Source: Oscillospiraceae bacterium (GTDB lineage Bacteria > Bacillota > Clostridia > Oscillospirales > CAG-272). Taken from it: a stretch of 64,000 bases of DNA. A program made the translations under genes and the position numbers. Each line of letters starts with the position of its first letter. The first letter of the stretch is position 1. Below, piece after piece: positions 1 through 64,000 of this stretch. The DNA is taken from assembly GCA_015063685.1 (NCBI GenBank), contig SVTR01000003.1, forward strand, positions 34,048-98,047, in the 5' to 3' direction. The notes below the pieces were generated by a model, which saw only the letters and a list, made by a program, of their open reading frames with translations, was not told the DNA's origin and did not search any database.

Positions 1-110
1 GCAATAGCTTTTGTGATATTTCATACTTTTCTCATAAATTACCAGTAGATTTTTTCATTTCAAACAAGGGAATGAAGAACAAAGCAAATCCTCTTATAAA
101 AGACTTTGTC
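1..110 (-). promoter_or_regulatory. Partial third copy of the switch-type promoter region
   Basis: The first four bases (GCAA) followed by ATAG and an AT-rich stretch with TTTTCTCATAAAT match the upstream side of the promoter at 6043-6071, where the -35 box TTGCAA is followed by the same bases. The window edge therefore cuts a minus-strand promoter inside its -35 box, and whatever it drives lies to the left of the window. The match covers roughly the first 45 bases and then fades. The orientation equals that of the fixed copy at 6043-6071, i.e. reading left. Confidence 0.6.
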
Positions 111-195
111 ATAGTTCTTTGCCGTAGGTTTCTCTTGCACAAAAATTTTCGGTTCCGCCTCTTCGCACAAACGATTGATCCCTCTATGATAGCCC

Positions 196-234
196 AAAGG
201 CCTTCCCAGCACCGAAAGCGAGGAAGGCCTTTTT
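196..234 (+). terminator. Rho-independent terminator hairpin
   Basis: AAAGGCCTTCC pairs with GGAAGGCCTTT around a 15-base loop, and a T run follows on the plus strand. A closely similar hairpin occurs at 6227-6267 at about the same distance from the second copy of the promoter. Its polarity would stop plus-strand transcripts or antisense read-through behind the promoter. This fits a terminator that moves with the promoter segment. Confidence 0.6.
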
Positions 235-271
235 GACTTTGGTTATAGTTCATTTCATTCAAAAAATGAAC

Positions 272-335
272 ATTATTTCTTCATACTTATACTATTTTAT
301 TACATCATCCGGATCAAAATGCAAAAACCGTTGGG
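272..335 (-). promoter_or_regulatory. Decayed recombinase-promoter region
   Basis: This stretch matches 35263-35318, the region just upstream of the intact tyrosine recombinase gene. They share the block TACTTATACTATTTTA and later TCAAAATGCAAAA. In the intact copy TTGAGC and TATAAG are 17 bp apart. Here three extra bases widen the gap between the equivalent TTGATC and TATAAG to 20 bp, and no recombinase frame follows. I read it as the remnant of a lost recombinase gene behind the third promoter copy. Confidence 0.5.
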
Positions 336-502
336 CACCTCTAAATACTCAGCGTGCAGCGAGATGCGAGTTTTTTTCGTCAGACTAAAGGTCAGCTCTC
401 TAAAAAAATCTTTCGCATAGTTGACCCTATGCGAAAGATTTTTGTGACGTATGACGAAAAAAGCACCGTCATATCGGCGTACGATGAGTTTTTAGAGATG
501 CC
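333..502. repeat. Nested fold-back (palindromic) element
   Basis: Three nested pairs of inverted arms are visible. The outer pair is GGGCACCTCTAAATACTC with GAGTTTTTAGAGATGCCC (a few mismatches), the middle pair CGTCA next to T runs with TGACG next to A runs, and the inner pair is a perfect 17-bp arm at 404-420 and 427-443 around a 6-base loop. There is no open frame of interest. The tail resembles that of the repeat at 18890-19035. Positions 503-611, up to the next gene, show nothing recognisable. Confidence 0.7.
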
Positions 503-611
503 CTTTAAGGTTATTCCATAATTCATGCTATAACTGCCCCCGCAACACTCCAAAACCGTCTACCAAAGTGCCTTCAGGCCAGTCCAGAGCGCAACAGAAA
601 ATTGATGTTTT

Positions 612-1739
612 TCAGCCTGCCTCCGTCGGATATGAATCACCCCTAAGATGCAAGTAGTTCACATGACTTTGCACCATGTTTTCGATGGTGTATTCCCGGA
701 TCTTCTCCAGGCTTTGGGCGGCCATTCGCTCCCGAAGATTGGTATCGGAGATCACAATGCTCAGCTTTTCCGCCAAAGCATCTGCGTCCTCTACAGGAAC
801 GACGTAGCCGTTCTTCCCTTCCTCGATCAGCTCCAGAGCCGCAATGCAACGGTTGGTAGAGATCACGGGCAGGCCATTGGCCATGGCTTCGTTGATCACC
901 AGTCCCCAGATGTCCTCTCGGGTGGGCAGGACGAAAATATCGCAGGCGCGGTACCACTTTTTCAGCTCTTCCTTGGACATAAAGCCTATGAAATGGACGT
1001 TAGTAAGCCCCAGATCCTCCTTCATGCGGAGGTACTCCTCGGTTGGCTCACCGCCGACGATGTAAATATCACAGGGCTCGCTCACCTTGGCAGCGGCTTG
1101 CAGGAGGATGTCGAAGCCTTTGCGTGGGATGAACTGACCTACGGTAAGGATAGCGCAGGCAGTATGGATACCCAGTTCCTTTTTTAGTTGTGCCTTGTAC
1201 TCCAAAGTCGGTACTGTCAACGAAATATCCGCTCTGTTCAAGGAGCTGAAGGGATATCGCAGTAGGCGCTCCTGAGGGATGCCCATTCGTGTCAGATAAG
1301 ACTCCAGCTCTCGGCAGGTAATGAAATGGCCGCGAGCCGAGGTTAGCAAATATTTTTTATAGCATGCTTTGATAAAGGAATCCTTCTTGTCAAAGCCGCC
1401 GTCGTATTCGATGTAATAAGGAATCTTTTTTCGTATACAATACGCAATTGCAGCACGAACTGACGGAGATGCATAGCCGGAAAAGATGACAAGGTCATAA
1501 TCGGAAATTTTCAGAAGTTTGATCAATCCCCGGCCCTTGCTCCCTTCTTTTCTAAACGGTTTCAGGTCTGCGTATACTTCTTTGAAATGAATAGCGGCAT
1601 GGCCAACCCACCTGTCATCACGATCCTCGGCTTTTTTTCTTTCAAAAATTACCGTTAGATCGCACGATTGCCCAAGATAATTGAAAAAGTCCATTCGGTA
1701 GGGTGACGGCAAATTTGTAATAAATAATATTTTTTTCAT
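612..1739 (-). CDS. GT4-family glycosyltransferase
   Basis: Predicted cytoplasmic or membrane-associated glycosyltransferase of 375 residues that would add a sugar to a lipid-linked polysaccharide repeat unit. The N-terminus (MKKILFITNLPSPYR) is the usual nucleotide-binding start of a GT-B fold. The C-terminal half has the GT4 donor-site signature, an E...E pair around NEAMANGLPVI and the following EEGKNGYVVP. I chose the ATG at 1739; an in-frame ATG at 1757 lacks a ribosome site. It is the last gene of the minus-strand operon that begins at 5724. Donor and acceptor cannot be read from sequence. Confidence 0.85.
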   Translation of the reverse strand: MKKILFITNLPSPYRMDFFNYLGQSCDLTVIFERKKAEDRDDRWVGHAAIHFKEVYADLKPFRKEGSKGRGLIKLLKISDYDLVIFSGYASPSVRAAIAYCIRKKIPYYIEYDGGFDKKDSFIKACYKKYLLTSARGHFITCRELESYLTRMGIPQERLLRYPFSSLNRADISLTVPTLEYKAQLKKELGIHTACAILTVGQFIPRKGFDILLQAAAKVSEPCDIYIVGGEPTEEYLRMKEDLGLTNVHFIGFMSKEELKKWYRACDIFVLPTREDIWGLVINEAMANGLPVISTNRCIAALELIEEGKNGYVVPVEDADALAEKLSIVISDTNLRERMAAQSLEKIREYTIENMVQSHVNYLHLRGDSYPTEAG

Positions 1740-1820
1740 CCGGCTCTGTTTCCCCATTGAATAATGTTCTTTTTTGGCAAACTATAGGTAGCATTCATAC
1801 GATAAATTTTTTTCAATACA

Positions 1821-2960
1821 TCATCTGTTCTCTGCCTCGCCAAGACGCGCTTTTCCTTCGGCTTTTTTGTTTCGCGTCATAATCAGCTTATACATCCCTT
1901 CCAAATCTCCCACGTCCACCACGTTCTCCGGCGGCACGCTTTCCACGCTTCCACCGGTGCGGTAGGTCAGGCAAGGGGTTCCGCAGGCCTGAGCCTCAAG
2001 ATTGACCGTAGGGTATGTATCCTCATAAGTCAGATTAACAAACACATCTGACGCCGTGTAGATCTCGGCAAGCCGACGGGTACTGTCTGTACGGGTGATA
2101 CTCAGGATAGCGGGAGGCAACTGTTTCTTCTGTGCCTCTGTCACACCCACCAAAACAATGCACTCGTCTTCGGAGAGTATGCCGGCCAGTTTTGCGAAAT
2201 CACCCAAGCCTTTTTTGTCATTCCAGCCGCTGGCGACACCTAAAATGATCTTTTTTCCTTCAAGGTGATACTGTTGGCGGAAATTACTTTCAGTGGGCTT
2301 AAAGACAGATGTGTCAATGGTATTATGACGAACCTCCACGGGGTATGCTCCCAAAAAGCTCTTTTGGGCAAGATCAGCCAGCCAATATGACGGAGTGATC
2401 AGCGTCATATTCGCAACACCTGTGAAGGCGGCCTTTTTCCGTTGATAATTTTGCTGACAGTTGTCTTTATAAGCAGCAGGATATTCTCTTGTTTCGGAGC
2501 ATTTAACGCATCGGCTTTTCCATTGATCACACCCTGCGTAGGTAAAATGTGTGCAATGTCCCGTAAATGCCCAACAATCGTGAAGCGTCCATCTAACCTG
2601 CATCCGTGGGCGAGACTTGATCCAAGCAAAGAGCATTTCTACGTTGATATAGTAGCCGTGGAGGTTATGAAGCCAAAGAAGATCGGGGTCATAGGCTTCC
2701 GCCCAGGCAAGGAATTTTTTCGTTGCTCGCTTGTTGGCAAAGCCATGCTTATCTGTCAAGCGGGTATGGACAGCACTTATGCGGACATCCGCATCCGATC
2801 CGATCCGCACGGCATATCCTTGGTACTTTTCGGGCACACCTTCTCTGCCGTAGGCGATCTTGACGGTATGTCCGTCCCTTTCAAATTCGGTAGCCAGATC
2901 TGTGCAGATCCGTCCCGTGCTGCGTATACCGCAGACCGAATTGATCATCAATATTTTCAT
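1821..2960 (-). CDS. GT4-family glycosyltransferase, cysteine-motif subtype
   Basis: A 379-residue GT-B glycosyltransferase. The N-terminal half carries the characteristic WTLHDCWAFTGHC segment followed by further cysteines (CDQW...CVKCSE), a subtype often found in capsule and exopolysaccharide clusters. The C-terminal half has NLTYEDTYPTVNLEAQACGTP, the donor-binding E...E motif. The start at 2960 is preferred because AGGAG stands five bases before it; an ATG at 2987 overlaps the upstream gene and lacks such a site. It is a clear paralogue of the gene at 14063-15271, with the same motifs in the same order. Sugar specificity unknown. Confidence 0.86.
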   Translation of the reverse strand: MKILMINSVCGIRSTGRICTDLATEFERDGHTVKIAYGREGVPEKYQGYAVRIGSDADVRISAVHTRLTDKHGFANKRATKKFLAWAEAYDPDLLWLHNLHGYYINVEMLFAWIKSRPRMQVRWTLHDCWAFTGHCTHFTYAGCDQWKSRCVKCSETREYPAAYKDNCQQNYQRKKAAFTGVANMTLITPSYWLADLAQKSFLGAYPVEVRHNTIDTSVFKPTESNFRQQYHLEGKKIILGVASGWNDKKGLGDFAKLAGILSEDECIVLVGVTEAQKKQLPPAILSITRTDSTRRLAEIYTASDVFVNLTYEDTYPTVNLEAQACGTPCLTYRTGGSVESVPPENVVDVGDLEGMYKLIMTRNKKAEGKARLGEAENR

Positions 2961-2983
2961 TTGTGCTCCTGCGCCTTGATCAT

Positions 2984-4231
2984 TCAAGGCTCTTTTCTTT
3001 CCTGTGGCCGCAACAATTCATCCACTAATTGTACGTATTTTTCAAGGCATCTTTCTTTTTCATATTTTTCAAGATATACTTCTCTGCAACGTTGTCCCAT
3101 TTCACGGCAAATTTTAGGATTCTGTCGAAGGTGGATAAAGAACTCCGCAAGTCCGGATCCGTCTCCGCAAGCGAAGCATTTCCCAGCCCGACGATCCTCC
3201 AGATCCCTGGCAAGCTCGCTTTGAGGATCCATGATACACGCTACAGGGCGCCCCTGCATCATATATCCGTATGCCTTGGAAGGCGAACACAAGCCCAACA
3301 GCCCGTCGATCAAGCTGACGATATAGCAATCACTAACACTCAGGGCAACCCGATAATCTTCGCCCTTCAAAAAGTCAAAACAAGCAACATTTGTCAAAGA
3401 TTCTTGTTCTATAACGCGCTTCAGCTCTGCCATTTTATTTCCATGGCCGGCAAAAACAAACTTGATCTTGGGATCATCCTTCAATATCCGGATTGCCTCT
3501 AAAATCGTCGTTTCATCTTGGCAGGTACCCAAGTTCCCTAAATAGGAAACGACAAAATCATCTTTCTCAATATGTGAAAACAGCGGATGATACGCAATAT
3601 CTCTCTTCGGGCTTTCTCCGTGATCCTCAAACCAGTTGGGAATCTTGACAACACGGCACTCGGAGGAGATAGGGCGGTTATTCTCCAAATACTGTTTCAT
3701 GTCATCGGATAGCGCAACAACACAATCGGAAGCTTCAAATAATTGCCGGTTGATCCTTGTAAACATTTTAGTGATCATACTGCCTTCACCCAAAGCACCG
3801 CTCTGAAGGGCGATTTCAGGATAAACATCGTACGAAACGAAGATCATTTTATTACCATATCTTTTTTTGGCAGTCACGGCCAGTTGAGGGAGGATCGGAG
3901 GGTTAGAATATACCATTACGGCCTTATATTTTCTTGCTTCCCGCAAGTTCAACCAAGTGGAGATGGTAAAGGAAAAATAATTGATCAATCTTCCCAAAAA
4001 GCCCTTTCGCCCCGTTTGAATATACTTAATCCTTTTGATCTCGATACCCTCAAAAATTTCTCTTCTGGGTATCTTATGCTCTTCCGTATACTCCTTAGGA
4101 TATCCACACAGGACACCTATCGAATATCCTTTATCAGCCAGCGCCTTTGCCGTATCAAACGGCAAGGTTGCCGAAGAAACATACTCGGGATAAAAAAACT
4201 GACACATGATCAGTAAATCTTTTTTCTTCAT
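2984..4231 (-). CDS. WbuB-like GT4 glycosyltransferase
   Basis: A 415-residue GT-B glycosyltransferase resembling the WbuB group, whose characterised members transfer N-acetylated amino sugars in O-antigen synthesis. The N-terminal domain begins MKKKDLLIMCQFFYPEY and includes the typical SSATLPFDTAKALADKGY. The C-terminal domain has a VSYLGNLG donor-domain start and SPSKAYGYMMQGRPVA in place of the common E-x7-E stretch. AAGGGA lies upstream of the start. It sits in the middle of the five-gene operon, 9 bp downstream of the epimerase. Exact sugar cannot be assigned. Confidence 0.84.
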   Translation of the reverse strand: MKKKDLLIMCQFFYPEYVSSATLPFDTAKALADKGYSIGVLCGYPKEYTEEHKIPRREIFEGIEIKRIKYIQTGRKGFLGRLINYFSFTISTWLNLREARKYKAVMVYSNPPILPQLAVTAKKRYGNKMIFVSYDVYPEIALQSGALGEGSMITKMFTRINRQLFEASDCVVALSDDMKQYLENNRPISSECRVVKIPNWFEDHGESPKRDIAYHPLFSHIEKDDFVVSYLGNLGTCQDETTILEAIRILKDDPKIKFVFAGHGNKMAELKRVIEQESLTNVACFDFLKGEDYRVALSVSDCYIVSLIDGLLGLCSPSKAYGYMMQGRPVACIMDPQSELARDLEDRRAGKCFACGDGSGLAEFFIHLRQNPKICREMGQRCREVYLEKYEKERCLEKYVQLVDELLRPQERKEP

Positions 4232-4240
4232 GTCTGTCCC

Positions 4241-5089
4241 TTATTTGCGTTCGGTTCGTTCAACGGATTCCTCAAAAGATATCTCTCCGACAAGTGCGCG
4301 CACATCCTCTTGCGCATAGCAGTAACTACCAAAACATTTAACCACGGCACCTATACGCAGACGTTTCCCCAAGCTGATCAAGGGATTGAAAATTTTGGGC
4401 GTCCATAACCTTATTCCATTTACTTTGGCAATTTGTCTGACCATATCTACAGTACTGACATATGCTTGATTTTGTGGCAACCAAATTCCGGGTAACAGCG
4501 TCATATCCGTAATTTGCTTAATAAAGCAGCACAGATGATCAATATAAATCATGCTTCGTTCGTTAGCATAATCAGGAAACACCTTGAATTTCTTGACAAA
4601 TTTTGAAAGTGTCTGATAGTTGCCTTTACAATCCTTGCCATAAACCATCGGGGGACGAAGGATATAGACACCAAAATCTTCGCAGTCTAACTGCCGCAGT
4701 CCCTGTTCTGCCTGATATTTACTGATACCGTAATGATTTTTAGGCGAAGGCTCCGATTCTTTGTTGATTATCCCTTCCTGCCTGCCGTATACACTCATGG
4801 TACTTATGTACACAAACTGCTTGACACCGGCTCTTTTCGCTTTTTGCGCCATTCTGATGGGAAGATCTCGATTCACGCTGTAATAAAGCTCTGCGGGCGT
4901 CTTGCTTTTCCTGTGAACAATGCCTGCTACAAATAAAATACTGTCATAACCGGACAGATCTTTATTTTCCCACGCATTTTCTTCCATATCCACCGTATCC
5001 GTTTGATATTCAGCAGGAAACAAGCTCATGTACTCAGCGAATGCTGTACCTATATAACTTCTTGCGCCGGCAATCAATATTTTTTTCAT
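4241..5089 (-). CDS. NAD(P)-dependent sugar epimerase/reductase (extended SDR)
   Basis: A 282-residue extended short-chain dehydrogenase acting on a nucleotide sugar or a lipid-linked sugar. The Rossmann motif is GARSYIG (residues 8-14), followed by SILFVAGIVHRK. The catalytic set is YISTMSVYG and YGISK (Tyr-x3-Lys), and RPPMVYG follows as in the UDP-hexose 4-epimerase family. Its start overlaps the stop of the upstream sugar-phosphate transferase by 4 bp, so the two are translationally coupled. That pairing suggests it makes or edits the first sugar loaded on the lipid carrier (inference). Confidence 0.82.
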   Translation of the reverse strand: MKKILIAGARSYIGTAFAEYMSLFPAEYQTDTVDMEENAWENKDLSGYDSILFVAGIVHRKSKTPAELYYSVNRDLPIRMAQKAKRAGVKQFVYISTMSVYGRQEGIINKESEPSPKNHYGISKYQAEQGLRQLDCEDFGVYILRPPMVYGKDCKGNYQTLSKFVKKFKVFPDYANERSMIYIDHLCCFIKQITDMTLLPGIWLPQNQAYVSTVDMVRQIAKVNGIRLWTPKIFNPLISLGKRLRIGAVVKCFGSYCYAQEDVRALVGEISFEESVERTERK

Positions 5090-5724
5090 TTATTTACGGT
5101 CTCTTTCTCTTTTTCCTGCTTTTTCCGCTCGATCTCACCCGTGCCGCCTTCCACCACGCCATCGGATTTCAGAACGCTCTTGATGGTGCCGAAGAAGCAC
5201 TTGCAGTCAAAGCCGAAGCTTAATTTCTCCACGTACTCACCGTCCAGCTTGGCCTTGACGGGAATGGGCAGCTCATCGCGGCCGTTAATCTGTGCCCAGC
5301 CGGTAAGGCCAGGCTTGACGTCGTTGGCACCGTACTTGTCCCTCTCCTCGATGAGGTCGTATTGGTTCCACAGGGCAGGGCGGGGGCCGATGATACTCAT
5401 AGTGCCGGCAAAAATGCAAAAAAGCTGAGGCAGCTCATCGATGGAGGATTTGCGCATAAACTTCTGCCACTTGCTAAGAAAAGCATCCGGATTTTTCAGC
5501 TCATGGGTGGGAGTGTCCTTGGGAGCGGTGACGGGCATACTTCTGAATTTCAAAATGGTGAAATGTTTTTTATGTATGCCGATCCTCTTTTGCTTGAATA
5601 AAACGGGGCCGGGAGAGTCAATCTTGATGATGATGGCAAAGATCAGCATAGGCAGTGCTAGAACCAAAATCCCCAAAAATGATAAGAGAATATCAATCAA
5701 TCTTTTTACAAAATGCTTGTACAT
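5086..5724 (-). CDS. Initiating sugar-phosphate transferase (WcaJ/PglC type)
   Basis: A 212-residue polyprenyl-phosphate glycosyl-1-phosphate transferase. It starts a repeat unit by moving a sugar phosphate from a nucleotide sugar to undecaprenyl phosphate at the inner membrane face. One membrane or re-entrant helix covers residues about 8-34, followed by PVLFKQKRIG, TILKFRSM, the SSIDELPQL stretch with the Asp-Glu pair, SIIGPRP and KPGLTGWAQINGR. A GAGGTG ribosome site precedes the start. It is the first intact gene of the operon driven from 6043-6071. A second, different member of this family is at 27260-27904. The short length indicates the catalytic core only. Confidence 0.92.
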   Translation of the reverse strand: MYKHFVKRLIDILLSFLGILVLALPMLIFAIIIKIDSPGPVLFKQKRIGIHKKHFTILKFRSMPVTAPKDTPTHELKNPDAFLSKWQKFMRKSSIDELPQLFCIFAGTMSIIGPRPALWNQYDLIEERDKYGANDVKPGLTGWAQINGRDELPIPVKAKLDGEYVEKLSFGFDCKCFFGTIKSVLKSDGVVEGGTGEIERKKQEKEKETVNK

Positions 5725-5833
5725 AACACCTCACATCCCGCAGTCAAAACTCCATGCGGAATCATCAGCTACAGAATATTTTTCTTTTTCCCGTGCGCTG
5801 TATGTAGGCTCGGATTTTCCGGGAAAGAACGCA

Positions 5834-5944
5834 TCAGGAGGAAGAGAGATAATGGGGGTAGATTCCTGCCGCTCTGCCGATTTCGGAGAGCATAGCGTCA
5901 GCGGTTTTATATGACGTTTGATTGTGCTCAAACAACACGATCAT
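5834..5944 (-). pseudogene. Truncated 5' end of an HA-repeat helicase gene
   Basis: An ATG with GGAAGGAA upstream opens a 36-codon frame. Its first 30 residues match the start of the helicase at 31854-34037 at 21 positions (both contain LFEHNQT, then AMLSE and a Gly-x-Ala-Ala). After residue 30 the similarity stops and the frame ends at 5834, so the nucleotide-binding loop and everything beyond are gone. The untranslated sequence before both starts is also alike. The simplest reading is deletion of about 690 codons between here and the sugar-phosphate transferase. A retained leader-peptide function cannot be excluded. Confidence 0.78.
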
Positions 5945-5980
5945 CACGTTCCTTCCCGAAAAAACGGTACGTCCACCGGG

Positions 5981-6006
5981 TACAGCACAACGGGGATTAT
6001 GTCGCT
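5981..6006. repeat. Decayed recombination half site
   Basis: This 26-bp stretch differs at five positions from the inversion site at 34076-34101, in the same orientation and at the same place relative to the (truncated) helicase start. The palindromic arms are damaged and the 6-bp centre has one change. It marks where a switchable promoter once ended. It is probably inactive. Confidence 0.7.
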
Positions 6007-6042
6007 CCATGTGAAAGAAAATAATAACCCATCATCTAATAT

Positions 6043-6071
6043 ATTATAGCATATCCCATAAAGGATTGCAA
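6043..6071 (-). promoter_or_regulatory. Sigma-A promoter fixed toward the first polysaccharide operon
   Basis: On the minus strand the -35 box TTGCAA (6066-6071) and the -10 box TATAAT (6043-6048) are separated by 17 bp. The surrounding 80 or so bases match, in opposite orientation, the promoter inside the invertible segment at 34285-34313, including the bases downstream of the -10 box. It reads left into the helicase remnant and genes 5724 to 612. AT-rich sequence lies just upstream of the -35 box. Confidence 0.85.
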
Positions 6072-6226
6072 TAGTTTTCAAGAAATTTATAGGATTTTCT
6101 CATAAATACCCAAGCAAATTTGGGTGTTATTTTCTTCAAAAAGCACAACGAAAGAAGGCTACCGCATTTTTTTTGAGAAAGTTGGGCTCCGGATTCTCTT
6201 GTTACCCTTTTTTACATTTTCTATAG

Positions 6227-6267
6227 AAAAAGGCCTTCCTTGTACCGAAAGCAAGGGAGGCCTTTTT
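6227..6267 (+). terminator. Rho-independent terminator behind the fixed promoter
   Basis: AAAAAGGCCTTCCTTG pairs with CAAGGGAGGCCTTTTT (one mismatch) and ends in five T on the plus strand. It is the counterpart of the hairpin at 196-234. In this orientation it faces rightward, the direction opposite to the promoter. A terminator that inverts together with the promoter would do so. The A run on its left side may let it work both ways. Confidence 0.7.
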
Positions 6268-6388
6268 AACTTTGGTTGTAGTTCATTGCGCTCAAAAAAT
6301 GAATATTCTGTTAACTTTCAAAAATTTTCAATTTTACTGCAATTTTTTGGCGATTCAGTTGTTATAAAGGGTGAAAGGAGGTGAGAAA

Positions 6389-6805
6389 ATGAAAAAGCGT
6401 TTTAAGATCCTGTCTATGGTTATGGTTATTGTAACGGTGCTGATGTGTACGGCAATGCCTATTCAGGCGGCTGTTGTGCAACCGGACGTGGAGCCGATGT
6501 GGGATAATACGGCAACGATAACACTGACATTGGGTTTCCCCGATTATGGTTATGCGGAAGCTTCAATTTTTGGTAAACCCGGGGTTACAAAAATTATCAT
6601 TGATGTATTTGTTTACAGACAATCCGGTAGTTCTTGGATTTATGTTAACGAAAAACACACAACCATTAATAGTCAAGCAGGTTTGATCAGTTGTCAATTT
6701 ACTCCCGTCGATGGTGCATATTATCGTGCTGACTACACATTTACTGTTACGAAAGATGGAGTTGATGAGGTCATTAACAAATCACAATATCGTACATGTG
6801 AATAA
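6389..6805 (+). CDS. Small secreted protein of unknown function
   Basis: A 138-residue protein. The ATG at 6389 is preferred because AGGAGGTGA lies five bases before it; a GTG at 6371 would put that site inside the gene. A signal peptide is clear: KKR, a hydrophobic stretch (ILSMVMVIVTVLMCTAM) and an AlaXAla-like PIQA cleavage region. The mature part (about 110 residues) is rich in Thr, Tyr and Val with alternating hydrophobic residues, consistent with a beta sandwich; I do not recognise the family. It stands alone on the plus strand, where the intact locus at 34-35 kb carries its recombinase gene. Confidence 0.72.
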   Translation: MKKRFKILSMVMVIVTVLMCTAMPIQAAVVQPDVEPMWDNTATITLTLGFPDYGYAEASIFGKPGVTKIIIDVFVYRQSGSSWIYVNEKHTTINSQAGLISCQFTPVDGAYYRADYTFTVTKDGVDEVINKSQYRTCE

Positions 6806-6860
6806 TTATCTCTTCTTAATCAAAGGGGTGTTACTCTTAAACGAGTAACACCTCCCATAA

Positions 6861-7577
6861 TCATTCAATTACACTAATCCCTTCGCCAATTTTCACAATC
6901 TCATTCATTGAGGAAAACACACCATATACAGTAAACCGATAATGTTCATCTTGCCACGTCAATGAATATAACGACTCTCCTTCAAAGTACTCAACAAGAA
7001 CAGCTTTAAATCCATTAACTTCTATATAAGCAACTTGCCCTGACTCATCATCTACAAATGTATTTGACTCCGTTATTGTGCTTTGTGTAGCAAAAAACTT
7101 CCAGTCTCCACTATCAGTATAATAAAAAATCTGATGTTGCATAGATGTGGTAACATCGTCTCCTTTAACACACCCTTCCGGCACATACGTTAATGCCATC
7201 TTTTTCTCAATGGTCTCAGGGTAGTTCTCGGCAGGGGGCTCCGTGGGCGCCTCGGTTTCCACATCCGTATCAAATCCAATCTCAATATGATCTCCGTGGT
7301 TCTTAATCAGGACATTCCACACGGCGTGTCTAATCTCGGGAACCAGCATACAGGCGGTAAAAGCGACGGACATACACAGCAACGCCACTAATAGGATGAG
7401 CTTGACGGTCTTCCATCTGCTTTTGCGGGATCTGCCCAGAATCCTTCGCAGCACCCGAGGATCTCGCTCTATTCCGGAAACATCCTGCCCCGAAAAGGCA
7501 GACGCTTCTTCCTTCACACAGTCCGCAGCTGCCAAAGAAATCAGGGTATCAAATCTGTCAATATGTAATTCTTTCAT
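6861..7577 (-). CDS. DUF4367-type membrane protein, probable anti-sigma factor
   Basis: A 238-residue single-pass protein. Residues 1-55 are cytoplasmic and charged, a membrane segment follows at about 58-79 (ILLVALLCMSVAFTACML), and the outside part carries an acidic Thr/Pro linker (TEAPTEPPAENYPE) and a C-terminal beta-rich DUF4367-like domain. Its start overlaps the end of the sigma-factor gene by 20 bp, the usual arrangement for a sigma factor and its membrane-bound inhibitor. AAAGGAAGG precedes the start. The role as inhibitor is inferred from context; the conserved zinc anti-sigma motif is not obvious. Confidence 0.7.
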   Translation of the reverse strand: MKELHIDRFDTLISLAAADCVKEEASAFSGQDVSGIERDPRVLRRILGRSRKSRWKTVKLILLVALLCMSVAFTACMLVPEIRHAVWNVLIKNHGDHIEIGFDTDVETEAPTEPPAENYPETIEKKMALTYVPEGCVKGDDVTTSMQHQIFYYTDSGDWKFFATQSTITESNTFVDDESGQVAYIEVNGFKAVLVEYFEGESLYSLTWQDEHYRFTVYGVFSSMNEIVKIGEGISVIE

Positions 7578-8148
7578 ACCCTTCCTTTCCGATGATCTCT
7601 TTCAGTTTATTTTTGGCGCGGTAAATGTGACTGTTTACCGTATTCTCTTCTATACTCAAAATACCGGCAATTTCCACATTTCTCATGTGATAATAATATT
7701 TTAAAACGATTACGTCCTTAAATCTGTCATTCAACTGGTCAATGGCGTTTTTCACAATATGAATCGTCTCGTCATTCACCACCAGCGTTTGGGGATTCTC
7801 TTGATAACAAGCTGAGCAATCGACTGTATTTTCCTGATTAAAATCAAAATTTATATCGAACACTTCCCGTTGCTTCTTTTTATGCTTGTACATATTAAGA
7901 GCAACATTTCTTGTATAAATACTGACCAGCGCCGCCAGATCCTCACGCTCAAAATTCATAAACGTCTTCACGTTTTCGGAGATGAGGCGAAAGGTCTCCA
8001 TAACAGCGTCCTCGGCATCCTGTTGATGGTGGAGAATACTATTGGCTTTGACTATCATCTGCTTATAGTACAGATAATAAATCCGCTCCACCAGTTCCCT
8101 TTCCTCGTCGCTTTCGATCGCTTGGATGAGCTCCAAAATCATCAGCAT
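7558..8148 (-). CDS. ECF-type RNA polymerase sigma factor
   Basis: A 196-residue sigma-70 family protein. Region 2 is seen at about 22-90 (IYYLYYKQMIVKANSILHHQ...DAEDAVMETF) and region 4 at about 137-190 (LNDRFKDVIVLKYYYHMRNVEIAGIL...IEENTVNSHIYRAKNKL, a helix-turn-helix). It would direct transcription of a small envelope or stress regulon under control of the co-encoded membrane protein at 6861. GGAGG lies 10 bases before the start. Its targets cannot be read from this window. Confidence 0.85.
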   Translation of the reverse strand: MLMILELIQAIESDEERELVERIYYLYYKQMIVKANSILHHQQDAEDAVMETFRLISENVKTFMNFEREDLAALVSIYTRNVALNMYKHKKKQREVFDINFDFNQENTVDCSACYQENPQTLVVNDETIHIVKNAIDQLNDRFKDVIVLKYYYHMRNVEIAGILSIEENTVNSHIYRAKNKLKEIIGKEGYERITY

Positions 8149-8366
8149 TTTTTCGGTTCCTCCATTGTCTTTCGTTGGATTCAGATTTTTGTTAAAGCTA
8201 TCTTAGTCAAAGCTTCATGGATTTGCTTGTCAATGGCACCATGCCCTAAAATTTCCGGCTGACTCAGAATTCCGGCGAAAACCGTCAAACCATAGGCACG
8301 CCCGATTCCAAACAGTTAACCAAAATTGTAGAATTTTCTTTGTTTGTGTTGGAATAGGGTAAAACT

Positions 8367-8636
8367 ATGAGACATGAAAAAGAGATGCTGTTAAAGGAGG
8401 AACTTTGTGTACTTGCGATTCAGACCCGCGAGCGCTTAAGCCTCACTCAAAAAGGAATGAGCCGATGCCTCGCCATGAGCGAAAGCTACTATTCCGATAT
8501 TGCGACAGGACGAGCCATGTGTAGCACCCTGATCACAATATTGTTGCTTGAAATGCAAGAATATCCGCCCCGGTTTCCGCTTGTTGTCAAAGACAAATTC
8601 GAAAAGCAGTACGAAAAAGAAATACAAACGGTATGA
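8367..8636 (+). CDS. Small XRE-like helix-turn-helix regulator
   Basis: An 89-residue protein. Residues about 14-52 (LAIQTRERLSLTQKGMSRCLAMSESYYSDIATGR) fit an XRE-type helix-turn-helix, with LTQ in helix 2 and SYYSDIATGR as recognition helix and cap. The C-terminus is charged. It overlaps the next gene by 4 bp (ATGA), so they form a two-gene unit. It lies between the sigma-factor pair and the second polysaccharide operon, divergent from the former. Regulatory target unknown. Confidence 0.65.
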   Translation: MRHEKEMLLKEELCVLAIQTRERLSLTQKGMSRCLAMSESYYSDIATGRAMCSTLITILLLEMQEYPPRFPLVVKDKFEKQYEKEIQTV

Positions 8637-8875
8637 GCAACATCACTTACGGGCTCATTGAAGAGCATTATTCACTGGACAATCATGAGCGCATCGCATA
8701 CGGAATTGCCGTATATGCGGATGCAGAAGAAGATCACACAGCGACCGTGGTCGCCGCTATTCACGACATTACGTCAGACAAGCCCCGGCTTGCAGAACTC
8801 GTTCGTCTCTGCAATCATCTCAAGCTATCGCCGATACATCTCGAGGATGTAGTCGATGACTTTCTGACTAATTAA
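8633..8875 (+). CDS. DUF6514-type small protein
   Basis: An 80-residue acidic protein with the pattern of the DUF6514 family: an N-terminal YGLIEEHY, then YGIAVYADAE, a central AAIHDITSDKPRLAELVRLCNHLKLSPIHLEDVVDDFL. Members are widespread in Clostridia and have no known function. It is translationally coupled to the XRE-like gene just upstream. A hairpin terminator follows at 8952. Confidence 0.7.
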   Translation: MSNITYGLIEEHYSLDNHERIAYGIAVYADAEEDHTATVVAAIHDITSDKPRLAELVRLCNHLKLSPIHLEDVVDDFLTN

Positions 8876-8951
8876 CGGGTATAAATAAAAACAAGGGAAG
8901 AAAATTCAAATAATACGAAAGGTATCCCAACACAAACATCCTTGTCTTCCT

Positions 8952-8981
8952 CCGAGGCAATATGCCTCGGGGGTTTTCTTT
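8952..8981 (+). terminator. Rho-independent terminator
   Basis: CCGAGGCA and TGCCTCGG form an 8-bp perfect stem around ATA, followed by GGG and TTTTCTTT. It ends the plus-strand XRE/DUF6514 unit and separates it from the convergent end of the long polysaccharide operon at 9069. Confidence 0.82.
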
Positions 8982-9068
8982 CCGGAAAGAAAATTTGGAC
9001 ATGTGTATATTACCACACGCAATCACACCTTCATCATAAGCTCCAAGCGCCAGCCTCATTTCGCTGAG

Positions 9069-10367
9069 CTACTGTTTTTCTTCCCTTTCGGCAAATAGTT
9101 CCCTCAACACCCTCGGATTCAGTGCCTTGAGCATCAACAAGTTGTTTCTACGGATAGGCTTGAAAATGGCCCCCACGATCACGTTGGTGAATATCTGGGT
9201 GATGAGAGAGGCCAGAGCCGCGCCATTGATGCCCCACTTAGGGATCATCAGGGTATTCAGCGCTACGTTGGCCAAAGCCCCCGCAAGATTGATGCTCCAC
9301 AGATATTTCTGCTTGTTTTCGGCAAGCATCCAGATGTTTCGAACCGCGCCAAGATAGGAAAACGTGGTATACCACACGATGATCCTCAGGGCATTGACGG
9401 CAGGCGCGTAGGCGTCACCGTAGATGATGTAAATGATCTCTTTGGAAAAGACGGTGATCAGGAGGCATTGAATCAAGGATAGCCATATGATGACCGAGTA
9501 AAGGCCGGTGACGTTCTTTTCAAACTTCTCCGAGCTTGTTTTTTTGCTTTCATAGATCACGGGGCTGACGGAATCCAAAATTGCTGAAAAGACAAAGCTT
9601 GTCATGCTGGCGCACGTCACGGCGGCTGCGTAAAAGCCGGCGGCATCCGCACCCAGCATGGGCTTGATCATCAGCTTATCGGTTTGAGCGAAGATCGAGA
9701 CCATGAGGCCTGACAAAATATAATATTTTCCGCTCTTCAGGAGCCTTTTGGCATAGTGTCCGGAAAAGGCGAAGGGTGCTCCGCCCTTTTTCTTATACAG
9801 GACGAATAATACGACCGCCGTCACGGCATAGTCGATGGATTGTGCCAGAGCAAACCACCTGACATTCATGCCGCCAATCAGCAAAGCGACGCGATAGACA
9901 GAGATCACGACGTAAGCGATCAGTCCGATAACCGACGAGTACCTCGACATAAGCTTCGCCTGGTACCAGTACCGGATATTCTCCAGGGTACGGAAAATCA
10001 AGGAAATGCTATAAAGCAGACAAACAACGACGGTTTCCTTTTCCCCCGGGTTCATGATTGCCGCAAAGGCGGTAATCCCCAGAATACCCAGTATGGAGGA
10101 GATCAGCCCAAGAGTTGTCGCTGTGCCCAAAATCTTACCCTCATCCTCGGGATGAGAGACCAGCTTTTGCACCATCACCTCGGTCAACCCAAGATTCACA
10201 AGAGGCGCGATAAAAGCGACAATGGACGCCGCGTAATTGATGATCCCGTAATTGGAGGGTCCAAGGTATCTTGCAGTAAACATCGTAATGACCAGGGAGA
10301 GCAGGGCTTGTACTACCCTGCAGCCCACGATCCATGAGATGTTACTGACCATTCTATTTTTTATCAT
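9069..10367 (-). CDS. Polysaccharide flippase (Wzx/MATE-like), copy 1
   Basis: A 432-residue integral membrane protein with about 12-14 hydrophobic segments. It starts with the typical SNISWIVGCRVVQALLSLVITMFTARYLGPSNYG of oligosaccharide-lipid flippases and would turn the undecaprenyl-linked repeat unit to the outside of the membrane. It is the last gene of the 9-34 kb operon. The gene at 11593-12873 is a paralogue with the same ARYLGPSNYG start and C-terminal GAALASLITQI. Base composition is GC-richer than the three genes upstream of it. A weak ribosome site (GGTGAAG) is placed rather far upstream. Confidence 0.88.
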   Translation of the reverse strand: MIKNRMVSNISWIVGCRVVQALLSLVITMFTARYLGPSNYGIINYAASIVAFIAPLVNLGLTEVMVQKLVSHPEDEGKILGTATTLGLISSILGILGITAFAAIMNPGEKETVVVCLLYSISLIFRTLENIRYWYQAKLMSRYSSVIGLIAYVVISVYRVALLIGGMNVRWFALAQSIDYAVTAVVLFVLYKKKGGAPFAFSGHYAKRLLKSGKYYILSGLMVSIFAQTDKLMIKPMLGADAAGFYAAAVTCASMTSFVFSAILDSVSPVIYESKKTSSEKFEKNVTGLYSVIIWLSLIQCLLITVFSKEIIYIIYGDAYAPAVNALRIIVWYTTFSYLGAVRNIWMLAENKQKYLWSINLAGALANVALNTLMIPKWGINGAALASLITQIFTNVIVGAIFKPIRRNNLLMLKALNPRVLRELFAEREEKQ

Positions 10368-10398
10368 TTTAAAATCATTTATGTCTTCACCATTATTA

Positions 10399-11574
10399 TT
10401 AATCTCTACCGTATATATCTCTGGTAAATAATTTTTCCTTTACACCATCTAGTATAGGGTCGTAACGATTGGCCACAATCACATCCGAGCGTTGAATAAA
10501 CTCGTTCGGATCATGAATGACAGCACAATCCATAAAATTATCCTCTTTTAGGGCAGGCTCATATAAAACCACAGTGATTTTTTGTTTAAGAAGTCGTTCC
10601 ATTACCCCTTGAATAGAACTTTGCCGGAAATTATCACTTCCAGATTTCATTGTCAAACGCCAAATTCCAACGACCTTGGGCCTTCTGGCCATAATTTGTT
10701 CTGCTATAAAATCTTTGCGAGTGCTATTAGCTGCCACCACTGCCGACATGATATTTTGTGGTATATTTTGGTAATTAGCCAGTAGTTGTTTTGTATCCTT
10801 GGGAAGACAATAACCACCATAACCAAAAGACGGGTTATTATAATGATTTCCGATGCGAGGATCCAACCCAACCCCTTCAATGATAGATTTAGTGTCTAGG
10901 CCTTTGCTTCCCGCATATGTATCCAACTCGTTAAAAAAAGCAACTCGAAGAGCAAGATATGTGTTGGCAAACAACTTTACCGCCTCCGCCTCAGTAACAT
11001 TCATATAGCGAATCTCTACCGTTTCTTTTAACACTCCCTCAGATAAAAGAGCTGCGAAACTTTCCGCTCTACTCAACAAATAGCCAGGAGTACCGACAAT
11101 GATGCGGCTGGGATACAAATTATCGTATAGCGCGTACCCTTCCCTCAAAAATTCAGGGCTAAACAAAAGAGAAATAGCAGGATATTTCTTGTACATGGAT
11201 TCCGTAAATCCAACAGGAATAGTAGATTTTATGACTATCGTTGCCTGCGAATTGACTTGTAAAACCTGCTCAATAACCTCCTCTACCGAAGAAGTATCAA
11301 AATAATTCAACTTCTCATCATAATTGGTGGGCGTAGCAATAATAATAAAATCCGCATCTCGATACGCCTTGATACCATCCAAAGTAGCATACAGATTCAA
11401 TTTTTTTTCAAGGAAATAGGTCTCAATCATCCTATCAGCAAAAGGAGTCTCTCGCCGATTAATCATATCTACCTTTTCTGAAACAATATCAACGGCTGTC
11501 ACATTATGTTTTTGTGCCAAAAGCACAGCGAGAGACAACCCTACATATCCCATACCAACAACGGCGATATTCAT
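10399..11574 (-). CDS. ugd: UDP-glucose 6-dehydrogenase
   Basis: A 391-residue nucleotide-sugar dehydrogenase that oxidises UDP-glucose to UDP-glucuronate with NAD. It shows the Rossmann motif GMGYVGLS (residues 7-14), STIPVGFTE, FSPEFLREG, catalytic-domain Lys200 region and the active-site cysteine at residue 256 in SFGYGGYCLPKDTKQL. Length and the sequence around the cysteine fit the E. coli Ugd type closely. It predicts an acidic (uronic) sugar in the polysaccharide. AAGGAG is well placed before the start. It belongs to an AT-rich block (about 10370-14235) that looks acquired. Confidence 0.88.
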   Translation of the reverse strand: MNIAVVGMGYVGLSLAVLLAQKHNVTAVDIVSEKVDMINRRETPFADRMIETYFLEKKLNLYATLDGIKAYRDADFIIIATPTNYDEKLNYFDTSSVEEVIEQVLQVNSQATIVIKSTIPVGFTESMYKKYPAISLLFSPEFLREGYALYDNLYPSRIIVGTPGYLLSRAESFAALLSEGVLKETVEIRYMNVTEAEAVKLFANTYLALRVAFFNELDTYAGSKGLDTKSIIEGVGLDPRIGNHYNNPSFGYGGYCLPKDTKQLLANYQNIPQNIMSAVVAANSTRKDFIAEQIMARRPKVVGIWRLTMKSGSDNFRQSSIQGVMERLLKQKITVVLYEPALKEDNFMDCAVIHDPNEFIQRSDVIVANRYDPILDGVKEKLFTRDIYGRD

Positions 11575-11592
11575 ATATTTTTCTCCTTAGTT

Positions 11593-12873
11593 TTACTTGA
11601 TTTTTCTGAAGGTGATAGCCTCCAGCATGAGTATGGCATTGGGGCGTAATGCTTTTATAAAAAGTGGAAATATGATACTGGTCATTATTTGGGTGATCAA
11701 AGAAGCTAAAGCCGCGCCCGAAATGCCCCACAGAGGAATCATGATGAAATTCAAAATCACATTGATAACCGCTGCGCTCAAGTACAGATATTTCAAATAT
11801 TTCTGATGGTTCTTACAAACAATCCAAGCATTTCGCGCCACTCCGAGATAGGAAAAAGCCGTGTACCAAGTTATAATTTTTAACGGATTAGAGGCTATCA
11901 TATAATCCTTTCCGTAGAGCACCATTATTACTATATCACCAAAGATTAAAAACACAAACGATACTAAAAAGGATAAATAAAATATAATGGAATATAATTG
12001 CCGATTTTTCTTTTCAAACAATTTTTGATCTTCTTTATACAGTCTTATGATTGTAGGATACATTGAATCAATAATCGCCTGCAAAACAAACACCCACATG
12101 CCGCAAATAGCCGTTGCAACCGAATAATAACCAACTGAGGTTTCGCCCACCATTTGCTTCAACATCAGTTTGTCAGTTTGACCATAAATAGCCACCATCA
12201 TGCCTGATAAAATATAGTGACAACTCCTGCTTAGTAATTCTTTTCCCTTCGATATAGAAAACTGTAGTTTGGGGCCGTTGTGTTTTCGATAAGCTAATAA
12301 CAACAAGCCACCCAAAACAATATAATCCACCGAATATGACAAGGCAAACCACATTACATTTTTTTTTAGGATCAATAAGATAATTTTGTAAATAGATGTG
12401 GCCAAATAGGCCATAAAAGTAATAATGGCAGTCACCTTGGACTTATACTGATACTGGAACCAATAATTTATAGTATCCATGGCATGAAACACTAATGAAA
12501 GACTACATAAGGTAACCACCAGAATAGTCTCCGTTTCACCATAATCCAATACCATAGCAACGCCAACAATCATGAAGGCTGAAGCTAAACTGGATATACT
12601 TCGCAACAAGATTGAAGTGCCCAATGCCATTCCACATTCATTAGGCCGATTAACAAAATCGCTAATAATAACCGAATTGATACCCAAAGTGCAGAAAGCC
12701 ATGAAAAAGCTCATATAAGTTGCACCATAATTAATCAACCCGTAATTGGAAGGTCCAAGATAACGGGCGGTTAAAACACCGACCACCAAAGAAAGGAGCA
12801 TCTGGCACACTTTCCCGCCAATCAGCCACCCTGCATTTTTAGCTTCTTTATTTTCGAGAATGGATAGCTTCAT
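11593..12873 (-). CDS. Polysaccharide flippase (Wzx/MATE-like), copy 2
   Basis: A 426-residue multi-pass membrane protein beginning GWLIGGKVCQMLLSLVVGVLTARYLGPSNYG, a close family relative of the flippase at 9069. It has about 12-14 hydrophobic segments. Two flippases in one operon are more than one repeat unit normally needs. This copy is much more AT-rich than the other and is flanked by similarly AT-rich genes, so it probably arrived with them. It overlaps the upstream glycosyltransferase by 26 bp. Confidence 0.87.
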   Translation of the reverse strand: MKLSILENKEAKNAGWLIGGKVCQMLLSLVVGVLTARYLGPSNYGLINYGATYMSFFMAFCTLGINSVIISDFVNRPNECGMALGTSILLRSISSLASAFMIVGVAMVLDYGETETILVVTLCSLSLVFHAMDTINYWFQYQYKSKVTAIITFMAYLATSIYKIILLILKKNVMWFALSYSVDYIVLGGLLLLAYRKHNGPKLQFSISKGKELLSRSCHYILSGMMVAIYGQTDKLMLKQMVGETSVGYYSVATAICGMWVFVLQAIIDSMYPTIIRLYKEDQKLFEKKNRQLYSIIFYLSFLVSFVFLIFGDIVIMVLYGKDYMIASNPLKIITWYTAFSYLGVARNAWIVCKNHQKYLKYLYLSAAVINVILNFIMIPLWGISGAALASLITQIMTSIIFPLFIKALRPNAILMLEAITFRKIK

Positions 12874-14041
12874 TTTTTTTCATATTCTCCCAGCACTCTA
12901 ACGATTTCTCCGCAATCTTGCTGTATAAATATATATCTGTCTTTTCGGAAGCAGCGATCTTTTTCATATTTTGATACTTTTCCGTATAAAGCACTTCTAA
13001 TAGTTTACTTCGAATTGATTCTACAGAAACAGTAGCCAAAAAGTCACTATTTCCGCCGTTGTCAATATGTTCCATGCCTTCCCAACGCTGAAACACGCAC
13101 GGAACCTTGGTAGCACAGGCTTGCTCCCATAGAACCGAATGCTGCCCAGGAAAAAAAACAAGATCTGAAGCAAAGAAATAATCGTAGACCTGTCTTGATG
13201 GTATCCAACCAACATATATAATACTTGAATTCTGCTCTAATAAACGCTCAAACTCTTCATGGATATCTTCCATCACCTGTCCAAATATCAGAAGTTTCAC
13301 TCGCTCCAAACCACAAATGGCCTGCATGAGAAAATGTATTTTCTTTTTTTCGTCTATCTTACCCCCCGTAGCCACCAAAAAATCATTAGGTGTAATACCA
13401 TATGATGTGCGGATATGAGCCCTTACAGCTTCGCGTTGCTCAAAGTTAATCTCTTCATCATCCGCCCCCATAATCAATACCGATGTCTTATCTTTAGGGA
13501 CTTGGAAATATTCTTCCGCATATTGCTTTCGCCAAGGTGTTACGCCATAAACATGATCCACATATTCTATAGTTTTTCTAACCACATGGCGATAATACAT
13601 GCGAAGCATATTATCCTTGATTCCGTTCCCTCTTCTCCCGATATTGTAGTCCAAATGATTGTCTTGAACGATTACACAATTGCGGTTATGCTTTTTTTTA
13701 TATGCAACCACATCATAAATCGTGGCACTCATAAGCCCATGAAAAAAAATAAAGTCTGGTTTCAATTTTTTTAACAGGTCAAAGACAGGTAAATATGACC
13801 GAATATTTGTTACTGTATGATGAAAATATTTTTTGCGAGCCAAACGAATCACTCTCACTCCGTCGTCAAGAACATAATCTCCACATTCGGTTGGGACGAT
13901 TTTGCCATCCTTGTGCATATAATTTGTAGTGATCATTGTCACCTGGTGTCCTAACTTTTTATGATATTTGGGCAGCAAATTATCCTGATATCCCCAATAA
14001 TCATTATAGGGTGCAGACGGTGTTATGTGAACAATATTCAT
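12848..14041 (-). CDS. GT4-like glycosyltransferase
   Basis: A 397-residue GT-B glycosyltransferase with N-terminal MNIVHITPSAPYNDYWGYQDN and LPKYHKKLGHQVTMIT, and a C-terminal donor domain with FLVATGGKIDEKKKIHFLMQAI and LVFFPGQHSVLWEQACATKVPCVF, where the usual E...E pair is replaced by EQACATKVP. AAAGGA lies before the start. AT-rich like its two downstream neighbours. It probably adds one sugar of the repeat unit; specificity cannot be assigned. Confidence 0.8.
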   Translation of the reverse strand: MNIVHITPSAPYNDYWGYQDNLLPKYHKKLGHQVTMITTNYMHKDGKIVPTECGDYVLDDGVRVIRLARKKYFHHTVTNIRSYLPVFDLLKKLKPDFIFFHGLMSATIYDVVAYKKKHNRNCVIVQDNHLDYNIGRRGNGIKDNMLRMYYRHVVRKTIEYVDHVYGVTPWRKQYAEEYFQVPKDKTSVLIMGADDEEINFEQREAVRAHIRTSYGITPNDFLVATGGKIDEKKKIHFLMQAICGLERVKLLIFGQVMEDIHEEFERLLEQNSSIIYVGWIPSRQVYDYFFASDLVFFPGQHSVLWEQACATKVPCVFQRWEGMEHIDNGGNSDFLATVSVESIRSKLLEVLYTEKYQNMKKIAASEKTDIYLYSKIAEKSLECWENMKKNEAIHSRK

Positions 14042-14062
14042 GTTATTATCCTTTCATCTTTC

Positions 14063-15271
14063 CTACAATCCATTATATAAATTCACATATTTTTTAAAGC
14101 AATTACACTTATCAAAATCATATATACACCAATTTTGAGACCTCACAGAATATGTTTTTTTCTCCAAAATACAGATAATTCCTTTTTCCATCGCAACTAC
14201 ATCACCCTTCTCTACAACAATGCCACTATCGCGATCCAAAATTTCCGGACACCCTCCGGTACGGAAGGCGACAACCGGCGTGCCGCAGGCCAGGGCCTCC
14301 ATTTGCACCGTGGGGTAGTTCTCTTCCCTGGTAGGATTGACGAACACATCCGCGGCCGTATAGATCTCCGCCAGCTCCCGTTGGTTCTCGGTTCGATGGA
14401 TGGAAATAACGTTGTTCGGCAGTTGGCGGTCAATTTGCTCATTCGTCCCCACCAACACGATGCGGTAGCTGTCATCCAGCCGCTTAGCGAGCTCCAGGAA
14501 CACGTCAAAGCCCTTTTTCTTGTCCCACCCGAAGGAAACACCCAACACCAGCTTTTTGCCCTCGCAGTGATATTTCCGACGGAAATCGCTTTCGGTGGGC
14601 TTGAAAACCGTGAGGTCAATGCCGTTGTTGATGACCTTTACGGGATAATCCTTCAGGAAGGATATTCGCGTCAAATCGGCCAGCCATTGGGATGGGGTGA
14701 CCAACGTCATATCCGCTACACCCTTGAACCAGGCTTGCTTCTGACCATACTGCCGCTTGGAATTATCCACCCGGCACTGGGGGTATTCCCTGAGCTGAGG
14801 ACAATCATGGCAGCCTGTTTTCCACTTGTCACAGCCGATCATGTCGAAATGGGGGCAATGGCCGGTAAAGCTCCAGCAATCGTGGAGGGTCCAGATCACT
14901 TTGATCTTGTCTTTTTTGATGTAGTCAAACAAGGTTGGCAGGTGGATACAGTAGCCGTGCAGGTTGTGCAGATGCAAAAGCTCGATCTTTTGAGCACGTA
15001 ATTCTTTGACAAGCTTTTTTGTGCCCCGCTTCATGTAGCAACCGTCCAAGCCGAATACACGCCCCAGAAGGTTCCCCGCCCGACGTTCGGCCCAAGTGCC
15101 GAAATAGGCATGTCCGACCGGGGCATCGGGACACTTTTGATACTTTTTCGAAAAGGGGTACGGTGAATAGGTATAGACCTCATGGCCGTGAGATCGGGCC
15201 TGCTCCGCGATTTGGAGCATGATCCGACCGGTACTGCCGAAGGTCACTGCGTTGATCTGTGCGATACGCAT
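14063..15271 (-). CDS. GT4-family glycosyltransferase, cysteine-motif subtype (mosaic)
   Basis: A 402-residue glycosyltransferase of the same subtype as 1821-2960: WTLHDCWSFTGHC, CDKWKTGCHDC, FNPTREENYPTVQMEALACGTP-like donor site (VNPTREENYP) and GGCPEIL. AAGGAGG precedes the start. The last roughly 55 codons (14063-14235) are strongly AT-rich while the rest is GC-rich, with an abrupt change near 14235. The C-terminal tail (ILEKKTYSVRSQNW onward) also departs from its paralogue. This looks like a recombination joint inside the gene that left it intact. Confidence 0.85.
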   Translation of the reverse strand: MRIAQINAVTFGSTGRIMLQIAEQARSHGHEVYTYSPYPFSKKYQKCPDAPVGHAYFGTWAERRAGNLLGRVFGLDGCYMKRGTKKLVKELRAQKIELLHLHNLHGYCIHLPTLFDYIKKDKIKVIWTLHDCWSFTGHCPHFDMIGCDKWKTGCHDCPQLREYPQCRVDNSKRQYGQKQAWFKGVADMTLVTPSQWLADLTRISFLKDYPVKVINNGIDLTVFKPTESDFRRKYHCEGKKLVLGVSFGWDKKKGFDVFLELAKRLDDSYRIVLVGTNEQIDRQLPNNVISIHRTENQRELAEIYTAADVFVNPTREENYPTVQMEALACGTPVVAFRTGGCPEILDRDSGIVVEKGDVVAMEKGIICILEKKTYSVRSQNWCIYDFDKCNCFKKYVNLYNGL

Positions 15272-15274
15272 GGA

Positions 15275-16558
15275 TTATCTCCTCCTTACGTACAATTTGG
15301 CCTCTTTCTTCACAGACGCACCGCTTTCTGCTTGCGTAAGCATCGGACGATAAACAGATAAGCCTCCCAGAATAAATAACACCATAATGACAGGAGATGC
15401 CCATATGGGGTTAAAGGTTGAGACAAACAGGAACACGATCAAAGAAGCTACCACCGCATTTTTTTCACTCTGAGAAACACTGTATTTCAAATGATACTTA
15501 ACGATATTCCAAATGAACTTCAAATAGAGGGCAAAGACGATCAGGCCGCAAGAGCTGATCAGATCCAGGTTGGTGGAATGGCCTGTGATCTTGGTATGAG
15601 GATTCCATGGGAAATTGCCTATGATCGGATGCTTCACGATCAATCCCCATGCCTCACGGTACAGGTCGAAGCGTCCCGTGGTCTGACCTTCCTCGCCGCT
15701 CTGCATATAGTAAACCGTTTCGTATATGCGGGTTGAAATATTATCGTTGGGAATCAGGTCTGCCAGCTCCAGAAGTGCCATTTCATACAAACCCGACTGA
15801 ATGAAAAAGACCAGGAACACGATGAAGGCGACCAAAAAGACGTTTCGCAATGTGGCATTTTTCAAATTCAAGAAAAGATAGCAACCGATACCCAGAACCA
15901 TGCCTACGATAGCAATGGTAAACGCGGCCATAAATACACAAACCATCATCAAGGCGATAATCAAACCTCTGAGCCAGCGATAGTGCTTGTTTTCTCCAAA
16001 AGAAGCAAAGAAATATGGGAGCAAGATGACCATACCATAAATTACGGCATAATCGGCCACCAAAGGATAGAAATCGCCTCTGTAGGCAGCACTTAGGCGG
16101 ATAGCCTCCGGGTTAACCACCAAAATACCAATGGACGCAATACTGACGACAGCGATCATGATCCACAGACAGCGTCGGATCCAAGTGATCATTTCCTCAT
16201 CAGATCTGGTGACAACCTGAACTGCGGAGATGATCATGGGCACCAAGGAAATCATGTGCCACACCTGAAGGGTAAAGGGCACGTTAAAGCTGGTGTAGAT
16301 CTCCCGCGATTGCCACACGAACTGATATTCAATTACGTAGATGAAAAGGAACAGGAACAGCGGCAACATAGCGATCTTCTTTCGGGTAATCTTTCCGTAC
16401 GCCAAAAGAAAATATACCATGAAAACATAATTCGCCACGATGACGCCGACGCCGCCCACAAATCTTGTGATATATTCCGTGACAATATTGAGAAGAAGGA
16501 ACGCGAGCCAGCAAAGGACCACCGCCTTATCCAACATGACACTACTTCGTTTTCTCAT
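15275..16558 (-). CDS. O-antigen/exopolysaccharide polymerase (Wzy-like)
   Basis: A 427-residue membrane protein with about 10-12 hydrophobic segments and a large outside loop in the C-terminal half (IYETVYYMQSGEEGQTTGRFDLYREAWGLIVKHPIIGNFPWNPHTKITGHSTNLDLI split across it), the hallmark of Wzy-type polymerases of the O-antigen ligase superfamily. It would join flipped repeat units outside the membrane. The start at 16558 gives a 4-bp ATGA overlap with the upstream gene and has GGAG six bases before it; an ATG at 16570 overlaps more. It is the only polymerase in the window. Confidence 0.82.
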   Translation of the reverse strand: MRKRSSVMLDKAVVLCWLAFLLLNIVTEYITRFVGGVGVIVANYVFMVYFLLAYGKITRKKIAMLPLFLFLFIYVIEYQFVWQSREIYTSFNVPFTLQVWHMISLVPMIISAVQVVTRSDEEMITWIRRCLWIMIAVVSIASIGILVVNPEAIRLSAAYRGDFYPLVADYAVIYGMVILLPYFFASFGENKHYRWLRGLIIALMMVCVFMAAFTIAIVGMVLGIGCYLFLNLKNATLRNVFLVAFIVFLVFFIQSGLYEMALLELADLIPNDNISTRIYETVYYMQSGEEGQTTGRFDLYREAWGLIVKHPIIGNFPWNPHTKITGHSTNLDLISSCGLIVFALYLKFIWNIVKYHLKYSVSQSEKNAVVASLIVFLFVSTFNPIWASPVIMVLFILGGLSVYRPMLTQAESGASVKKEAKLYVRRR

Positions 16559-17718
16559 GAAATGCTCCAACTATTTTTGATAAACTGAATGATGCGCCCC
16601 GCCTGAGCCACGTGATTCTTCTCTGCCAGCACGAAGCTCCTGGCCTTCTGTCCAAAGGCCTCCAGCTCTCGGCTGTCCCGATCCAGGGCTTGTCTCAGGG
16701 CCACGGCCAGGCCGTCTTCTTGGGCATCATCAAAATAATATAAATATTCGTCATACTCATCGGGAAAGCCCGGCAGCTTAGCGCAAAGCACGGGGGTTCC
16801 CGAGACCATGTATTCCATGGTTTTGGAGGGAAAAGAATATTTCGTGTATTCCCCTTCGCTCGTTCGGGGGTTGACCAGCAACGTTGCCGTTAACTCAGCC
16901 TGCACAACCTGCTGGTTAGGAAAACAACCATGATAGATCACTTGGGGATGAAGCTTGGTAATCTCCCGAAGCTCGGCAGCATAACCACCGTTACCATAGA
17001 GATGCAACTCCTCGTTCTCCTTGGCAATCTTCAAAAAAGATTCCACCAGATTGGCGACACCATATTTACGATAAAGGGCACCTGCGTACATGACGACCCT
17101 CTTCCCTGCTTTGGGGCGGGGACGCGTCACATCCGACATACGGACATCGGCGTGTCCTTCCAAAACTACATAAGGCTTTCCTTGAGGGTTGATCACTTCA
17201 TTCATTTGCTTCGTCAGAAAAACGTATCCATCTGCCATACTGATCAGCCGATGATTTATGCGGTTGCATTTTGGGCTACTGTTAACGTACATTGGCAGAT
17301 CCGTTACAATGCCCACACTTTTCATGCCTCTAAGTTTAGAAGCCAGCAAAGCACCGAAGGATGATGAGATCACCAGCACATCATAAATCACGACAGTGTT
17401 CTTGGCAGAAAAGAGGGTCTTAAAAAAAGCTTTACTCGCCAACATAAAATGCTTGACCCCTGGGAAATTTATACATGAGATATACTGCTTTGTCAGTTTG
17501 CCGTCTGTTGTTTTTCTCCACCTTACGATCTTCTTGGAGCTATTTGCTCGGGAAATTGGCAATGTGGCATAAGCATTTACAGAGATTCCATTTTCAGCCA
17601 AACCCAAGCTTAACAGTTGGTGATATTTATTGGCCGCATAATTCGGTGTCTTTCCTTTGTCATAATAGACATCAAGGATCTCGTCATCAAACATGGCAGA
17701 CAAATATAAAATGTTCAT
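16555..17718 (-). CDS. GT4-like glycosyltransferase
   Basis: A 387-residue GT-B glycosyltransferase. It has an N-terminal domain (MNILYLSAMFDDEI) with a membrane-facing hydrophobic stretch at VIYDVLVISSSFGALLASKL, and a donor domain beginning KRVVMYAGALYRKYGVANLV and ending with SFPSKTMEYMVSGTPVLC, a typical Lys-Glu donor site. It overlaps both neighbours by 4 bp. It belongs to the repeat-unit assembly set. Sugar unknown. Confidence 0.82.
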   Translation of the reverse strand: MNILYLSAMFDDEILDVYYDKGKTPNYAANKYHQLLSLGLAENGISVNAYATLPISRANSSKKIVRWRKTTDGKLTKQYISCINFPGVKHFMLASKAFFKTLFSAKNTVVIYDVLVISSSFGALLASKLRGMKSVGIVTDLPMYVNSSPKCNRINHRLISMADGYVFLTKQMNEVINPQGKPYVVLEGHADVRMSDVTRPRPKAGKRVVMYAGALYRKYGVANLVESFLKIAKENEELHLYGNGGYAAELREITKLHPQVIYHGCFPNQQVVQAELTATLLVNPRTSEGEYTKYSFPSKTMEYMVSGTPVLCAKLPGFPDEYDEYLYYFDDAQEDGLAVALRQALDRDSRELEAFGQKARSFVLAEKNHVAQAGRIIQFIKNSWSIS

Positions 17719-18827
17719 TTGTTTTCCTTTTCAATACGCTTTGTAGCTTCCCGGATTACCTGACACCCCCGATGGTATTCCTCCAGCACACGTTCAAGCT
17801 CATTATCGCACGCCTCTTCAAATGCCTTGTGATCCAAAGACATATAATAGTCATATACCGCGTCGGCATAGTTTTCATTTTGAGGGTCACAAGAGAATCC
17901 GATGCCTGCATTTTCAACACGATTACCCATAATCGCGTTTTTCATACAAAGCTGGGGAATCCTAAAAATTGCACCGTCATAAAAGCGGTTGCTCATGGCA
18001 ATCATCATATTCCGATTCCCAAACACATTGTGGATGAGATCGGTTGTACATATAAACCGATAGCGATCTTCCGGCACATACTCTCCATGAAACCAAATGT
18101 TTTCTGCTTTTTTTTCATTTGCATAAGCCTTTAATCGATCGGTCAACCGATCCTCTCTGCCGTAATAATGCAGTTCAAAGCGAGGATCATTTGCTAACCG
18201 ATCCATCATCAGGCAGTTGGTTTTTTCATCGCGGATAAATCCCCAATAGGAAATGCGAATTGCGTCGGCGGATGTCCCATATCTTTTTTTATCTTCTCGA
18301 TGGTCAAGGGACTCCTTTATAAAATTATGGGACGTATATATTTTTTCCTTTGCTTCCTGCGGTAGCAGTTGCCGAAAACCGTCACTACTGACGAAGGTAG
18401 CATAAGAGCAATTGACCAATTTATGAATAATTTTTTTGAAAAATCCGTACTTTTCATATGTTGAATCCCGATAATCGTAGATATATCTTCCGCGATACTT
18501 TCGGGTCAGTACATTTGACAATAAAACCCCCGGAAAGGAGTGAAGGAAAATAATAAAATCATAGTTCCCTCTGCGGATCAGCTTTTTAGCATATTGACGA
18601 TACCTGATAAAATTCGGAATTTTGGAAGAAATACGAACGTTATCTTCTTGGCATTTTGAAAATTCATGAAGTGTCACGTTTTCGTAGTCCGCAAGATTTT
18701 CCGGCTTTTTATCGCGGTTCCAATACAAGACGTGGATGTCATGTTCTTGATCATCTATGTTGTCCAGGTAAAACCGCAAATAGGGAATATATTTGAGTTT
18801 TGAAAAGCCCATGAGTAATATTTTCAT
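17715..18827 (-). CDS. Probable glycosyltransferase (GT4-like)
   Basis: A 370-residue protein starting MKILLMGFSKLKYIPYLRFYLDN with a Rossmann-like N-terminal half (FIIFLHSFPGVLLSNVL, YIYDYRDSTYEK) and a second domain with IRISYWGFIRDEKTN and LHYYGREDRL, as in divergent GT-B enzymes of capsule clusters. The E...E donor motif is not obvious. AGAAAGAG lies upstream. It starts 208 bp downstream of the 40-residue peptide gene, after a repeat. Confidence in the fold is moderate. Confidence 0.68.
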   Translation of the reverse strand: MKILLMGFSKLKYIPYLRFYLDNIDDQEHDIHVLYWNRDKKPENLADYENVTLHEFSKCQEDNVRISSKIPNFIRYRQYAKKLIRRGNYDFIIFLHSFPGVLLSNVLTRKYRGRYIYDYRDSTYEKYGFFKKIIHKLVNCSYATFVSSDGFRQLLPQEAKEKIYTSHNFIKESLDHREDKKRYGTSADAIRISYWGFIRDEKTNCLMMDRLANDPRFELHYYGREDRLTDRLKAYANEKKAENIWFHGEYVPEDRYRFICTTDLIHNVFGNRNMMIAMSNRFYDGAIFRIPQLCMKNAIMGNRVENAGIGFSCDPQNENYADAVYDYYMSLDHKAFEEACDNELERVLEEYHRGCQVIREATKRIEKENK

Positions 18828-18889
18828 ATGATATAACTCTTTCTTCTGTGACTACTACGAAAATTTCAATAAACAAGTTTGAATCATTT

Positions 18890-19035
18890 TGCAGTGCAGT
18901 ACAGCCGAAGCTGTACCGCACTGACTTTTTTAGAGTTTAGGTTTTATTAACCCATGAGGAGATTAAATTTTTCTGTGAAATATGGCGAAAAAATCACTAC
19001 GGTTTCGCCATCAAAAGAGTTTTTCGAGGTGACCT
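18890..19035. repeat. Fold-back repeat between operon genes
   Basis: Two hairpins are visible: CAGTGCAGTACAGC against GCTGTACCGCACTG around CGAA (about 18891-18923, followed by T6 on the plus strand), and ATGGCGAAA against TTTCGCCAT (about 18983-19011). The right end, GAGTTTTTCGAGGTGACCTT, resembles the right end of the 333-502 element (GAGTTTTTAGAGATGCCCTT), so both seem to belong to one repeat family. It lies within the long operon and may affect transcript stability or partial termination. Confidence 0.6.
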
Positions 19036-19158
19036 TTAGTTAAAACCAAAATCATCCTCCGGAAGGACTGCGTTGCCACTCCCTTCACTAGACGTAACGA
19101 CATCCTGAATGCTAATATGAATAATCTCCACAGTGGGCATTTCATATTTATTTTTCAT
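19036..19158 (-). CDS. 40-residue acidic peptide gene of unknown function
   Basis: An ATG preceded by AAAAAGGAG opens a 40-codon frame 19 bp downstream of the giant secreted protein. The peptide begins MKNKYEMPTVEIIHISIQDV, then has a Ser/Gly segment (VTSSEGSGN) and an acidic end (PEDDFGFN). It has no signal peptide or membrane segment. The pattern Tyr-Glu-x-Pro, a short hydrophobic Ile/Val strand, Asp-Val-Val-Thr-Ser-Ser, then a Gly/Asp-rich tail resembles small orphan peptides I recall from many Clostridia. Position and ribosome site argue that it is translated. A RiPP-like precursor or a chaperone-like partner are guesses only. Confidence 0.68.
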   Translation of the reverse strand: MKNKYEMPTVEIIHISIQDVVTSSEGSGNAVLPEDDFGFN

Positions 19159-19177
19159 AATTTTGCTCCTTTTTTAA

Positions 19178-22100
19178 TCATTGTTTATAGATTAGGGCAG
19201 ACTCACCATAATTATAAATGGCTTTCAAAAGCTCGCGTAACTCTTCATTTTCGGTATTTTGATGCTTTTGAATGTATGTATATACCGAGTAATTGACTGT
19301 TTGGCCTATCTGTTCGCCATCCTTCTTGATAACCGCACTGACCACATCATTAAACTCAGTAGCCTTAATACCGCAGAAAGAAAGATAATACTTACCATTT
19401 TTGTATGTCAGGTCCTCAAAGGTGTAGATTGTGGTACGTCCGTTAATGGCTACCTCAAAGGTATAAAGCGAGATATCCTTCGTTGCAGTGATGCCTAACA
19501 GTAATGTCATTTCACTGGAAAGCTCCAAGGTCGCACTGGCATATCTGATGTCGGGATCGACAGCTCCGATCAACTCTTGTTTGTTATAAGTTTCGTCTAA
19601 TCTGTTAAAGTTACTGGGTGTAAGTTCTATGCCATCTGTAACGAGTGCATCAACCTTATAATTTTGATAAACCTGGGTTTTGGAACCATATACCAACAGA
19701 TCGCTGACCATACGCTTCAAATTTTCATCATCCGGTTTTTGCTCTAAAAGATTGATACAATACTGACGAATACTGTAATCCAGGATACTGACACTTACCT
19801 CTTCTCCGTTAACCATTGCATAGAGAGTCGCGTCAATACGATCGCCCATTTTTTGGGGATTCACGTTAGAAAATGCGTAGCAGTATCTCCCCTGTTCATC
19901 CACTGTGTATGTGGTCACAACAGTCTCATTACCATTAAAGCTGAAGACCATGCGGGGATTGACAAAACCGTCAGGGACAGTTACGGCATAGATCACATTG
20001 ATATTCTCCGAAAGAACAAGAGACGCACCGTTGATCGCAAATTTTTTATACCCGCTCCCAAGTGCAAGCCTCACATCTTGCGTATTGATTCCCTTGGAAA
20101 CTGTCACAGACTCGCTAAAGATTACATGATTAGCTTTTATTACCGTCATATCGTAAGTGCCTACAGGAACATTTTCGAGGCAATACTCGGCATTTAATCC
20201 CTCTACGGTCACCGCATATGCCACCTCTGTTTCACCATCATGCGTCAAGCGTACTACAATTTCCTCTTCTTCACCGATGACACTTGTGATAGTTCCGCTA
20301 AGTGTTCCGCTAATATAAGTATAGGGAACTCCCTCATTTTGGGCAAACTGTTCAGCATAGGTTCCACGAACGACATTCAAAACCGCCTTAGTGGAACCAA
20401 TGAAAGCGTTGTGATAGATCTCGGAAATATTTTTGGGCATATACACATTAACCAAATCTGAACAATATCCCAAAGCCGCATATCCCATATGCGTTACGTT
20501 ATCCGGAATTTGAACCTCACTCAAATACCAAGGACCGCAAATCGCAGAAGTACCGATTCTAGCCAATTTGCTTCCCTCTTCAAATGTCATGCGTCTAATG
20601 TTATAACACTGATAGAAAGTACGATCACCAAGCGCCGTGATATCCTTACCAACAACAACATCCTTAATTTTCATGGACAAAGTATCATCGCCCTTCAACC
20701 AAGGTCTGTTCTTGTAAGCAAGATCAGGATTTCCAGTCGTGTCTACCTGCTCATAATCATAAGTATCACCTTCGCCGGAAAGAACAAAGGTGCCGTCAGC
20801 ATACAGGATAAAGTATGCCTCAGGGCCCGCCAAGCCGGCAAGCAACACATCGGCTGTGGTAGATTCAGCAAATATGCCTTTGTCAAAGACACAAATTTCA
20901 CCGCTGATGACGATCTCGCCATCAAAGGCAATACTGTTTGCATCAAAGAACGCAGGTCCAACATTGGCGATATGGTTGTAGCCGCTCACAGGCACGCCAT
21001 TATCCAGATAACGAGTATCACCGTTTTCATCGGTCCACCATTCCGCAGACATAGGATACTTGTGTGCGCAAATACCGTTGGTACCGAAGTTGTAGTACTT
21101 ACCTTCGATGAGCTGCACACCGGTATACATGACACCGTCCTTATAGTAGGACTCCCCGTTCCAACCGTCGGCCATCACGACACCGTCAACGTAAGTCTTG
21201 CCGTCGGTATGAACACCGCTGAACAGCTCGCCGCCACTGGTGCAAGCCAGCTTGCCGTCAACGAAATCATAGGTGTGAACGCCGGTTGCGGGAACGGTGG
21301 TACCCCAGTCAAGCACGGCGCCGCAACCTCCGGCGGTATCACAATCATGACCGTTTTCTGTCTTGGTTACGCAAGAACAACCTGTGCAGAATACGCGGCC
21401 AATATAGCCTTCTTCGGTACAAGTAGCAGCCTTATTCTGTGCTTCTCCCGCAGAATGGAGATGCCAACTGCTCTTATCATACTTAAGGAAGTATTCCTGC
21501 TTCTGATCAACAGTTAGTTTGCCCCACCAACAACCAATCTGGCGCTCAGTATCAACTTGGATCTTGTCACCGGAGAACATCTCGGTAGTGCCATCGGTAA
21601 ATTCAACAAGACCTGCCAAGGGATTAATAATGATATCGTAATTGTGACCTACGAATTCATTCCAGCATTCGTAAGGGTCGTACATGCCGTTTCCGTTCAA
21701 GTCACTGTCACCGCCGACAGAAGGAACGTATCCGGGATATATCTCCTCCTTGAACTCCCATGTCTGAACGGGGATGGAAACAAGTGCCTTTTCACCGGTT
21801 ACTTCTACGTCACCGGTACGTTCAATTGTAATATACGCAATGTTTTCTTTCGCAAGATCGGTGGTATAGGTTGCGGTGAAGCCATACAAAGTAACCATGT
21901 GGTCTAAGATCCAATAGTTAACGTTGTTCAAATCGAGAGTAAGGGATACCTTTTCAACTTTCTCTACGTTCTTTGCCACCACGTCCACCCAATACTGGGA
22001 TCCGGTAGGAACCAAGGTTGCATCGGTTTGAGGTGCAAGCCAAATATCAGCATCGTTGTTTTCAGCCTGTACGCTGATCTTTCTGATTACGGAAGCATAG

Positions 22101-24586
22101 TTGCCTGCCATGTCGCAAGCGGTAAACTTAACGGTATGGACACCGTTCTTCAACTCGGTAGCAGGAACAGAGATAACCTTTCCGTTAAACGTATATTCAA
22201 CTTCGTTTCCGTCAATATATACCTTGATGGAATTACTATCCAAACCGGTAGCATTTACATATTGGGTATTTTCAGCAACGTTTACCGCAAACCCAATGCT
22301 GTTATAGTTGGTAACAGTAGCGCTGTTGCGCTGGTTATTAAGATACTTGTCTTCGGCAGAAATAGGCTCAACATACTGAACCTCACCAAAGATAGGAGCA
22401 TCTCTATCGTCACAAGCTTCAGAATAATCTACGGTAAGATTATCCACAAAGAAGGTATTCATACCGGCAACACCGGGGGTCGTCTGCCAGTTGTATTCGC
22501 CGGAGGTACCGCCGTTAAGCTGACAGCTGATTTCTATTCTGGCGCCTCCGCCTGCCGTCGGGTTTGCAGGATTCCACGCCTCGTTCTTCTTAAGCGTAAT
22601 ACTGTCATAACCACTAACGTCTACCGCACAGTATCTCCATCCGGATTCCTCAAAATACAGAGAATCACCGTAGGTGATGGGGTAAGCATCGATACCGATT
22701 TCTTCTCCATTCTTGGTACCGGTAAAGCAGAATCTTATAGCCACGCTTACGGCATCCTTGGGGAAATATACCCAAACGCCGATAGATTTTGCATTTTCAT
22801 AAGTTACGGTCTCGCCTGCCCAACGCAAAGAAGTGCCAAGCCAGTTCAAAGTACCGTAGGTCGTATCGGAATAAACAGCACCGGCACCGTTGCCGTCGTG
22901 AACCATACCGGTAGCGGATGTTACGGGATAGCTTTCAAGAATGTTGTTATACGCGTTAAGACCGGGTTTAGCATGGCTGCTATTCTTTCTCTGCTGAAGA
23001 TGCTCTACATACCAACCCTCACCAAAGCCGTTTTCAAAATTCCAAACTACTTCAGATGCCTTACCGAATACTACTTGCATAGTTGCGGTAACATCGGGAT
23101 CATGTGTCAAGGTAGCCGTGATAGAACCGCCGGTAACCGTAGGATCCTCTGTTGCGGTAATCACGTATCCGTTCAAGGTACCCATATTGTCGTTATCAAG
23201 CTTAACTTTAAAGTCAGAAGTCTTGCTTATAACTTCATAAATACCGTATGTAGCAGAAAGGGTAAAGCTGGCCTGCTGGCCTGTAGGAACGGTCAAAACA
23301 GACTGGCTGAAATGAATGGCATCGGGAATTACGATATTGATCTCGCAAGCACCGTATACTTTTCCTTCATACTCGATCTGTGCACTTACTGCACCGGTTT
23401 TGCCGGTAGAAACAAACAGACCGTCTTGATCAATGGTACCGAAGGAATCATCAGACAGTGTCCACTGAGCACCTTCGGGGATCTCTGCCGCACCACCCGT
23501 AAGATCAGCACCAATAGCCGAGAACTGAACAGAGCTTCCGGGGGTAAAATACTCGCCTTCAGCACTTACATTTGCGCGAACAAATTCTCCGTCCGAGGGA
23601 GCTGTTGTGATAAAACAGATACCGGAGGTGGAGGGACGGAGACCACCGTCGGAAGGAGAGTTGTTGACCTTCAGCTCCTCACCGGGACGCTGAGATACGA
23701 AAGTGGAGGATCCACCACCGTCACAGTTAGCCGCCCAAACGCAGCCTGCAGCGATCATAACCTCTGCGCACTCGTACATATTCATACCGGCGGAGAAGGG
23801 AGACTGACGACCGTCGTTAAGCATCATAACGACCTGACCGTCCGCGGTAATACCCACAACGGAACGGGGAGCGGGGTTGTCTTTATGAGAAGCCTTGCTC
23901 TGGTTTACACCATCTTTTACAATGTATCCGCTGGATACCGGAATAACAGTGTCTTCCCAGCCGTCAAGGTCAACCGAAGTACGGATCTGTACCATTTCGA
24001 GCTCGGGGATATCGGCGGGTCTGGGGTTGCCGTTTTCATCAATGTCCTTGTTGATGACCACGCAGGTGGGGAAACCAACGTTGCCGTAAGCATAACCGCA
24101 GTTACCTGGGTCAAACATGATCTCGCCGTTCATCATCATGAAGCCGAGAGGTTCGCCTACACGGTCTGCAGGATAGCCGGTGTACCAAGACAAGCAGCAG
24201 TTCATCACACCGATGACTTCGCCGTCCATGTTCTCGTCGATCCAGTTCGCCTGATCGAGCATGGTGTCTGTTTGGTACTTAGATGTATCCATCTCGGAAT
24301 ACGTAGGAATGACACTTACATAGGAATGGTTCACATCAGCCTTCATAATATGAATAACCTGACGATAATTACCCGCATCGTTATTCAGAACGATCTCGGA
24401 TTCGGAAATGCCGGGCGCATTATCCCAGTCCTTTTTGGAGATGAGGTTATAGTACTCATCCGTGCTTGTGGATGCATTGTGATTGTAATCAACACCTGCC
24501 GCAAACGGAATCACGGGCATCATGCCAATCATCATCACAGATGCAATTAAAAAAGCCAAAACGCGAATAAATCTCGTGTTTTTCAT
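19178..24586 (-). CDS. Giant secreted phosphodiester glycosidase (NAGPA) multidomain protein
   Basis: An 1802-residue exported protein. Residues 1-30 are a signal peptide. Residues about 60-330 form an NAGPA-type phosphodiester glycosidase domain (GVMNCCLSWYTG, APRSVVGITADGQVVMMLNDGR, AAGCVWAANCDGGGSST), the fold that removes sugars from sugar-phosphodiesters. Next come Ig-like and beta-sandwich parts, a cysteine-rich stretch (ATCTEEGYIGRVFCTGCSCV), a tyrosine/glycine repeat part like cell-wall binding modules (YYKDGVMYTGVQ), a BspA-type leucine-rich part around 1300-1430 (FYQCYNIRRMTFEEGSKLARIG), and a C-terminal beta-rich region. There is no LPxTG anchor. Encoded inside the polysaccharide operon, it may trim or modify the polymer or wall teichoic acid (inference). 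AAAAAGGAG precedes the start. Confidence 0.85.
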   Translation of the reverse strand: MKNTRFIRVLAFLIASVMMIGMMPVIPFAAGVDYNHNASTSTDEYYNLISKKDWDNAPGISESEIVLNNDAGNYRQVIHIMKADVNHSYVSVIPTYSEMDTSKYQTDTMLDQANWIDENMDGEVIGVMNCCLSWYTGYPADRVGEPLGFMMMNGEIMFDPGNCGYAYGNVGFPTCVVINKDIDENGNPRPADIPELEMVQIRTSVDLDGWEDTVIPVSSGYIVKDGVNQSKASHKDNPAPRSVVGITADGQVVMMLNDGRQSPFSAGMNMYECAEVMIAAGCVWAANCDGGGSSTFVSQRPGEELKVNNSPSDGGLRPSTSGICFITTAPSDGEFVRANVSAEGEYFTPGSSVQFSAIGADLTGGAAEIPEGAQWTLSDDSFGTIDQDGLFVSTGKTGAVSAQIEYEGKVYGACEINIVIPDAIHFSQSVLTVPTGQQASFTLSATYGIYEVISKTSDFKVKLDNDNMGTLNGYVITATEDPTVTGGSITATLTHDPDVTATMQVVFGKASEVVWNFENGFGEGWYVEHLQQRKNSSHAKPGLNAYNNILESYPVTSATGMVHDGNGAGAVYSDTTYGTLNWLGTSLRWAGETVTYENAKSIGVWVYFPKDAVSVAIRFCFTGTKNGEEIGIDAYPITYGDSLYFEESGWRYCAVDVSGYDSITLKKNEAWNPANPTAGGGARIEISCQLNGGTSGEYNWQTTPGVAGMNTFFVDNLTVDYSEACDDRDAPIFGEVQYVEPISAEDKYLNNQRNSATVTNYNSIGFAVNVAENTQYVNATGLDSNSIKVYIDGNEVEYTFNGKVISVPATELKNGVHTVKFTACDMAGNYASVIRKISVQAENNDADIWLAPQTDATLVPTGSQYWVDVVAKNVEKVEKVSLTLDLNNVNYWILDHMVTLYGFTATYTTDLAKENIAYITIERTGDVEVTGEKALVSIPVQTWEFKEEIYPGYVPSVGGDSDLNGNGMYDPYECWNEFVGHNYDIIINPLAGLVEFTDGTTEMFSGDKIQVDTERQIGCWWGKLTVDQKQEYFLKYDKSSWHLHSAGEAQNKAATCTEEGYIGRVFCTGCSCVTKTENGHDCDTAGGCGAVLDWGTTVPATGVHTYDFVDGKLACTSGGELFSGVHTDGKTYVDGVVMADGWNGESYYKDGVMYTGVQLIEGKYYNFGTNGICAHKYPMSAEWWTDENGDTRYLDNGVPVSGYNHIANVGPAFFDANSIAFDGEIVISGEICVFDKGIFAESTTADVLLAGLAGPEAYFILYADGTFVLSGEGDTYDYEQVDTTGNPDLAYKNRPWLKGDDTLSMKIKDVVVGKDITALGDRTFYQCYNIRRMTFEEGSKLARIGTSAICGPWYLSEVQIPDNVTHMGYAALGYCSDLVNVYMPKNISEIYHNAFIGSTKAVLNVVRGTYAEQFAQNEGVPYTYISGTLSGTITSVIGEEEEIVVRLTHDGETEVAYAVTVEGLNAEYCLENVPVGTYDMTVIKANHVIFSESVTVSKGINTQDVRLALGSGYKKFAINGASLVLSENINVIYAVTVPDGFVNPRMVFSFNGNETVVTTYTVDEQGRYCYAFSNVNPQKMGDRIDATLYAMVNGEEVSVSILDYSIRQYCINLLEQKPDDENLKRMVSDLLVYGSKTQVYQNYKVDALVTDGIELTPSNFNRLDETYNKQELIGAVDPDIRYASATLELSSEMTLLLGITATKDISLYTFEVAINGRTTIYTFEDLTYKNGKYYLSFCGIKATEFNDVVSAVIKKDGEQIGQTVNYSVYTYIQKHQNTENEELRELLKAIYNYGESALIYKQ

Positions 24587-24677
24587 GTTTTTTCTCCTTT
24601 TTGGTTTTAATGGGACAACGATATATATAAACCGACACAGTCGGAAAGTTTTCGGCTATCTATTTTGTTTTATGAAA

Positions 24678-25889
24678 TCATTCAATCCTCAACGCGGTGA
24701 CTATGCTTTGATACGCCTTAGCTACATGATAATGTTCCCAAAGATAATTTTTAGCACGTGCGGACATGCCTGTCGTATCTTGCAATACTATGGTTTGAAT
24801 CAGCGAGGAAAATCTTTCAACATCGTTACTTTCACACCACCAACCGAAGCCGCCGTCCGTGATAACCTTCCCCACGTCGGTATTAGGATCGGTACAAGCC
24901 AAAACAGGTAACCCCGCTTGTATATAGGGCAAAAGACGCGAGGGAAAATTGGGGATGGTGAAACGGTGATCCAAGAAAATCATACCCACGTCGCAGGCCG
25001 CCACCATACGATCGTAATCATCTTTTGGTATATGTTTAAGAAGTTTGACATTTCCCTGCGGCTCGCTTTTTATAAAAGTTTCCACTTTATGATATTCCGT
25101 ACCACCGCCTATGAGTAAGAAAAAAGCTTTAGATTTTTTTTGATTTCGCAAACATTCGATCAAAAACGAGATTCCTTGAGGTTTTCCAAAATTCCCACCA
25201 TACAAAAACACTTTTCTATCTTGAGGAATTCCATATCTATCCCGCATCTCCCTTTTAGCGGTGGGAGACAAGGACATATCCCTTGGTTCGATACAGTTTG
25301 GACACACGCTGATGGTATCCGGACTTATCTTAGGGTTATGCTCTAGCACATAATTTACATTGGCCGAAGACATGCACCCAATATGATCCGAAACAGCATA
25401 CAAATGCTCTTCTTTTCTGCGGAAATAGCGATACAAGAGACCTTTCAAACCATTTTGAGCCATCATACCGAGATCTACTGCATTTTGAGGGAAGATATCC
25501 TTCAACAACAAGTAGGTTTGGGCTTGATCCCTTTTTTTGATATATTCAACCACACCAACCAACGTAATAGGCGGGGTGGAATACAGGACAAGATCAAAGT
25601 GAACCCCCGGGAAATACTTTTTAATAGCTTTTTTGTACTGGCCTTCGATCTGAAGAGTGGTGACACCTTTTTCAATGCGGCCGCAGCCTGTGAGATTTCC
25701 AATCCGAACGTACAGCATATGCGCGCCGTGGTCATCCTTCAATTCTGTAGGAAGCCCCGTGTTTTTTTCCCTTTGGGATACCACATACACGGTGTGTCCG
25801 TGCGCTCGAAACTGTCGGAGCAGATCTGGGTAAAGACTATACGCCTCTATGCTCTTCATTCGCCCGGTCGTCAAAAACAAAACATTCAT
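24678..25889 (-). CDS. WbuB-like GT4 glycosyltransferase
   Basis: A 403-residue GT-B glycosyltransferase, N-terminus MNVLFLTTGRMKSIEAYSLYPDLLRQF, with LVLYSTPPITLVGVVEYIKKR and LLLKDIFPQNAVDLGM, segments typical of WbuB-type amino-sugar transferases. The donor domain begins RKVFLYGGNFGKPQGI and includes NFPSRLLPYIQAGLPVLAC. GAGGAAT stands before the start. It is upstream of the giant secreted protein in the operon. Substrate not assigned. Confidence 0.84.
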   Translation of the reverse strand: MNVLFLTTGRMKSIEAYSLYPDLLRQFRAHGHTVYVVSQREKNTGLPTELKDDHGAHMLYVRIGNLTGCGRIEKGVTTLQIEGQYKKAIKKYFPGVHFDLVLYSTPPITLVGVVEYIKKRDQAQTYLLLKDIFPQNAVDLGMMAQNGLKGLLYRYFRRKEEHLYAVSDHIGCMSSANVNYVLEHNPKISPDTISVCPNCIEPRDMSLSPTAKREMRDRYGIPQDRKVFLYGGNFGKPQGISFLIECLRNQKKSKAFFLLIGGGTEYHKVETFIKSEPQGNVKLLKHIPKDDYDRMVAACDVGMIFLDHRFTIPNFPSRLLPYIQAGLPVLACTDPNTDVGKVITDGGFGWWCESNDVERFSSLIQTIVLQDTTGMSARAKNYLWEHYHVAKAYQSIVTALRIE

Positions 25890-25920
25890 ATCAATTCATT
25901 CCTCAGCGCCAAAACGTGCA

Positions 25921-27189
25921 TCAAATTTCAGAGATCGTTACCTTGAACTTTCCGTTTTTCCCGCACTCGATATGCGCGGTGTGTTCAATCGTTACACGGG
26001 CATCGGTGCCAAAAATATCTTTCATGACAGCAACACATCTTTCGTCAATATCTGTCGCGACACCTTCCAGTCGGATGGTATAATCTTTGGGAGCGGTTTG
26101 AACAATCTGATAGCGATGTATTTCTACAAATTCTTTGAAACGGCCCATAATATTGGTTTCGCTCAATAGTGTTCCGTCTGTCTTATGCAACGCAGATATT
26201 TCACGGCCCTGCAGAGAAGCAATCTCGACACATTGGCCGTTGACAATTTTTTTAGCCACCGCCAAATCTCCGTTGGAATATCTGATAAAGGGTAGCGCTC
26301 TGTTGTTGAAGTCGGTAATGACAACTCTTCCCATTTCGCCTTCTTCAACAGAAACATCGCTGTCCATCTTTAAAATTTCCACGAAAAACTGGGTTGTATC
26401 GACATAGAATATGCGATCATTGGGTTTTGTGATGGCAATGATAGCATTTTCAATCGAGGCATATCTGTTCAAAACGGGACACTTGAATAATTTTTCCAAG
26501 AGATCCCAAGTTTGGCTTTTCAAATTATCACTATCCGCAATGATCAATTTGATGCCAAAATCGTAATTCTCATATCCCTTGCGAACGATATAGTCAGCCA
26601 ATCTTTCAAGTCCCGAAGAATATGCCAGAATGATACTTAGTTTCTTATCCTTAACGATGGTCTGCACAATGTTCTCGAGCTTCTCATCGTTCAAATCCAG
26701 AATGCTGAGGGGCACCAAATTTTTTTTGAAGCATTCCCTCTTGGAGGCAGTGTGACCGAATCCCCAATTGCGAAGGTGAGCCCAACGGTCACCCACCCTC
26801 CAACCGATCTCTCTGTTTTTTAGGATCAGCGCGGCTTTATGACAATGATCTTTCTCCTTATTCTGATAAGCCTTGAAGGGCGTACCGGAGGACCCGCTGG
26901 TATAGCAGGTCAGCAATACCGACTCGTTCTGATATTCACGGGATCTGAATGCTTCATAGTCTTTCTTCATAAGTTCTTTGTTCACAACAGGAAAGTCAGA
27001 AAGCTTCTCTGCCGTCACATTCTCATACCACGGAACATTCGCCTTTACATATGTCAGGATCTCTGACACTTCGTCCTGATTATCGTAGCCTTTTTTCTTT
27101 TTTTCTTTGATGAGCTTGACTTTCTTTTTAACCGGACTTCCATGGAGCGCGTCTAACGCCCAGTAGGCCAATTCTCTGATGTTGCTCAT
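25921..27189 (-). CDS. CapK/PaaK-family AMP-forming ligase-like protein
   Basis: A 422-residue member of the phenylacetate-CoA ligase/CapK family, which is recurrent in capsule clusters. It shows the AMP-binding loop TCYTSGSSGTPF (about residue 95-106), then SILAYSSGLERLADY-like central motif, RYASIENA and the hinge region ALPFIRYSNGDLA. The family activates carboxylic acids as adenylates; in capsule loci the acceptor is unknown. The ATG at 27189 with GGGAG upstream is preferred over a TTG at 27216. With the ATP-grasp, PLP and GNAT genes upstream it suggests an acylated or amide-decorated sugar (inference). Confidence 0.8.
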   Translation of the reverse strand: MSNIRELAYWALDALHGSPVKKKVKLIKEKKKKGYDNQDEVSEILTYVKANVPWYENVTAEKLSDFPVVNKELMKKDYEAFRSREYQNESVLLTCYTSGSSGTPFKAYQNKEKDHCHKAALILKNREIGWRVGDRWAHLRNWGFGHTASKRECFKKNLVPLSILDLNDEKLENIVQTIVKDKKLSIILAYSSGLERLADYIVRKGYENYDFGIKLIIADSDNLKSQTWDLLEKLFKCPVLNRYASIENAIIAITKPNDRIFYVDTTQFFVEILKMDSDVSVEEGEMGRVVITDFNNRALPFIRYSNGDLAVAKKIVNGQCVEIASLQGREISALHKTDGTLLSETNIMGRFKEFVEIHRYQIVQTAPKDYTIRLEGVATDIDERCVAVMKDIFGTDARVTIEHTAHIECGKNGKFKVTISEI

Positions 27190-27259
27190 ATAATATTGCT
27201 CCCAATCTTTTATCAATTTCTTTCATAAGCACCTTGTATCACAATCCAGTGCTCACAAA

Positions 27260-27904
27260 TTATTTGTACTGTTTTTCGCTTCTGATCTGCGCTAAATTGC
27301 CTTCTTTGTTTCCTGCCACACTGCTTTGAATACCCGTGCGCTTGAAAACAACGATCACCGTATTGAAAAGGATCTTCAAATCAAAAGCAAGTGAGATGTT
27401 ACGCACATATTCCACATCATATTGGAATCGCGTTTCCCACTCAACATTATTTCTTCCTTTGATTTGCGCAAGTCCCGTAAGACCGGGGCGCACATCATGT
27501 CTGTGACGCTCTTCCTCAGTATAATAAGGCAGATATTCGGGGAGCAGGGGGCGGGGGCCGACAAAGGACATATCCCCTTTTAGGATGTTCAAAAGTTCAG
27601 GGAGTTCATCCAGCGAGGTGGATCGCAACAGCTTACCGTATTTGTTCAATCGCTTGGCATCGGGTAAGAGCTTACCGTCCTTGTCCTTTGCGTTGCTCAT
27701 GGAACGGAATTTTACAAGGCGAAATATTTTTTCCTCCCCTGTCTTTTTGCTGATCTTACCAGGGCGGAGTTGGGTGAAAAAGGGGTTACCCTTCATCATG
27801 ATCGCGCCCACGATGCTCAGAATCACGAAGAGGGGGGAAAGCACGCACAGTGCTATAAATGAAAACAGTATATCAATCACGCGCTTGAAAAAATTCGCAT
27901 ACAT
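27260..27904 (-). CDS. Initiating sugar-phosphate transferase (WcaJ/PglC type)
   Basis: A 214-residue polyprenyl-phosphate sugar-1-phosphate transferase, the likely first committed step of the main operon. It has a hydrophobic helix at about 9-36, PFFTQLRPGK, FRLVKFRSM, STSLDELPELLNILKGDMSFVGPRP with the Asp-Glu pair, and RPGLTGLAQIKGRN. It differs clearly from the 5086-5724 enzyme, so the two operons may load different first sugars. Small size and the RPGLTG/AQI signature resemble PglC, which loads diacetylbacillosamine phosphate in Campylobacter. GAGGG precedes the start. Confidence 0.92.
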   Translation of the reverse strand: MYANFFKRVIDILFSFIALCVLSPLFVILSIVGAIMMKGNPFFTQLRPGKISKKTGEEKIFRLVKFRSMSNAKDKDGKLLPDAKRLNKYGKLLRSTSLDELPELLNILKGDMSFVGPRPLLPEYLPYYTEEERHRHDVRPGLTGLAQIKGRNNVEWETRFQYDVEYVRNISLAFDLKILFNTVIVVFKRTGIQSSVAGNKEGNLAQIRSEKQYK

Positions 27905-27999
27905 ATATGTACCCTCGAAAAAATATTGAAATAACGGTTAAAGCAAGATAAATATGACTCTACGTCGAATACAATGGTGGTTCTTATAAATATACTCTC

Positions 28000-29070
28000 T
28001 TACTTTACTACGTCGAAGATCTGTTCACTTTCCAGAACAATGGGCTCTACGTCCACGTCGCGGAGGAACACGTATGGCTTATCGTAATGGTAGAACGGAG
28101 CACGCGCCACGTTATCGCAATGTCCATCTTCCATGATCTTGATGGTATCCTCGATCAAATCAAATCCAACTTGGGCCATCACACCCGTATATGCCATATG
28201 GCGGATGTTCACCTCTGTAACCTTCATATTACCATTCCGATCCTCTTTCAAATCGAAGGAAAGAATGCCATGGGCAGTCACACCGAGTTTTTTCTCAAGA
28301 TATTTGACACATCTATCGCAAAAATCATTGATCCTGTCTTCATTCAAGAAGCGTCCGAAGTGGGTATTTCCCGTTACACGAGAAGGTGCGACCTTTGCCA
28401 TAACGTATTCAACGCATTCGAGAGCTGCGCCCTTAACGTATTCGCCATTGTAATATAGCATTTGATTGGCTAAGTGACGACCGGTTAGAAACTCGCTGAC
28501 CGTAAATTCAGGAATCTGAGCATTGATGAACAGCCAGCTCTTATAACTGTCGATATCGTCCAGCCTCAAAGAGCCCAATCCGCCGGTTCCTTCCGTGGCG
28601 CGGATCCAGCAAGGAAAGCCGATCAAATTTTCCACGTCCTCATATCGGGGATCGTCTTTTGTCACCTTGATGGTCTTAGGGATAAATTCGGTACCCTCAA
28701 GCAATTCGGCCATAATGGACTTATCCTTCAAGGAAGCCGACAGCAGTCTACTTCCCATGAATACACGACAAGGATATTTTCCGTTTTGCTCGAAATACTC
28801 TCCCCACGCGACAATTTCGCTTTCCGGCTGAACAAAGGCATAATCAATGTGCTCATCCATAACCAGCTTTTTCATCCATGGGAAATATTCGGGAGATGTG
28901 CAACGGGGGCATATGAAATATTCATCCAGCAATCCATCCATAAAAAAGCCAAGCGCTTTTTTTTCAATATCGCATCCGATGAGTCTATAACTCGGGTGAT
29001 TTTTTTTGATAGTTTTAGCGATGGATCGGGGGGTTAATCCGCCTATTCCCGTAATCAATATTGTTTTCAT
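28000..29070 (-). CDS. ATP-grasp carboxylate-amine ligase-like protein
   Basis: A 356-residue ATP-grasp enzyme. The N-terminal part has a nucleotide-fold start (ILITGIGGLTPRSIAKTIKK) and the central part FPCWIRATEGTGGLGSLRL, an ATP-grasp glycine-rich loop. The C-terminal part has LGVTAHGILSFDLKEDRNGNMKVTEVNIRHMAYTG, carrying the metal-binding Asp/Glu/Asn residues. The family couples a carboxylate to an amine with ATP. It lies among sugar-modifying genes of the operon, so it may attach an amino acid or peptide-like group to an amino sugar (inference). AAGGAGG is ideally placed. Confidence 0.8.
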   Translation of the reverse strand: MKTILITGIGGLTPRSIAKTIKKNHPSYRLIGCDIEKKALGFFMDGLLDEYFICPRCTSPEYFPWMKKLVMDEHIDYAFVQPESEIVAWGEYFEQNGKYPCRVFMGSRLLSASLKDKSIMAELLEGTEFIPKTIKVTKDDPRYEDVENLIGFPCWIRATEGTGGLGSLRLDDIDSYKSWLFINAQIPEFTVSEFLTGRHLANQMLYYNGEYVKGAALECVEYVMAKVAPSRVTGNTHFGRFLNEDRINDFCDRCVKYLEKKLGVTAHGILSFDLKEDRNGNMKVTEVNIRHMAYTGVMAQVGFDLIEDTIKIMEDGHCDNVARAPFYHYDKPYVFLRDVDVEPIVLESEQIFDVVK

Positions 29071-29079
29071 TTTTCCTCC

Positions 29080-30135
29080 TTACATCTCCACCCGAGTGGA
29101 CAGCTCTAACGCGCGGGATAGCGCAGATATCTGCATACGCATTTCATCCGTGCCATATCTTTGATCGCACACCAACGATATTTCACTTCTGCTATACCGC
29201 GTTTCCCTGTTGAGATAATTGCGATTCACAGGCCAATGACAAGGACAATAAACATTGCTCTTGACTAGTTCCAAATGAATGAAATGTCTTTTGTTTTCAT
29301 TCACGATAATCGGTACAAATAAAGGGCAATCCTCTTCCTCGATATCATGATAGAGCAATTGAATATCATATGTCTCCGATAGGGCTTTCACTTCATCCAT
29401 GAGCAGTTGCGCGTTGGCTCGGCGTGTTGCCCTTAATGAAGCCGAATCGGCGGTCAGCATGATTTCGATCTCGGAATCTCGGGTTTTAAATCCCTCATAT
29501 TCATTATGTAAAAGCTTGTTTGCCAATGCGTACAGGTCTAAAAAATTCTGTTTTTCTCCCTCGGAAAATTTAATATATTTTTCTTTTAGTATCGCGGCCT
29601 GTCTCCAGGCATCTAGATACACGCTGTATTCTGTTGTGCTTTCGGGTACGGTAAAACCGTTTTTATTATACACAACAGCACAAAGAGAATCAAACCATTT
29701 TCTGTAACTCACAATGATATAGTCGGCTAATTCGTATGTTTTGGCATACGAAAACGCCGTTTGCGTGGCATCCACCACCAAAAGTTTTCCTTGCTCCTTG
29801 CACTTTTGGGAAAACGCCAATGTGTCTTTGCTGATAAAGCCAAAATAATCTATGGCCAATACTGCATCGACATCATCAGCGATTTCGACATGGTTCAAAT
29901 TAAACGCGTCATAAAAAGATACTTCCAATCCCTGCTCCATAAAGGGACGTATCATGGAGCTACAGCAGTAGTCCGGAACAAGGATACTTCTTGAGGTATT
30001 CTTCAGTTCATTAGCTATCAAACCCAATCCCGTGATTCCGGATACAAGATATCTGTGAGGATAAACGCTGAGTTTCTGATACTCGTTCTTCCCTTTAGTC
30101 ACGGAATTATGATAAAATTCACTACCAACTTCCAC
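29080..30135 (-). CDS. PLP-dependent aminotransferase-fold protein
   Basis: A 351-residue protein of the PLP fold type I. VDAVLAIDYFGF, LLVVDATQTAF (cofactor-binding Asp) and IIVSYRKWFD, with the probable Schiff-base lysine in Arg-Lys-Trp, are in the order expected for DegT-like or class V enzymes. It is divergent from the canonical DegT enzyme at 30718. The start is GTG with GGAGG six bases before it, overlapping the stop of the upstream gene by one base. The substrate is probably a nucleotide sugar or small amino compound feeding the polymer. Confidence 0.7.
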   Translation of the reverse strand: MEVGSEFYHNSVTKGKNEYQKLSVYPHRYLVSGITGLGLIANELKNTSRSILVPDYCCSSMIRPFMEQGLEVSFYDAFNLNHVEIADDVDAVLAIDYFGFISKDTLAFSQKCKEQGKLLVVDATQTAFSYAKTYELADYIIVSYRKWFDSLCAVVYNKNGFTVPESTTEYSVYLDAWRQAAILKEKYIKFSEGEKQNFLDLYALANKLLHNEYEGFKTRDSEIEIMLTADSASLRATRRANAQLLMDEVKALSETYDIQLLYHDIEEEDCPLFVPIIVNENKRHFIHLELVKSNVYCPCHWPVNRNYLNRETRYSRSEISLVCDQRYGTDEMRMQISALSRALELSTRVEM

Positions 30136-30710
30136 TACATACCTCCAAATAACCGCAAGCCAAAGCTTGAATCAACCAATTTTGTTTCGCATGATGAAAA
30201 AGCTGACCAAATCACACCGTTCGCCATTTTGACGCACCGGCTTCGCAGCGTTTCTTCATTTGTGAAGCCACAGCTTTTGAACAATGCTATCAATGCGCGG
30301 TTATACGAAAGCACGTGTACTGTCACGCACATTAATTCAAGGGTATCGAAGCAGTATGACAACGCCAACATAATGCTGGCTTTTCCTATACCCTTGCCAT
30401 ACGCGGATTTGTGTAGCTTGATGTTTATGCCTGCAGATAGAGTCAAACTGTCAATACTTGAAACGATCACCGTTCCCTCCGACAGGCCGTCATGCTCCAC
30501 CATGAATCGTTTCACATTCTTCTCAAGCTTGAGCTTCTCCGGCCATTGCATTTGTTCCCGAAGCATTACGATTTGGGGTGTCTCTACCACACATTTGGCA
30601 ATATCTAAATCAGTATTCAGCTCCATCAAAAACTCCGCATCCTCAGCTTCAATGCTACAAAAAAGTATGCACTTTTCGTCATTTTTCAAAAGTGCTGAAA
30701 GATTTTCCAT
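30135..30710 (-). CDS. GNAT-family N-acetyltransferase
   Basis: A 191-residue acetyltransferase. The acetyl-CoA loop is YGKGIGKASIMLALSYCFD, then LELMCVTVHVLSYNRALIALFKSCGFTNEETL, standard GNAT motifs A and B. It sits directly behind a DegT aminotransferase, so it likely acetylates the newly made amino sugar, as PseH or its analogues do. The ATG at 30710 is chosen over a GTG at 30716, which has no ribosome site; AAGGTG is just upstream of the ATG. Confidence 0.83.
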   Translation of the reverse strand: MENLSALLKNDEKCILFCSIEAEDAEFLMELNTDLDIAKCVVETPQIVMLREQMQWPEKLKLEKNVKRFMVEHDGLSEGTVIVSSIDSLTLSAGINIKLHKSAYGKGIGKASIMLALSYCFDTLELMCVTVHVLSYNRALIALFKSCGFTNEETLRSRCVKMANGVIWSAFSSCETKLVDSSFGLRLFGGM

Positions 30711-30717
30711 TTTCACC

Positions 30718-31857
30718 TTAAAAGGAAGATCGAATCACGTCCATAACGTAGTTCTGCTCTCCCTCGGTCATTTTGATATCCGAGGGGAGACACAGGCCGC
30801 GGGCAAAGATATCCTCGTTGACAGGCTTGTCCTCGACGGATACAAAATCGTAGCCTTCAAAGACAGGCTGCATATGCATGGGCTTCCAGATGGGACGAGC
30901 CTCCACGTTGTAATCGTTCAGGGTACGGATGATGTCCATGGGATTCACGTTCACCCCTTCGTTGACCGTCATGCAGGACAGCCAGAAGTTGGGCTTGCTG
31001 TCGGGTAGATAAGGGTTCATGGTCACGGGCAGATTGGCAAGACCCTGCTTGTAGCGGCGGTAGATGGTTTCCTTTTTGTCGCGGTGCTCCTCCAGATGCC
31101 TGAGCTGACCGCGGCCAATGCCCGCCACCACGTTGGACATACGATAGTTATAGCCGATCTCATTATGCTGGTACCACAGGGCGGGCTCGCGGGCCTGGGT
31201 AGCCCAGAACAGAGCCTTCTTGCGATCGGCCTCGTTGTCGCAAAGCAGCATACCGCCACCCGAAGTGGTGATGATCTTATTGCCGTTGAAGGAGAGCACG
31301 TTATACTTTCCAAAGGTGCCGCACTTCCCTCCCCTGTATTCGGAGACCAGAGCCTCGGCAGCATCCTCGATGAGGATGGCGTTATGACGCTTGCAGATCT
31401 CTGTGATCTCCTCCATCTTGGAGGGGGTACCGTACAGATGTGCCAGCATGACCACCTTGGCGTCGGGATATTTTTCAAAGGCTAATTCCAACGCGCGAGG
31501 ATCCATGTTCCAGGTCTCCCGCTCGGAATCAATGAACACCTGCACGCCCCCCTCATAGGACACGGGGTTGACGGTGGCGGCAAAGGTCATGTCGCTGCAA
31601 AGCACGATATCACCCCGCTTGACGCCTGCCAGCTTGACCGCCAGGTGGAGCGCTGCCGTGCCTGCGTTGAGGCACAGGGCGTGGAAGTCCGACTGATTTT
31701 CGCCGTTCAGGTATGCATTCATCTCGGCTTCAAAACCGTCGCAGTTAAAGCCCAACGGGGCGATCCAGTTGCGGTCAAAGACCTCCTGTATGTAGGCCAT
31801 CTCGTCTCCGTGCATGGTTGGTGTGGCCAGGGGAATTCTATGTTCATAGGTTTTCAT
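30718..31857 (-). CDS. DegT/DnrJ/EryC1/StrS nucleotide-sugar aminotransferase
   Basis: A 379-residue PLP enzyme that transfers an amino group to a keto nucleotide sugar. It shows the N-terminal RNWIAPLGFNCDGFEAEMNAYL, the cofactor Asp in ILIEDAAEALVSEYRG, and the PLP lysine in SFNGNKIITTSGGGML. It resembles the group that makes UDP-4-amino-4,6-dideoxy sugars (PglE/LegC-like). No 4,6-dehydratase is in the window, so the keto precursor must come from elsewhere. Its start overlaps the helicase stop by 4 bp. Confidence 0.9.
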   Translation of the reverse strand: MKTYEHRIPLATPTMHGDEMAYIQEVFDRNWIAPLGFNCDGFEAEMNAYLNGENQSDFHALCLNAGTAALHLAVKLAGVKRGDIVLCSDMTFAATVNPVSYEGGVQVFIDSERETWNMDPRALELAFEKYPDAKVVMLAHLYGTPSKMEEITEICKRHNAILIEDAAEALVSEYRGGKCGTFGKYNVLSFNGNKIITTSGGGMLLCDNEADRKKALFWATQAREPALWYQHNEIGYNYRMSNVVAGIGRGQLRHLEEHRDKKETIYRRYKQGLANLPVTMNPYLPDSKPNFWLSCMTVNEGVNVNPMDIIRTLNDYNVEARPIWKPMHMQPVFEGYDFVSVEDKPVNEDIFARGLCLPSDIKMTEGEQNYVMDVIRSSF

Positions 31858-34037
31858 ACGGTGATTGCTCCTGTTTCTTTACGCGCGTTGATAGGGCTTG
31901 CTGTCATAGATGCCTGCAAAAGCACTGAGCGGCTACCCGCCATGCGATTTCCGGTCTCCCAAAGCATCCCGATAGCATTCAGCTTGGAACGCCGTTCGTT
32001 GGACATATCCTTTTGGCCATTCTCTCGTTGCCGCCGGATCCACCGACCGAGACGGCACCCGTCGGGTGTGGTATAAGCAACCGGCACATCCAAGTGTCCA
32101 TGCTTTTTTTGATATTCACATGCCGCAGCATATGCTTTTTCCCAGGCAATATCATGCTTATTGCCCCACAGCATGCCGATCTTATTCAAACGATTTATCT
32201 GCTCCTCGGACATCTTTGCTCTTTTGTTGTTGTTTTTTTGGGAAGCACGCAATCCAAATATCCACGCCCCCAGTCTGATCCCGTCCTCATCCACGTAGTT
32301 TGCGGGAACATCCAAGTGTCCATGAGCCTTATGAAATTTAACCGCGGCGTAATAATTGCGCTCCCAAAGGTAGTCCACCGCGCTCCAGACCATGCCGATA
32401 GCCTCCAGCGCCTCGATACGCTCAGGAGTCAGGTAGGCGGCCTGTATACCGTTCTTGTAGTAAGTACGAAGATTGGCAATCCAAGCTCCGAGATTGACAC
32501 CGTGGTAGTTCTTCTCGGAAATGCTCACCATCAGGTCTCCGTGCTCGTCAAAATAAGCCTTGGCGGCGGTGTAGTATTTTTCCCAGGCTACGTCACGGGC
32601 GCTTTCCCAGCGCATACCGATGGATTCCAACTTGGCGATCTGCTCATCGGTCAGAAGTCCCTTTACCTTCCCCCCACGGACAAGGCGCTGAGTGGTCAGC
32701 CAGGTGCCCAGGGTATAACCCTCTGGGGTGACATAGCGCTTGGGGACGTCCAAATGGCCGTTTTCCTTATAATATTTTTCTGCCGCCTCGAACATCAGCT
32801 CCCAGGAGGCGGTGAGGGTATCGTTCAGCTTGTCAAAAAGCACCATACAATCCCTGACCTCATCCACCACCTTGAAATGCTCATTGATAATGGCGTCATC
32901 CATACCCAGGGAGCGGTAGTAAGCGGTAGCGATCTGCATCTCCTCCTCCACGGCGTCAATGCTGTAGAGATTTTCAATGTTGAGAACGATATCAAAGATC
33001 ACGGCGCTGGTCTTTTTGCCCGCAGCCAAAGCTCGGCCGATTTGCTGTTTATAGATGATGGGGGAAACCGTGGGACGAAGCAGGATCACGCCGCTCACGT
33101 CGTCCACGTGAATACCCTCGTTGAGCATATCAATGCAGAACAACAGCTTCAGGTGCTCGCTGTTATCCGCCTTGAAATCCGCGAAGGCACGGCTGGTATC
33201 GGGATCGTCGGAGTAGGCTTTATAGATATGGGGATGACGGTCAACGCCCGAGAACCACAGAGATGCCATGTCGGCCATCTCACAGAGATGATCGTAGTTG
33301 GCGCAGAAGACCAGGTACTTCCCCGCTTTGTCCGTCATGTGCTTTTCAAAGATCTTATCCAGACCGTCAGCCTTGTCCAAGGCGCGGCGCAAGGCTTCCA
33401 GATAGGCCTCGCCCTCATCCCGCACGGCCTTACTCTTGGCGGCACGGACACGGCGCTCGTACTTTTCCAGATCCTTTTGGTAGGAAAAGACGGACAGCAC
33501 ATATTTGGGTGGGCTGAGGATACCCCTCACGATGGACTCGCCCAAGGTCATTTCGGAAGCTACACAGCCGTCAAACAGCTCGTCGGCCATGTTGCGTTGG
33601 TTATCCAGATAGCGAATAGCGGTGGCAGACAGGCCCAGGATGGGTACTTCGGGGTGGCTTGTCAATAGCGCCTTGACTCCCTGTCCCCACATTTCGGCAC
33701 CGCAACGGTGAAATTCGTCCAGGATAATATAGTCCGCACAAATACCGGCGAGCTCGTCCTCGGTGAGATTCATGAGCTTGGCGTAGGTGTAGAATTGGAT
33801 ATTTTCGGGAACGTATCCGCCGGTAGCAGCCTTGAGATTCTCCAGCTGAGTCTTGAAGATATACTCGGAGGGAGACAACCAGCAAACCGTAGCCTGGGGG
33901 TGCTCCTCGCAGAGCTTGAAACCGATAAAGGATTTGCCCGTTCCCGTGGGATGGATCACTGCCGCTTTGCCGGTTTCGGAGAGCATAGCGACAGCGGCTT
34001 CATATGCGGTTTGGTTGTGCTCAAATAACGCAATCAC
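31854..34037 (-). CDS. SF2 helicase with four helicase-associated (HA) repeats, first gene of the operon
   Basis: A 727-residue protein. Helicase domain 1: Walker A PTGTGKS (30-36), motif II DEFH (107-110), motif III SAT (137-139). Domain 2: KYLVFCANYDHL, motif V-like IDMLNEGIHVDDVSGVI, and motif VI QQIGRAL. From about residue 415 there are four tandem repeats of about 70 residues, each with W....Y.AA..Y....GHLDVP, a LG.W(I/L) core and L..IGM.W, matching the helicase-associated domain. The start is GTG with AAGGAGG seven bases upstream. It is the first gene behind the invertible promoter and overlaps the next gene by 4 bp. A helicase is not a usual capsule enzyme; a role in regulating or sensing the locus is possible but unproven. 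Confidence 0.88.
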   Translation of the reverse strand: MIALFEHNQTAYEAAVAMLSETGKAAVIHPTGTGKSFIGFKLCEEHPQATVCWLSPSEYIFKTQLENLKAATGGYVPENIQFYTYAKLMNLTEDELAGICADYIILDEFHRCGAEMWGQGVKALLTSHPEVPILGLSATAIRYLDNQRNMADELFDGCVASEMTLGESIVRGILSPPKYVLSVFSYQKDLEKYERRVRAAKSKAVRDEGEAYLEALRRALDKADGLDKIFEKHMTDKAGKYLVFCANYDHLCEMADMASLWFSGVDRHPHIYKAYSDDPDTSRAFADFKADNSEHLKLLFCIDMLNEGIHVDDVSGVILLRPTVSPIIYKQQIGRALAAGKKTSAVIFDIVLNIENLYSIDAVEEEMQIATAYYRSLGMDDAIINEHFKVVDEVRDCMVLFDKLNDTLTASWELMFEAAEKYYKENGHLDVPKRYVTPEGYTLGTWLTTQRLVRGGKVKGLLTDEQIAKLESIGMRWESARDVAWEKYYTAAKAYFDEHGDLMVSISEKNYHGVNLGAWIANLRTYYKNGIQAAYLTPERIEALEAIGMVWSAVDYLWERNYYAAVKFHKAHGHLDVPANYVDEDGIRLGAWIFGLRASQKNNNKRAKMSEEQINRLNKIGMLWGNKHDIAWEKAYAAACEYQKKHGHLDVPVAYTTPDGCRLGRWIRRQRENGQKDMSNERRSKLNAIGMLWETGNRMAGSRSVLLQASMTASPINARKETGAITV

Positions 34038-34076
34038 TACGTTCCCTCCTTTCGGAAAATTTGAAGCATGCAGGGT

Positions 34077-34101
34077 ACAACATAACGGCGATTATGTTGT
34101 T
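34077..34101. repeat. Left inverted repeat (recombination site) of the switch
   Basis: A 25-bp sequence identical to the reverse complement of 34350-34374. It is itself palindromic: 9-bp arms ACAACATAA and TTATGTTGT around the asymmetric centre CGGCGA. Two recombinase arms with a 6-bp strand-exchange region are what a tyrosine recombinase uses. It would lie in the 5' untranslated part of the ON transcript. A decayed copy is at 5981-6006. Confidence 0.9.
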
Positions 34102-34143
34102 GAGCAAATCAAAGATTGGGAAATTATCCCAAACGGGGGATAC

Positions 34144-34217
34144 AAAAAAGGCATAACAATAAGACCTGGCACCAAATTTTTCCAAAAAAATGGTACAGGC
34201 TTCTTTTGCTATGCCTT
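34144..34217 (-). terminator. Terminator inside the invertible segment
   Basis: AAGGCATAACAA (34148-34159) pairs with TTGCTATGCCTT (34206-34217), with a second imperfect stem inside, and six A at 34144-34149 give a T run on the minus strand. In the present orientation it stops minus-strand transcripts, such as read-through from the recombinase gene toward the polysaccharide operon. After inversion it would face the other way. The fixed copies have their hairpins (196-234, 6227-6267) in that inverted direction. Confidence 0.72.
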
Positions 34218-34284
34218 AGGAAAAAGGAGTATGAAAATCTGTTTGGGAATTTATGACAAAATCTTATAAAATTCTCAAAAACTA

Positions 34285-34313
34285 TTGCAATCTTTTATGG
34301 GATATGCTATAAT
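34285..34313 (+). promoter_or_regulatory. Sigma-A promoter inside the invertible segment
   Basis: TTGCAA at 34285-34290 and TATAAT at 34308-34313 are 17 bp apart on the plus strand. The sequence from the -35 box to the bases after the -10 box is nearly identical to that of the fixed promoter at 6043-6071. In this orientation it produces only a short transcript toward 34384-34407. Confidence 0.88.
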
Positions 34314-34349
34314 ATGTTGAATGATGGGTTATTATGTCTTTTTATATAA

Positions 34350-34374
34350 AACAACATAATCGCCGTTATGTTGT
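34350..34374. repeat. Right inverted repeat (recombination site) of the switch
   Basis: Reverse complement of 34077-34101 over all 25 bases. The arms here extend to 10 bp (AACAACATAA and TTATGTTGTT) around TCGCCG. Because the centre is not symmetric, recombination with the left site should invert the segment rather than resolve it otherwise. Confidence 0.9.
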
Positions 34375-34383
34375 TGATATTGA

Positions 34384-34407
34384 GTCGGGGGAAATCCCGG
34401 CTTTTTT
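34384..34407 (+). terminator. Terminator catching the OFF-oriented promoter
   Basis: GTCGGG and CCCGGC form a 6-bp stem (one G-T pair) followed by six T on the plus strand. There is no T run on the minus strand, so it does not serve the recombinase gene that ends at 34410. It lies about 70 bp after the -10 box of the plus-oriented promoter and should stop that transcript before it runs antisense through the recombinase gene. Confidence 0.75.
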
Positions 34408-34409
34408 GT

Positions 34410-35249
34410 TTATATGATCAGCTTCATGAGCTTCATTTTACGCTTATGGGTCTCCCCCGTGGTGACGGTATAGATACGGGTGGTGTTGATACTGGCATGT
34501 CCCAACAGATCCGCGAGCGTGACGATATCCTTCTGCATGGCGTAAAAAACGCGAGCAAACAGGTGTCGTAAATTATGGGGAAAAACCTTGGTCGCCCTCA
34601 CCTTTGCGGCGGTGCATAGAGATTTCATGGCGCGCCAGATGGCTGTCCGATCCAGGGGACGGCCGTGCTTCGTGCGAAACACCGCGCCTTCATCAATATT
34701 GAATTTATCTATATATGACAAAAGCTTTTTCCGAAGCTCCGGCACAAAAAAGATCCGCCTCGTTTTTCCTTTGCAGTTGACCCTCGCTTCTCCCCGTTTC
34801 ACTGCCTCTACCGTAACGTATGCAAGCTCGCTGACGCGTATGCCTGTTCCGCAAATGGTTTGCAGGATCAACGATAATCGTCGGTTTCCTCGTTGCTCGG
34901 CTGTTGTCACCAAACGCATATATTCCTGTCGGGTCAGCTCTCTGCTCTCCGAGCAGAAGGCATCCCGTTGCACACGGAATTGCTTGACCACCAGTTCATG
35001 CCATCCGCAAAAGCGAAAGAAGCTGTTGAGTGCCGCCAGCATGGAATTGGCGCTGGTGGCGGTGTACTGCTCCGTGAGCGAATTTTTGTAGGCGAGCACC
35101 AAGGCCTTGTCCACGGGAGCGCCGTTGACGTAAGCCGCAAAAGCCCGCACGTCACGGGTGTATTTTTCTATGGTGGCGGGGCTTTTTTCTTCAAGGCGAA
35201 GATGATTTTCAAACAATTGTTGTAATTTCATGCTGATGTGATAGATCAT
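34410..35249 (-). CDS. Tyrosine recombinase, probable invertase of the adjacent promoter
   Basis: A 279-residue integrase-family recombinase. The N-terminal SAM-like core-binding domain covers about 7-95. The catalytic domain has every active-site residue: Arg138 (GTGIRVSEL), Lys160 or 162 in the beta hairpin, His225 and Arg228 (HNLRH), His251 (LLGHAS) and Tyr260. AGGAGG stands five bases before the ATG. It has its own promoter at 35273-35301. Lying 36 bp from perfect inverted repeats, it is the obvious enzyme for flipping the segment. Length and architecture match XerC-like DNA invertases rather than phage integrases with long N-termini. Confidence 0.92.
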   Translation of the reverse strand: MIYHISMKLQQLFENHLRLEEKSPATIEKYTRDVRAFAAYVNGAPVDKALVLAYKNSLTEQYTATSANSMLAALNSFFRFCGWHELVVKQFRVQRDAFCSESRELTRQEYMRLVTTAEQRGNRRLSLILQTICGTGIRVSELAYVTVEAVKRGEARVNCKGKTRRIFFVPELRKKLLSYIDKFNIDEGAVFRTKHGRPLDRTAIWRAMKSLCTAAKVRATKVFPHNLRHLFARVFYAMQKDIVTLADLLGHASINTTRIYTVTTGETHKRKMKLMKLII

Positions 35250-35272
35250 AGCATCCTCCTTGCTTCTTTATA

Positions 35273-35301
35273 CTTATACTATTTTACATCATGCGGCTCA
35301 A
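35273..35301 (-). promoter_or_regulatory. Promoter of the recombinase gene
   Basis: On the minus strand TTGAGC (35296-35301) and TATAAG (35273-35278) are 17 bp apart, giving a 5' leader of about 17 bases before the ATG at 35249. A decayed relative with a 20-bp gap is at 272-335. From 35302 to 35521, the rest of the gap before the spore-protein gene, I see no other gene and could not identify a sigma-G promoter with confidence. Confidence 0.6.
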
Positions 35302-35521
35302 AATGCAAAAGCCATTGCTTTTTTTACTGTGACAAATTCCCATTTATATTTTTCATCAAACGGCTCACAATAGTAGCAGAGAACGCAAGACGGTGAAAAA
35401 GTCGGGTTGAAAAGACAGTTGCCGCCCTGTGGGCTCGATGATATAGATAGTCCCAAGTGGACAAAACGCCTTCCCACATCAACGGGGCGGCGCTTGAATG
35501 AATGAAATAGGAGTCAAAATT

Positions 35522-35734
35522 ATGGCAAGCAATAAGACCCTTGTTCCCCAGGCCAAGCAGGCTATGGAGCAGTTCAAGATGGAAGCAGCAAACGAAGTCG
35601 GCGTAACCCTGAATCAGAAGGGCTACAACGGTGAGCTCACCTCCCGTCAGGCCGGTTCTATCGGCGGTCAGATGGTTAAGAAGATGATCCAGTCCTACGA
35701 GAACGGTCTGGCAGGTCAGAATCAGAACCAGTAA
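35522..35734 (+). CDS. Alpha/beta-type small acid-soluble spore protein (SASP)
   Basis: A 70-residue DNA-binding spore coat-of-DNA protein that protects the spore chromosome. The family pattern is present: MEQFKMEAANEVGV, then GELTSRQAGSIGGQMVKKMI. The ATG at 35522 follows TAGGAG and gives the expected length; an in-frame ATG at 35498 only adds a poor extension. Alpha/beta SASPs are degraded at germination by Gpr at a Glu-x-Ala/Ser site, here within the AANEVG region. Presence of this gene marks the organism as a spore former. A strong hairpin terminator follows. Confidence 0.93.
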   Translation: MASNKTLVPQAKQAMEQFKMEAANEVGVTLNQKGYNGELTSRQAGSIGGQMVKKMIQSYENGLAGQNQNQ

Positions 35735-35743
35735 TCTTCCATG

Positions 35744-35785
35744 AGAAAAGCTCCCCTTCCCGAAATATCGGGAGGGGGAGCTCTC
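35744..35785 (+). terminator. Rho-independent terminator of the SASP gene
   Basis: GAGAAAAGCTCCCCTTCCCGA pairs, with minor mismatches, with TCGGGAGGGGGAGCTCTC around AATA, and the sequence continues TTAATTT. A long stable stem directly after the stop codon. Confidence 0.8.
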
Positions 35786-35813
35786 TTAATTTATGTAGAG
35801 GGCACCGTTCAAA

Positions 35814-36998
35814 TCAACCATCCAACTTCATATCACCGTATTTTATCCACCCGATTTTCCGCATGATTTCAGAAAACAGGAGGGACAGAACAGCGGGGAG
35901 GACGAGACAGCACAGTCCGAGGCCTACCCACATCATAGGCGTATGATCCATGGTGGACACCACGCCGATAGGACCTACCATGCCGCAGGTACCCATACCC
36001 GCAGAGACACCCGTACACTCCAGCTTGAAGATCATGGTGGAGAGGGGACCTATGATAGCGGCAGCCAAAGTCGGAGGGATCCAAATTTGGGGCCGGCGGC
36101 AGATATTACCCATCTGGAGCATGGAGGTGCCAAGCCCTTGAGAAACGAGGCCGCCCCATTTGTTTTCACGGAAGCTGGACACGGCAAATCCCACCATCTG
36201 AGCGCAACATCCCACCACGGCGGCACCGCCTGCCAGGAGGAAGCCTTCCTCGGTACCGTTGAGGCAAGCCACCTCATAGGCAGAAGCCGAGAAGATCATG
36301 GCACATATGGCCGCACTGGAAATGGGCAGAGTCAGAATGATACCCACCACGACAGACACCACGATACCCATGAGGAGGGGCTGGAAGGTGGTAGCGGTAG
36401 CGATGAAGATACCGAGATAATACATGATATAAGAAACGGCGGGACAGAAGACCCAAGTAGCGCCGAAGCCCACCAACAGGGTGACCACAGGGGTTACGAG
36501 GATGTCCACGGGGGTCTTTTTGGATACCAGCATACCGACCTCGGCGGCAATGATGACGGCAAAAAAGGCACCGGCAGGGCCTGCGCTATAGAAAACGCCT
36601 TCGCCCGTTCCGGAGGCTACCGCCCAGGCAAGGATCTTACCTCCGTCAATAACAGCGCCCATGGCGTTGGACATAGCTCCCACGGCGGCGGCAGAGAACA
36701 TGACCAGGGGATGTGCCCCCAGCTTATGGGCGATGGCCACGCCAATGGCCATACCCGTGGCTGCCTTGGCGTAGGACGCAATGATCTTGAGTCCGTCCCA
36801 GGGAATATAGTTGCCCAGGGTATCAAAAATGGTTCCGATGAGCAGAGAGGCAAAAAGTCCCAGAGCCATAGCACCCATGGCGTCAATAAAATAACGCTTG
36901 GGCAAGCTCTTCAATTTTTGTCGCAGGGACATCTTTTTTTGCTTTGCCAGCTGTGCTTGTTCTTCTTTGCGTTTTTGGCGGTACTTACCTTTTGCCAC
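35814..36998 (-). CDS. PTS-like sugar permease (EIIC_2 family)
   Basis: A 394-residue membrane protein with about 9-10 transmembrane segments after a basic N-terminal stretch (KGKYRQKRKEEQAQLAKQKK). Glycine/alanine-rich segments such as AHKLGAHPLVMFSAAAVGAMSNAMGAV and GFAVSSFRENKWGGLVSQGLGTSMLQMGN match the PTS_EIIC_2 family of putative sugar permeases lacking attached IIA or IIB domains. The GTG at 36998 with AAGGAAG upstream is preferred to a GTG at 37007, which would abut that site. Substrate unknown. Confidence 0.82.
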   Translation of the reverse strand: MAKGKYRQKRKEEQAQLAKQKKMSLRQKLKSLPKRYFIDAMGAMALGLFASLLIGTIFDTLGNYIPWDGLKIIASYAKAATGMAIGVAIAHKLGAHPLVMFSAAAVGAMSNAMGAVIDGGKILAWAVASGTGEGVFYSAGPAGAFFAVIIAAEVGMLVSKKTPVDILVTPVVTLLVGFGATWVFCPAVSYIMYYLGIFIATATTFQPLLMGIVVSVVVGIILTLPISSAAICAMIFSASAYEVACLNGTEEGFLLAGGAAVVGCCAQMVGFAVSSFRENKWGGLVSQGLGTSMLQMGNICRRPQIWIPPTLAAAIIGPLSTMIFKLECTGVSAGMGTCGMVGPIGVVSTMDHTPMMWVGLGLCCLVLPAVLSLLFSEIMRKIGWIKYGDMKLDG

Positions 36999-37037
36999 GA
37001 AAATCACTTCCTTAGTGTGAATTTTTTATTCAAAAAG

Positions 37038-37110
37038 CTCTGAAAATACCGCTGTCAGCGACCCGCAAGGAAAATCCACTACAGACTCGGTGTCAAGAGG
37101 ATTTTCAGAG
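37038..37110. repeat. Fold-back hairpin between two membrane-protein genes
   Basis: CTCTGAAAAT and ATTTTCAGAG are 10-bp perfect inverted arms, with inner GGAAAATCC against GGATTTTC. The layout recalls the 333-502 element. It lies downstream of the DUF554 gene and upstream of the permease gene on the minus strand and may act as a terminator or processing site. Confidence 0.5.
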
Positions 37111-37125
37111 GTTTTCTGAAGTCTG

Positions 37126-38016
37126 TCATTCTTTGGCGATCATCTTGGTCACCAGCATTACGATACCGTAATACATCACCGGCACGGCAAACGCCGGGAA
37201 GAAATTCGCCGCCTTGGGTTGCTTCTTATCAAAGGCCATCTGAACACCCAAAAATACGAGAATCACCGCGCCGATTACCGACAGCTGCGCGGTCATATTC
37301 GGTGCAAAAAATTCTGCCATGCGGTCGGGAAGGAGCATAAAGAGCAGATAAAGCACCGCGTCGATCACGCCCATGGGAATGACGGCATACAGAGGGCCTG
37401 AGCCGCAGATCAGGGACAGAAAGAAGCAGATCACAAAATCAATCAAGGACTTGATGAGGAGGATTTTCGTCTCCCCCGAAAGCGCATCGGCCACGACGCC
37501 ATTGAAAAGCATGGAATTGGCGCAAAGCAACACCAGCGCCAGAACGAAACCGTCAGCATAAAGGTTATCCGACTGCGGCGCAGACATTTCGTAGGTAGGC
37601 AAGCGGTCAAGCATAGGCACCTTGGGCGGTGTCATACCCTTTTCCAGCGATACGTCAACAGCTCGGGACAAACGATCCAGCCGCGCTTTTTCCTTTTCCT
37701 TTTCGGCCAAATCCTTCTTGGAGAGAGATTTTCCTATGGCCAAAAGCCCTCCGTGAAGATTAAAAGCATAGCCAAGGAATACACCCACCACCAAGGCGAT
37801 AATCACCAAAATAGAGCCCGTCAGCTCTACCTCTCCGCCTGCGACCACAAAATACGCCTGTATAAATTCATAAGCGCCTACAGCCATGATAGCCAAGCCC
37901 AGCACGCGGTAAATCAATTGCTGATACTGCACCTTGAGCTTGCCGCGGAACATAATACCAAAGCCGCCGCCGACCATCACCGACAAAATATTAACCAGGA
38001 TTCCGATTCCTTTCAT
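37126..38016 (-). CDS. DUF554 family membrane protein
   Basis: A 296-residue membrane protein with about 7-8 hydrophobic segments. It starts MKGIGILVNILSVMVGGGFGIMF, the typical glycine-rich DUF554 start, and has VIPMGVIDAVLYLLFMLLPDRMAEFF near the C-terminus. A long charged loop (about residues 98-150, KSLSKKDLAEKEKEKARLDR) is inserted between membrane segments. The ATG at 38016 is preferred because a longer frame would run through the promoter. Function unknown; a transport role is only suggested by topology. Confidence 0.82.
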   Translation of the reverse strand: MKGIGILVNILSVMVGGGFGIMFRGKLKVQYQQLIYRVLGLAIMAVGAYEFIQAYFVVAGGEVELTGSILVIIALVVGVFLGYAFNLHGGLLAIGKSLSKKDLAEKEKEKARLDRLSRAVDVSLEKGMTPPKVPMLDRLPTYEMSAPQSDNLYADGFVLALVLLCANSMLFNGVVADALSGETKILLIKSLIDFVICFFLSLICGSGPLYAVIPMGVIDAVLYLLFMLLPDRMAEFFAPNMTAQLSVIGAVILVFLGVQMAFDKKQPKAANFFPAFAVPVMYYGIVMLVTKMIAKE

Positions 38017-38074
38017 TGAATCTTCGTTCTCCTTTCTGCCAATGGCAGCGATTATTTCACAAACAATTATGTTT

Positions 38075-38103
38075 ATTATATCACACTTTTTCCCCGAATG
38101 CAA
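38075..38103 (-). promoter_or_regulatory. Sigma-A promoter of the DUF554 gene
   Basis: TTGCAT (38098-38103) and TATAAT (38075-38080) on the minus strand are 17 bp apart. The -10 box is about 60 bp before the start at 38016. Confidence 0.75.
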
Positions 38104-38207
38104 GAGGTGAGGACATTTTTGTACAAGGTTGTTTCTTTTTTTGATCATCACGCCCCTGTGCAATCGTTTTTTTATCAATCACTCCCACCGAATTTTCCCC
38201 ATTTCCC

Positions 38208-38236
38208 TTGACATCCTCGACACAAAGGGGTATAAT
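38208..38236 (+). promoter_or_regulatory. Sigma-A promoter of pncB
   Basis: Perfect consensus boxes TTGACA (38208-38213) and TATAAT (38231-38236) with a 17-bp spacer, 59 bp before the pncB start codon. It diverges from the DUF554 promoter. Confidence 0.88.
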
Positions 38237-38294
38237 AGTAGGGATATAATGTAATGTTTTACACACCTCATGGTGTCGTAAGAAAGGAAAAAAT

Positions 38295-39746
38295 ATGAAA
38301 GACATTTCCCGAAATCTGACCATGCTCTGTGATTTTTACGAGCTTACCATGTCCAACGGCTATTTCAAAACGGGGCTGAAGGATCGCATCGTCTATTTTG
38401 ACGTATTTTACCGCAAGAATCCCGACCAGGGCGGCTTTGCCGTGGTGGCAGGCCTTGAGCAAATCGTGGAGTATATTCAAAGCCTCCATTTTGATGAGGA
38501 CGATATCAACTATCTCCGCTCCAAAAATCTGTTCGACGAGGATTTTCTCGCTTACCTTGCGGATTTCTCCTTTACGGGCGACATTTGGGCTGTGCCCGAG
38601 GGCACCTACGTGTTCCCCGGTGAGCCTCTCATGATCGTCCGTGCACCTGCCATTCAGGCGCAGTTCATTGAGACGTACGTGCTCATGGTCATCAACCACG
38701 AATCCCTCATCGCCACCAAGGCCTCCCGTCTGACGAGAGCCGCCAAGGGCCGTGCTATCAGTGAGTTCGGTTCTCGCCGCGCTCAGGGTGCGGACGCGGC
38801 CATCCTGGGTGCCCGCGCCGCCTACATCGGCGGCGTGAACGCCACCGCCTGCACCATCTCCGACGAGGTCTACGGCGTCCCCGCTTCCGGCACCATGGCC
38901 CACGCCTGGGTGCAGATGTTTGACGACGAATACACCGCCTTCAAGACCTACTGCGAGATCTATCCCACCAACGCTACCCTGCTCATCGACACCTACAACG
39001 TACTGGAATCGGGTGTGCCCAACGCCATCCGCGCCTTTAACGAGGTGCTGAAGCCCCTGGGCATTACCAAGTGCGGCGTGCGTCTGGACTCTGGTGATAT
39101 TGCCTATCTTTCCAAGAAGGTGCGCAAGGCTTTGGACGAGGCAGGCTGGTTCGACTGCAAGATCATTGTTTCCAACTCTTTGGATGAGTATATCATTCGT
39201 GAGCTGATCCGCCAGGGGGCGGCTGTGGATGCCTTCGGTGTGGGTGAGCGTCTCATCACCGCCAAGAGCGATCCCGTGTTCGGCGGCGTTTACAAGCTCT
39301 GCGCCGTGGAGGATCCCGACGGCACCATCGTTCCCCGTATCAAGATCAGCGAAAACGTGGGCAAGATCACCACGCCTCACTTCAAGAAGGTGTACCGTCT
39401 CCGCGGACGTGACACAGGCAAGGCTGAGGCTGACCTCATCTGCCTCCACGACGAGGTGGTGGACGACACCCAGCCCATCGAGATCTTTGATCCCATCAAC
39501 ACCTGGAAGCGCAAGACCCTCACCAATTTCACCGCCACCGAGCTGCTGGTTCCCATCTTCAAGGACGGCAAGCTGGTATACGATCTGCCCACCCTTGAGG
39601 AAATCCGCCGCCATTGCCAGGAGGAGCGCGAGGGTATGTGGGAGGAGGTCCGCCGCTTTACCAATCCTCACGATTATTACGTGGATCTTTCCCAGAAGCT
39701 ATGGGATATCAAGCATAGCTTGCTGAACAAGAGAAATAAGGGATAA
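38295..39746 (+). CDS. pncB: Nicotinate phosphoribosyltransferase
   Basis: A 483-residue enzyme that makes nicotinate mononucleotide from nicotinate and PRPP in NAD salvage. Recognisable parts are LTMLCDFYELTMSNGYFKTG at the N-terminus, SRLTRAAKGRAISEFGSRRAQGADAA (the conserved SRR region with the phosphorylated-histidine neighbourhood), GVPASGTMAHAWVQMF and GVRLDSGDIAYLSKK. It matches the long bacterial type. AAGAAAGGA precedes the ATG. It is transcribed alone from a consensus promoter; a repeat follows at 39752. Confidence 0.95.
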   Translation: MKDISRNLTMLCDFYELTMSNGYFKTGLKDRIVYFDVFYRKNPDQGGFAVVAGLEQIVEYIQSLHFDEDDINYLRSKNLFDEDFLAYLADFSFTGDIWAVPEGTYVFPGEPLMIVRAPAIQAQFIETYVLMVINHESLIATKASRLTRAAKGRAISEFGSRRAQGADAAILGARAAYIGGVNATACTISDEVYGVPASGTMAHAWVQMFDDEYTAFKTYCEIYPTNATLLIDTYNVLESGVPNAIRAFNEVLKPLGITKCGVRLDSGDIAYLSKKVRKALDEAGWFDCKIIVSNSLDEYIIRELIRQGAAVDAFGVGERLITAKSDPVFGGVYKLCAVEDPDGTIVPRIKISENVGKITTPHFKKVYRLRGRDTGKAEADLICLHDEVVDDTQPIEIFDPINTWKRKTLTNFTATELLVPIFKDGKLVYDLPTLEEIRRHCQEEREGMWEEVRRFTNPHDYYVDLSQKLWDIKHSLLNKRNKG

Positions 39747-39751
39747 TCAAA

Positions 39752-40004
39752 TAAATTGTTGTTTATGGGCGTTTACTGACCAACATGGTCGTAGGGGCGA
39801 ACTGTGTTCGCCCGTAATAAAAAGTATATTGATAAGCAAAGGCTTTTGGGGAACGGCGGGCGAACGCAGTTCGCCCCTACGGGTTCATAGTAAGCCCACG
39901 CCAACAACAATTTATTTAACCAACTGCCCATCGCGGTATGCGGTAAGCACAGGATGCACTACCCCGAGCGTTGGCAGGCGGCACGGCCGCCAAACAACAA
40001 TTTA
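39752..40004. repeat. Two modular repeats bounded by TAAATTGTTGTTTA
   Basis: First unit 39752-39914: an outer inverted pair (TAAATTGTTG and CAACAATTTA) encloses GTAGGGGCGAAC...GTTCGCCC and its mirror GGGCGAAC...GTTCGCCCCTAC, each arm itself a palindrome, around an AT-rich centre. Second unit, to 40004, ends in CAAACAACAATTTA and matches the unit at 49720-49809. There is no open frame. This fills the 290-bp gap between pncB and the glycosylase gene. Confidence 0.75.
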
Positions 40005-40035
40005 ACGTTTCATTCTTAATTTTAAGGAGGCCATC

Positions 40036-40611
40036 ATGTCTTACGATTCCCTTGAATCCCTCGCCGCGGCTTGTGCCTCCTGTCAGGCTTGTCCTTTAGG
40101 CAAGACCCGCACGAATCTTGTCTTCGGCGTAGGCTCTCCCACCGCTGACCTCATGTTCGTGGGGGAAGCCCCCGGACAGCAGGAGGATGAGCAAGGCATC
40201 CCCTTCGTGGGAGCGGCGGGTCAGCTCCTTGACCGCTATCTTTACGCCGTGGGCATTCCCCGCGAGTCGGTGTATATCGCCAACATTTTGAAATGCCGTC
40301 CGCCCCGCAACCGTGATCCCCTGCCCGAGGAGGAGGACGCCTGCATCGGGCATCTCCGTGAGCAGATCAAGCTGATCCGCCCCAAGATGATCGTGTGTCT
40401 CGGGCGCATCTCGGCCATGCGGCTCATCAAGCCCGACTACCGCATCACCCGTGAGCATGGTACCTTTGTCAAGAAGGGGGCGTTTCTCATGACCGCCGTA
40501 TATCATCCCTCCGCCCTCCTGCGAGACCCCTCCAAAAAAGAGGCCATGCTCATCGACATGGAAAATATCAAAACGCAGTTAGATATTCTTACTTCTGAGA
40601 AAGGCTCATGA
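40036..40611 (+). CDS. Uracil-DNA glycosylase, family 4 (iron-sulfur)
   Basis: A 191-residue enzyme that removes uracil from DNA. The Fe-S cysteines are Cys16 and Cys19 ([10 protein letters not shown]), one in [13 protein letters not shown] and one in KMIVCLGR. The catalytic motif is [20 protein letters not shown] and the C-terminal motif is [15 protein letters not shown] precedes the ATG. It is followed after one base by the AEC transporter gene, probably in the same transcript. Confidence 0.93.
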
Positions 40612-40612
40612 C

Positions 40613-41575
40613 ATGACACTTAATTACACGTCTTTGCTCACCATCATCGCCACCTTGTTTTTGCTCATGGCCTGTGGCTTTATTGCCCGAAAGATGAACA
40701 TCATTGACGACGTGGCCTCCAAGCGGCTGTCCTCCCTCATCATCAAGATCGGTCAGCCCATGATGATCATCGCCGCCCTCATCAAAGCCGAATTTTCCTA
40801 CGACAACCTGAAGGACGGTCTGCTGATCGTGGTCATCGGCTTGGGACTCCACACTGTTATGGCTGCCCTGGCTTTCGGCTTTTGCGCAGGCTTCAAGGAT
40901 CTTGACGAGCGCAAGATCACGGAGTTTTCCTTGGTCTTTACCAACGCGGGCTTCATCGGTTTCCCCATCATGGAGGCCTTGTTTGGCCCCAAGGGACTGT
41001 TTCTGGCGTCCTTTTACGTCATCAGCTTCCACCTGTTCATCTGGTCCTGGGGCATTGCCATTCTGGCACGCAAGCGGACGGATATCAAGCTGACGGTTCG
41101 CAAGATTTTTGTCAACCTCGGCTCCATCCCCTGCCTCATCGGCATCCTGCTCTATTTGCTGGTGATCCCCTTCCCCGATTTCGTCATGCCCGCCTTCATT
41201 GTGAAGTTCACAAGCTATCTGGGTGATCTTTGCACCCCCATTTCGGTGCTGATCACGGGCGCGCTTCTGGCTACCAGAACCCCAAAGCAGATCTTCGGAT
41301 CGGGCAAGATCTATTATTTCTCGGCCCTGAAGCTGCTGGTCATCCCCGCCATCGTGTGCGTGCTTGCCAAGCTCATCGGCCTGCCCAATGACACAGTGCT
41401 GTTTTGCACCGTGGAGGCCGCGCTTCCTGCCGCCGCCACCATCACCATGTTCTCCGAATTATACGGACTCAACGCGGGATACGCTTCCCAGACCGTGGGA
41501 ACATCCTCTCTTTTGTCCGTAGGAACGCTACCGCTGATCATTATGGCGGCGGAATGGTTCGTAAACCTTTGGTAA
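40613..41575 (+). CDS. AEC (auxin efflux carrier) family transporter
   Basis: A 320-residue membrane carrier with about 10 transmembrane helices. The N-terminus (LFLLMACGFIARKMNIIDDVASKRLSSLIIKIGQP) and NAGFIGFPIMEALFGPKGL are AEC signatures. Family members export or import small organic acids and amino acids; the substrate here is unknown. It begins one base after the upstream stop region, within an operon-like run from 40036. Confidence 0.87.
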   Translation: MTLNYTSLLTIIATLFLLMACGFIARKMNIIDDVASKRLSSLIIKIGQPMMIIAALIKAEFSYDNLKDGLLIVVIGLGLHTVMAALAFGFCAGFKDLDERKITEFSLVFTNAGFIGFPIMEALFGPKGLFLASFYVISFHLFIWSWGIAILARKRTDIKLTVRKIFVNLGSIPCLIGILLYLLVIPFPDFVMPAFIVKFTSYLGDLCTPISVLITGALLATRTPKQIFGSGKIYYFSALKLLVIPAIVCVLAKLIGLPNDTVLFCTVEAALPAAATITMFSELYGLNAGYASQTVGTSSLLSVGTLPLIIMAAEWFVNLW

Positions 41576-41599
41576 AAAATAAAAAGTAAGGATATACAT

Positions 41600-41902
41600 A
41601 TGAACAACAGAATTGACGACGAACGCCTGGAATACCTTTACAGAGGCATTTTGACTCTGGAAACCGTAGAAGACTGCCGCCGCTTTTTTGAAGATCTCTG
41701 CACCCCCTCCGAGCTTGTGGAAATGTCCCGTCGGATGCAGGCGGCTAAGATGTTAAAAAACAACATGGTCTACACCGAGATCGCCGCCGAAACGGGACTG
41801 AGCACCGCTACCATCAGCCGTGTGAACCGTTGTCTCAAGTTCAACGACGGTGGGTATGTGAAGGTGCTGGACGATCTGGACAGAGTGTACAGAAAGAAGT
41901 AA
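41600..41902 (+). CDS. TrpR-like DNA-binding protein (YerC/YecD family)
   Basis: A 100-residue helical DNA-binding protein of the TrpR fold. It contains LETVEDCRRFFEDLCTPSELVEMSRRMQAAKML and the helix-turn-helix TEIAAETGLSTATISRVNRCL. YerC/YecD proteins are widespread in Bacillota, and their effector is not established. AAGGATA precedes the ATG. It is followed 17 bp later by a methyltransferase gene. Confidence 0.9.
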   Translation: MNNRIDDERLEYLYRGILTLETVEDCRRFFEDLCTPSELVEMSRRMQAAKMLKNNMVYTEIAAETGLSTATISRVNRCLKFNDGGYVKVLDDLDRVYRKK

Positions 41903-41919
41903 AAGAAAAGGAACACGCC

Positions 41920-42789
41920 ATGTACGACGGATATCACGCCCTGGCCGCCGCCTACGACAGGCTCAACGCCGAGGTAGACTACGAAAAATGGAGCAGGTTC
42001 ATTGATGCCTGTTTCAAAAAATACTTGCCCGCCAAGCCCGAGATCGTCCTTGACCTGGCCTGCGGCACGGGACGCATGACCTTCCCCCTTTTGGAGATGG
42101 GCTACGACATGATCGGCATCGACGGCAGCGAGGATATGCTGGCAGAGGCCTACTTCCGCTCCGACGAGCGGGCCGAAAGGTTTTTGGACGAAAACGGAGA
42201 CCTGCCCACCGACGGCAGCTATCAGTCCCCCCTGTTTCTCCAGCAGGATATGCGGGATTTCGAGCTATACGGCACGGTGGACGCCGCCGTGTGCTGTTTG
42301 GACAGTCTCAACTATCTGACGGGTGAGGGTGACCTTGACAAGTGCCTCGCCTGCGTTTATCTGTATCTTGCTCCCGGTGGGCTTTTGGTTTTTGACGTGA
42401 ATTCCCCCTACAAGTTTGAGCACATTTACGGCAATAACGCCTACGTGCTGGAGGACGGTGCCACCGAGGATCGAGGTTCGGTCTTCTGCGGCTGGCAGAA
42501 CGAATATGACCCCGAAAGTCGGCTGTGCAAATTTTACCTGTCCGTCTTTGAAGAGCAGGAAAACGGTACTTACCGCCGGGCTGACGAGGAGCAGACCGAG
42601 CGGTGCTACACCCAAAAAGAAATCCTTGCCGCTCTTGACAAGGCCGGCTTTGACCTTTGCGGCATCTTCTCTGACTTTGCCTTTTCCCCCATCACCGAAA
42701 CCACTGAGCGGTGGTACGTGGTGGCAAGAACGCGCAAGCGAGGGGACTGGTATCTGTGTGAAGATCCGGGCACCCGGGCTTTCGAATAA
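41920..42789 (+). CDS. Class I SAM-dependent methyltransferase
   Basis: A 289-residue methyltransferase. YDGYHALAAAYDRLNAEVDYEKW is the usual start; motif I is VLDLACGTGRMTFPL, followed by GIDGSEDMLAEA and AAVCCLDSLNYL. The C-terminal part has a beta-rich insertion and KEILAALDKAGFDLCGIFSDF. The ATG at 41920 with AAAGGAA upstream is chosen; the frame is open further but would overlap the YerC gene. Substrate unknown. Confidence 0.87.
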   Translation: MYDGYHALAAAYDRLNAEVDYEKWSRFIDACFKKYLPAKPEIVLDLACGTGRMTFPLLEMGYDMIGIDGSEDMLAEAYFRSDERAERFLDENGDLPTDGSYQSPLFLQQDMRDFELYGTVDAAVCCLDSLNYLTGEGDLDKCLACVYLYLAPGGLLVFDVNSPYKFEHIYGNNAYVLEDGATEDRGSVFCGWQNEYDPESRLCKFYLSVFEEQENGTYRRADEEQTERCYTQKEILAALDKAGFDLCGIFSDFAFSPITETTERWYVVARTRKRGDWYLCEDPGTRAFE

Positions 42790-42845
42790 CTGTAGGACGG
42801 TTCCAAATACTCAGCATATGACAATTGGCGAAAATTTCTTGTTTG

Positions 42846-42879
42846 ACCCAAAAAGGGCGACTCCCTTGCGGAATCGCCC
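42846..42879 (-). terminator. Terminator of the minus-strand lipoprotein gene
   Basis: GGGCGA and TCGCCC, extended by T-A and CC-GG pairs, form a hairpin at 42855-42879, followed on the minus strand by five T. It lies between two converging genes. Confidence 0.75.
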
Positions 42880-42890
42880 AATATTTGATA

Positions 42891-44996
42891 TTAATAGGCC
42901 TGAAGGCTTCCCATTTCGCTGTAACCCGTGTAGGTGGTCACATCTACCACACCGTCCACCGCCTCGCCGGCTTCACCGCCATACACAAAGGTGTAGGTGT
43001 CTCCCGCCGTCAAGTCAGGAGAGCTGTATACGACAGACGCGATAGCCTTGGGTAGCTCAAAGGCGGCGATAACGTTGCCGCCGGCATCCTTGATACCAAT
43101 GAGGGTACCTGCCTGGATGGTGTTCATATAAGCCGCAAACACCGCTTGACCGTTGTTTTGCGCCGTGTCTGCCATGCCGCTGCTGCCCACCGCCAAGAAG
43201 GTGCCGCCCGAGATGGTCATATTGCAGTTGCCGTCACCAAAGTCGATGGGGCCGTTACCGTTGTTGGTGGGGCCGTAGACGTACAGAGTGCCCCCTGTCA
43301 TGACAATGTTGCCGTTGGAATCGATGCCGTCACCTGCGGCGTTGACCACGGTGTAGCCTCCCGAAATGGTAAGCAGGGGTGAGGGGGTATTGGTATCCTC
43401 GGTAGTCGAAGAGCTGCTGTCGCTACCCCACCAGCCGCCGGGTCTGCCACCCATCCCCATAGAGGTACCGCCGTTGGCGTTTGTGCCATCATCAGAGGCA
43501 GTGATACGGTTGGTACCGCCCGAAATGGTGATCTGATTGGCCTCAATGCCCTCGTAGCTCTTGGCGATCTCGGTGACACCGCCGCTGACCGTCAAAGTGT
43601 TGTCAGCGTGAATGCCGTCATCATTGGCGGAGAGATAAATACTGCCGTCCTTGATCCACACCGCATCGTCGGCATGAATACCGTCGTCGGCAGAATCAAT
43701 CGTGATCTTGCCCCCCGACACCACAAGCGTTCCTGTGGCCTTGAGTCCCTTGGCGCTGATGGTGGATTTATTGCTGTTACCCTCACCGGGCATACCGCCA
43801 CCACCGCCGAAGCCTCCGGGAGGCATACTGCCACCGCCGGGGCCCCGCAGAGAATCGTAAACAGGGGTTGTTTTGGTTGCCGATACGGTGTCGACATCGG
43901 CGTCCTTGGTGGTGATAACCACAACACCACCCGTAACCGTCAGATCCGTGGCGGCGGCAATGCCGTCACCCGTGGCGGTGATATACAGCGCACCGTTTTC
44001 AATGAGGACTTGTCCCTTGCCCTCTGTCTCCACGTTGGCGCTCTTGATGCCGTCGCCACCTGCCGTGACGGTGATCTCACCGCCGCTGACCGTGACCGAA
44101 TCGTTGCCGCGCATACCTATCCCCACCGAGTTGACCACCCAAGTACCGCTTCGGATATCCAGGTCGTCCTTGGTGTTGACACCCTTGTCGGCGTTTCCGT
44201 TGATATACAGCGTGCCTTCGCCCTCAAAGCGAAGATCCTCACAAGCATAGATGCAAGCGTTGGGGTAGATCTCCCCCTCCACCTGATCCTCATCGGCCAC
44301 AACGTAACCCGTGCCGTCGGACAGAATATTGACCGACTCTGCGGCCGTATAAATCTCCACTCGCTTGGGCGCGGATTTGACAAACACCGCTGGGCCGTCG
44401 GAATTGGTGAGAGATACTCCATTGAGCACCAGAACCACCTTGGATTCGTCGGTGGTGTCTACCACGAGCTGGCCGTCAGCCATGGAGCCGCTGACAAGAT
44501 ACGTCCCGGCGGCGATAATGGTCACAACCTTTCCCTCCACCGTCGCACCCGACCCGGTCACGGCCACAGTTTCACCCAAAGTAATAGTGGATTCCGATGT
44601 TTGCGCATAATCTCCCGTGGATGGTGTCTCCGCAGTTTCAGGCTCAGGAGCTATGTCCGGGATCACCACCTGGGTAGCCGCTCCCGTGGAAGCCTCGACA
44701 TCTGATCCCGAGGGAACCTTGTCGGAGGGAGGCGTAGTTGTTCCTGAGTCCACCGTATTTTGATCATCCGCGGCGGTACTATTCTCTATGGAAGGGGCAT
44801 TGGTATTTGCGGTTGAAGAACCCTCCTCCGGAGAGGAGCCTCCCTGGCTTGATTCGACAGAATTACCGTCGGAAGCAACACCGCTCTCCGTGTAATCCAC
44901 TCCCTTATCCGCCCCTTGGCAAGAGGTCAGAAGCACGCTGAAGGAAAGAAGCACGGCTGCCATAGCGGCTGCACATTTGATATGCTGTTTGCCCAT
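42891..44996 (-). CDS. Carbohydrate-binding lipoprotein (DUF4353/Cthe_2159-like)
   Basis: A 701-residue secreted lipoprotein. The signal peptide ends in LLTSC (lipid-modified Cys at about 26), followed by a Ser/Thr/Glu-rich linker to about residue 130. The rest is a parallel beta-helix of repeated strands such as GGEITVTAGGDGIKSANVET, GALYITATGDGIAAATDLTVTGG and DGSIYLSANDDGIHADNTLTVSGG, the pattern of the Cthe_2159 family, whose founder binds polysaccharide. A glycine/proline-rich insert (SMPPGGFGGGGGMPGEG) interrupts it. Acidic DDGIHAD turns suggest calcium binding. A TATAAT box is at 45029-45034 on the minus strand. Confidence 0.88.
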   Translation of the reverse strand: MGKQHIKCAAAMAAVLLSFSVLLTSCQGADKGVDYTESGVASDGNSVESSQGGSSPEEGSSTANTNAPSIENSTAADDQNTVDSGTTTPPSDKVPSGSDVEASTGAATQVVIPDIAPEPETAETPSTGDYAQTSESTITLGETVAVTGSGATVEGKVVTIIAAGTYLVSGSMADGQLVVDTTDESKVVLVLNGVSLTNSDGPAVFVKSAPKRVEIYTAAESVNILSDGTGYVVADEDQVEGEIYPNACIYACEDLRFEGEGTLYINGNADKGVNTKDDLDIRSGTWVVNSVGIGMRGNDSVTVSGGEITVTAGGDGIKSANVETEGKGQVLIENGALYITATGDGIAAATDLTVTGGVVVITTKDADVDTVSATKTTPVYDSLRGPGGGSMPPGGFGGGGGMPGEGNSNKSTISAKGLKATGTLVVSGGKITIDSADDGIHADDAVWIKDGSIYLSANDDGIHADNTLTVSGGVTEIAKSYEGIEANQITISGGTNRITASDDGTNANGGTSMGMGGRPGGWWGSDSSSSTTEDTNTPSPLLTISGGYTVVNAAGDGIDSNGNIVMTGGTLYVYGPTNNGNGPIDFGDGNCNMTISGGTFLAVGSSGMADTAQNNGQAVFAAYMNTIQAGTLIGIKDAGGNVIAAFELPKAIASVVYSSPDLTAGDTYTFVYGGEAGEAVDGVVDVTTYTGYSEMGSLQAY

Positions 44997-45117
44997 AATG
45001 ATGCACTCCTTTGCTATTTGATGGCTATATTATACACTTATTTTGTGTTAATTTTCAGTTATTGTTTTTGAATTTTCATGAAAATAGTGTGAAGAATTTT
45101 TGAAAAGGAAGAATTGT

Positions 45118-46401
45118 ATGAAGCTCACATTGGTTGCCACCTGTATGTTTGGCCTTGAAAAGCTCCTGGGTGAGGAGATCGACGCTCTCGGTCTCAAGCG
45201 TCTGGACACCATGGACGGCCGCGTTACCTTTGAGGGAGAGGAAGCCGATATTCCCCGCGCCAATATCCACCTGCGCTGTGCCGAGCGTGTGTTCGTTCGC
45301 CTTGGATGCTTTGAGGCCAAGTCCTTTTCCGACTTGTTCGACGGCACCAAAGCTCTCCCTTGGGAGGAATGGGTAGGAAGAAACGACGCCTTCCCCGTAA
45401 AAGGTCACTCCATCCGCTCGGGACTGACCTCCATCCCCGATTGCCAGAGCATCGTCAAAAAGGCAGTGGTAGACAGACTTCACGACAAATACGGCATCTC
45501 CTGGTTTGAGGAAACGGGCGTCAAGTACCAGATTGAGTTTTTCATCTTCAAGGATATAGCCCATCTGATGATCGACACCTCGGGCGTCGCCCTTCATAAG
45601 CGAGGATACCGCACCGAAGCAGGCGCCGCTCCCCTGAGGGAGACCCTGGCCGCCGCCGTAGCCCTGACCGCCCGTCCCCGCGAGGATATCCTCTTCTGGG
45701 ATCCCTTCTGCGGCGCGGGTACCATCGCCATCGAGGCCGCCCAGATCGTCACAAACCGCGCCCCCGGTCTCGGACGCGCCTTCGTCTCAGAGCAGTTTCA
45801 CCGTGTACCCACGGCTCTCTGGAGGGATGCCCGTGAAACCGCCGAAGCCGCCATCAGAACCGACTGTCATTTCGAGGTCTATGCATCGGACATTGATGAG
45901 GACATTCTGGATATCACTTATGAAAACGCCCTGCGGGGTGGTGTGGAGGAATATATCAATATTTTCCATGCCGACGCAAGAGCCATCCAAAAGCTTGATC
46001 GCAAGGGAACGATCGTGTGCAATCCCCCTTACGGCGAGCGCATGGGCGAGATACGGGAGGTAGAGCAGCTATATAGGGAGCTGGGACGAAATTGGAAAAA
46101 TCTCGCGCCCTGGCAAATCTACGTTCTGACCTCTCACGACAAGTTTGACCGTCTCTACGGCCGCCCTGCCGACAAAACCAAAAAGCTTTATAACGGCATG
46201 ATCCCTTGCTATCTCTACGAGTTTTTCAAGCCCGTCGATGAGGGGGCCAAGAAAACTTTCCCTCGCTTTGAAAAGGCCCATGACGATCAATTCCGTGGGG
46301 GAGACCGCCGTCCTTATCGCCAGGATCATTCTCAGAGGGAATATCCAAGGCATGATCAGCCAAAGGGCTATCCCCAACACGATCAGAAGAAGAAAAAGTA
46401 A
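45118..46401 (+). CDS. THUMP-domain class I RNA methyltransferase (RlmL/YpsC-like)
   Basis: A 427-residue rRNA/tRNA base methyltransferase. An N-terminal ferredoxin-like and THUMP part (about 1-160) is followed by the Rossmann domain with FWDPFCGAGTIAIEAAQI and the catalytic CNPPYGERMGE. The C-terminus has a basic, glutamine- and histidine-rich tail (DQFRGGDRRPYRQDHSQRE). The YpsC group methylates guanine in 23S rRNA. The ATG at 45118 with AAGGAAG is preferred to an upstream TTG. Confidence 0.9.
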   Translation: MKLTLVATCMFGLEKLLGEEIDALGLKRLDTMDGRVTFEGEEADIPRANIHLRCAERVFVRLGCFEAKSFSDLFDGTKALPWEEWVGRNDAFPVKGHSIRSGLTSIPDCQSIVKKAVVDRLHDKYGISWFEETGVKYQIEFFIFKDIAHLMIDTSGVALHKRGYRTEAGAAPLRETLAAAVALTARPREDILFWDPFCGAGTIAIEAAQIVTNRAPGLGRAFVSEQFHRVPTALWRDARETAEAAIRTDCHFEVYASDIDEDILDITYENALRGGVEEYINIFHADARAIQKLDRKGTIVCNPPYGERMGEIREVEQLYRELGRNWKNLAPWQIYVLTSHDKFDRLYGRPADKTKKLYNGMIPCYLYEFFKPVDEGAKKTFPRFEKAHDDQFRGGDRRPYRQDHSQREYPRHDQPKGYPQHDQKKKK

Positions 46402-46428
46402 GGCCATCACTAAGTTGAAGACTGCCTG

Positions 46429-46457
46429 TTGACAAAATTCCCAATTGATGTTATAAT
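46429..46457 (+). promoter_or_regulatory. Consensus sigma-A promoter
   Basis: TTGACA (46429-46434) and TATAAT (46452-46457) with a 17-bp spacer, 28 bp before the lipoprotein gene at 46485. It probably drives the run 46485-48185 or further. Confidence 0.88.
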
Positions 46458-46484
46458 AACACCATTATTTTCAAAGGAGGCACC

Positions 46485-46865
46485 ATGAAAATAAAGCGTA
46501 TCCTTCTCATATGCTCTGCCCTGTGCCTCCTGGGCTTGTCTTTGTCCGCCTGCCGGAGTCATGGATTTTTATCAGACGATTTTGACGCCGGTGATACCGT
46601 TACCCCTGAGGAGCTGAGGGAGATCTCCCGTGAGCTTTTCACCGAGGCCGAGACACCCGCACCGGAATCCGAGACCGAGAGTCAAGTCCCTGAAACCCTG
46701 GCCCCCGACGCAACCGTTTATTGGCTGGAGGGCGGCTCGGTCTATCACGCAAGCAGAGACTGCCATCATATCTCCCACGCCGCGCCCGAGGACATTGCCG
46801 AAGGTCAGATACCCGAGGCTGTTGCCCAAGGTAAAAAACGCCTTTGCGCCTCCTGCGCTCCGTGA
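46485..46865 (+). CDS. Small lipoprotein with a C-terminal cysteine/histidine motif
   Basis: A 126-residue lipoprotein. The signal peptide ends in LSLSAC (Cys at about 23), followed by an acidic Thr/Pro/Glu linker. The C-terminal 50 residues (VYWLEGGSVYHASRDCHHISHA ending in GKKRLCASC) match a small domain attached to many secreted Bacillota proteins, in which a Cys-His pair and a final Cys-x2-Cys-like pair could bind metal. AGGAGG precedes the ATG. Function unknown. Confidence 0.8.
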   Translation: MKIKRILLICSALCLLGLSLSACRSHGFLSDDFDAGDTVTPEELREISRELFTEAETPAPESETESQVPETLAPDATVYWLEGGSVYHASRDCHHISHAAPEDIAEGQIPEAVAQGKKRLCASCAP

Positions 46866-46881
46866 GAAAGGTTATCTTTAT

Positions 46882-47424
46882 ATGAACAAAAACCAAGCAT
46901 CAAACACCCCGAAGCCCTTTCCTCTCAGGCTGATCCTTTGCGTGATCCTGGGCGTAGCTATCATAGCCAACATGATCATGATCTTCAGCTTTTCCTCCGA
47001 GGACGGCGAGGCATCCGGCGATCGGAGCCACGGCGTGACCGAAAACATCGTGCAGGTGGTCGTCCCCGATTACGACCAATTACCCCCCGAAAAGCAGGAG
47101 GAAAAGGTGGAGGAATTTCATCTGCCTATCCGCAAGCTGGCTCATTTTTGCGAGTTCGGACTTTTAGGTCTGCTCACCGCCGCCTTCATGAACGTCCTCG
47201 GGAAAGGAAAGCGTTGGCTGTGGTGGGTCATTCCCGCGGCCTTTTGCCTTCTGTATGCCATCAGTGACGAGCTGCATCAGATGTTTACCGAACGAGGCCC
47301 CGCCGTCACCGACGTGCTCATTGATTTCAGCGGCAGTCTTTTAGGCGTCGCGGTCATGAATCTGATTTTGATTTTTGTTGGCCATTGCCTTCGTCGGCGA
47401 AAGGAGAGACGCTCATGCGAGTGA
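46882..47424 (+). CDS. VanZ family membrane protein
   Basis: A 180-residue protein with four membrane segments (about 17-37, 89-107, 116-136 and 150-172). LPIRKLAHFCEFGLLGLLTA and ISDELHQMFTERGPAVTDVLIDFSGSLLG are the VanZ signatures. VanZ-like proteins affect glycopeptide sensitivity or envelope processes, with unknown biochemistry. The frame is open upstream, but the ATG at 46882 follows the preceding stop and gives the family length. It overlaps the next gene by 10 bp. Confidence 0.87.
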   Translation: MNKNQASNTPKPFPLRLILCVILGVAIIANMIMIFSFSSEDGEASGDRSHGVTENIVQVVVPDYDQLPPEKQEEKVEEFHLPIRKLAHFCEFGLLGLLTAAFMNVLGKGKRWLWWVIPAAFCLLYAISDELHQMFTERGPAVTDVLIDFSGSLLGVAVMNLILIFVGHCLRRRKERRSCE

Positions 47425-48185
47425 CGCGGTATCATCTCTCCACCTCCAAAGCCGGCGTATCCTTTACCTGCGCTATCGTGGCAGATCTCCACGATCATCC
47501 TTACACCCCCATCTTTAAGATCCTGGAAACCGAGCAACCGGATATGATCCTCATTCCCGGTGATCTCACCGAATCTCTGGAGGAAGATTTTCAATCAAAG
47601 GACTTCCACCGCCCCGGTCTTGGACTGCTCAACGAAGCTGTAAAAATCGCGCCCACCTTCTACGCCTTTGGCAATCACGAAAGCGGCGCCTGTCATAAAA
47701 ATCTCCGCAACGCCGCCCATCTCGCCCCCGGGAAAGGACGTGTACATCCCTCCTGGAAGGAGGTCATCCGTGAAAGCGGTGCCATCCTTGTGGATGAAAA
47801 CTGGGTCACCTGGCGCGGTCTGACCATCGGCGGTCTGGGATCGGGACTGTTGAACCCCGGCAGAGTGCCCGTTTATGATTGGATCGAAAATTATGCCAAA
47901 CAGCCCGGCTACAAGCTGCTTCTCTGCCATCACCCCGAATATTTTGACCGTTACCTACGGGATTATGACATTGACCTCTTTGTTTCGGGTCACGCCCACG
48001 GCGGTCAATGGCGGATCTTCGGTCGGGGTGTCTACGCCCCCGATCAACCCCTGTTCCCCAAGTACACCTCGGGTATTCACGAGGGTCGGCTGGTCATTTC
48101 CCGCGGTGTGGTCAACACCGTAAAGCCTATACCGCGATTTTTCAACCCCTGCGAGGTGGTTATTTTAACGGTCACCTCGGAATGA
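47415..48185 (+). CDS. Metallophosphoesterase (YkuE-like)
   Basis: A 256-residue calcineurin-like phosphoesterase. The metal-binding series is ADLHDHPY, DMILIPGDLTE, FYAFGNHES, LLCHHPEYFD and VSGHAHGGQWRI, giving the full D-x-H, GD, GNHE, H and GHxH set. Related YkuE/YaeI proteins act on phospholipids at the membrane; here there is no clear signal peptide. AAAGGAG precedes the ATG, which lies inside the end of the VanZ gene. Confidence 0.9.
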   Translation: MRVTRYHLSTSKAGVSFTCAIVADLHDHPYTPIFKILETEQPDMILIPGDLTESLEEDFQSKDFHRPGLGLLNEAVKIAPTFYAFGNHESGACHKNLRNAAHLAPGKGRVHPSWKEVIRESGAILVDENWVTWRGLTIGGLGSGLLNPGRVPVYDWIENYAKQPGYKLLLCHHPEYFDRYLRDYDIDLFVSGHAHGGQWRIFGRGVYAPDQPLFPKYTSGIHEGRLVISRGVVNTVKPIPRFFNPCEVVILTVTSE

Positions 48186-48240
48186 CTCCATCACGCTACC
48201 GTTTCCATGCGAAGCAAATCATAAATTAAGGAACAAAGCC

Positions 48241-49146
48241 ATGAACAATCAACCCAAAAACATCATTCTCCGCGGCATGACCCAGGACGGCAGTGCCCGT
48301 ATCCACGTCATCCGCTCCACCGAAATGGTCAATCAAGCCATTGAATATCACAAGCCCTCCCCCACCGCCACCGCCGCGCTGGGACGCGCTCTGACCGTCA
48401 CCTCTATGATGGGCTGTATGCTGGGCGAAGAAACCGATTCCATCACTGTTTCCTTTGAGGGAGACGGCCCTGCGGGGCGTGTGCTGGCCGTCAGCGATTG
48501 GCTGGGTAACGTGCGGGGCTATATCCAGCACCCCGAGGCTGACCTGCCTCTGAAGTCCAACGGCAAGCTGGACGTGGGCGGTCTCATTGGCGCGGGTGTG
48601 CTCAACGTCATCAAGGACTTGGGCGGTGACATCCCCGAAAGCGGTGCCGTAGCCCTGGTCAGCGGGGAGATCGCCGAAGATGTAACCACCTACTACGCCG
48701 AGAGCGAGCAGGTGCCTACCCTTTGCGCTTTGGGTGTTCTGATCAACGAGGACCATACCTGCCGCGCGGCAGGTGGTATTCTGGTGCAGCTTCTGCCCTT
48801 TGCCGATGACGAAACCGTCAGTCTCATTGAGCGCAACGCCGCCGACCTTGCCCACATCAGCGCCATGATCGACGCGGGCATGGACAACAAGGCCATTGCC
48901 GACGTGGCGCTGCGTGACATTCCCTACGATATCTTTGACGAGCTGGAGGTGGGCTACAAGTGCACCTGCTCCAAGGAGAAAATGGATGCGGTCATGCGCT
49001 CCATCGGCCGCCGCGAGGTGAACCGACTGCTTTCTGAGCAGGTAGCTGACGGCAAGCCCGAGGAGCTGGAGATCTCTTGTCGCTTCTGCAATACCCACTA
49101 CGTCTACAGCAAGGACGAGTTGGAAAAGCTGGATTTCGCAAAATAA
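48241..49146 (+). CDS. hslO: Hsp33 redox-regulated chaperone
   Basis: A 301-residue cytoplasmic holdase that becomes active on oxidation. The C-terminal zinc switch is complete: Cys241-x-Cys243 (YKCTCSKEK) and Cys280-x2-Cys283 (CRFCNTHY). The N-terminal chaperone domain has PTATAALGRALTVTSMMG and VSFEGDGPAGRVLAVSD. A 9-bp hairpin (49153-49175) follows the gene without a T run, and then a cluster of repeats. Confidence 0.95.
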   Translation: MNNQPKNIILRGMTQDGSARIHVIRSTEMVNQAIEYHKPSPTATAALGRALTVTSMMGCMLGEETDSITVSFEGDGPAGRVLAVSDWLGNVRGYIQHPEADLPLKSNGKLDVGGLIGAGVLNVIKDLGGDIPESGAVALVSGEIAEDVTTYYAESEQVPTLCALGVLINEDHTCRAAGGILVQLLPFADDETVSLIERNAADLAHISAMIDAGMDNKAIADVALRDIPYDIFDELEVGYKCTCSKEKMDAVMRSIGRREVNRLLSEQVADGKPEELEISCRFCNTHYVYSKDELEKLDFAK

Positions 49147-49182
49147 TTTTACAAGGGTGTCCGCAAGACACCCTTACACGTA

Positions 49183-49809
49183 TAAATTGTTGTTTACCAC
49201 CTGCGGTGGGGCTCTGGCTCGAGGTTATTCACCCCATGTAAGCCGTATACCGCGATGGGTAGTTGGTCAGGTAAATTGTTGTTTACCACCTGCGGTGGGG
49301 CTCTGGCTCGGGGTAGTGCATCCTATGCCATGGACATCACACGATGAGGAGTTAGGCAGATAAATTGTTGTTTAGCGGAGGTTTAATGAAAACCCGTAGG
49401 GGCGGATTCCATATCCGCCCGATATAAAAAAGCATTGATATTCATAGACCTTTAGGGAGGACGGGCGGATATGGAATCCGCCCCTACAGGTTCGTGATAA
49501 TCCATGAAAATGTTGTTTACAGGTATATGAGGGCGTTCCCTGCAACTGTCATTCAGAGGGAGGCCCGCGTAAGCGCTCGCCGACCGAAGAATCTTTTCCC
49601 GAAGGGAAACCCTTACCCATCAACGTTTTTTGGTTGCCCTATGGGCAAAGATCCTTCGTCGGGCATCGGCCCTCCTCTGGATGACAGCGCACGATATTCG
49701 CTCCGTTAAACAACATTTTACAGTCCCAACCACCCATCGTGTGATGCAGCTTGCACGGGATGCACATCCCCGGCATTGGCAGCCGGCACTGCCGGCAAAC
49801 AACAATTTA
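49183..49809. repeat. Cluster of modular repeats bounded by TAAATTGTTGTTTA
   Basis: Boundaries TAAATTGTTGTTTA occur at 49183, 49272 and 49361, giving two tandem 89-bp units that share their first half (CACCTGCGGTGGGGCTCTGG) and then diverge. From 49361 comes a fold-back unit with GTAGGGGCGGATTCCATATC and its mirror. It is built like the 39752 unit but with a different stem sequence. The 49520-49720 part shows a segment with GACAGCGCACGATATTCGCTCC and a boundary-like TTAAACAACATTTTA. The last unit (about 49720-49809) is in reverse orientation and ends TAAATTGTTGTTTG on the minus strand. No gene is supported in this 690-bp gap. Confidence 0.78.
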
Positions 49810-49836
49810 CATTACTATAACGAAAGGAACTATACT

Positions 49837-50766
49837 ATGCCCGCTTACACCTCTATTGATCAAGCCATCGGCCGCACACCACTCGTGGAGTTGCGTAATA
49901 TTGAAAAGCTATATCATCTCAAGGGCCGCCTTTTTGCCAAGGTCGAAGGGATAAATCCCGGTGGATCTGTCAAGGACAGAGTCGGTCTTGCCATGATCAA
50001 CGAGGCCGAGGCAACGGGTATTTTGACCCATGACTCCGTCATCATCGAGCCTACTTCGGGCAACACGGGCATTGGACTTGCCATGGTTTGTGCCGCGCGG
50101 GGCTACCGTTGTATCATCGTCATGCCCGACACCATGTCGGTGGAGCGTCGGATGATCCTCTCTGCCCTGGGCGCTGAGCTGGTGCTGACCCCCGGATGCG
50201 AAGGCATGAATGGCGCCATCGCCAAGGCCGAGGAGATGGCTGGAGAAATTCCCCACGCCATGGTAGCGGGGCAGTTTGTCAATCCCGCGAACCCCAATGC
50301 ACACGAGCTGACCACGGGTCCCGAGATCTGGGCCGACACGGAGGGGCATATAGATGCTTTCGTGGCCGGTGTGGGTACGGGCGGCACCATCACAGGAACG
50401 GGGCGCTATCTTAAGTCCCAAGACCCGTCGGTGAAGATCATCGGTGTGGAGCCTGCGGATTCGCCCGTTTTATCGGGTGGTAAAGCCGGCAGTCACGGGC
50501 TTCAGGGTATTGGTGCGGGATTTATCCCCGAGGTGCTGGACGTTTCTCTGATGGACGAGGTCATCACGGTGACCACCGACGAGGCCTATGCCGCCGGGCG
50601 TACCTTGGGACGCAAGGAGGGCATCCTTGCGGGTATTTCTTCAGGCGCGGCCCTTCACGCGGCCATTTTGGTGGCGCAGAGAGACGAGTACGCCAACAAA
50701 TCTGTGGTTGTTCTGCTCCCCGACACGGGAGATCGGTATCTTTCCACAGCATTATTTAAAAATTGA
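49837..50766 (+). CDS. cysK: Cysteine synthase A
   Basis: A 309-residue O-acetylserine sulfhydrylase making cysteine from O-acetylserine and sulfide. The PLP lysine is Lys46 in PGGSVKDR; PTSGNTGIGLA is the substrate loop and GVGTGGTITGTGRYLK binds the PLP phosphate, with GISSGAA near the end. GAAAGGA precedes the ATG. The frame is open upstream through the repeat, but this start matches the family. A terminator follows at 50782. Confidence 0.95.
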   Translation: MPAYTSIDQAIGRTPLVELRNIEKLYHLKGRLFAKVEGINPGGSVKDRVGLAMINEAEATGILTHDSVIIEPTSGNTGIGLAMVCAARGYRCIIVMPDTMSVERRMILSALGAELVLTPGCEGMNGAIAKAEEMAGEIPHAMVAGQFVNPANPNAHELTTGPEIWADTEGHIDAFVAGVGTGGTITGTGRYLKSQDPSVKIIGVEPADSPVLSGGKAGSHGLQGIGAGFIPEVLDVSLMDEVITVTTDEAYAAGRTLGRKEGILAGISSGAALHAAILVAQRDEYANKSVVVLLPDTGDRYLSTALFKN

Positions 50767-50781
50767 TGATTTGAGGATTTA

Positions 50782-50808
50782 CCCCTTCGACAATGTCGGA
50801 GGGGTTTT
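50782..50808 (+). terminator. Rho-independent terminator of cysK
   Basis: CCCCTTCGAC and GTCGGAGGGG pair around AAT and are followed by TTTTATTATTTTT. It begins 15 bp after the stop codon. Confidence 0.85.
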
Positions 50809-50849
50809 ATTATTTTTATGGGCTGGAGCCGTGGGGAAAGGCAGACAGC

Positions 50850-51107
50850 TAAATTGTTGTTTAGCGGAGCTAAACAACGTGATGTATGCCTGCGGCAAGT
50901 GATGTTCGTCCTGCGGACGAGTTGAGGTTCAAATCCTGCGGATTTGTCCATTCGACTTTTAAATTGAAACACAAAGTGTTTCTTCCTTCACTTGCCGCAG
51001 GCAAGCATCACGTGACCGAAGGTCACTCATCACTCGCCGCAGGCGAACATAACGCTTGCTCTGCAAGCTCATCACTTTGTTGTTTAGCGAAGCTAAACAA
51101 CAATTTA
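50850..51107. repeat. Fold-back repeat with TAAATTGTTGTTTA termini
   Basis: TAAATTGTTGTTTA at 50850-50863 is mirrored by TAAACAACAATTTA at 51094-51107. Inside are further nested palindromes built from short words: GCCTGCGGCAAGTGATG with CACTTGCCGCAGGC, TCGTCCTGCGGACGA, ACACAAAGTGTTT, GTGACCGAAGGTCAC and CGCCGCAGGCG. The whole 258-bp unit can fold as one long branched hairpin. It occupies most of the 497-bp gap between cysK and the next gene. Confidence 0.8.
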
Positions 51108-51158
51108 TCTTCCTTTTCTACCATCGGTTGAGTGATTAGAAATTTATCAAAACACTCT

Positions 51159-51187
51159 TGACAAAAAGTGATTAGATGTGTATAATA
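51159..51187 (+). promoter_or_regulatory. Consensus sigma-A promoter
   Basis: TTGACA (51159-51164) and TATAAT (51182-51187) with a 17-bp spacer, 77 bp before the gene at 51264. It likely drives the four-gene run to 52981. Confidence 0.87.
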
Positions 51188-51263
51188 TCAGTGTAAGCCC
51201 GAGAACGCCACGGATCCACCCTGACGGGCGGCGTTCCCCATAAACAAATGAAAGGAAACATAT

Positions 51264-51764
51264 ATGAATTATCTTGACATTGACAAAGCCCTTGTGGAGA
51301 TCACCCGCGCCAAGTGCGCCGAGTGTAAGGCGCGGCTGGACGCCATCCCTAAGGACAGAGCAGGCGAGCGCAAGGCTCTGCTGATCGAAAACGGCATGTA
51401 TACCCTCTGCGGCAACGCGGGGTTGCTGTTCAACGCTGGGTGGGAAAGACAGCGCACATATCAAATCCGAAACAATTTTTTCAATATGATTCTCCCCAAA
51501 TTTCCCAAGCACCAAGAGGTATATAATACCTTGAACGACGACGAAAAGCTCTCCTTCATGGCCGCTTGGCAGGCTGACCTGTTCATGCGGGATCAGCTTT
51601 TGGCGGGCTACTTGAACGAGCTTGCCCAAGCCGAGGCGGCGGGAGATGCCAAGAACACCTTTGAGCTGCGCATCAAGGTGGGTGCCGTCCGTGAAATGCT
51701 CTCCCTATGGGCAACGTGGCGTAAAGAAAATAATATCTATCCCATAGAGATCAAGGAGGAATAA
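51264..51764 (+). CDS. Hypothetical protein
   Basis: A 166-residue soluble, mostly helical protein that I do not recognise. It has an early Cys-Ala-Glu-Cys pair (residues 18-21) and a later Cys, a tryptophan-rich C-terminal part (LSLWATWRKENNIYPIE) and many charged residues. There is no signal peptide or membrane segment. GAAAGGA precedes the ATG. It is the first gene of a compact operon (51264-52981) whose last two members are regulators. It overlaps the next gene by one base (TAATG). Confidence 0.72.
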   Translation: MNYLDIDKALVEITRAKCAECKARLDAIPKDRAGERKALLIENGMYTLCGNAGLLFNAGWERQRTYQIRNNFFNMILPKFPKHQEVYNTLNDDEKLSFMAAWQADLFMRDQLLAGYLNELAQAEAAGDAKNTFELRIKVGAVREMLSLWATWRKENNIYPIEIKEE

Positions 51765-52234
51765 TGATGGAAAACACGAAGTTTTATATGATAGCCTACG
51801 AAGCTCTCTATGCAGAAAGCCAGCGCTTGGAGACGGAAATTCAGCATTTCGATCAAAACACCGCCAAGAAAAAGGCAAGCATGGCTGACTACAAATGTCT
51901 CCGATTTCGCAGTGCGTCCGTGGACAGCATTTGCATGATGCTGTACCATGGAAACAGAGTCTATCGGCTTCCCGGTGTTCACCTGATTATCGAAGATGCT
52001 CTCAATGCAAGACCCGATTATCTGTCCATCTGCGAGAGCGCTCCTGCTGAGGAGCTGATTGATTACAAGCTGTATTACGGAATATCTGCCCACATCGAAA
52101 GCAAGTTGGCTGAATACGAGGCTAAACTCCCCTCGGCCACCGACTGGGAGGCCGTCGAGCTGGAAGAACGCTTAGGTGGCTTGCAATTTGCCAAGGCCTG
52201 CCTTGACGAAGCTTGGCAAAATCGAAAGGAGTGA
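51764..52234 (+). CDS. Hypothetical protein
   Basis: A 156-residue soluble protein with a helical N-terminal part (YEALYAESQRLETEIQHFDQNTAKKKA), a central RLPGVHLIIEDALNARPDYLSICES, and a C-terminal helix (EAVELEERLGGLQFAKACLDEAWQ). I do not recognise the family. GGAGG precedes two consecutive ATG codons, either of which could be used. Co-transcribed with its neighbours. Confidence 0.7.
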   Translation: MMENTKFYMIAYEALYAESQRLETEIQHFDQNTAKKKASMADYKCLRFRSASVDSICMMLYHGNRVYRLPGVHLIIEDALNARPDYLSICESAPAEELIDYKLYYGISAHIESKLAEYEAKLPSATDWEAVELEERLGGLQFAKACLDEAWQNRKE

Positions 52235-52238
52235 TTCC

Positions 52239-52778
52239 ATGAAGGAAAAACTGGCACTGCTCAAGCTTTTGGCAGACGAGACCCGTCTCTCCATCCTCAA
52301 CATCCTCCTGCGGGAGGACTCCTACGTGGAGAAGATCGCCTGCGAGCTGGGGCTGACCCCCGCCACCATCTGCTACCACCTCAAAAAGCTGGAGGCGGCA
52401 GGGGTGGTCAACTGCGCCCGCTCCCAATTCTATATCATTTACTCCCTCAACCGCGACATCTTCGACAGACCCCTCTACGAGCTGATCAAAAAAGACGAGC
52501 CCGTTTGCCCGCCCGAGGAGAAGTATAAAAAGGAGGTACTGGCCGCCTTTTTCAAGTACGGACGGCTGACCCAGATCCCCACCCAGCGCAAGAAAAGAGA
52601 GATCGTCCTCGCCGAGATCGCCAAGGACTTTGAGATAGGGCGCACCTACGACGAAGGGGAGGTCAACGAGATCATTCACAAGTACCACGAGGATCATTGT
52701 ACCATCCGCCGGGAGATGATCGCCTGTGGGCTCATGCAACGTGAGCATGAAACGTATTGGAAGGTTGGTGACACATGA
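52239..52778 (+). CDS. ArsR-type regulator with C-terminal DUF2087 domain
   Basis: A 179-residue winged-helix regulator. Residues about 4-75 are an ArsR helix-turn-helix (LKLLADETRLSILNILLREDSYVEKIACELGLTPATICYHLKKLEAAGVV). Residues about 95-175 match DUF2087 (LTQIPTQRKKREIVLAEIAKDFEIGRTYDEGEVNEIIHKYHEDHCTIRREMI), common behind such domains in Bacillota. No metal-binding ArsR cysteines stand out. AAAGGAG precedes the ATG. It overlaps the XRE gene by 4 bp. Confidence 0.86.
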   Translation: MKEKLALLKLLADETRLSILNILLREDSYVEKIACELGLTPATICYHLKKLEAAGVVNCARSQFYIIYSLNRDIFDRPLYELIKKDEPVCPPEEKYKKEVLAAFFKYGRLTQIPTQRKKREIVLAEIAKDFEIGRTYDEGEVNEIIHKYHEDHCTIRREMIACGLMQREHETYWKVGDT

Positions 52779-52981
52779 CGGTTATCATCATTGATCAGAA
52801 GATCAGAGACTATCGCAAGTCCCACAAGCTGACCCAGGAGGCCTTCGGGGCACTTTTGGGCATCTCCCCCCAAGCCGTTTCCAAATGGGAGCGGCTGGAG
52901 TGCTACCCCGATATCACCTTTTTGCCTGTGCTGGCGAAAATGTTTGGGTGTAGCGTGGATGATTTTTTTGTTGGGAGATAG
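52775..52981 (+). CDS. XRE-family helix-turn-helix regulator
   Basis: A 68-residue single-domain regulator: IRDYRKSHKLTQEAFGALLGISPQAVSKWERLECYPDITFLPVLAKMFGCSVDDFFVG is the complete Cro/C1 pattern. It is translationally coupled to the ArsR/DUF2087 gene and ends the operon that begins at 51264. Target genes unknown; autoregulation would be usual. Confidence 0.87.
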   Translation: MTVIIIDQKIRDYRKSHKLTQEAFGALLGISPQAVSKWERLECYPDITFLPVLAKMFGCSVDDFFVGR

Positions 52982-53150
52982 CCCCCACACGGCGACTTTC
53001 GAAGTGCGATTTATAATGCGAATATTCCTTGACGGGGCAAGAGCTTTGTAATCTCTATCGGCTATCCAATCTCTTGGCAAATTCTATTTTTCTAAAGATT
53101 TTTGAAAGGGTTTTCTCTGACCCTACTCCAATAAACCAGAATTTATATCT

Positions 53151-53180
53151 AAAGCCCGCAAACGATACCGTTGCGGGCTC
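53151..53180 (-). terminator. Terminator of the minus-strand sigma operon
   Basis: GCCCGCAA and TTGCGGGC form an 8-bp stem, with a short T run on the minus strand. It lies just beyond the stop at 53187. The 200-bp gap 52982-53186 holds nothing else I recognise. Confidence 0.68.
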
Positions 53181-53186
53181 TCTCGT

Positions 53187-54581
53187 TTATTGTGTATCAG
53201 CATATACTAAGCCTTGGTGCGCTTCCCTTTGGCTTTCAAAGTATTCTTCGTATCCACTGACCTCCACGGCGGGGACGTTGGTCTTGGCATAAATCAAATT
53301 CCCGTTTCGGGAGGTTCCGATTTTTTTGTAGAACTCATAGAATGGGATACCACATACATAGGTGAGCCCCACGAAGGCATAACCCTCAAAATTCACCTTG
53401 TCTTGCATGGACATACAGAGGGGACAGGAATGGCCGCCAAACACATAGCCATTATACAGTAGTCGCTCGGCTTCCTCCACCGAGATTTTTCGAACCTGCT
53501 TGGTAGGGGTATAAACATCGTCGGTGCGGCACTGATGGTAACGAATACTGACGTTGTACAATATCTTGTCGCTGACAATATCCCCGCTGAAATTTTCGAA
53601 ATTATCAAAACTCAAACAGATATAATCGGACAGAGGTGTACCACTATAAGCGTTTAATGGATCGTCAGCCGCATTATAGAAATAGACGTACATAAATTCC
53701 ACACCGTGTTCGCTATAGTCACCGTAGTCTCGGATAATTTTCACGCTTTCAAATTCAGCGCCGAACATCCCAAACAAAATGTGTTTGATCTCTTCCAACG
53801 AGGCAATGATCTCAGCATCCGTTTTCGTTTGGTCGATTTCTACCGGAACATCTCGAAGTATGATCCGTCCCGAGGATTTTGAACTGCTAAAAAAGCTGAA
53901 CGTATTACTTTGCCCATACTGCCACGATGAAAAAAAATAACCGCTTTCCCTTTCCGCGTCGGCATTGAAAACCGCGCGCAAGGAGGCTTCACTGAAGGAG
54001 GTAGCTTTCTCTTGCTCCACTTGATAACCAAGCCGTACAATACCTAAAGCGGCAGAAACGCTTTCCAGCATTTGATCTGTGAACGCAGTAAATTCCTTTG
54101 TGCTTAATGCTTCTCCGTCAATTTTGCGCTCGTACGTCGTAATATACTCGTCATCGGGGATCTTGGCAATCCTCAGATAATCCTCATGGGGAACGTATAT
54201 CTTGGTATAGGATGACGTGGCGAAGCTATCCAGCTTGTTGTAGCCCGAAAGCAGATTTCCAATGTCCTCAGCAGTATAGAGGGCATGATCATATTTAGGT
54301 ATGTCCGGGAGGTTGACGGCGGGAGCATCTGAGGAGGTACCTGAGGGGGCATGAGGGAGGGTGACAGGGCTGTTATCCGGGAAGGCGGGGTTACGGACAT
54401 AAGGGATAACCACATGCCAAGAAAGCAATAACATGGCGCAAAATCCTGCGGCCACGGACATCCATTTCATGGCCAACCGACAACGGAGACGCTTCATAGG
54501 CGCGGTGGCGGTAGGAGCGGCCTCGGAAATAAATCCATCGTCCAGATAGGCCATGGAGGTTATGAGTACGCTATTTTTCAT
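53187..54581 (-). CDS. Single-pass membrane protein paired with an ECF sigma factor
   Basis: A 464-residue protein. Residues 1-40 are cytoplasmic with several arginines, a membrane segment follows at about 41-63 (VAAGFCAMLLLSWHVVIPYV), and about 400 residues lie outside. The outer part has a Pro/Ser linker (PHAPSGTSSDAPAVNLPD), a beta-rich core, and a C-terminal GGHSCPLCMSMQDKVNFEGYAFVGLTYVCG with three cysteines. I do not recognise the outer domain. It overlaps the sigma gene by 4 bp, so an anti-sigma or co-regulated sensor role is likely from context. Confidence 0.68.
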   Translation of the reverse strand: MKNSVLITSMAYLDDGFISEAAPTATAPMKRLRCRLAMKWMSVAAGFCAMLLLSWHVVIPYVRNPAFPDNSPVTLPHAPSGTSSDAPAVNLPDIPKYDHALYTAEDIGNLLSGYNKLDSFATSSYTKIYVPHEDYLRIAKIPDDEYITTYERKIDGEALSTKEFTAFTDQMLESVSAALGIVRLGYQVEQEKATSFSEASLRAVFNADAERESGYFFSSWQYGQSNTFSFFSSSKSSGRIILRDVPVEIDQTKTDAEIIASLEEIKHILFGMFGAEFESVKIIRDYGDYSEHGVEFMYVYFYNAADDPLNAYSGTPLSDYICLSFDNFENFSGDIVSDKILYNVSIRYHQCRTDDVYTPTKQVRKISVEEAERLLYNGYVFGGHSCPLCMSMQDKVNFEGYAFVGLTYVCGIPFYEFYKKIGTSRNGNLIYAKTNVPAVEVSGYEEYFESQREAHQGLVYADTQ

Positions 54582-55129
54582 AAGTGGATTCCTTCCTTTT
54601 CAAGGTGTTCTTTGAACCGCTTACGGGTGCGGGACAGAATGGATTTGACTGTACCCTCAGGGATCTTATAATCCTTGGCGATGTCCTTCACCGAGCTGAA
54701 ATACCAGTAACGGCGCACGAAAATGATGCGTGTTTCTTTTTCAAGAGACGCCACAAAACCATTGATGACTTCTTTCAGCATCAACTCATCGGATAAGTCC
54801 TTTTCAGGCATGGGAAACGCATCGGCGGCTTCATCGTAGACCTCAGTGAGGTGAATGTTCCGTTTTTGCGCGCGGTCATGGGCATAGCGATTCAAGGCGA
54901 TATTGCGGGTAATGGTGCCGAGGTAGGCAGACAGGCGGGTGGGTCGTTCGGGGGGCATGGTATCCCATGCCTTAACGTAGGTGTCGTTGACACATTCCTC
55001 GGCATCCTCATGGGAATAAAGGATGTTATAGGCGATAGTGTAGCAATACTTGCCATATTTTTGCTCGGTCTCGCGGATCGCGGCCTCGGAGCGATCCCAG
55101 TACAGGGTTACGATGTCGTGATCTTCCAT
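54578..55129 (-). CDS. ECF-type RNA polymerase sigma factor
   Basis: A 183-residue sigma-70 family protein. Region 2: CYTIAYNILYSHEDAEECVNDTYVKAWDTMPPERPTRLSAYLGTITRNIALNRY (about 29-83). Region 4: VRRYWYFSSVKDIAKDYKIPEGTVKSILSRTRKRFKEHL (about 138-178). GGAGGTGAT precedes the ATG. It is a different lineage from the sigma factor at 7558. Target promoters not identified. Confidence 0.88.
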   Translation of the reverse strand: MEDHDIVTLYWDRSEAAIRETEQKYGKYCYTIAYNILYSHEDAEECVNDTYVKAWDTMPPERPTRLSAYLGTITRNIALNRYAHDRAQKRNIHLTEVYDEAADAFPMPEKDLSDELMLKEVINGFVASLEKETRIIFVRRYWYFSSVKDIAKDYKIPEGTVKSILSRTRKRFKEHLEKEGIHL

Positions 55130-55262
55130 CGGATCACCTCCCGTGGTGGATTTTGGGTGCCTTCATCTATATAGACAGTTTTTGAGTGGGAAAGGTTGCA
55201 GGGGGTGAGGATATGATAGCATATTTTGGGGGTGGGGTCAAGAAGGAAAAACGGTTAAGACC

Positions 55263-55292
55263 AAAAGCCCGCAGGACTCGCCTGCGGGCTTT
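55263..55292 (-). terminator. Rho-independent terminator of leuS
   Basis: AGCCCGCAGG and CCTGCGGGCT pair perfectly around ACTCG. On the minus strand TTTT follows the stem. It begins 10 bp after the leuS stop. Confidence 0.82.
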
Positions 55293-55301
55293 ATCTGTGT
55301 C

Positions 55302-57710
55302 TTACTTGACCACGATATTGATGATCTTATTGGGAATGACGATCTCCTTGACCACGGTCTTTCCCTCGATGAAGGAGTAGATCTTCTCGTCGGCCTTGAC
55401 GGCGGCGATGGCGGTGTCCTTATCGGCGTTCAGAGGCAGGGTCACCTTGCCGCGAACCTTACCGTTGACCTGGACAGCCAGCTCCACGGTAGAGTCGATG
55501 GTCTTGGCTTCGTCCCAAACGGGCCACTCGGCCAAAGAACAGAAGCCCTTGCCGCCCATCTGCTCCCACATTTCCTCAGCGAGGTGGGGGGCAAAGGGAC
55601 AGATCATGCGGACGAAGATGGACAGCTGATCCTTCGTGATGTTGCCCGCGTCGGAGATATCGTTGAGCAGACCCATCATGGCGGCGATGGCGGTGTTGAA
55701 CTTCATGTCCTCGATGTCCAGGGTGACCTTCTTGAGGGTCTTGTGGATAGCGGACTCCACCTTGGGGTTGGGCTCGCCGCCCTTCACCATAGAGGTCAGA
55801 TCAGCCACACGGTCCAGGAAGCGCTTACAGCCCTTGACACCGTTATCCGACCAAGGCGCGGCAGAGCCGTAGTCACCCATAAAGAGGATATAGACACGGA
55901 GGACATCGGCACCCAGCTCATTCACCACGTCGTTGGGGTCCACGGTGTTGCCGCGGGACTTGGACATCTTCTCACCGTCAGGACCCAGGATAAGACCCTG
56001 TGCGGTACGCTTGGCGTAAGGCTCGGCGGTGGGAACCAAGCCGAGGTCATAGAGGAAGTGATGCCAGAAGCGGGAGTAGATCAAGTGGCGGGTGACGTGC
56101 TCCATACCGCCGTTGTACCAGTCAACGGGCAGCCAGTAGCGGAGCTTATCCATGTCGGCCAACGCCTCGGAGTTGTGGGGGTCGATATAGCGGAGGAAAT
56201 ACCAGGACGAGCCTGCCCACTGGGGCATGGTGTCGGTTTCCCGCTTGGCGGCGCCGCCGCACTTGGGGCACTTGCAGTTGACGAAATAGTCCAGTTTGGC
56301 CAGAGGGGACTCACCGCCCTGACCGGGCTCAAACTCGGTGACAGGGGGCAGGCGCAGGGGCAACTCCTCGTAGGGGACGGGGACCATGCCGCAGGCAGGA
56401 CAATGGACGATGGGGATAGGCTCGCCCCAGTAACGCTGGCGGTTGAAGGCCCAATCCTTCATCTTGAACTGGACACCGCCCTCGCCGATGCCCTTCTCCT
56501 GGAGCCACTCGATCATGGCGGCGATGGAGTCGGCCTTGTTATCGTAGGCATTGAGGAAATCGGAGTTGACCATAGGGCCGTCACCCGTGTAGGCGGCCTC
56601 CTCGATGTTACCGCCCTGGATGACCTCGATGATATCGATACCGAACTTCTTGGCGAAGTCATAGTCACGCTCGTCGTGGGCAGGAACGGCCATGATGGCA
56701 CCCGTGCCGTAGCCCATCATAACGTAGTCGGCCAGGTAGATGGGGATCTCCTTACCGTTGACGGGGTTGACACCCTTGACGCCGTCCAGGCAGACGCCGG
56801 TCTTGTCCTTGACAAGCTGGGTACGCTCAAACTCGGTCTTCTTGGTGCATTCCTCCTGGTAAGCTCTGACCTCGTCCATGTTATTGATCTTACCCTGGGC
56901 GGCCAGCTTCTCGATGATGGGATGCTCGGGAGCGATGACCATGAAGGTCACGCCAAAGAGGGTATCGGGACGGGTGGTATAGATGCGGAGGGTCTCGTCG
57001 CCTGCGGTCAAACCGAAGTTGACGAAAGCGCCCCGGGATTTACCGATCCAGTTGACCTGCTGCATCTTAATATTGGGGAGGTAGTCCACCTCGTCCAGCC
57101 CCTGCAAAAGCTTATCGGCGTACTCTGTGATGCGGAGATACCATACGTCCTTGGACTTCTGGACGATGTCGGAGTGGCAGATGTCGCACTTACCGCCCTG
57201 AGAGTCCTCGTTGGACAGGACGACCTTACAATGAGGGCAGTAGTTGACAAGGGCAGTATCGCGGAAGGCGAGGCCGTTTTCAAACATCTTGAGGAAGATG
57301 AACTGGGTCCACTTATAGTAGTCCTCCTCGGTGGTGTCCACCACACGATCCCAGTCAAAGGCAAAGCCCACGCGGCGGAGCTGGCTGGAGAACTTAGCGA
57401 TGTTGCGGTCAGTCAGCTCGCGGGGGTGGATACCCGTCTTGATGGCGGAGTTCTCGGTAGGCAGACCGAAGGCGTCAAAGCCGATGGGGAACAGGACGTT
57501 GTAGCCCTGCATACGGCGCTTTCTGCCGATGATCTCCAGACCCGAATAGGCCTTGATGTGACCTACGTGCATACCCGATCCCGAAGGATAGGGGAACTCA
57601 ACAAGTCCGTAAAACTTGGGCTTGTCGGAGTGGTCAGCGGCGTTGAAGATCTTCGCCTCGTCCCACTTGTCTTGCCACTTCTTTTCAATGGCGGAAAAAT
57701 CGTACTTCAT
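55302..57710 (-). CDS. leuS: Leucyl-tRNA synthetase
   Basis: An 802-residue class Ia synthetase that charges tRNA-Leu. The HIGH-type motif is HVGH (48-51) in PYPSGSGMHVGHIKAY, the KMSKS motif is intact in GEKMSKSRGNTVDPNDV, and the CP1 editing domain shows TTRPDTLFGVTFMV and MAVPAHDERDYDFA. A zinc-like cysteine set is present in VNYCPHCKVVLSNE...KCDICHSDI. The C-terminal anticodon-binding domain is complete. AAAGGATA precedes the ATG. A T-box leader lies upstream, separated from the gene by about 300 bp of palindromic repeats. Confidence 0.97.
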   Translation of the reverse strand: MKYDFSAIEKKWQDKWDEAKIFNAADHSDKPKFYGLVEFPYPSGSGMHVGHIKAYSGLEIIGRKRRMQGYNVLFPIGFDAFGLPTENSAIKTGIHPRELTDRNIAKFSSQLRRVGFAFDWDRVVDTTEEDYYKWTQFIFLKMFENGLAFRDTALVNYCPHCKVVLSNEDSQGGKCDICHSDIVQKSKDVWYLRITEYADKLLQGLDEVDYLPNIKMQQVNWIGKSRGAFVNFGLTAGDETLRIYTTRPDTLFGVTFMVIAPEHPIIEKLAAQGKINNMDEVRAYQEECTKKTEFERTQLVKDKTGVCLDGVKGVNPVNGKEIPIYLADYVMMGYGTGAIMAVPAHDERDYDFAKKFGIDIIEVIQGGNIEEAAYTGDGPMVNSDFLNAYDNKADSIAAMIEWLQEKGIGEGGVQFKMKDWAFNRQRYWGEPIPIVHCPACGMVPVPYEELPLRLPPVTEFEPGQGGESPLAKLDYFVNCKCPKCGGAAKRETDTMPQWAGSSWYFLRYIDPHNSEALADMDKLRYWLPVDWYNGGMEHVTRHLIYSRFWHHFLYDLGLVPTAEPYAKRTAQGLILGPDGEKMSKSRGNTVDPNDVVNELGADVLRVYILFMGDYGSAAPWSDNGVKGCKRFLDRVADLTSMVKGGEPNPKVESAIHKTLKKVTLDIEDMKFNTAIAAMMGLLNDISDAGNITKDQLSIFVRMICPFAPHLAEEMWEQMGGKGFCSLAEWPVWDEAKTIDSTVELAVQVNGKVRGKVTLPLNADKDTAIAAVKADEKIYSFIEGKTVVKEIVIPNKIINIVVK

Positions 57711-57750
57711 GGTTTGTATATCCTTTCAGTTATTTATTCAGGGAGTACGC

Positions 57751-57998
57751 TTGGGAAACTTTTTGAAAAAAGTTTCCCAAACCCTTCAAAAACTTTTAAA
57801 AACAGTTATGGTAGCTGAGAGCGAGATAATACCCGAAGGGGCATCGCGCGCCCTATGGGATCCCTGCCCCATTCGCTATTAATTCAAAAGCGTAGCTTTT
57901 GTTCCTTATGAGCCTTCCCCAGTTGGGGAAGGTGTCGCCAGCTTTGCGGCGGCGACGGATGAGGTGGTAAAATGCACATTTCGCAGAGCGAAATGATC
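57751..57998. repeat. Row of palindromic repeats between the T-box and leuS
   Basis: In order: a near-perfect hairpin TTGGGAAACTTTTT against AAAAAGTTTCCCAA (57751-57780); AAAAGCGTAGCTTTT; CCTTCCCC and GGGGAAGG around AGTT (about 57914-57933); GTCGCC against GGCGAC (about 57935-57957); and CATTTCGC against GCGAAATG (about 57977-57995). They resemble dispersed palindromic elements in gut Clostridia. All lie inside the leuS 5' leader, downstream of the T-box terminator. Confidence 0.68.
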
Positions 57999-58013
57999 CT
58001 TAATCATTCAAAA

Positions 58014-58266
58014 CAAAAAAATCCGCCCCTGAAATATCAGAGACGGGAAACACCCGCGGTACCACTCCGCTTGACACGCCCACAGAGAGCCTGCCCACTT
58101 GACCTCGGTAACGGCGAGTACCGTTCTGCCCTACCCTGCTTATATCGCAGATCGAACAGACCGCTCGGGGGTGAGATGGACAACCTATCCTACCGTGTCA
58201 CACCAAGCCACGGCTCTCTGGAAGGAATCGAAGGTACAATGCCCCGTCACAGCGTTTCAGAACAAC
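58014..58266 (-). ncRNA. T-box riboswitch, leucine-specific, controlling leuS
   Basis: On the minus strand the invariant T-box core GTGGTACCGCG is at 58055-58068. It is followed by a 10-bp terminator hairpin (CCGTCTCTGA with TCAGGGGCGG, 58023-58046) and a T7 run. The 5' part has AGAGAGCC and GGCTTGGTGTGACACGG of stem I, and then CATCTCACCCCCGAGC, in which CTC (58173-58175) sits where the specifier codon is expected, before GAGC. CTC encodes leucine, agreeing with leuS downstream. Uncharged tRNA-Leu would stabilise the antiterminator and allow transcription. Confidence 0.88.
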
Positions 58267-58272
58267 AGGGAT

Positions 58273-58301
58273 ATTATAATATGTTTTAGAAAAAAAGTCA
58301 A
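58273..58301 (-). promoter_or_regulatory. Sigma-A promoter of the T-box-leuS unit
   Basis: On the minus strand TTGACT (58296-58301) and TATAAT (58273-58278) are 17 bp apart, directly before the T-box leader. Between here and 58434 I see no gene. Confidence 0.88.
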
Positions 58302-58434
58302 GGGGTTTCGGGGAAAATCTTTTGAAGATCAGAAAAAGGATGGCGCAGGAAACGGTGCAGAAAGCCGATGCCGGGGAATGTGTCTCACACCACAGGTATC
58401 ACAAGGTGGCAGGCATATAGATTGTAGGTTAGCG

Positions 58435-58559
58435 ACAAGATACGAGATACACGCCGAGCAAGCTCGGCAGATACAAGATAATGGTTCTCCCGCATGGTTT
58501 TTCGCAATATCTTATATCTCGTATCTTGTATCTTGTATCTCTTATCTTGTATCTTTTAT
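58435..58559. repeat. Palindrome plus seven-base tandem repeat
   Basis: A perfect 15-bp inverted pair, 58435-58449 and 58515-58529, encloses a small hairpin (GCCGAGC and GCTCGGC). The right arm belongs to seven tandem heptamers of the form TCTTGTA or close variants at 58511-58559 (consensus TCTYNTA). The last unit contains the stop codon of the gene at 58556. Tandem heptamers are prone to copy-number change. Confidence 0.75.
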
Positions 58560-59302
58560 CTGAACCAATTTCCCTTCTCCACGCCCTTTTCGGTATGGAA
58601 ACCAACACGCAGGATCCGATACCAGACCTTGTCAGGGGCGCCGTCTTCGGGGAGAATATTCAAAGCAGCTTTCATGGCCTTGATGATATATTCGGGATTG
58701 AGATTTTCGGTGTTACCCGCCCGCAGAGTGGTGCGGATATGGATGACGCCGCTCATGTCAGCCGAGGCCTTGAGGCTATGGATCATGGGGCGGATGTCCA
58801 CCTCCTTGTCCCCTGACTTGGACCGCTTGGTCATGACGATGGGTTCACCGTCGGGAGCGAAATATCCGTTGATGGCACTCGCGATTTCGGAAGCGTTACC
58901 GGAGGTCATAAGGGTCATCTCGTAGGTTGCCCAGGCAATGTCCATAAAAGAGCTTTGGGGAACATAGACGGCAGAGACCTGCATTTCATCCGTCAGCTCG
59001 GCGTTGAGCTGATCCTTCATTTCCTCGCAGGTGATCTCTCGGTCAATGCGGAGATCCACCATCTCCTCCAGTCCCTCGGAGCCCACAGGTAGGGGCACAC
59101 CGAAAACGATCTTGGAGTGGGGATTGAAGCCCTTTGTGTACCACATAGGGATCTCGGCACGGACGAGGACTCTTTGCCAGGTGCGCTGGAGATCCAGGTG
59201 GGAGAAAAACTGGAGATTGCCCGTCTTGCGGAAGATGACACGATAGGTCATAGGCTCGGCCAAGAGGGGTCTGTCAAACTTGGAGGGATGCTTTTTGGTC
59301 AT
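58556..59302 (-). CDS. TIGR03936-type radical-SAM-associated protein (DUF2344)
   Basis: A 248-residue protein of the DUF2344 family: MTYRVIFRKTGNLQFFSHLDLQRTWQRVLVRAEIPMWYTKGFNPHSKIVFGVPLPVGSEGLEEMVD is the diagnostic N-terminal block. These proteins always lie next to, or are fused with, the radical-SAM protein found here at 59299, and are thought to act in RNA or nucleotide modification. The ATG at 59302 gives a 4-bp overlap with that gene and is preferred to a GTG at 59320. Confidence 0.9.
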   Translation of the reverse strand: MTKKHPSKFDRPLLAEPMTYRVIFRKTGNLQFFSHLDLQRTWQRVLVRAEIPMWYTKGFNPHSKIVFGVPLPVGSEGLEEMVDLRIDREITCEEMKDQLNAELTDEMQVSAVYVPQSSFMDIAWATYEMTLMTSGNASEIASAINGYFAPDGEPIVMTKRSKSGDKEVDIRPMIHSLKASADMSGVIHIRTTLRAGNTENLNPEYIIKAMKAALNILPEDGAPDKVWYRILRVGFHTEKGVEKGNWFR

Positions 59303-61158
59303 TTCTTTTTGGGACAGCACGTTCTTTCACCTCCTAATCTGTTGGCACCACAGCCCGAACAGCCCTCGCGGCAGTTAGGGGTGGTGGCGGCCTCATAGGC
59401 CTTCATGCGCTCCCTCTTGAGGAACGCCTTGGTCACGCCGCAGTCGATGACGTCCCAAGGCAGCACCTCGTCCACGTCCCATCGGCGGTTGGCATAGAAG
59501 GCGGGGTCAACGCCGGTGTCGGCAAAGACTGCCATCCATTTCTCATAATCAAAATATTCAGACCAAGCGTCAAATTTAAATCCACGCTCACAAGCCAACG
59601 CCAGGGCAGGTGCCAGACGGCGGTCACCACGGGCAAGGACGGCCTCGATAACACAGGTCTCTGCGTCGTGGTGGTTATACTTCACACGGCGATCATGGAC
59701 GCAAGAGCCCACGTAAGCCTGCTTGCGCTTCATTTCCTCCAGGGTGTCCTGGGGCTCCCATTGGAAGGGGGTAAAGGGCTTGGGAATGAAGGGAGAGACG
59801 CTGATGGTCACCTGGGGCGGTCTGCCCTTTTTGTAATTGGGGTTTTGATAGTAGGCGTTGACCACGCGGTGAGCCAGCTCGGGGATCTCGGCCAGATCCT
59901 CGTCGGTCTCGGTGGGATGGCCCTGCATGAAGTAAAGCTTGACTTGATTTTTGCCCGCGTCGAAGGCCACGTTTACGGCGCGCATCAGGTCTTCCTCGTA
60001 GAGGTTCTTGTTGATGACGTCGCGGAGTCTTTGGGAGCCTGCCTCGGGGGCGAAGGTGATGGTGGAGGTACGGACGGAGGCCACCTTGTCCATCAGCTCC
60101 TTGGTAAAGGAGTCAGCACGCAGGGAGGGCAGCGCCAGATTGACCATGTTGGGATTCGTCCAGGACAGCAGCTTGTCTGTCAGCTCGTCCACGCGGGTGT
60201 AGTCGCTGATGGACAGGGAGGACAAGGACAGCTCCTCATAGCCCGTGGACTCAAAAATATCGCGGCATTGACAGTCGATGACGTCGGGGGTCTTTTCTCT
60301 GACGGGACGGTAGACCATACCTGCCTGGCAGAAGCGGCAACCGCGGATGCAGCCGCGCCCCACCTCCACAGTGATGCGATCCTGCACCGTCTCGATGTAG
60401 GGCATGACCACAGTCGAAGGCATAGGTGCCTTGTCCATGTCCTCCACAATGCGCTTGGTCACGGTCTTGGGAATATCGTCATAGACGGGGGTGTAGGCAT
60501 TGATGGTGCCATCATCGTTGTAGGTCACGTCAAAGAGAGAGGGCACGTACACACCGGGGATGGTACGGGCGGCCTCGTGGAGGAAGGCGGCACGGGTATA
60601 GGTGCCGTCCTCCTTCATCTGGATGTAGAGGCGGACGATCTCGGGGAGCATTTCCTCGCCCTCACCGATGTTGAAAAGGTCGAAGAAATCCGCCACGGGC
60701 TCGGGGTTGTAGGTGCAGGGACCGCCGCCGATGATCAGAGGACAGTCCTCGCCGCGATCCTTGGCGTACAGGGGGATGTTGCCCAGGGACAGCATATTGA
60801 GGACGGTGGTATAGCACATCTCGTACTGAAGGGTAAAGCCCACAAAGTCAAAGTCCGAGATGGGATCACCGCTCTCCAGGGCGGTCAGGGGCAGGTGATG
60901 CTCCTGCATTTTGGCCTGCATATCCTCCCAAGGGGCGAACACACGCTCGCACCAAATGTCATCGTGCTGATTGAGGCAATGATACAGGATGCGCATGCCC
61001 AGGTTGGACATACCGATCTCGTAGGAATCGGGGAAGCAGAAGGCGAATCTCGCCTTGATATCTTTCTTATCCTTGACGATCTGGCCGTATTCGCCGCCAG
61101 CATAGCGTCCGGGGCGAGAGACCGAGGTCAGGATCATACGTTTTTCGTTTTGGTTCAT
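59299..61158 (-). CDS. TIGR03960-family B12-binding-fold radical SAM protein
   Basis: A 619-residue radical SAM enzyme. The N-terminal part has a cobalamin-binding-like fold (ARFAFCFPDSYEIGMSNLGMRILYHCLNQ), and the Fe-S cluster motif is CIRGCRFCQAG (Cys-x3-Cys-x2-Cys), followed by a TIM-barrel with SLSSLSISDYTRVDELTD and TFAPEAGSQRLRDVINKN. The C-terminus has a cysteine cluster (CREGCSGCGANRLGGERTCC). The family is conserved across Clostridia with an unknown substrate. It forms a coupled pair with the DUF2344 gene. Confidence 0.92.
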   Translation of the reverse strand: MNQNEKRMILTSVSRPGRYAGGEYGQIVKDKKDIKARFAFCFPDSYEIGMSNLGMRILYHCLNQHDDIWCERVFAPWEDMQAKMQEHHLPLTALESGDPISDFDFVGFTLQYEMCYTTVLNMLSLGNIPLYAKDRGEDCPLIIGGGPCTYNPEPVADFFDLFNIGEGEEMLPEIVRLYIQMKEDGTYTRAAFLHEAARTIPGVYVPSLFDVTYNDDGTINAYTPVYDDIPKTVTKRIVEDMDKAPMPSTVVMPYIETVQDRITVEVGRGCIRGCRFCQAGMVYRPVREKTPDVIDCQCRDIFESTGYEELSLSSLSISDYTRVDELTDKLLSWTNPNMVNLALPSLRADSFTKELMDKVASVRTSTITFAPEAGSQRLRDVINKNLYEEDLMRAVNVAFDAGKNQVKLYFMQGHPTETDEDLAEIPELAHRVVNAYYQNPNYKKGRPPQVTISVSPFIPKPFTPFQWEPQDTLEEMKRKQAYVGSCVHDRRVKYNHHDAETCVIEAVLARGDRRLAPALALACERGFKFDAWSEYFDYEKWMAVFADTGVDPAFYANRRWDVDEVLPWDVIDCGVTKAFLKRERMKAYEAATTPNCREGCSGCGANRLGGERTCCPKKK

Positions 61159-61202
61159 GATGCGTCTTCCGCAAAAAGGTGCGGATCCTTTCTTTTAGTA
61201 AA

Positions 61203-64000
61203 TCACTTGACGTTTGACATGGTCAGATGTCGTGAGTTCAGCTCTTTTCTGACACAGAGCCATGCGGCACCGGCCCACAGGAGCTGCCACAGCAGGAGCA
61301 TCAAGGAGCTGACGTGGGACATCGCCCCGAAGCCCAGGCACAGGGCGAGGACGATTACAGCGCTCAAGAGGGCAATCCAGGACAGTCTTGTAGCCCATTT
61401 AGCAGTATTTTTCAAACGGCGGCAAGCCATGATGGGATAAGTGAGATCCACCGCCCGTCCCGTGGCCAGAATACTGCCGGGACGGCTTTCTCTTGCTTCC
61501 TCGGCATAATCGGGACGTATGATACTGATTCTCGGCATTTCCGAGGTGGCAAAGGGCTTCAGAAGCTCTTCCGTAACCAAGGGATCATAGCAAATCACCG
61601 ACAGCACGTAGCCCAAGGCTCCCAAGGTGCTGACAGTACGGGCAAACGAGCGCTTGGGTACGTACTGTGCCGCGTAGGCTAAGCGGAATTTCCGATCAAA
61701 GGCAATATAGAGAACGCGGCTATCCTCGGTACGCTTGTAGAATCTCTCCTTGGATCTGGGCGGCAATTTGATACCGCGGTCGGCCAGGGCATCGTAAGTG
61801 CCCATGAGCACCTCGCAAGCAAGATCTCTCGGACGATCGTTCATATACAGGCGCAGACAGGTATCATCGGATTCAACGATCTCCAACCGGATCCCGCGAA
61901 GCTCATCATCCCGCACGGGATAATCCTGATCGTTCAGGGGGAAGCTTAAAAGGGCAAACAAGCGGTTGGATATTTGACGGTAATACCCTGCCTGTCCATC
62001 TCCCGTCATGGTGATGGCTTTGATGTGACAAGCCTTCAGCGCATCCCCCACCTCAAAGGTCATATGGGCAGATTCAGGCTCAGCGGACTTGCCGGGAGCA
62101 TAGATCCCTGCGGCAGTCTGATTCAGAACAGCACAGCCATGGCGCCCGATGATGCGGTTGACCGTCATCAAGGGCAGGGTCAGCATGAGCAGATAGGCCG
62201 CAGGCAGTGCTGCCAGGTAAGTGCCCATCAAAGCAGACAGACCCTTGATCCAGGCTCCTTGGCCTCTGACAACCACCACACCTGCTACGGCAAGTGCCCC
62301 CAGGAAGGCGGCACCGACCATGATGCCCAAACGGCGCTCTTGTTGGTTATATTGGGTGACGCGGAGGAAGTAATCCGCCAATCGCTCCACCTTGCGCACA
62401 CGGAAATTCCGTGCGAAAACATCCTTTCCGCCATCTCCGGACAAGGACTCATCAGCGCGTGTTGCTACGTATTTGGCTTTACCGGAGGAGGCTACACGGA
62501 AGCTCAGCTTCTCAGCCTCCAGCTTGAACCGATCCCCAAGGCAAGCCACCAATAGGATCACCAGGCATCCGCCAACGTACAACCGCAAGCCCTGTCCTAC
62601 TACAAAGCAGGCGGCTACGGTATGCAGTAAGGTAAGTACCCACGCCGTGGCGGGAATGGCATAGGCAACGGGCTTCAGCTCCGCAAGACTTCTCAAGCCA
62701 CCGCCCATATGGACAATGGAGGGCAGGCCCGCAAGGAGCAACCACACAACACCAACCAGCGGATATAGGAAGGAATTCACAAAATCCTCCATACCGACAC
62801 CCATCAGTGGGGCAAAGTCGGGAAGGATATCATAGGCAAGTCCCACTGCGGCAAAGGCCAAGGTCAGCCACAGGCGCATTTTCTGGATAGACGTAGCACC
62901 GCGGTAAACCCGCTCCTGCTCACAGGTCTGGGCCGCCGAGGTGTATTCCTCACCGTCGTAAGCGGAAGCAGGCGTGTTGCGCAGACCGCTCTGGTCACGG
63001 CGGATGAACTCTTCCCGGTCATAGCGATTGCTGACTCGGTTGATATGCTCCACATCCTCAACCTGACCGATCTCCTGCTCATAGCCAAGATGCAGGTACA
63101 GCGCGGTGTCCTGCTCTCGGGAAGCCTCGGCATCCTCCACAACGTAGCCGTGCAGATCTTCTCCCGTGTCGGCACGAGCGATTGTGGCAGCCCCCGCCCG
63201 TGCTTTCATTTTGTCATGCGCGCCGTTTTTTAATCCGGCGTCTCCCTTTGGGAACGTAAGTATGGGGATCTGCTCATTGTCCAGCGTCAGCTGCAAGGGA
63301 TCACGCCACAAGGGCGGGGCTTTTTCGGTTGCATCTGTATCATCTGCTTGTGCTTTCTCAAGCTTATCGTCCAACGTATCCTCTCCGGGATCCGTCAGAT
63401 CTTGCCAGAATTCATCCGAATTTTCCTCATCTTTATCGGCGTGATTTCCCAAATCAGGAAGTTTTTCAAAGGTATTTTCCCACGCGGAATCTTCATCGAG
63501 ACGGCGCAATGCGTCCTTGGTCTCCTCATTGAGATCCGTTGCAAGCAAGCAATCCAGCGCATGAGAAGGATGACGGCCGTTGATCTCGTAATCCTCGCCA
63601 TCGCCATCAATATCATCAGATTCATCCGCCCATGCCAAAGCAAAGGATGGCACACGGGGACGGTCAGAGCAGTCGACAGATTCCGGCTCTTCCCCGACGA
63701 TCTCTTCGGGCTCTTCCTCGACGATCTCCTCGGGCTCTTCCTCGGTGATCTCCTCGGGCTCTTCCTCGACGAACTCCTCGGGTTCTTCCTCAACGATCTC
63801 TTCGGGCTCTTCCTCGGTGATCTCCTCGGGTTCTTCCTCAATGATCTCTTCGGGCTCTTCCTCAATGATCTCTTCGGGCTCTTCCTCGGTGATCTCCTCG
63901 GGCTCTTCCTCGACGAACTCCTCGGGTTCTTCCTCAACGATCTCTTCGGGCTCTTCCTCGGTGATCTCCTCGGGTTCTTCCTCAATGATCTCTTCGGGCT
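61203..64000 (-). CDS. Multi-pass membrane protein with long acidic repeat N-terminus (partial)
   Basis: The frame is open from the stop at 61203 to the window edge, so the start lies to the right. From the edge the protein begins with about 13 copies of an 8-residue Glu/Pro repeat, then an acidic linker (ADESDDIDGDGEDYEI), then at least 8 hydrophobic segments and cytoplasmic loops with PESAHMTFEVGDALKACHIKAITMTGDGQAGYY and YMNDRPRDLACEVLMG. Parts of the topology (paired helices, large loop, final helices) recall P-type ATPases, but the phosphorylation motif DKTGT is absent. I do not recognise the family. Confidence 0.7.
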   Translation of the reverse strand, partial: PEEIIEEEPEEITEEEPEEIVEEEPEEFVEEEPEEITEEEPEEIIEEEPEEIIEEEPEEITEEEPEEIVEEEPEEFVEEEPEEITEEEPEEIVEEEPEEIVGEEPESVDCSDRPRVPSFALAWADESDDIDGDGEDYEINGRHPSHALDCLLATDLNEETKDALRRLDEDSAWENTFEKLPDLGNHADKDEENSDEFWQDLTDPGEDTLDDKLEKAQADDTDATEKAPPLWRDPLQLTLDNEQIPILTFPKGDAGLKNGAHDKMKARAGAATIARADTGEDLHGYVVEDAEASREQDTALYLHLGYEQEIGQVEDVEHINRVSNRYDREEFIRRDQSGLRNTPASAYDGEEYTSAAQTCEQERVYRGATSIQKMRLWLTLAFAAVGLAYDILPDFAPLMGVGMEDFVNSFLYPLVGVVWLLLAGLPSIVHMGGGLRSLAELKPVAYAIPATAWVLTLLHTVAACFVVGQGLRLYVGGCLVILLVACLGDRFKLEAEKLSFRVASSGKAKYVATRADESLSGDGGKDVFARNFRVRKVERLADYFLRVTQYNQQERRLGIMVGAAFLGALAVAGVVVVRGQGAWIKGLSALMGTYLAALPAAYLLMLTLPLMTVNRIIGRHGCAVLNQTAAGIYAPGKSAEPESAHMTFEVGDALKACHIKAITMTGDGQAGYYRQISNRLFALLSFPLNDQDYPVRDDELRGIRLEIVESDDTCLRLYMNDRPRDLACEVLMGTYDALADRGIKLPPRSKERFYKRTEDSRVLYIAFDRKFRLAYAAQYVPKRSFARTVSTLGALGYVLSVICYDPLVTEELLKPFATSEMPRISIIRPDYAEEARESRPGSILATGRAVDLTYPIMACRRLKNTAKWATRLSWIALLSAVIVLALCLGFGAMSHVSSLMLLLWQLLWAGAAWLCVRKELNSRHLTMSNVK
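63685..64000 (-). repeat. 24-bp tandem repeat encoding an acidic 8-residue unit
   Basis: About 13 units of 24 bp encode variants of Glu-Glu-Glu-Pro-Glu-Glu-Ile-x, where x is Val, Ile or Thr, with Phe in place of Ile in some units. The array runs beyond the window. Unit variants alternate in blocks, suggesting past unit duplication. The frame is kept through all copies seen. Confidence 0.85.

Follow-up and report, generated by a model that had tools for sequence, protein, structure and literature searches.

A predicted promoter-inversion switch with opposed terminators in front of a helicase-led polysaccharide operon in Clostridia

Introduction

Among phase-variable capsules, those of Bacteroides are the best known. 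In Bacteroides fragilis, the capsule promoters are served by the recombinases Mpi or Tsr, of which Mpi is a serine recombinase, and the operons behind these promoters are led by UpxY.

Invertons have also been described in the Clostridia. A study of a defined gut community (PMC11892184, drawn on here and below for part of its text) reports 1837 invertons, with lower counts in Clostridia-like genomes, and an enrichment of UpxY near the invertons of Bacteroidota. In the same part of the text, 32 of the 33 members of hCom2 inverton group 139 come from Clostridia, the group is linked to nearby tyrosine recombinases, and two of its members shift orientation over passages. Another study, likewise cited for part of its text, validated inversions in C. 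difficile and found that 14 of 15 signature-positive Firmicutes samples were Clostridia (PMC5903667).

Here we analyse one such locus in the window, by which we mean the whole 64,000-nucleotide stretch of DNA under study, where a first-pass annotation had placed a promoter-inversion switch before a polysaccharide operon. Sequence comparison indicates that the locus is more than a chance arrangement and is most probably a promoter-inversion switch that still works or did so until recently. Very probably, the adjacent recombinase inverts a short segment so that a predicted promoter points either away from a helicase-led polysaccharide operon (OFF, the form found here) or into it (ON).

Results

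The segment and its predicted promoter

Two inverted repeats of 25 nt each, 100% complementary and with 248 nt between them, bound a segment of 298 bp. The helicase-side repeat lies at 34077-34101 and the recombinase-side repeat at 34350-34374, neither being assigned to a strand; both are candidate recombination sites. Each reads ACAACATAA-CGGCGA-TTATGTTGT or its reverse complement, that is, 9-bp palindrome arms around an asymmetric 6-bp centre (34086-34091 and 34360-34365, respectively). Dinucleotide shuffling of 33801-34800, done 300 times, gave inverted repeats of 13 at most, and the earlier description of perfect, palindromic 25-bp repeats is confirmed. The assembly to which the window belongs (2.72 Mb, about 93% complete) has only two exact copies of the palindrome, the repeat pair itself, together with four further places that match it with 2 to 3 mismatches. 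As RNA, a single repeat can fold on itself at -7.1 kcal/mol.

Inside the segment, on the plus strand at 34285-34313, lies a predicted sigma-70 promoter, TTGCAA-17-TATAAT with an extended TG, which agrees with consensus at 10 of 12 positions, as had been proposed. It is directed to the recombinase side and away from the operon, which makes the assembled form the OFF form. Since 2.5 kb of sequence holds 5 promoter-like matches, against 2.7 +/- 1.7 in shuffles, the promoter is weak by itself, and it is the comparative data that carry the call. The locus nonetheless shows three features of an inverton: inverted repeats flank a short segment, a promoter (predicted by consensus, with comparative support) lies within, and both orientations exist, between related species and loci. 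A switch of the cwpV type was considered and rejected because the promoter-like site at 34285-34313 is inside the segment. A search for an RNA family in the leader gave no Rfam match at E<=1 over 33500-35600. No promoter family is claimed, because promoter-like matches, found in 43 of 295 genomes, are mostly short and because 21 polysaccharide proteins of the window gave no tblastn match at E<=1e-8 beside the 28 loci L008-L035 (flanks of at most 1.5 kb). A third copy of the promoter region was seen on the minus strand of the window's own contig (C43:33993-34100, that is, window positions 1-53 and the sequence just before the window), and no site with up to 3 mismatches lies near it.

The adjacent recombinase

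The predicted invertase is a tyrosine recombinase of 279 aa encoded on the minus strand at 34410-35249 (Pfam Phage_integrase, E 6.6e-24). Its ORF is intact and its stop lies 35 bp from the nearest repeat, which corrects the 36 bp given before; the six catalytic residues reported with that distance hold up. These are R138, K162, H225, R228, H251 and Y260, which we take to have the catalytic roles, and all are invariant in 22 of 22 aligned rows (the window plus 21 relatives). The protein is XerA/C/D-like and stays below the NCBIfam equivalog cut-offs for XerD (121.3 of 329.6 bits) and XerC (119.6 of 335.15), as it does below the cut-off for archaeal XerA (147 of 220 bits); an identity as housekeeping XerC or XerD was rejected on those equivalog cut-offs. 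It is the sole match at E<=1e-30 in its own genome. At the same threshold, relatives occur in 88 of 295 family, 87 of 295 order and 42 of 245 class genomes, samples that overlap. Among the matches listed, genomes G329, G300 and G547 have 8, 7 and 6 members of the recombinase family, and several matches in one genome perhaps mean many independent switches. Beside the switch, on the plus strand at 35522-35734, lies a gene for a small acid-soluble spore protein of the alpha/beta type, which supports the earlier description of the organism as spore-forming.

Recurrence of the site pair in relatives

At least 127 recombinase matches were found in the family, with up to 8 candidates scored per genome; the 111 loci used are the window's own and 110 of the 126 matches outside its genome, 16 short or weak ones being left out. 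An inverted ACATAA-N6-TTATGT-like pair stands 3' of the recombinase in 97 of these 111 loci, the window's included, and in 92 of the 97 loci whose 3' sequence runs to at least 600 bp. It is present in none of 632 control windows of equal size, taken from the same loci at a distance of over 2 kb. A motif-free test gave the same picture, with a perfect inverted repeat of at least 15 in 95 of 111 loci as against 0 of 632 control windows. The geometry is narrow: in 95 of 97 loci no more than 101 bp separate the recombinase from the site, and the pair spans 224-371 bp in 93 of 97 (full range, 207-551 bp). In all 97 pairs, each 6-bp centre is the exact reverse complement of its partner, where the search required agreement at only 5 of 6 positions. 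Of the 14 loci that have no pair, 9 end within 350 bp and 5 have kilobases of sequence. An exact search with a longer palindrome found sites in 20 of 295 genomes and none with a reversed control pattern.

Outside the family, a pair was found in 34 of the 50 best-scoring loci (53 before 3 own-family loci were removed) by a test looser than the family criterion, namely, a perfect repeat of at least 14 plus 8 of 12 site letters. This amounts to 34 of the 41 loci with at least 500 bp of sequence, and 7 of those 41 are without a pair. The 80 named relatives among the matches listed are nearly all uncultured, mostly Clostridia, Oscillospiraceae, Ruminococcus and Lachnospiraceae, and by their isolate names many come from samples of sheep, goat, deer, buffalo, horse or rabbit; on the strength of these relatives, the window's genome is probably that of a gut member of the Clostridia. 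The recombinase adjoins the sites, is intact and occurs together with them in 97 of 111 loci, which supports its assignment to this switch in the first-pass annotation. The window switch is, on this comparison, one member of a predicted Clostridia-wide cassette of recombinase plus sites.

In five loci (L094, L093, L101, L122 and L163) three or more sites were seen, two of them close together on one side; such loci may allow alternative inversions or deletions. Contigs end within 600 bp of the recombinase in 14 of 111 loci on the 3' side and in 7 of 111 on the 5' side, a trend too weak for contig breaks to be taken as a sign of mixed orientation.

Orientation among loci

Promoter scores place 70 of the 97 segments in the OFF orientation, toward the recombinase, and 23 in the ON orientation, toward the far gene, with 4 ambiguous; the ambiguous ones were left out of the terminator and tree counts, which use 93. 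Orientations were compared between related species and loci, with one assembly per species. Homology agrees with the promoter labels in all 10 segment pairs above the score cut-off, pairs with the same label aligning directly and pairs with opposite labels aligning inverted. The clearest opposite pair belongs to one genus: the segments of G201 and G003 are 83.7% identical when one is inverted and 53.2% when aligned directly, while their flanks align directly, at 90.5% for the recombinase and 97.4% for the first kilobase beyond the far site. A second opposite pair, L062 and L095, is 65.2% identical inverted versus 50.7% direct; its far-flank figure is not usable, as just 95 bp of L062 lie beyond the site. 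On a quick recombinase tree (93 rows, many open branches), the 23 "away" rows call for at least 22 orientation changes.

Two further sequences lie closer to the window. In G200, from the window's genus, the site centre is the same and the promoter faces the genome's own helicase; the segment scores 92.0 in alignment to the ON form and 52.4 to the OFF form, on a contig that begins inside the segment, so that the other repeat and any recombinase beside it fall outside the contig. The window itself carries a decayed paralogous copy of the switch at 5860-6190 (minus strand), with the promoter in the ON orientation, one degenerate site and an N-terminal helicase remnant (30 residues at 67%). This copy has 256 matches over 325 aligned positions with the ON form (score 151.5) and 229 over 320 with the OFF form (score 61.1), and it faces a second polysaccharide operon that runs from 5724 down to 612. 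The ON form in G200 and in the decayed copy, and the opposite orientations in related loci, argue for the reading first given to this locus, that the operon would be OFF here and ON after inversion. Beyond the far repeat, the first ORF is codirectional in 89 of 90 loci, 7 of the 97 having no ORF of 110 aa there.

Terminators inside and beside the segment

The first-pass annotation had described an inversion of the promoter only. The promoter-inversion reading is supported, and the restriction to the promoter is not, given predicted opposed and guard terminators. The former is an intrinsic terminator hairpin of 70 nt inside the segment on the minus strand (34148-34217), opposed to the promoter and with its T-run below 34148. 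The fold of 34142-34222 on that strand reaches -31.1 kcal/mol (z -5.7, with 0 of 200 shuffles as low), and in the present OFF orientation the predicted hairpin faces the operon. The latter is a predicted one-way terminator on the plus strand at 34382-34411, between the site and the recombinase stop (fold -13.6, z -2.9).

Opposed terminators of -14 kcal/mol or better were found in 61 of 93 segments versus 7 of 93 when each segment was dinucleotide-shuffled once, leaving 32 without. Same-direction terminators of that strength were found in 42 of 93 versus 10 of 93 shuffled, and some segment hairpins are therefore bidirectional; 32 segments have opposed terminators only, 13 same-direction only and 29 both. 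Of the 74 segments with a terminator in either direction, 68 have the strongest one on the upstream side of the -35 box. Five helicase-led segments have an outer stem in common, with a two-sided change in 4 of 18 pairs, a covariation that is weak because the sequences are few; the sixth, L124, has a hairpin of only -10.5 kcal/mol. In the gap beside the recombinase (96 of the 97 loci, with a mononucleotide shuffle as control), a terminator faces the recombinase in 42 of 96 loci and has the reverse direction in 2 of 96; the shuffles give an expectation of 4.7. By the criteria used it is absent from 54 of 96 loci, the helicase-led L089 and L090 among them. Segment and guard terminators are common, not universal, among the loci. 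Taken together, the segment and gap terminators predict that in OFF the promoter yields a short stub and that readthrough from the recombinase does not reach the operon; the OFF state is thus likely to be shielded by terminators, and more than promoterless.

The helicase-led polysaccharide operon

The putative operon occupies 9069-34037 on the minus strand (24,969 bp) and consists of a helicase gene and 16 further large ORFs, all on one strand. It had been placed 40 bp from the repeat; the operon is as described, and the GTG start of the helicase at 34037 is 39 bp away. The helicase (31854-34037, minus) is of the SF2 type, with Pfam ResIII, Helicase_C and four HA (helicase associated) domain stretches. 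Behind it, at 9069-31857 and also on the minus strand, lie polysaccharide genes for a DegT aminotransferase, an acetyltransferase, an ATP-grasp protein, an AMP-ligase-like protein and glycosyltransferases, and Pfam further identifies a Bac_transf initiating sugar transferase (27260-27904), an NAGPA/LRR protein of 1802 aa (19178-24586), a Wzy_C protein, two Polysacc_synt flippase-like proteins and a UDP-sugar dehydrogenase. Two ORFs (29080-30135 and 17715-18827) have no Pfam match. From the family names, a Wzx/Wzy-type set is plausible. A 350-bp gap in the operon, at 18828-19177, contains a short ORF and no terminator-like site; in this sole large gap, the minus-strand ORF (19037-19159, about 40 codons) is followed by a GC hairpin without a T-run. 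Between the window's two polysaccharide operons, at 6861-8148 (minus), a Sigma-70 region 4 protein adjoins a DUF4367 protein, possibly an ECF-sigma/anti-sigma-like pair.

Of the 90 switch loci, 6 begin with a helicase gene: the window, G229 and G003, which are OFF, and G051, G201 and G234, which are ON. In 4 of the 5 other than the window, Bac_transf is the second or third gene; the G051 contig is cut and carries a DegT-like fragment. The recombinase clade of the window, G229 and G051 is starred (98) in the quick tree and wholly helicase-led. A close helicase occurs in only 2 of 12 genomes of the genus, the window's and G200; the G200 protein is 87% identical over 492 residues (82% over a longer match), and Bac_transf is next to it. 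In all, close helicases occupy 21 places in 18 of 295 genomes. Switch sites lie upstream in 7 of the 21, 6 with both arms and G200 with one at the contig end; L343, L344, L346, L349 and L355, with a single site-like match each, were left out of these 7. A matching polysaccharide gene lies within 1.5 kb downstream in 11 of 21 places, one of them a weak 22% match. In L344 (G215), an ACATAA-N6-TTATGT palindrome was seen 575 bp upstream of the helicase relative, its partner and a recombinase being absent from the 1.5 kb seen.

Polysaccharide modules headed by such a helicase occur in several genera, some behind a switch and others not, and since relatives of the helicase lead polysaccharide genes where there is no switch, the helicase is part of the polysaccharide module. 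The idea that it is an accessory of the switch was rejected as the main reading, because most of the 21 close helicases are without a switch and 11 of 21 are near a polysaccharide gene. A reading as a defence gene was also rejected, the PADLOC matches covering the helicase core with a best score of 64.9 bits. By analogy with UpxY, one may guess at an antiterminator-like role.

First genes behind the switch at other loci

Among the other first genes (88 loci, 45 + 43, without the window and L137, with proteins cut to 900 residues and top families tallied), the commonest Pfam families after the helicase are the Listeria-Bacteroides repeat (7), the collagen repeat (6) and LRR_5 (6), followed by cohesin (4), AMP-binding enzymes (4), GLUG (3) and GGDEF (2). 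Judged by family name, the first genes under presumed switch control are largely of surface type.

Discussion

As we picture the switch, the recombinase would pair the two sites and exchange strands within the 6-bp centre, and, because the centres are asymmetric and oppositely oriented, the outcome would be inversion of the segment rather than deletion. In the OFF form, the promoter would yield a stub of about 90 nt ending at the predicted guard terminator (34382-34411), before an antisense run into the recombinase gene, and transcription leaving the recombinase gene would be stopped at 34148-34217, before the helicase. In the ON form, the predicted hairpin would come to lie on the upstream side of the promoter and would lack a T-run in the direction of the operon; the helicase and the polysaccharide genes would be transcribed from this promoter, behind a leader in which one site forms a hairpin. 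The end of the recombinase mRNA would differ between ON and OFF and could, speculatively, influence switching in turn. Cells with and without the polysaccharide would thus coexist in one population. A wider reading is offered tentatively and may well prove too generous: that uncultured gut Clostridia share a portable cassette of a recombinase, two sites, a flipping promoter with its opposed terminator and a guard terminator outside, in which OFF is insulated, the end of the recombinase mRNA reports the position of the segment (a fimE-like feedback) and the helicase may play the part of UpxY.

Other explanations have to be set against inversion. It is improbable, though the least so of these, that the switch is intact but frozen, with a recombinase rarely or never expressed and an operon permanently OFF in the lineage. 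The assembly has only the OFF orientation, 70 of 93 oriented loci are OFF, and the decayed copy at 5860-6190 hints that switches of this sort may come to rest in one orientation; however, the recombinase ORF and its catalytic residues are intact, the repeats are perfect over 25 bp where unselected decay would erase them, and there are at least 22 orientation changes on the family tree. Less probable still is a segment that mainly controls the recombinase through antisense RNA, the operon having another promoter. In 70 of 97 loci the promoter is aimed at the 3' end of the recombinase gene, which would suit this notion, but a gap terminator facing the recombinase in 42 of 96 loci (the reverse direction occurs in 2 of 96) would prevent the stub from entering the gene, and the far ORF, codirectional in 89 of 90 loci, starts only 39 bp from the repeat here.

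We see very little chance that the recombinase is an integrase belonging to a small mobile element, with the repeats as attachment sites or element ends. Its membership in the tyrosine recombinase family and the several copies per genome in some relatives (G329, G300) are what such an element would bring, yet the sites are inverted, not direct, they lie 207-551 bp apart, those of the window bound no large ORF and no cargo gene, the recombinase is outside the segment, the layout recurs across families and the opposite-orientation pair G201/G003 has collinear flanks; an element with att sites was rejected on these grounds, from a search that covered inverted repeats. Just as slight is the chance that recombination never takes place and the repeats serve as operator or terminator palindromes. 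Each does fold as RNA, at the -7.1 kcal/mol given above, but an operator needs no asymmetric centres that are exact reverse complements in 97 of 97 pairs, and the segments occur in both orientations. Inversion of the promoter by the adjacent recombinase remains the preferred reading.

The practical value lies in the recombinase family and its site: ACATAA-N6-TTATGT is readable and, when found as an inverted pair, usually within about 100 bp 3' of the recombinase, marks likely switches whose ON or OFF state could be read from metagenomes of these mostly uncultured Clostridia. It predicts surface genes that vary within a strain, among them polysaccharide operons and collagen-like, LRR, Listeria-Bacteroides-repeat and cohesin proteins. 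The helicase-led polysaccharide module offers a testable candidate for an operon-specific regulator.

How does the locus stand beside the described systems? It resembles the capsule loci of Bacteroides fragilis in having an invertible promoter before a polysaccharide operon headed by a gene for something other than a sugar enzyme. It differs in phylum, in its sites and in its dedicated local recombinase, and the first gene is an HA-domain helicase here and a NusG-like antiterminator (UpxY) there. The cps1 inverton of Akkermansia is, as here, a case of phase-variable capsule in a gut bacterium other than Bacteroides; its repeat motif is CGGATT..AATCCG, and its main text nowhere uses the term recombinase (PMC13343947). 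With fimS/FimE of E. coli it shares promoter inversion and an orientation-dependent terminator that limits the recombinase transcript in OFF; fimS, however, has two recombinases, a Rho-dependent terminator and fimbriae as its output, in the part of PMC2784873 that treats it.

Closer to home, cwpV and RecV of Clostridioides difficile also combine a Clostridia host, an XerC/D-like tyrosine recombinase, a short segment and an orientation-dependent intrinsic terminator (PMC2784873 and PMC5903667, as far as the parts cited go). According to the same part of PMC2784873, the cwpV promoter lies outside the segment and termination decides, whereas here promoter and opposed terminator would flip together; and RecV serves several switches (PMC2784873, PMC5903667, in those parts), where the recombinase here is dedicated and adjacent. 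In literature that was mainly non-subscription, searched through titles and abstract openings, we found no layout of promoter plus opposed terminator in one segment and no promoter switch before a Clostridia or helicase-led polysaccharide operon, a search that is no proof of absence. The first-pass annotation had taken the architecture, to its knowledge, to be undescribed in detail in a spore-forming member of the Clostridia. Of the helicase-led polysaccharide version no example was found in that search; the kind of switch is already in print as group 139 (in the part of PMC11892184 used here). That group, with invertase group 35, matches the window in its Clostridia hosts, in a tyrosine recombinase/integrase close to almost every one of its invertons and in the non-regulatable orientation of that recombinase; its segments are short, about 255 bp in Clostridium sp. 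D5 and Intestinimonas, and both orientations occur in reads, while the portion of text on the group gives no helicase, polysaccharide operon or terminator, the word helicase being absent from the text (PMC11892184). In the window, too, an adjacent Clostridia tyrosine recombinase, its class judged from named relatives, is not driven by the inverton promoter. Compared by description rather than by repeat motifs, the window switch is very likely of the same kind as group 139.
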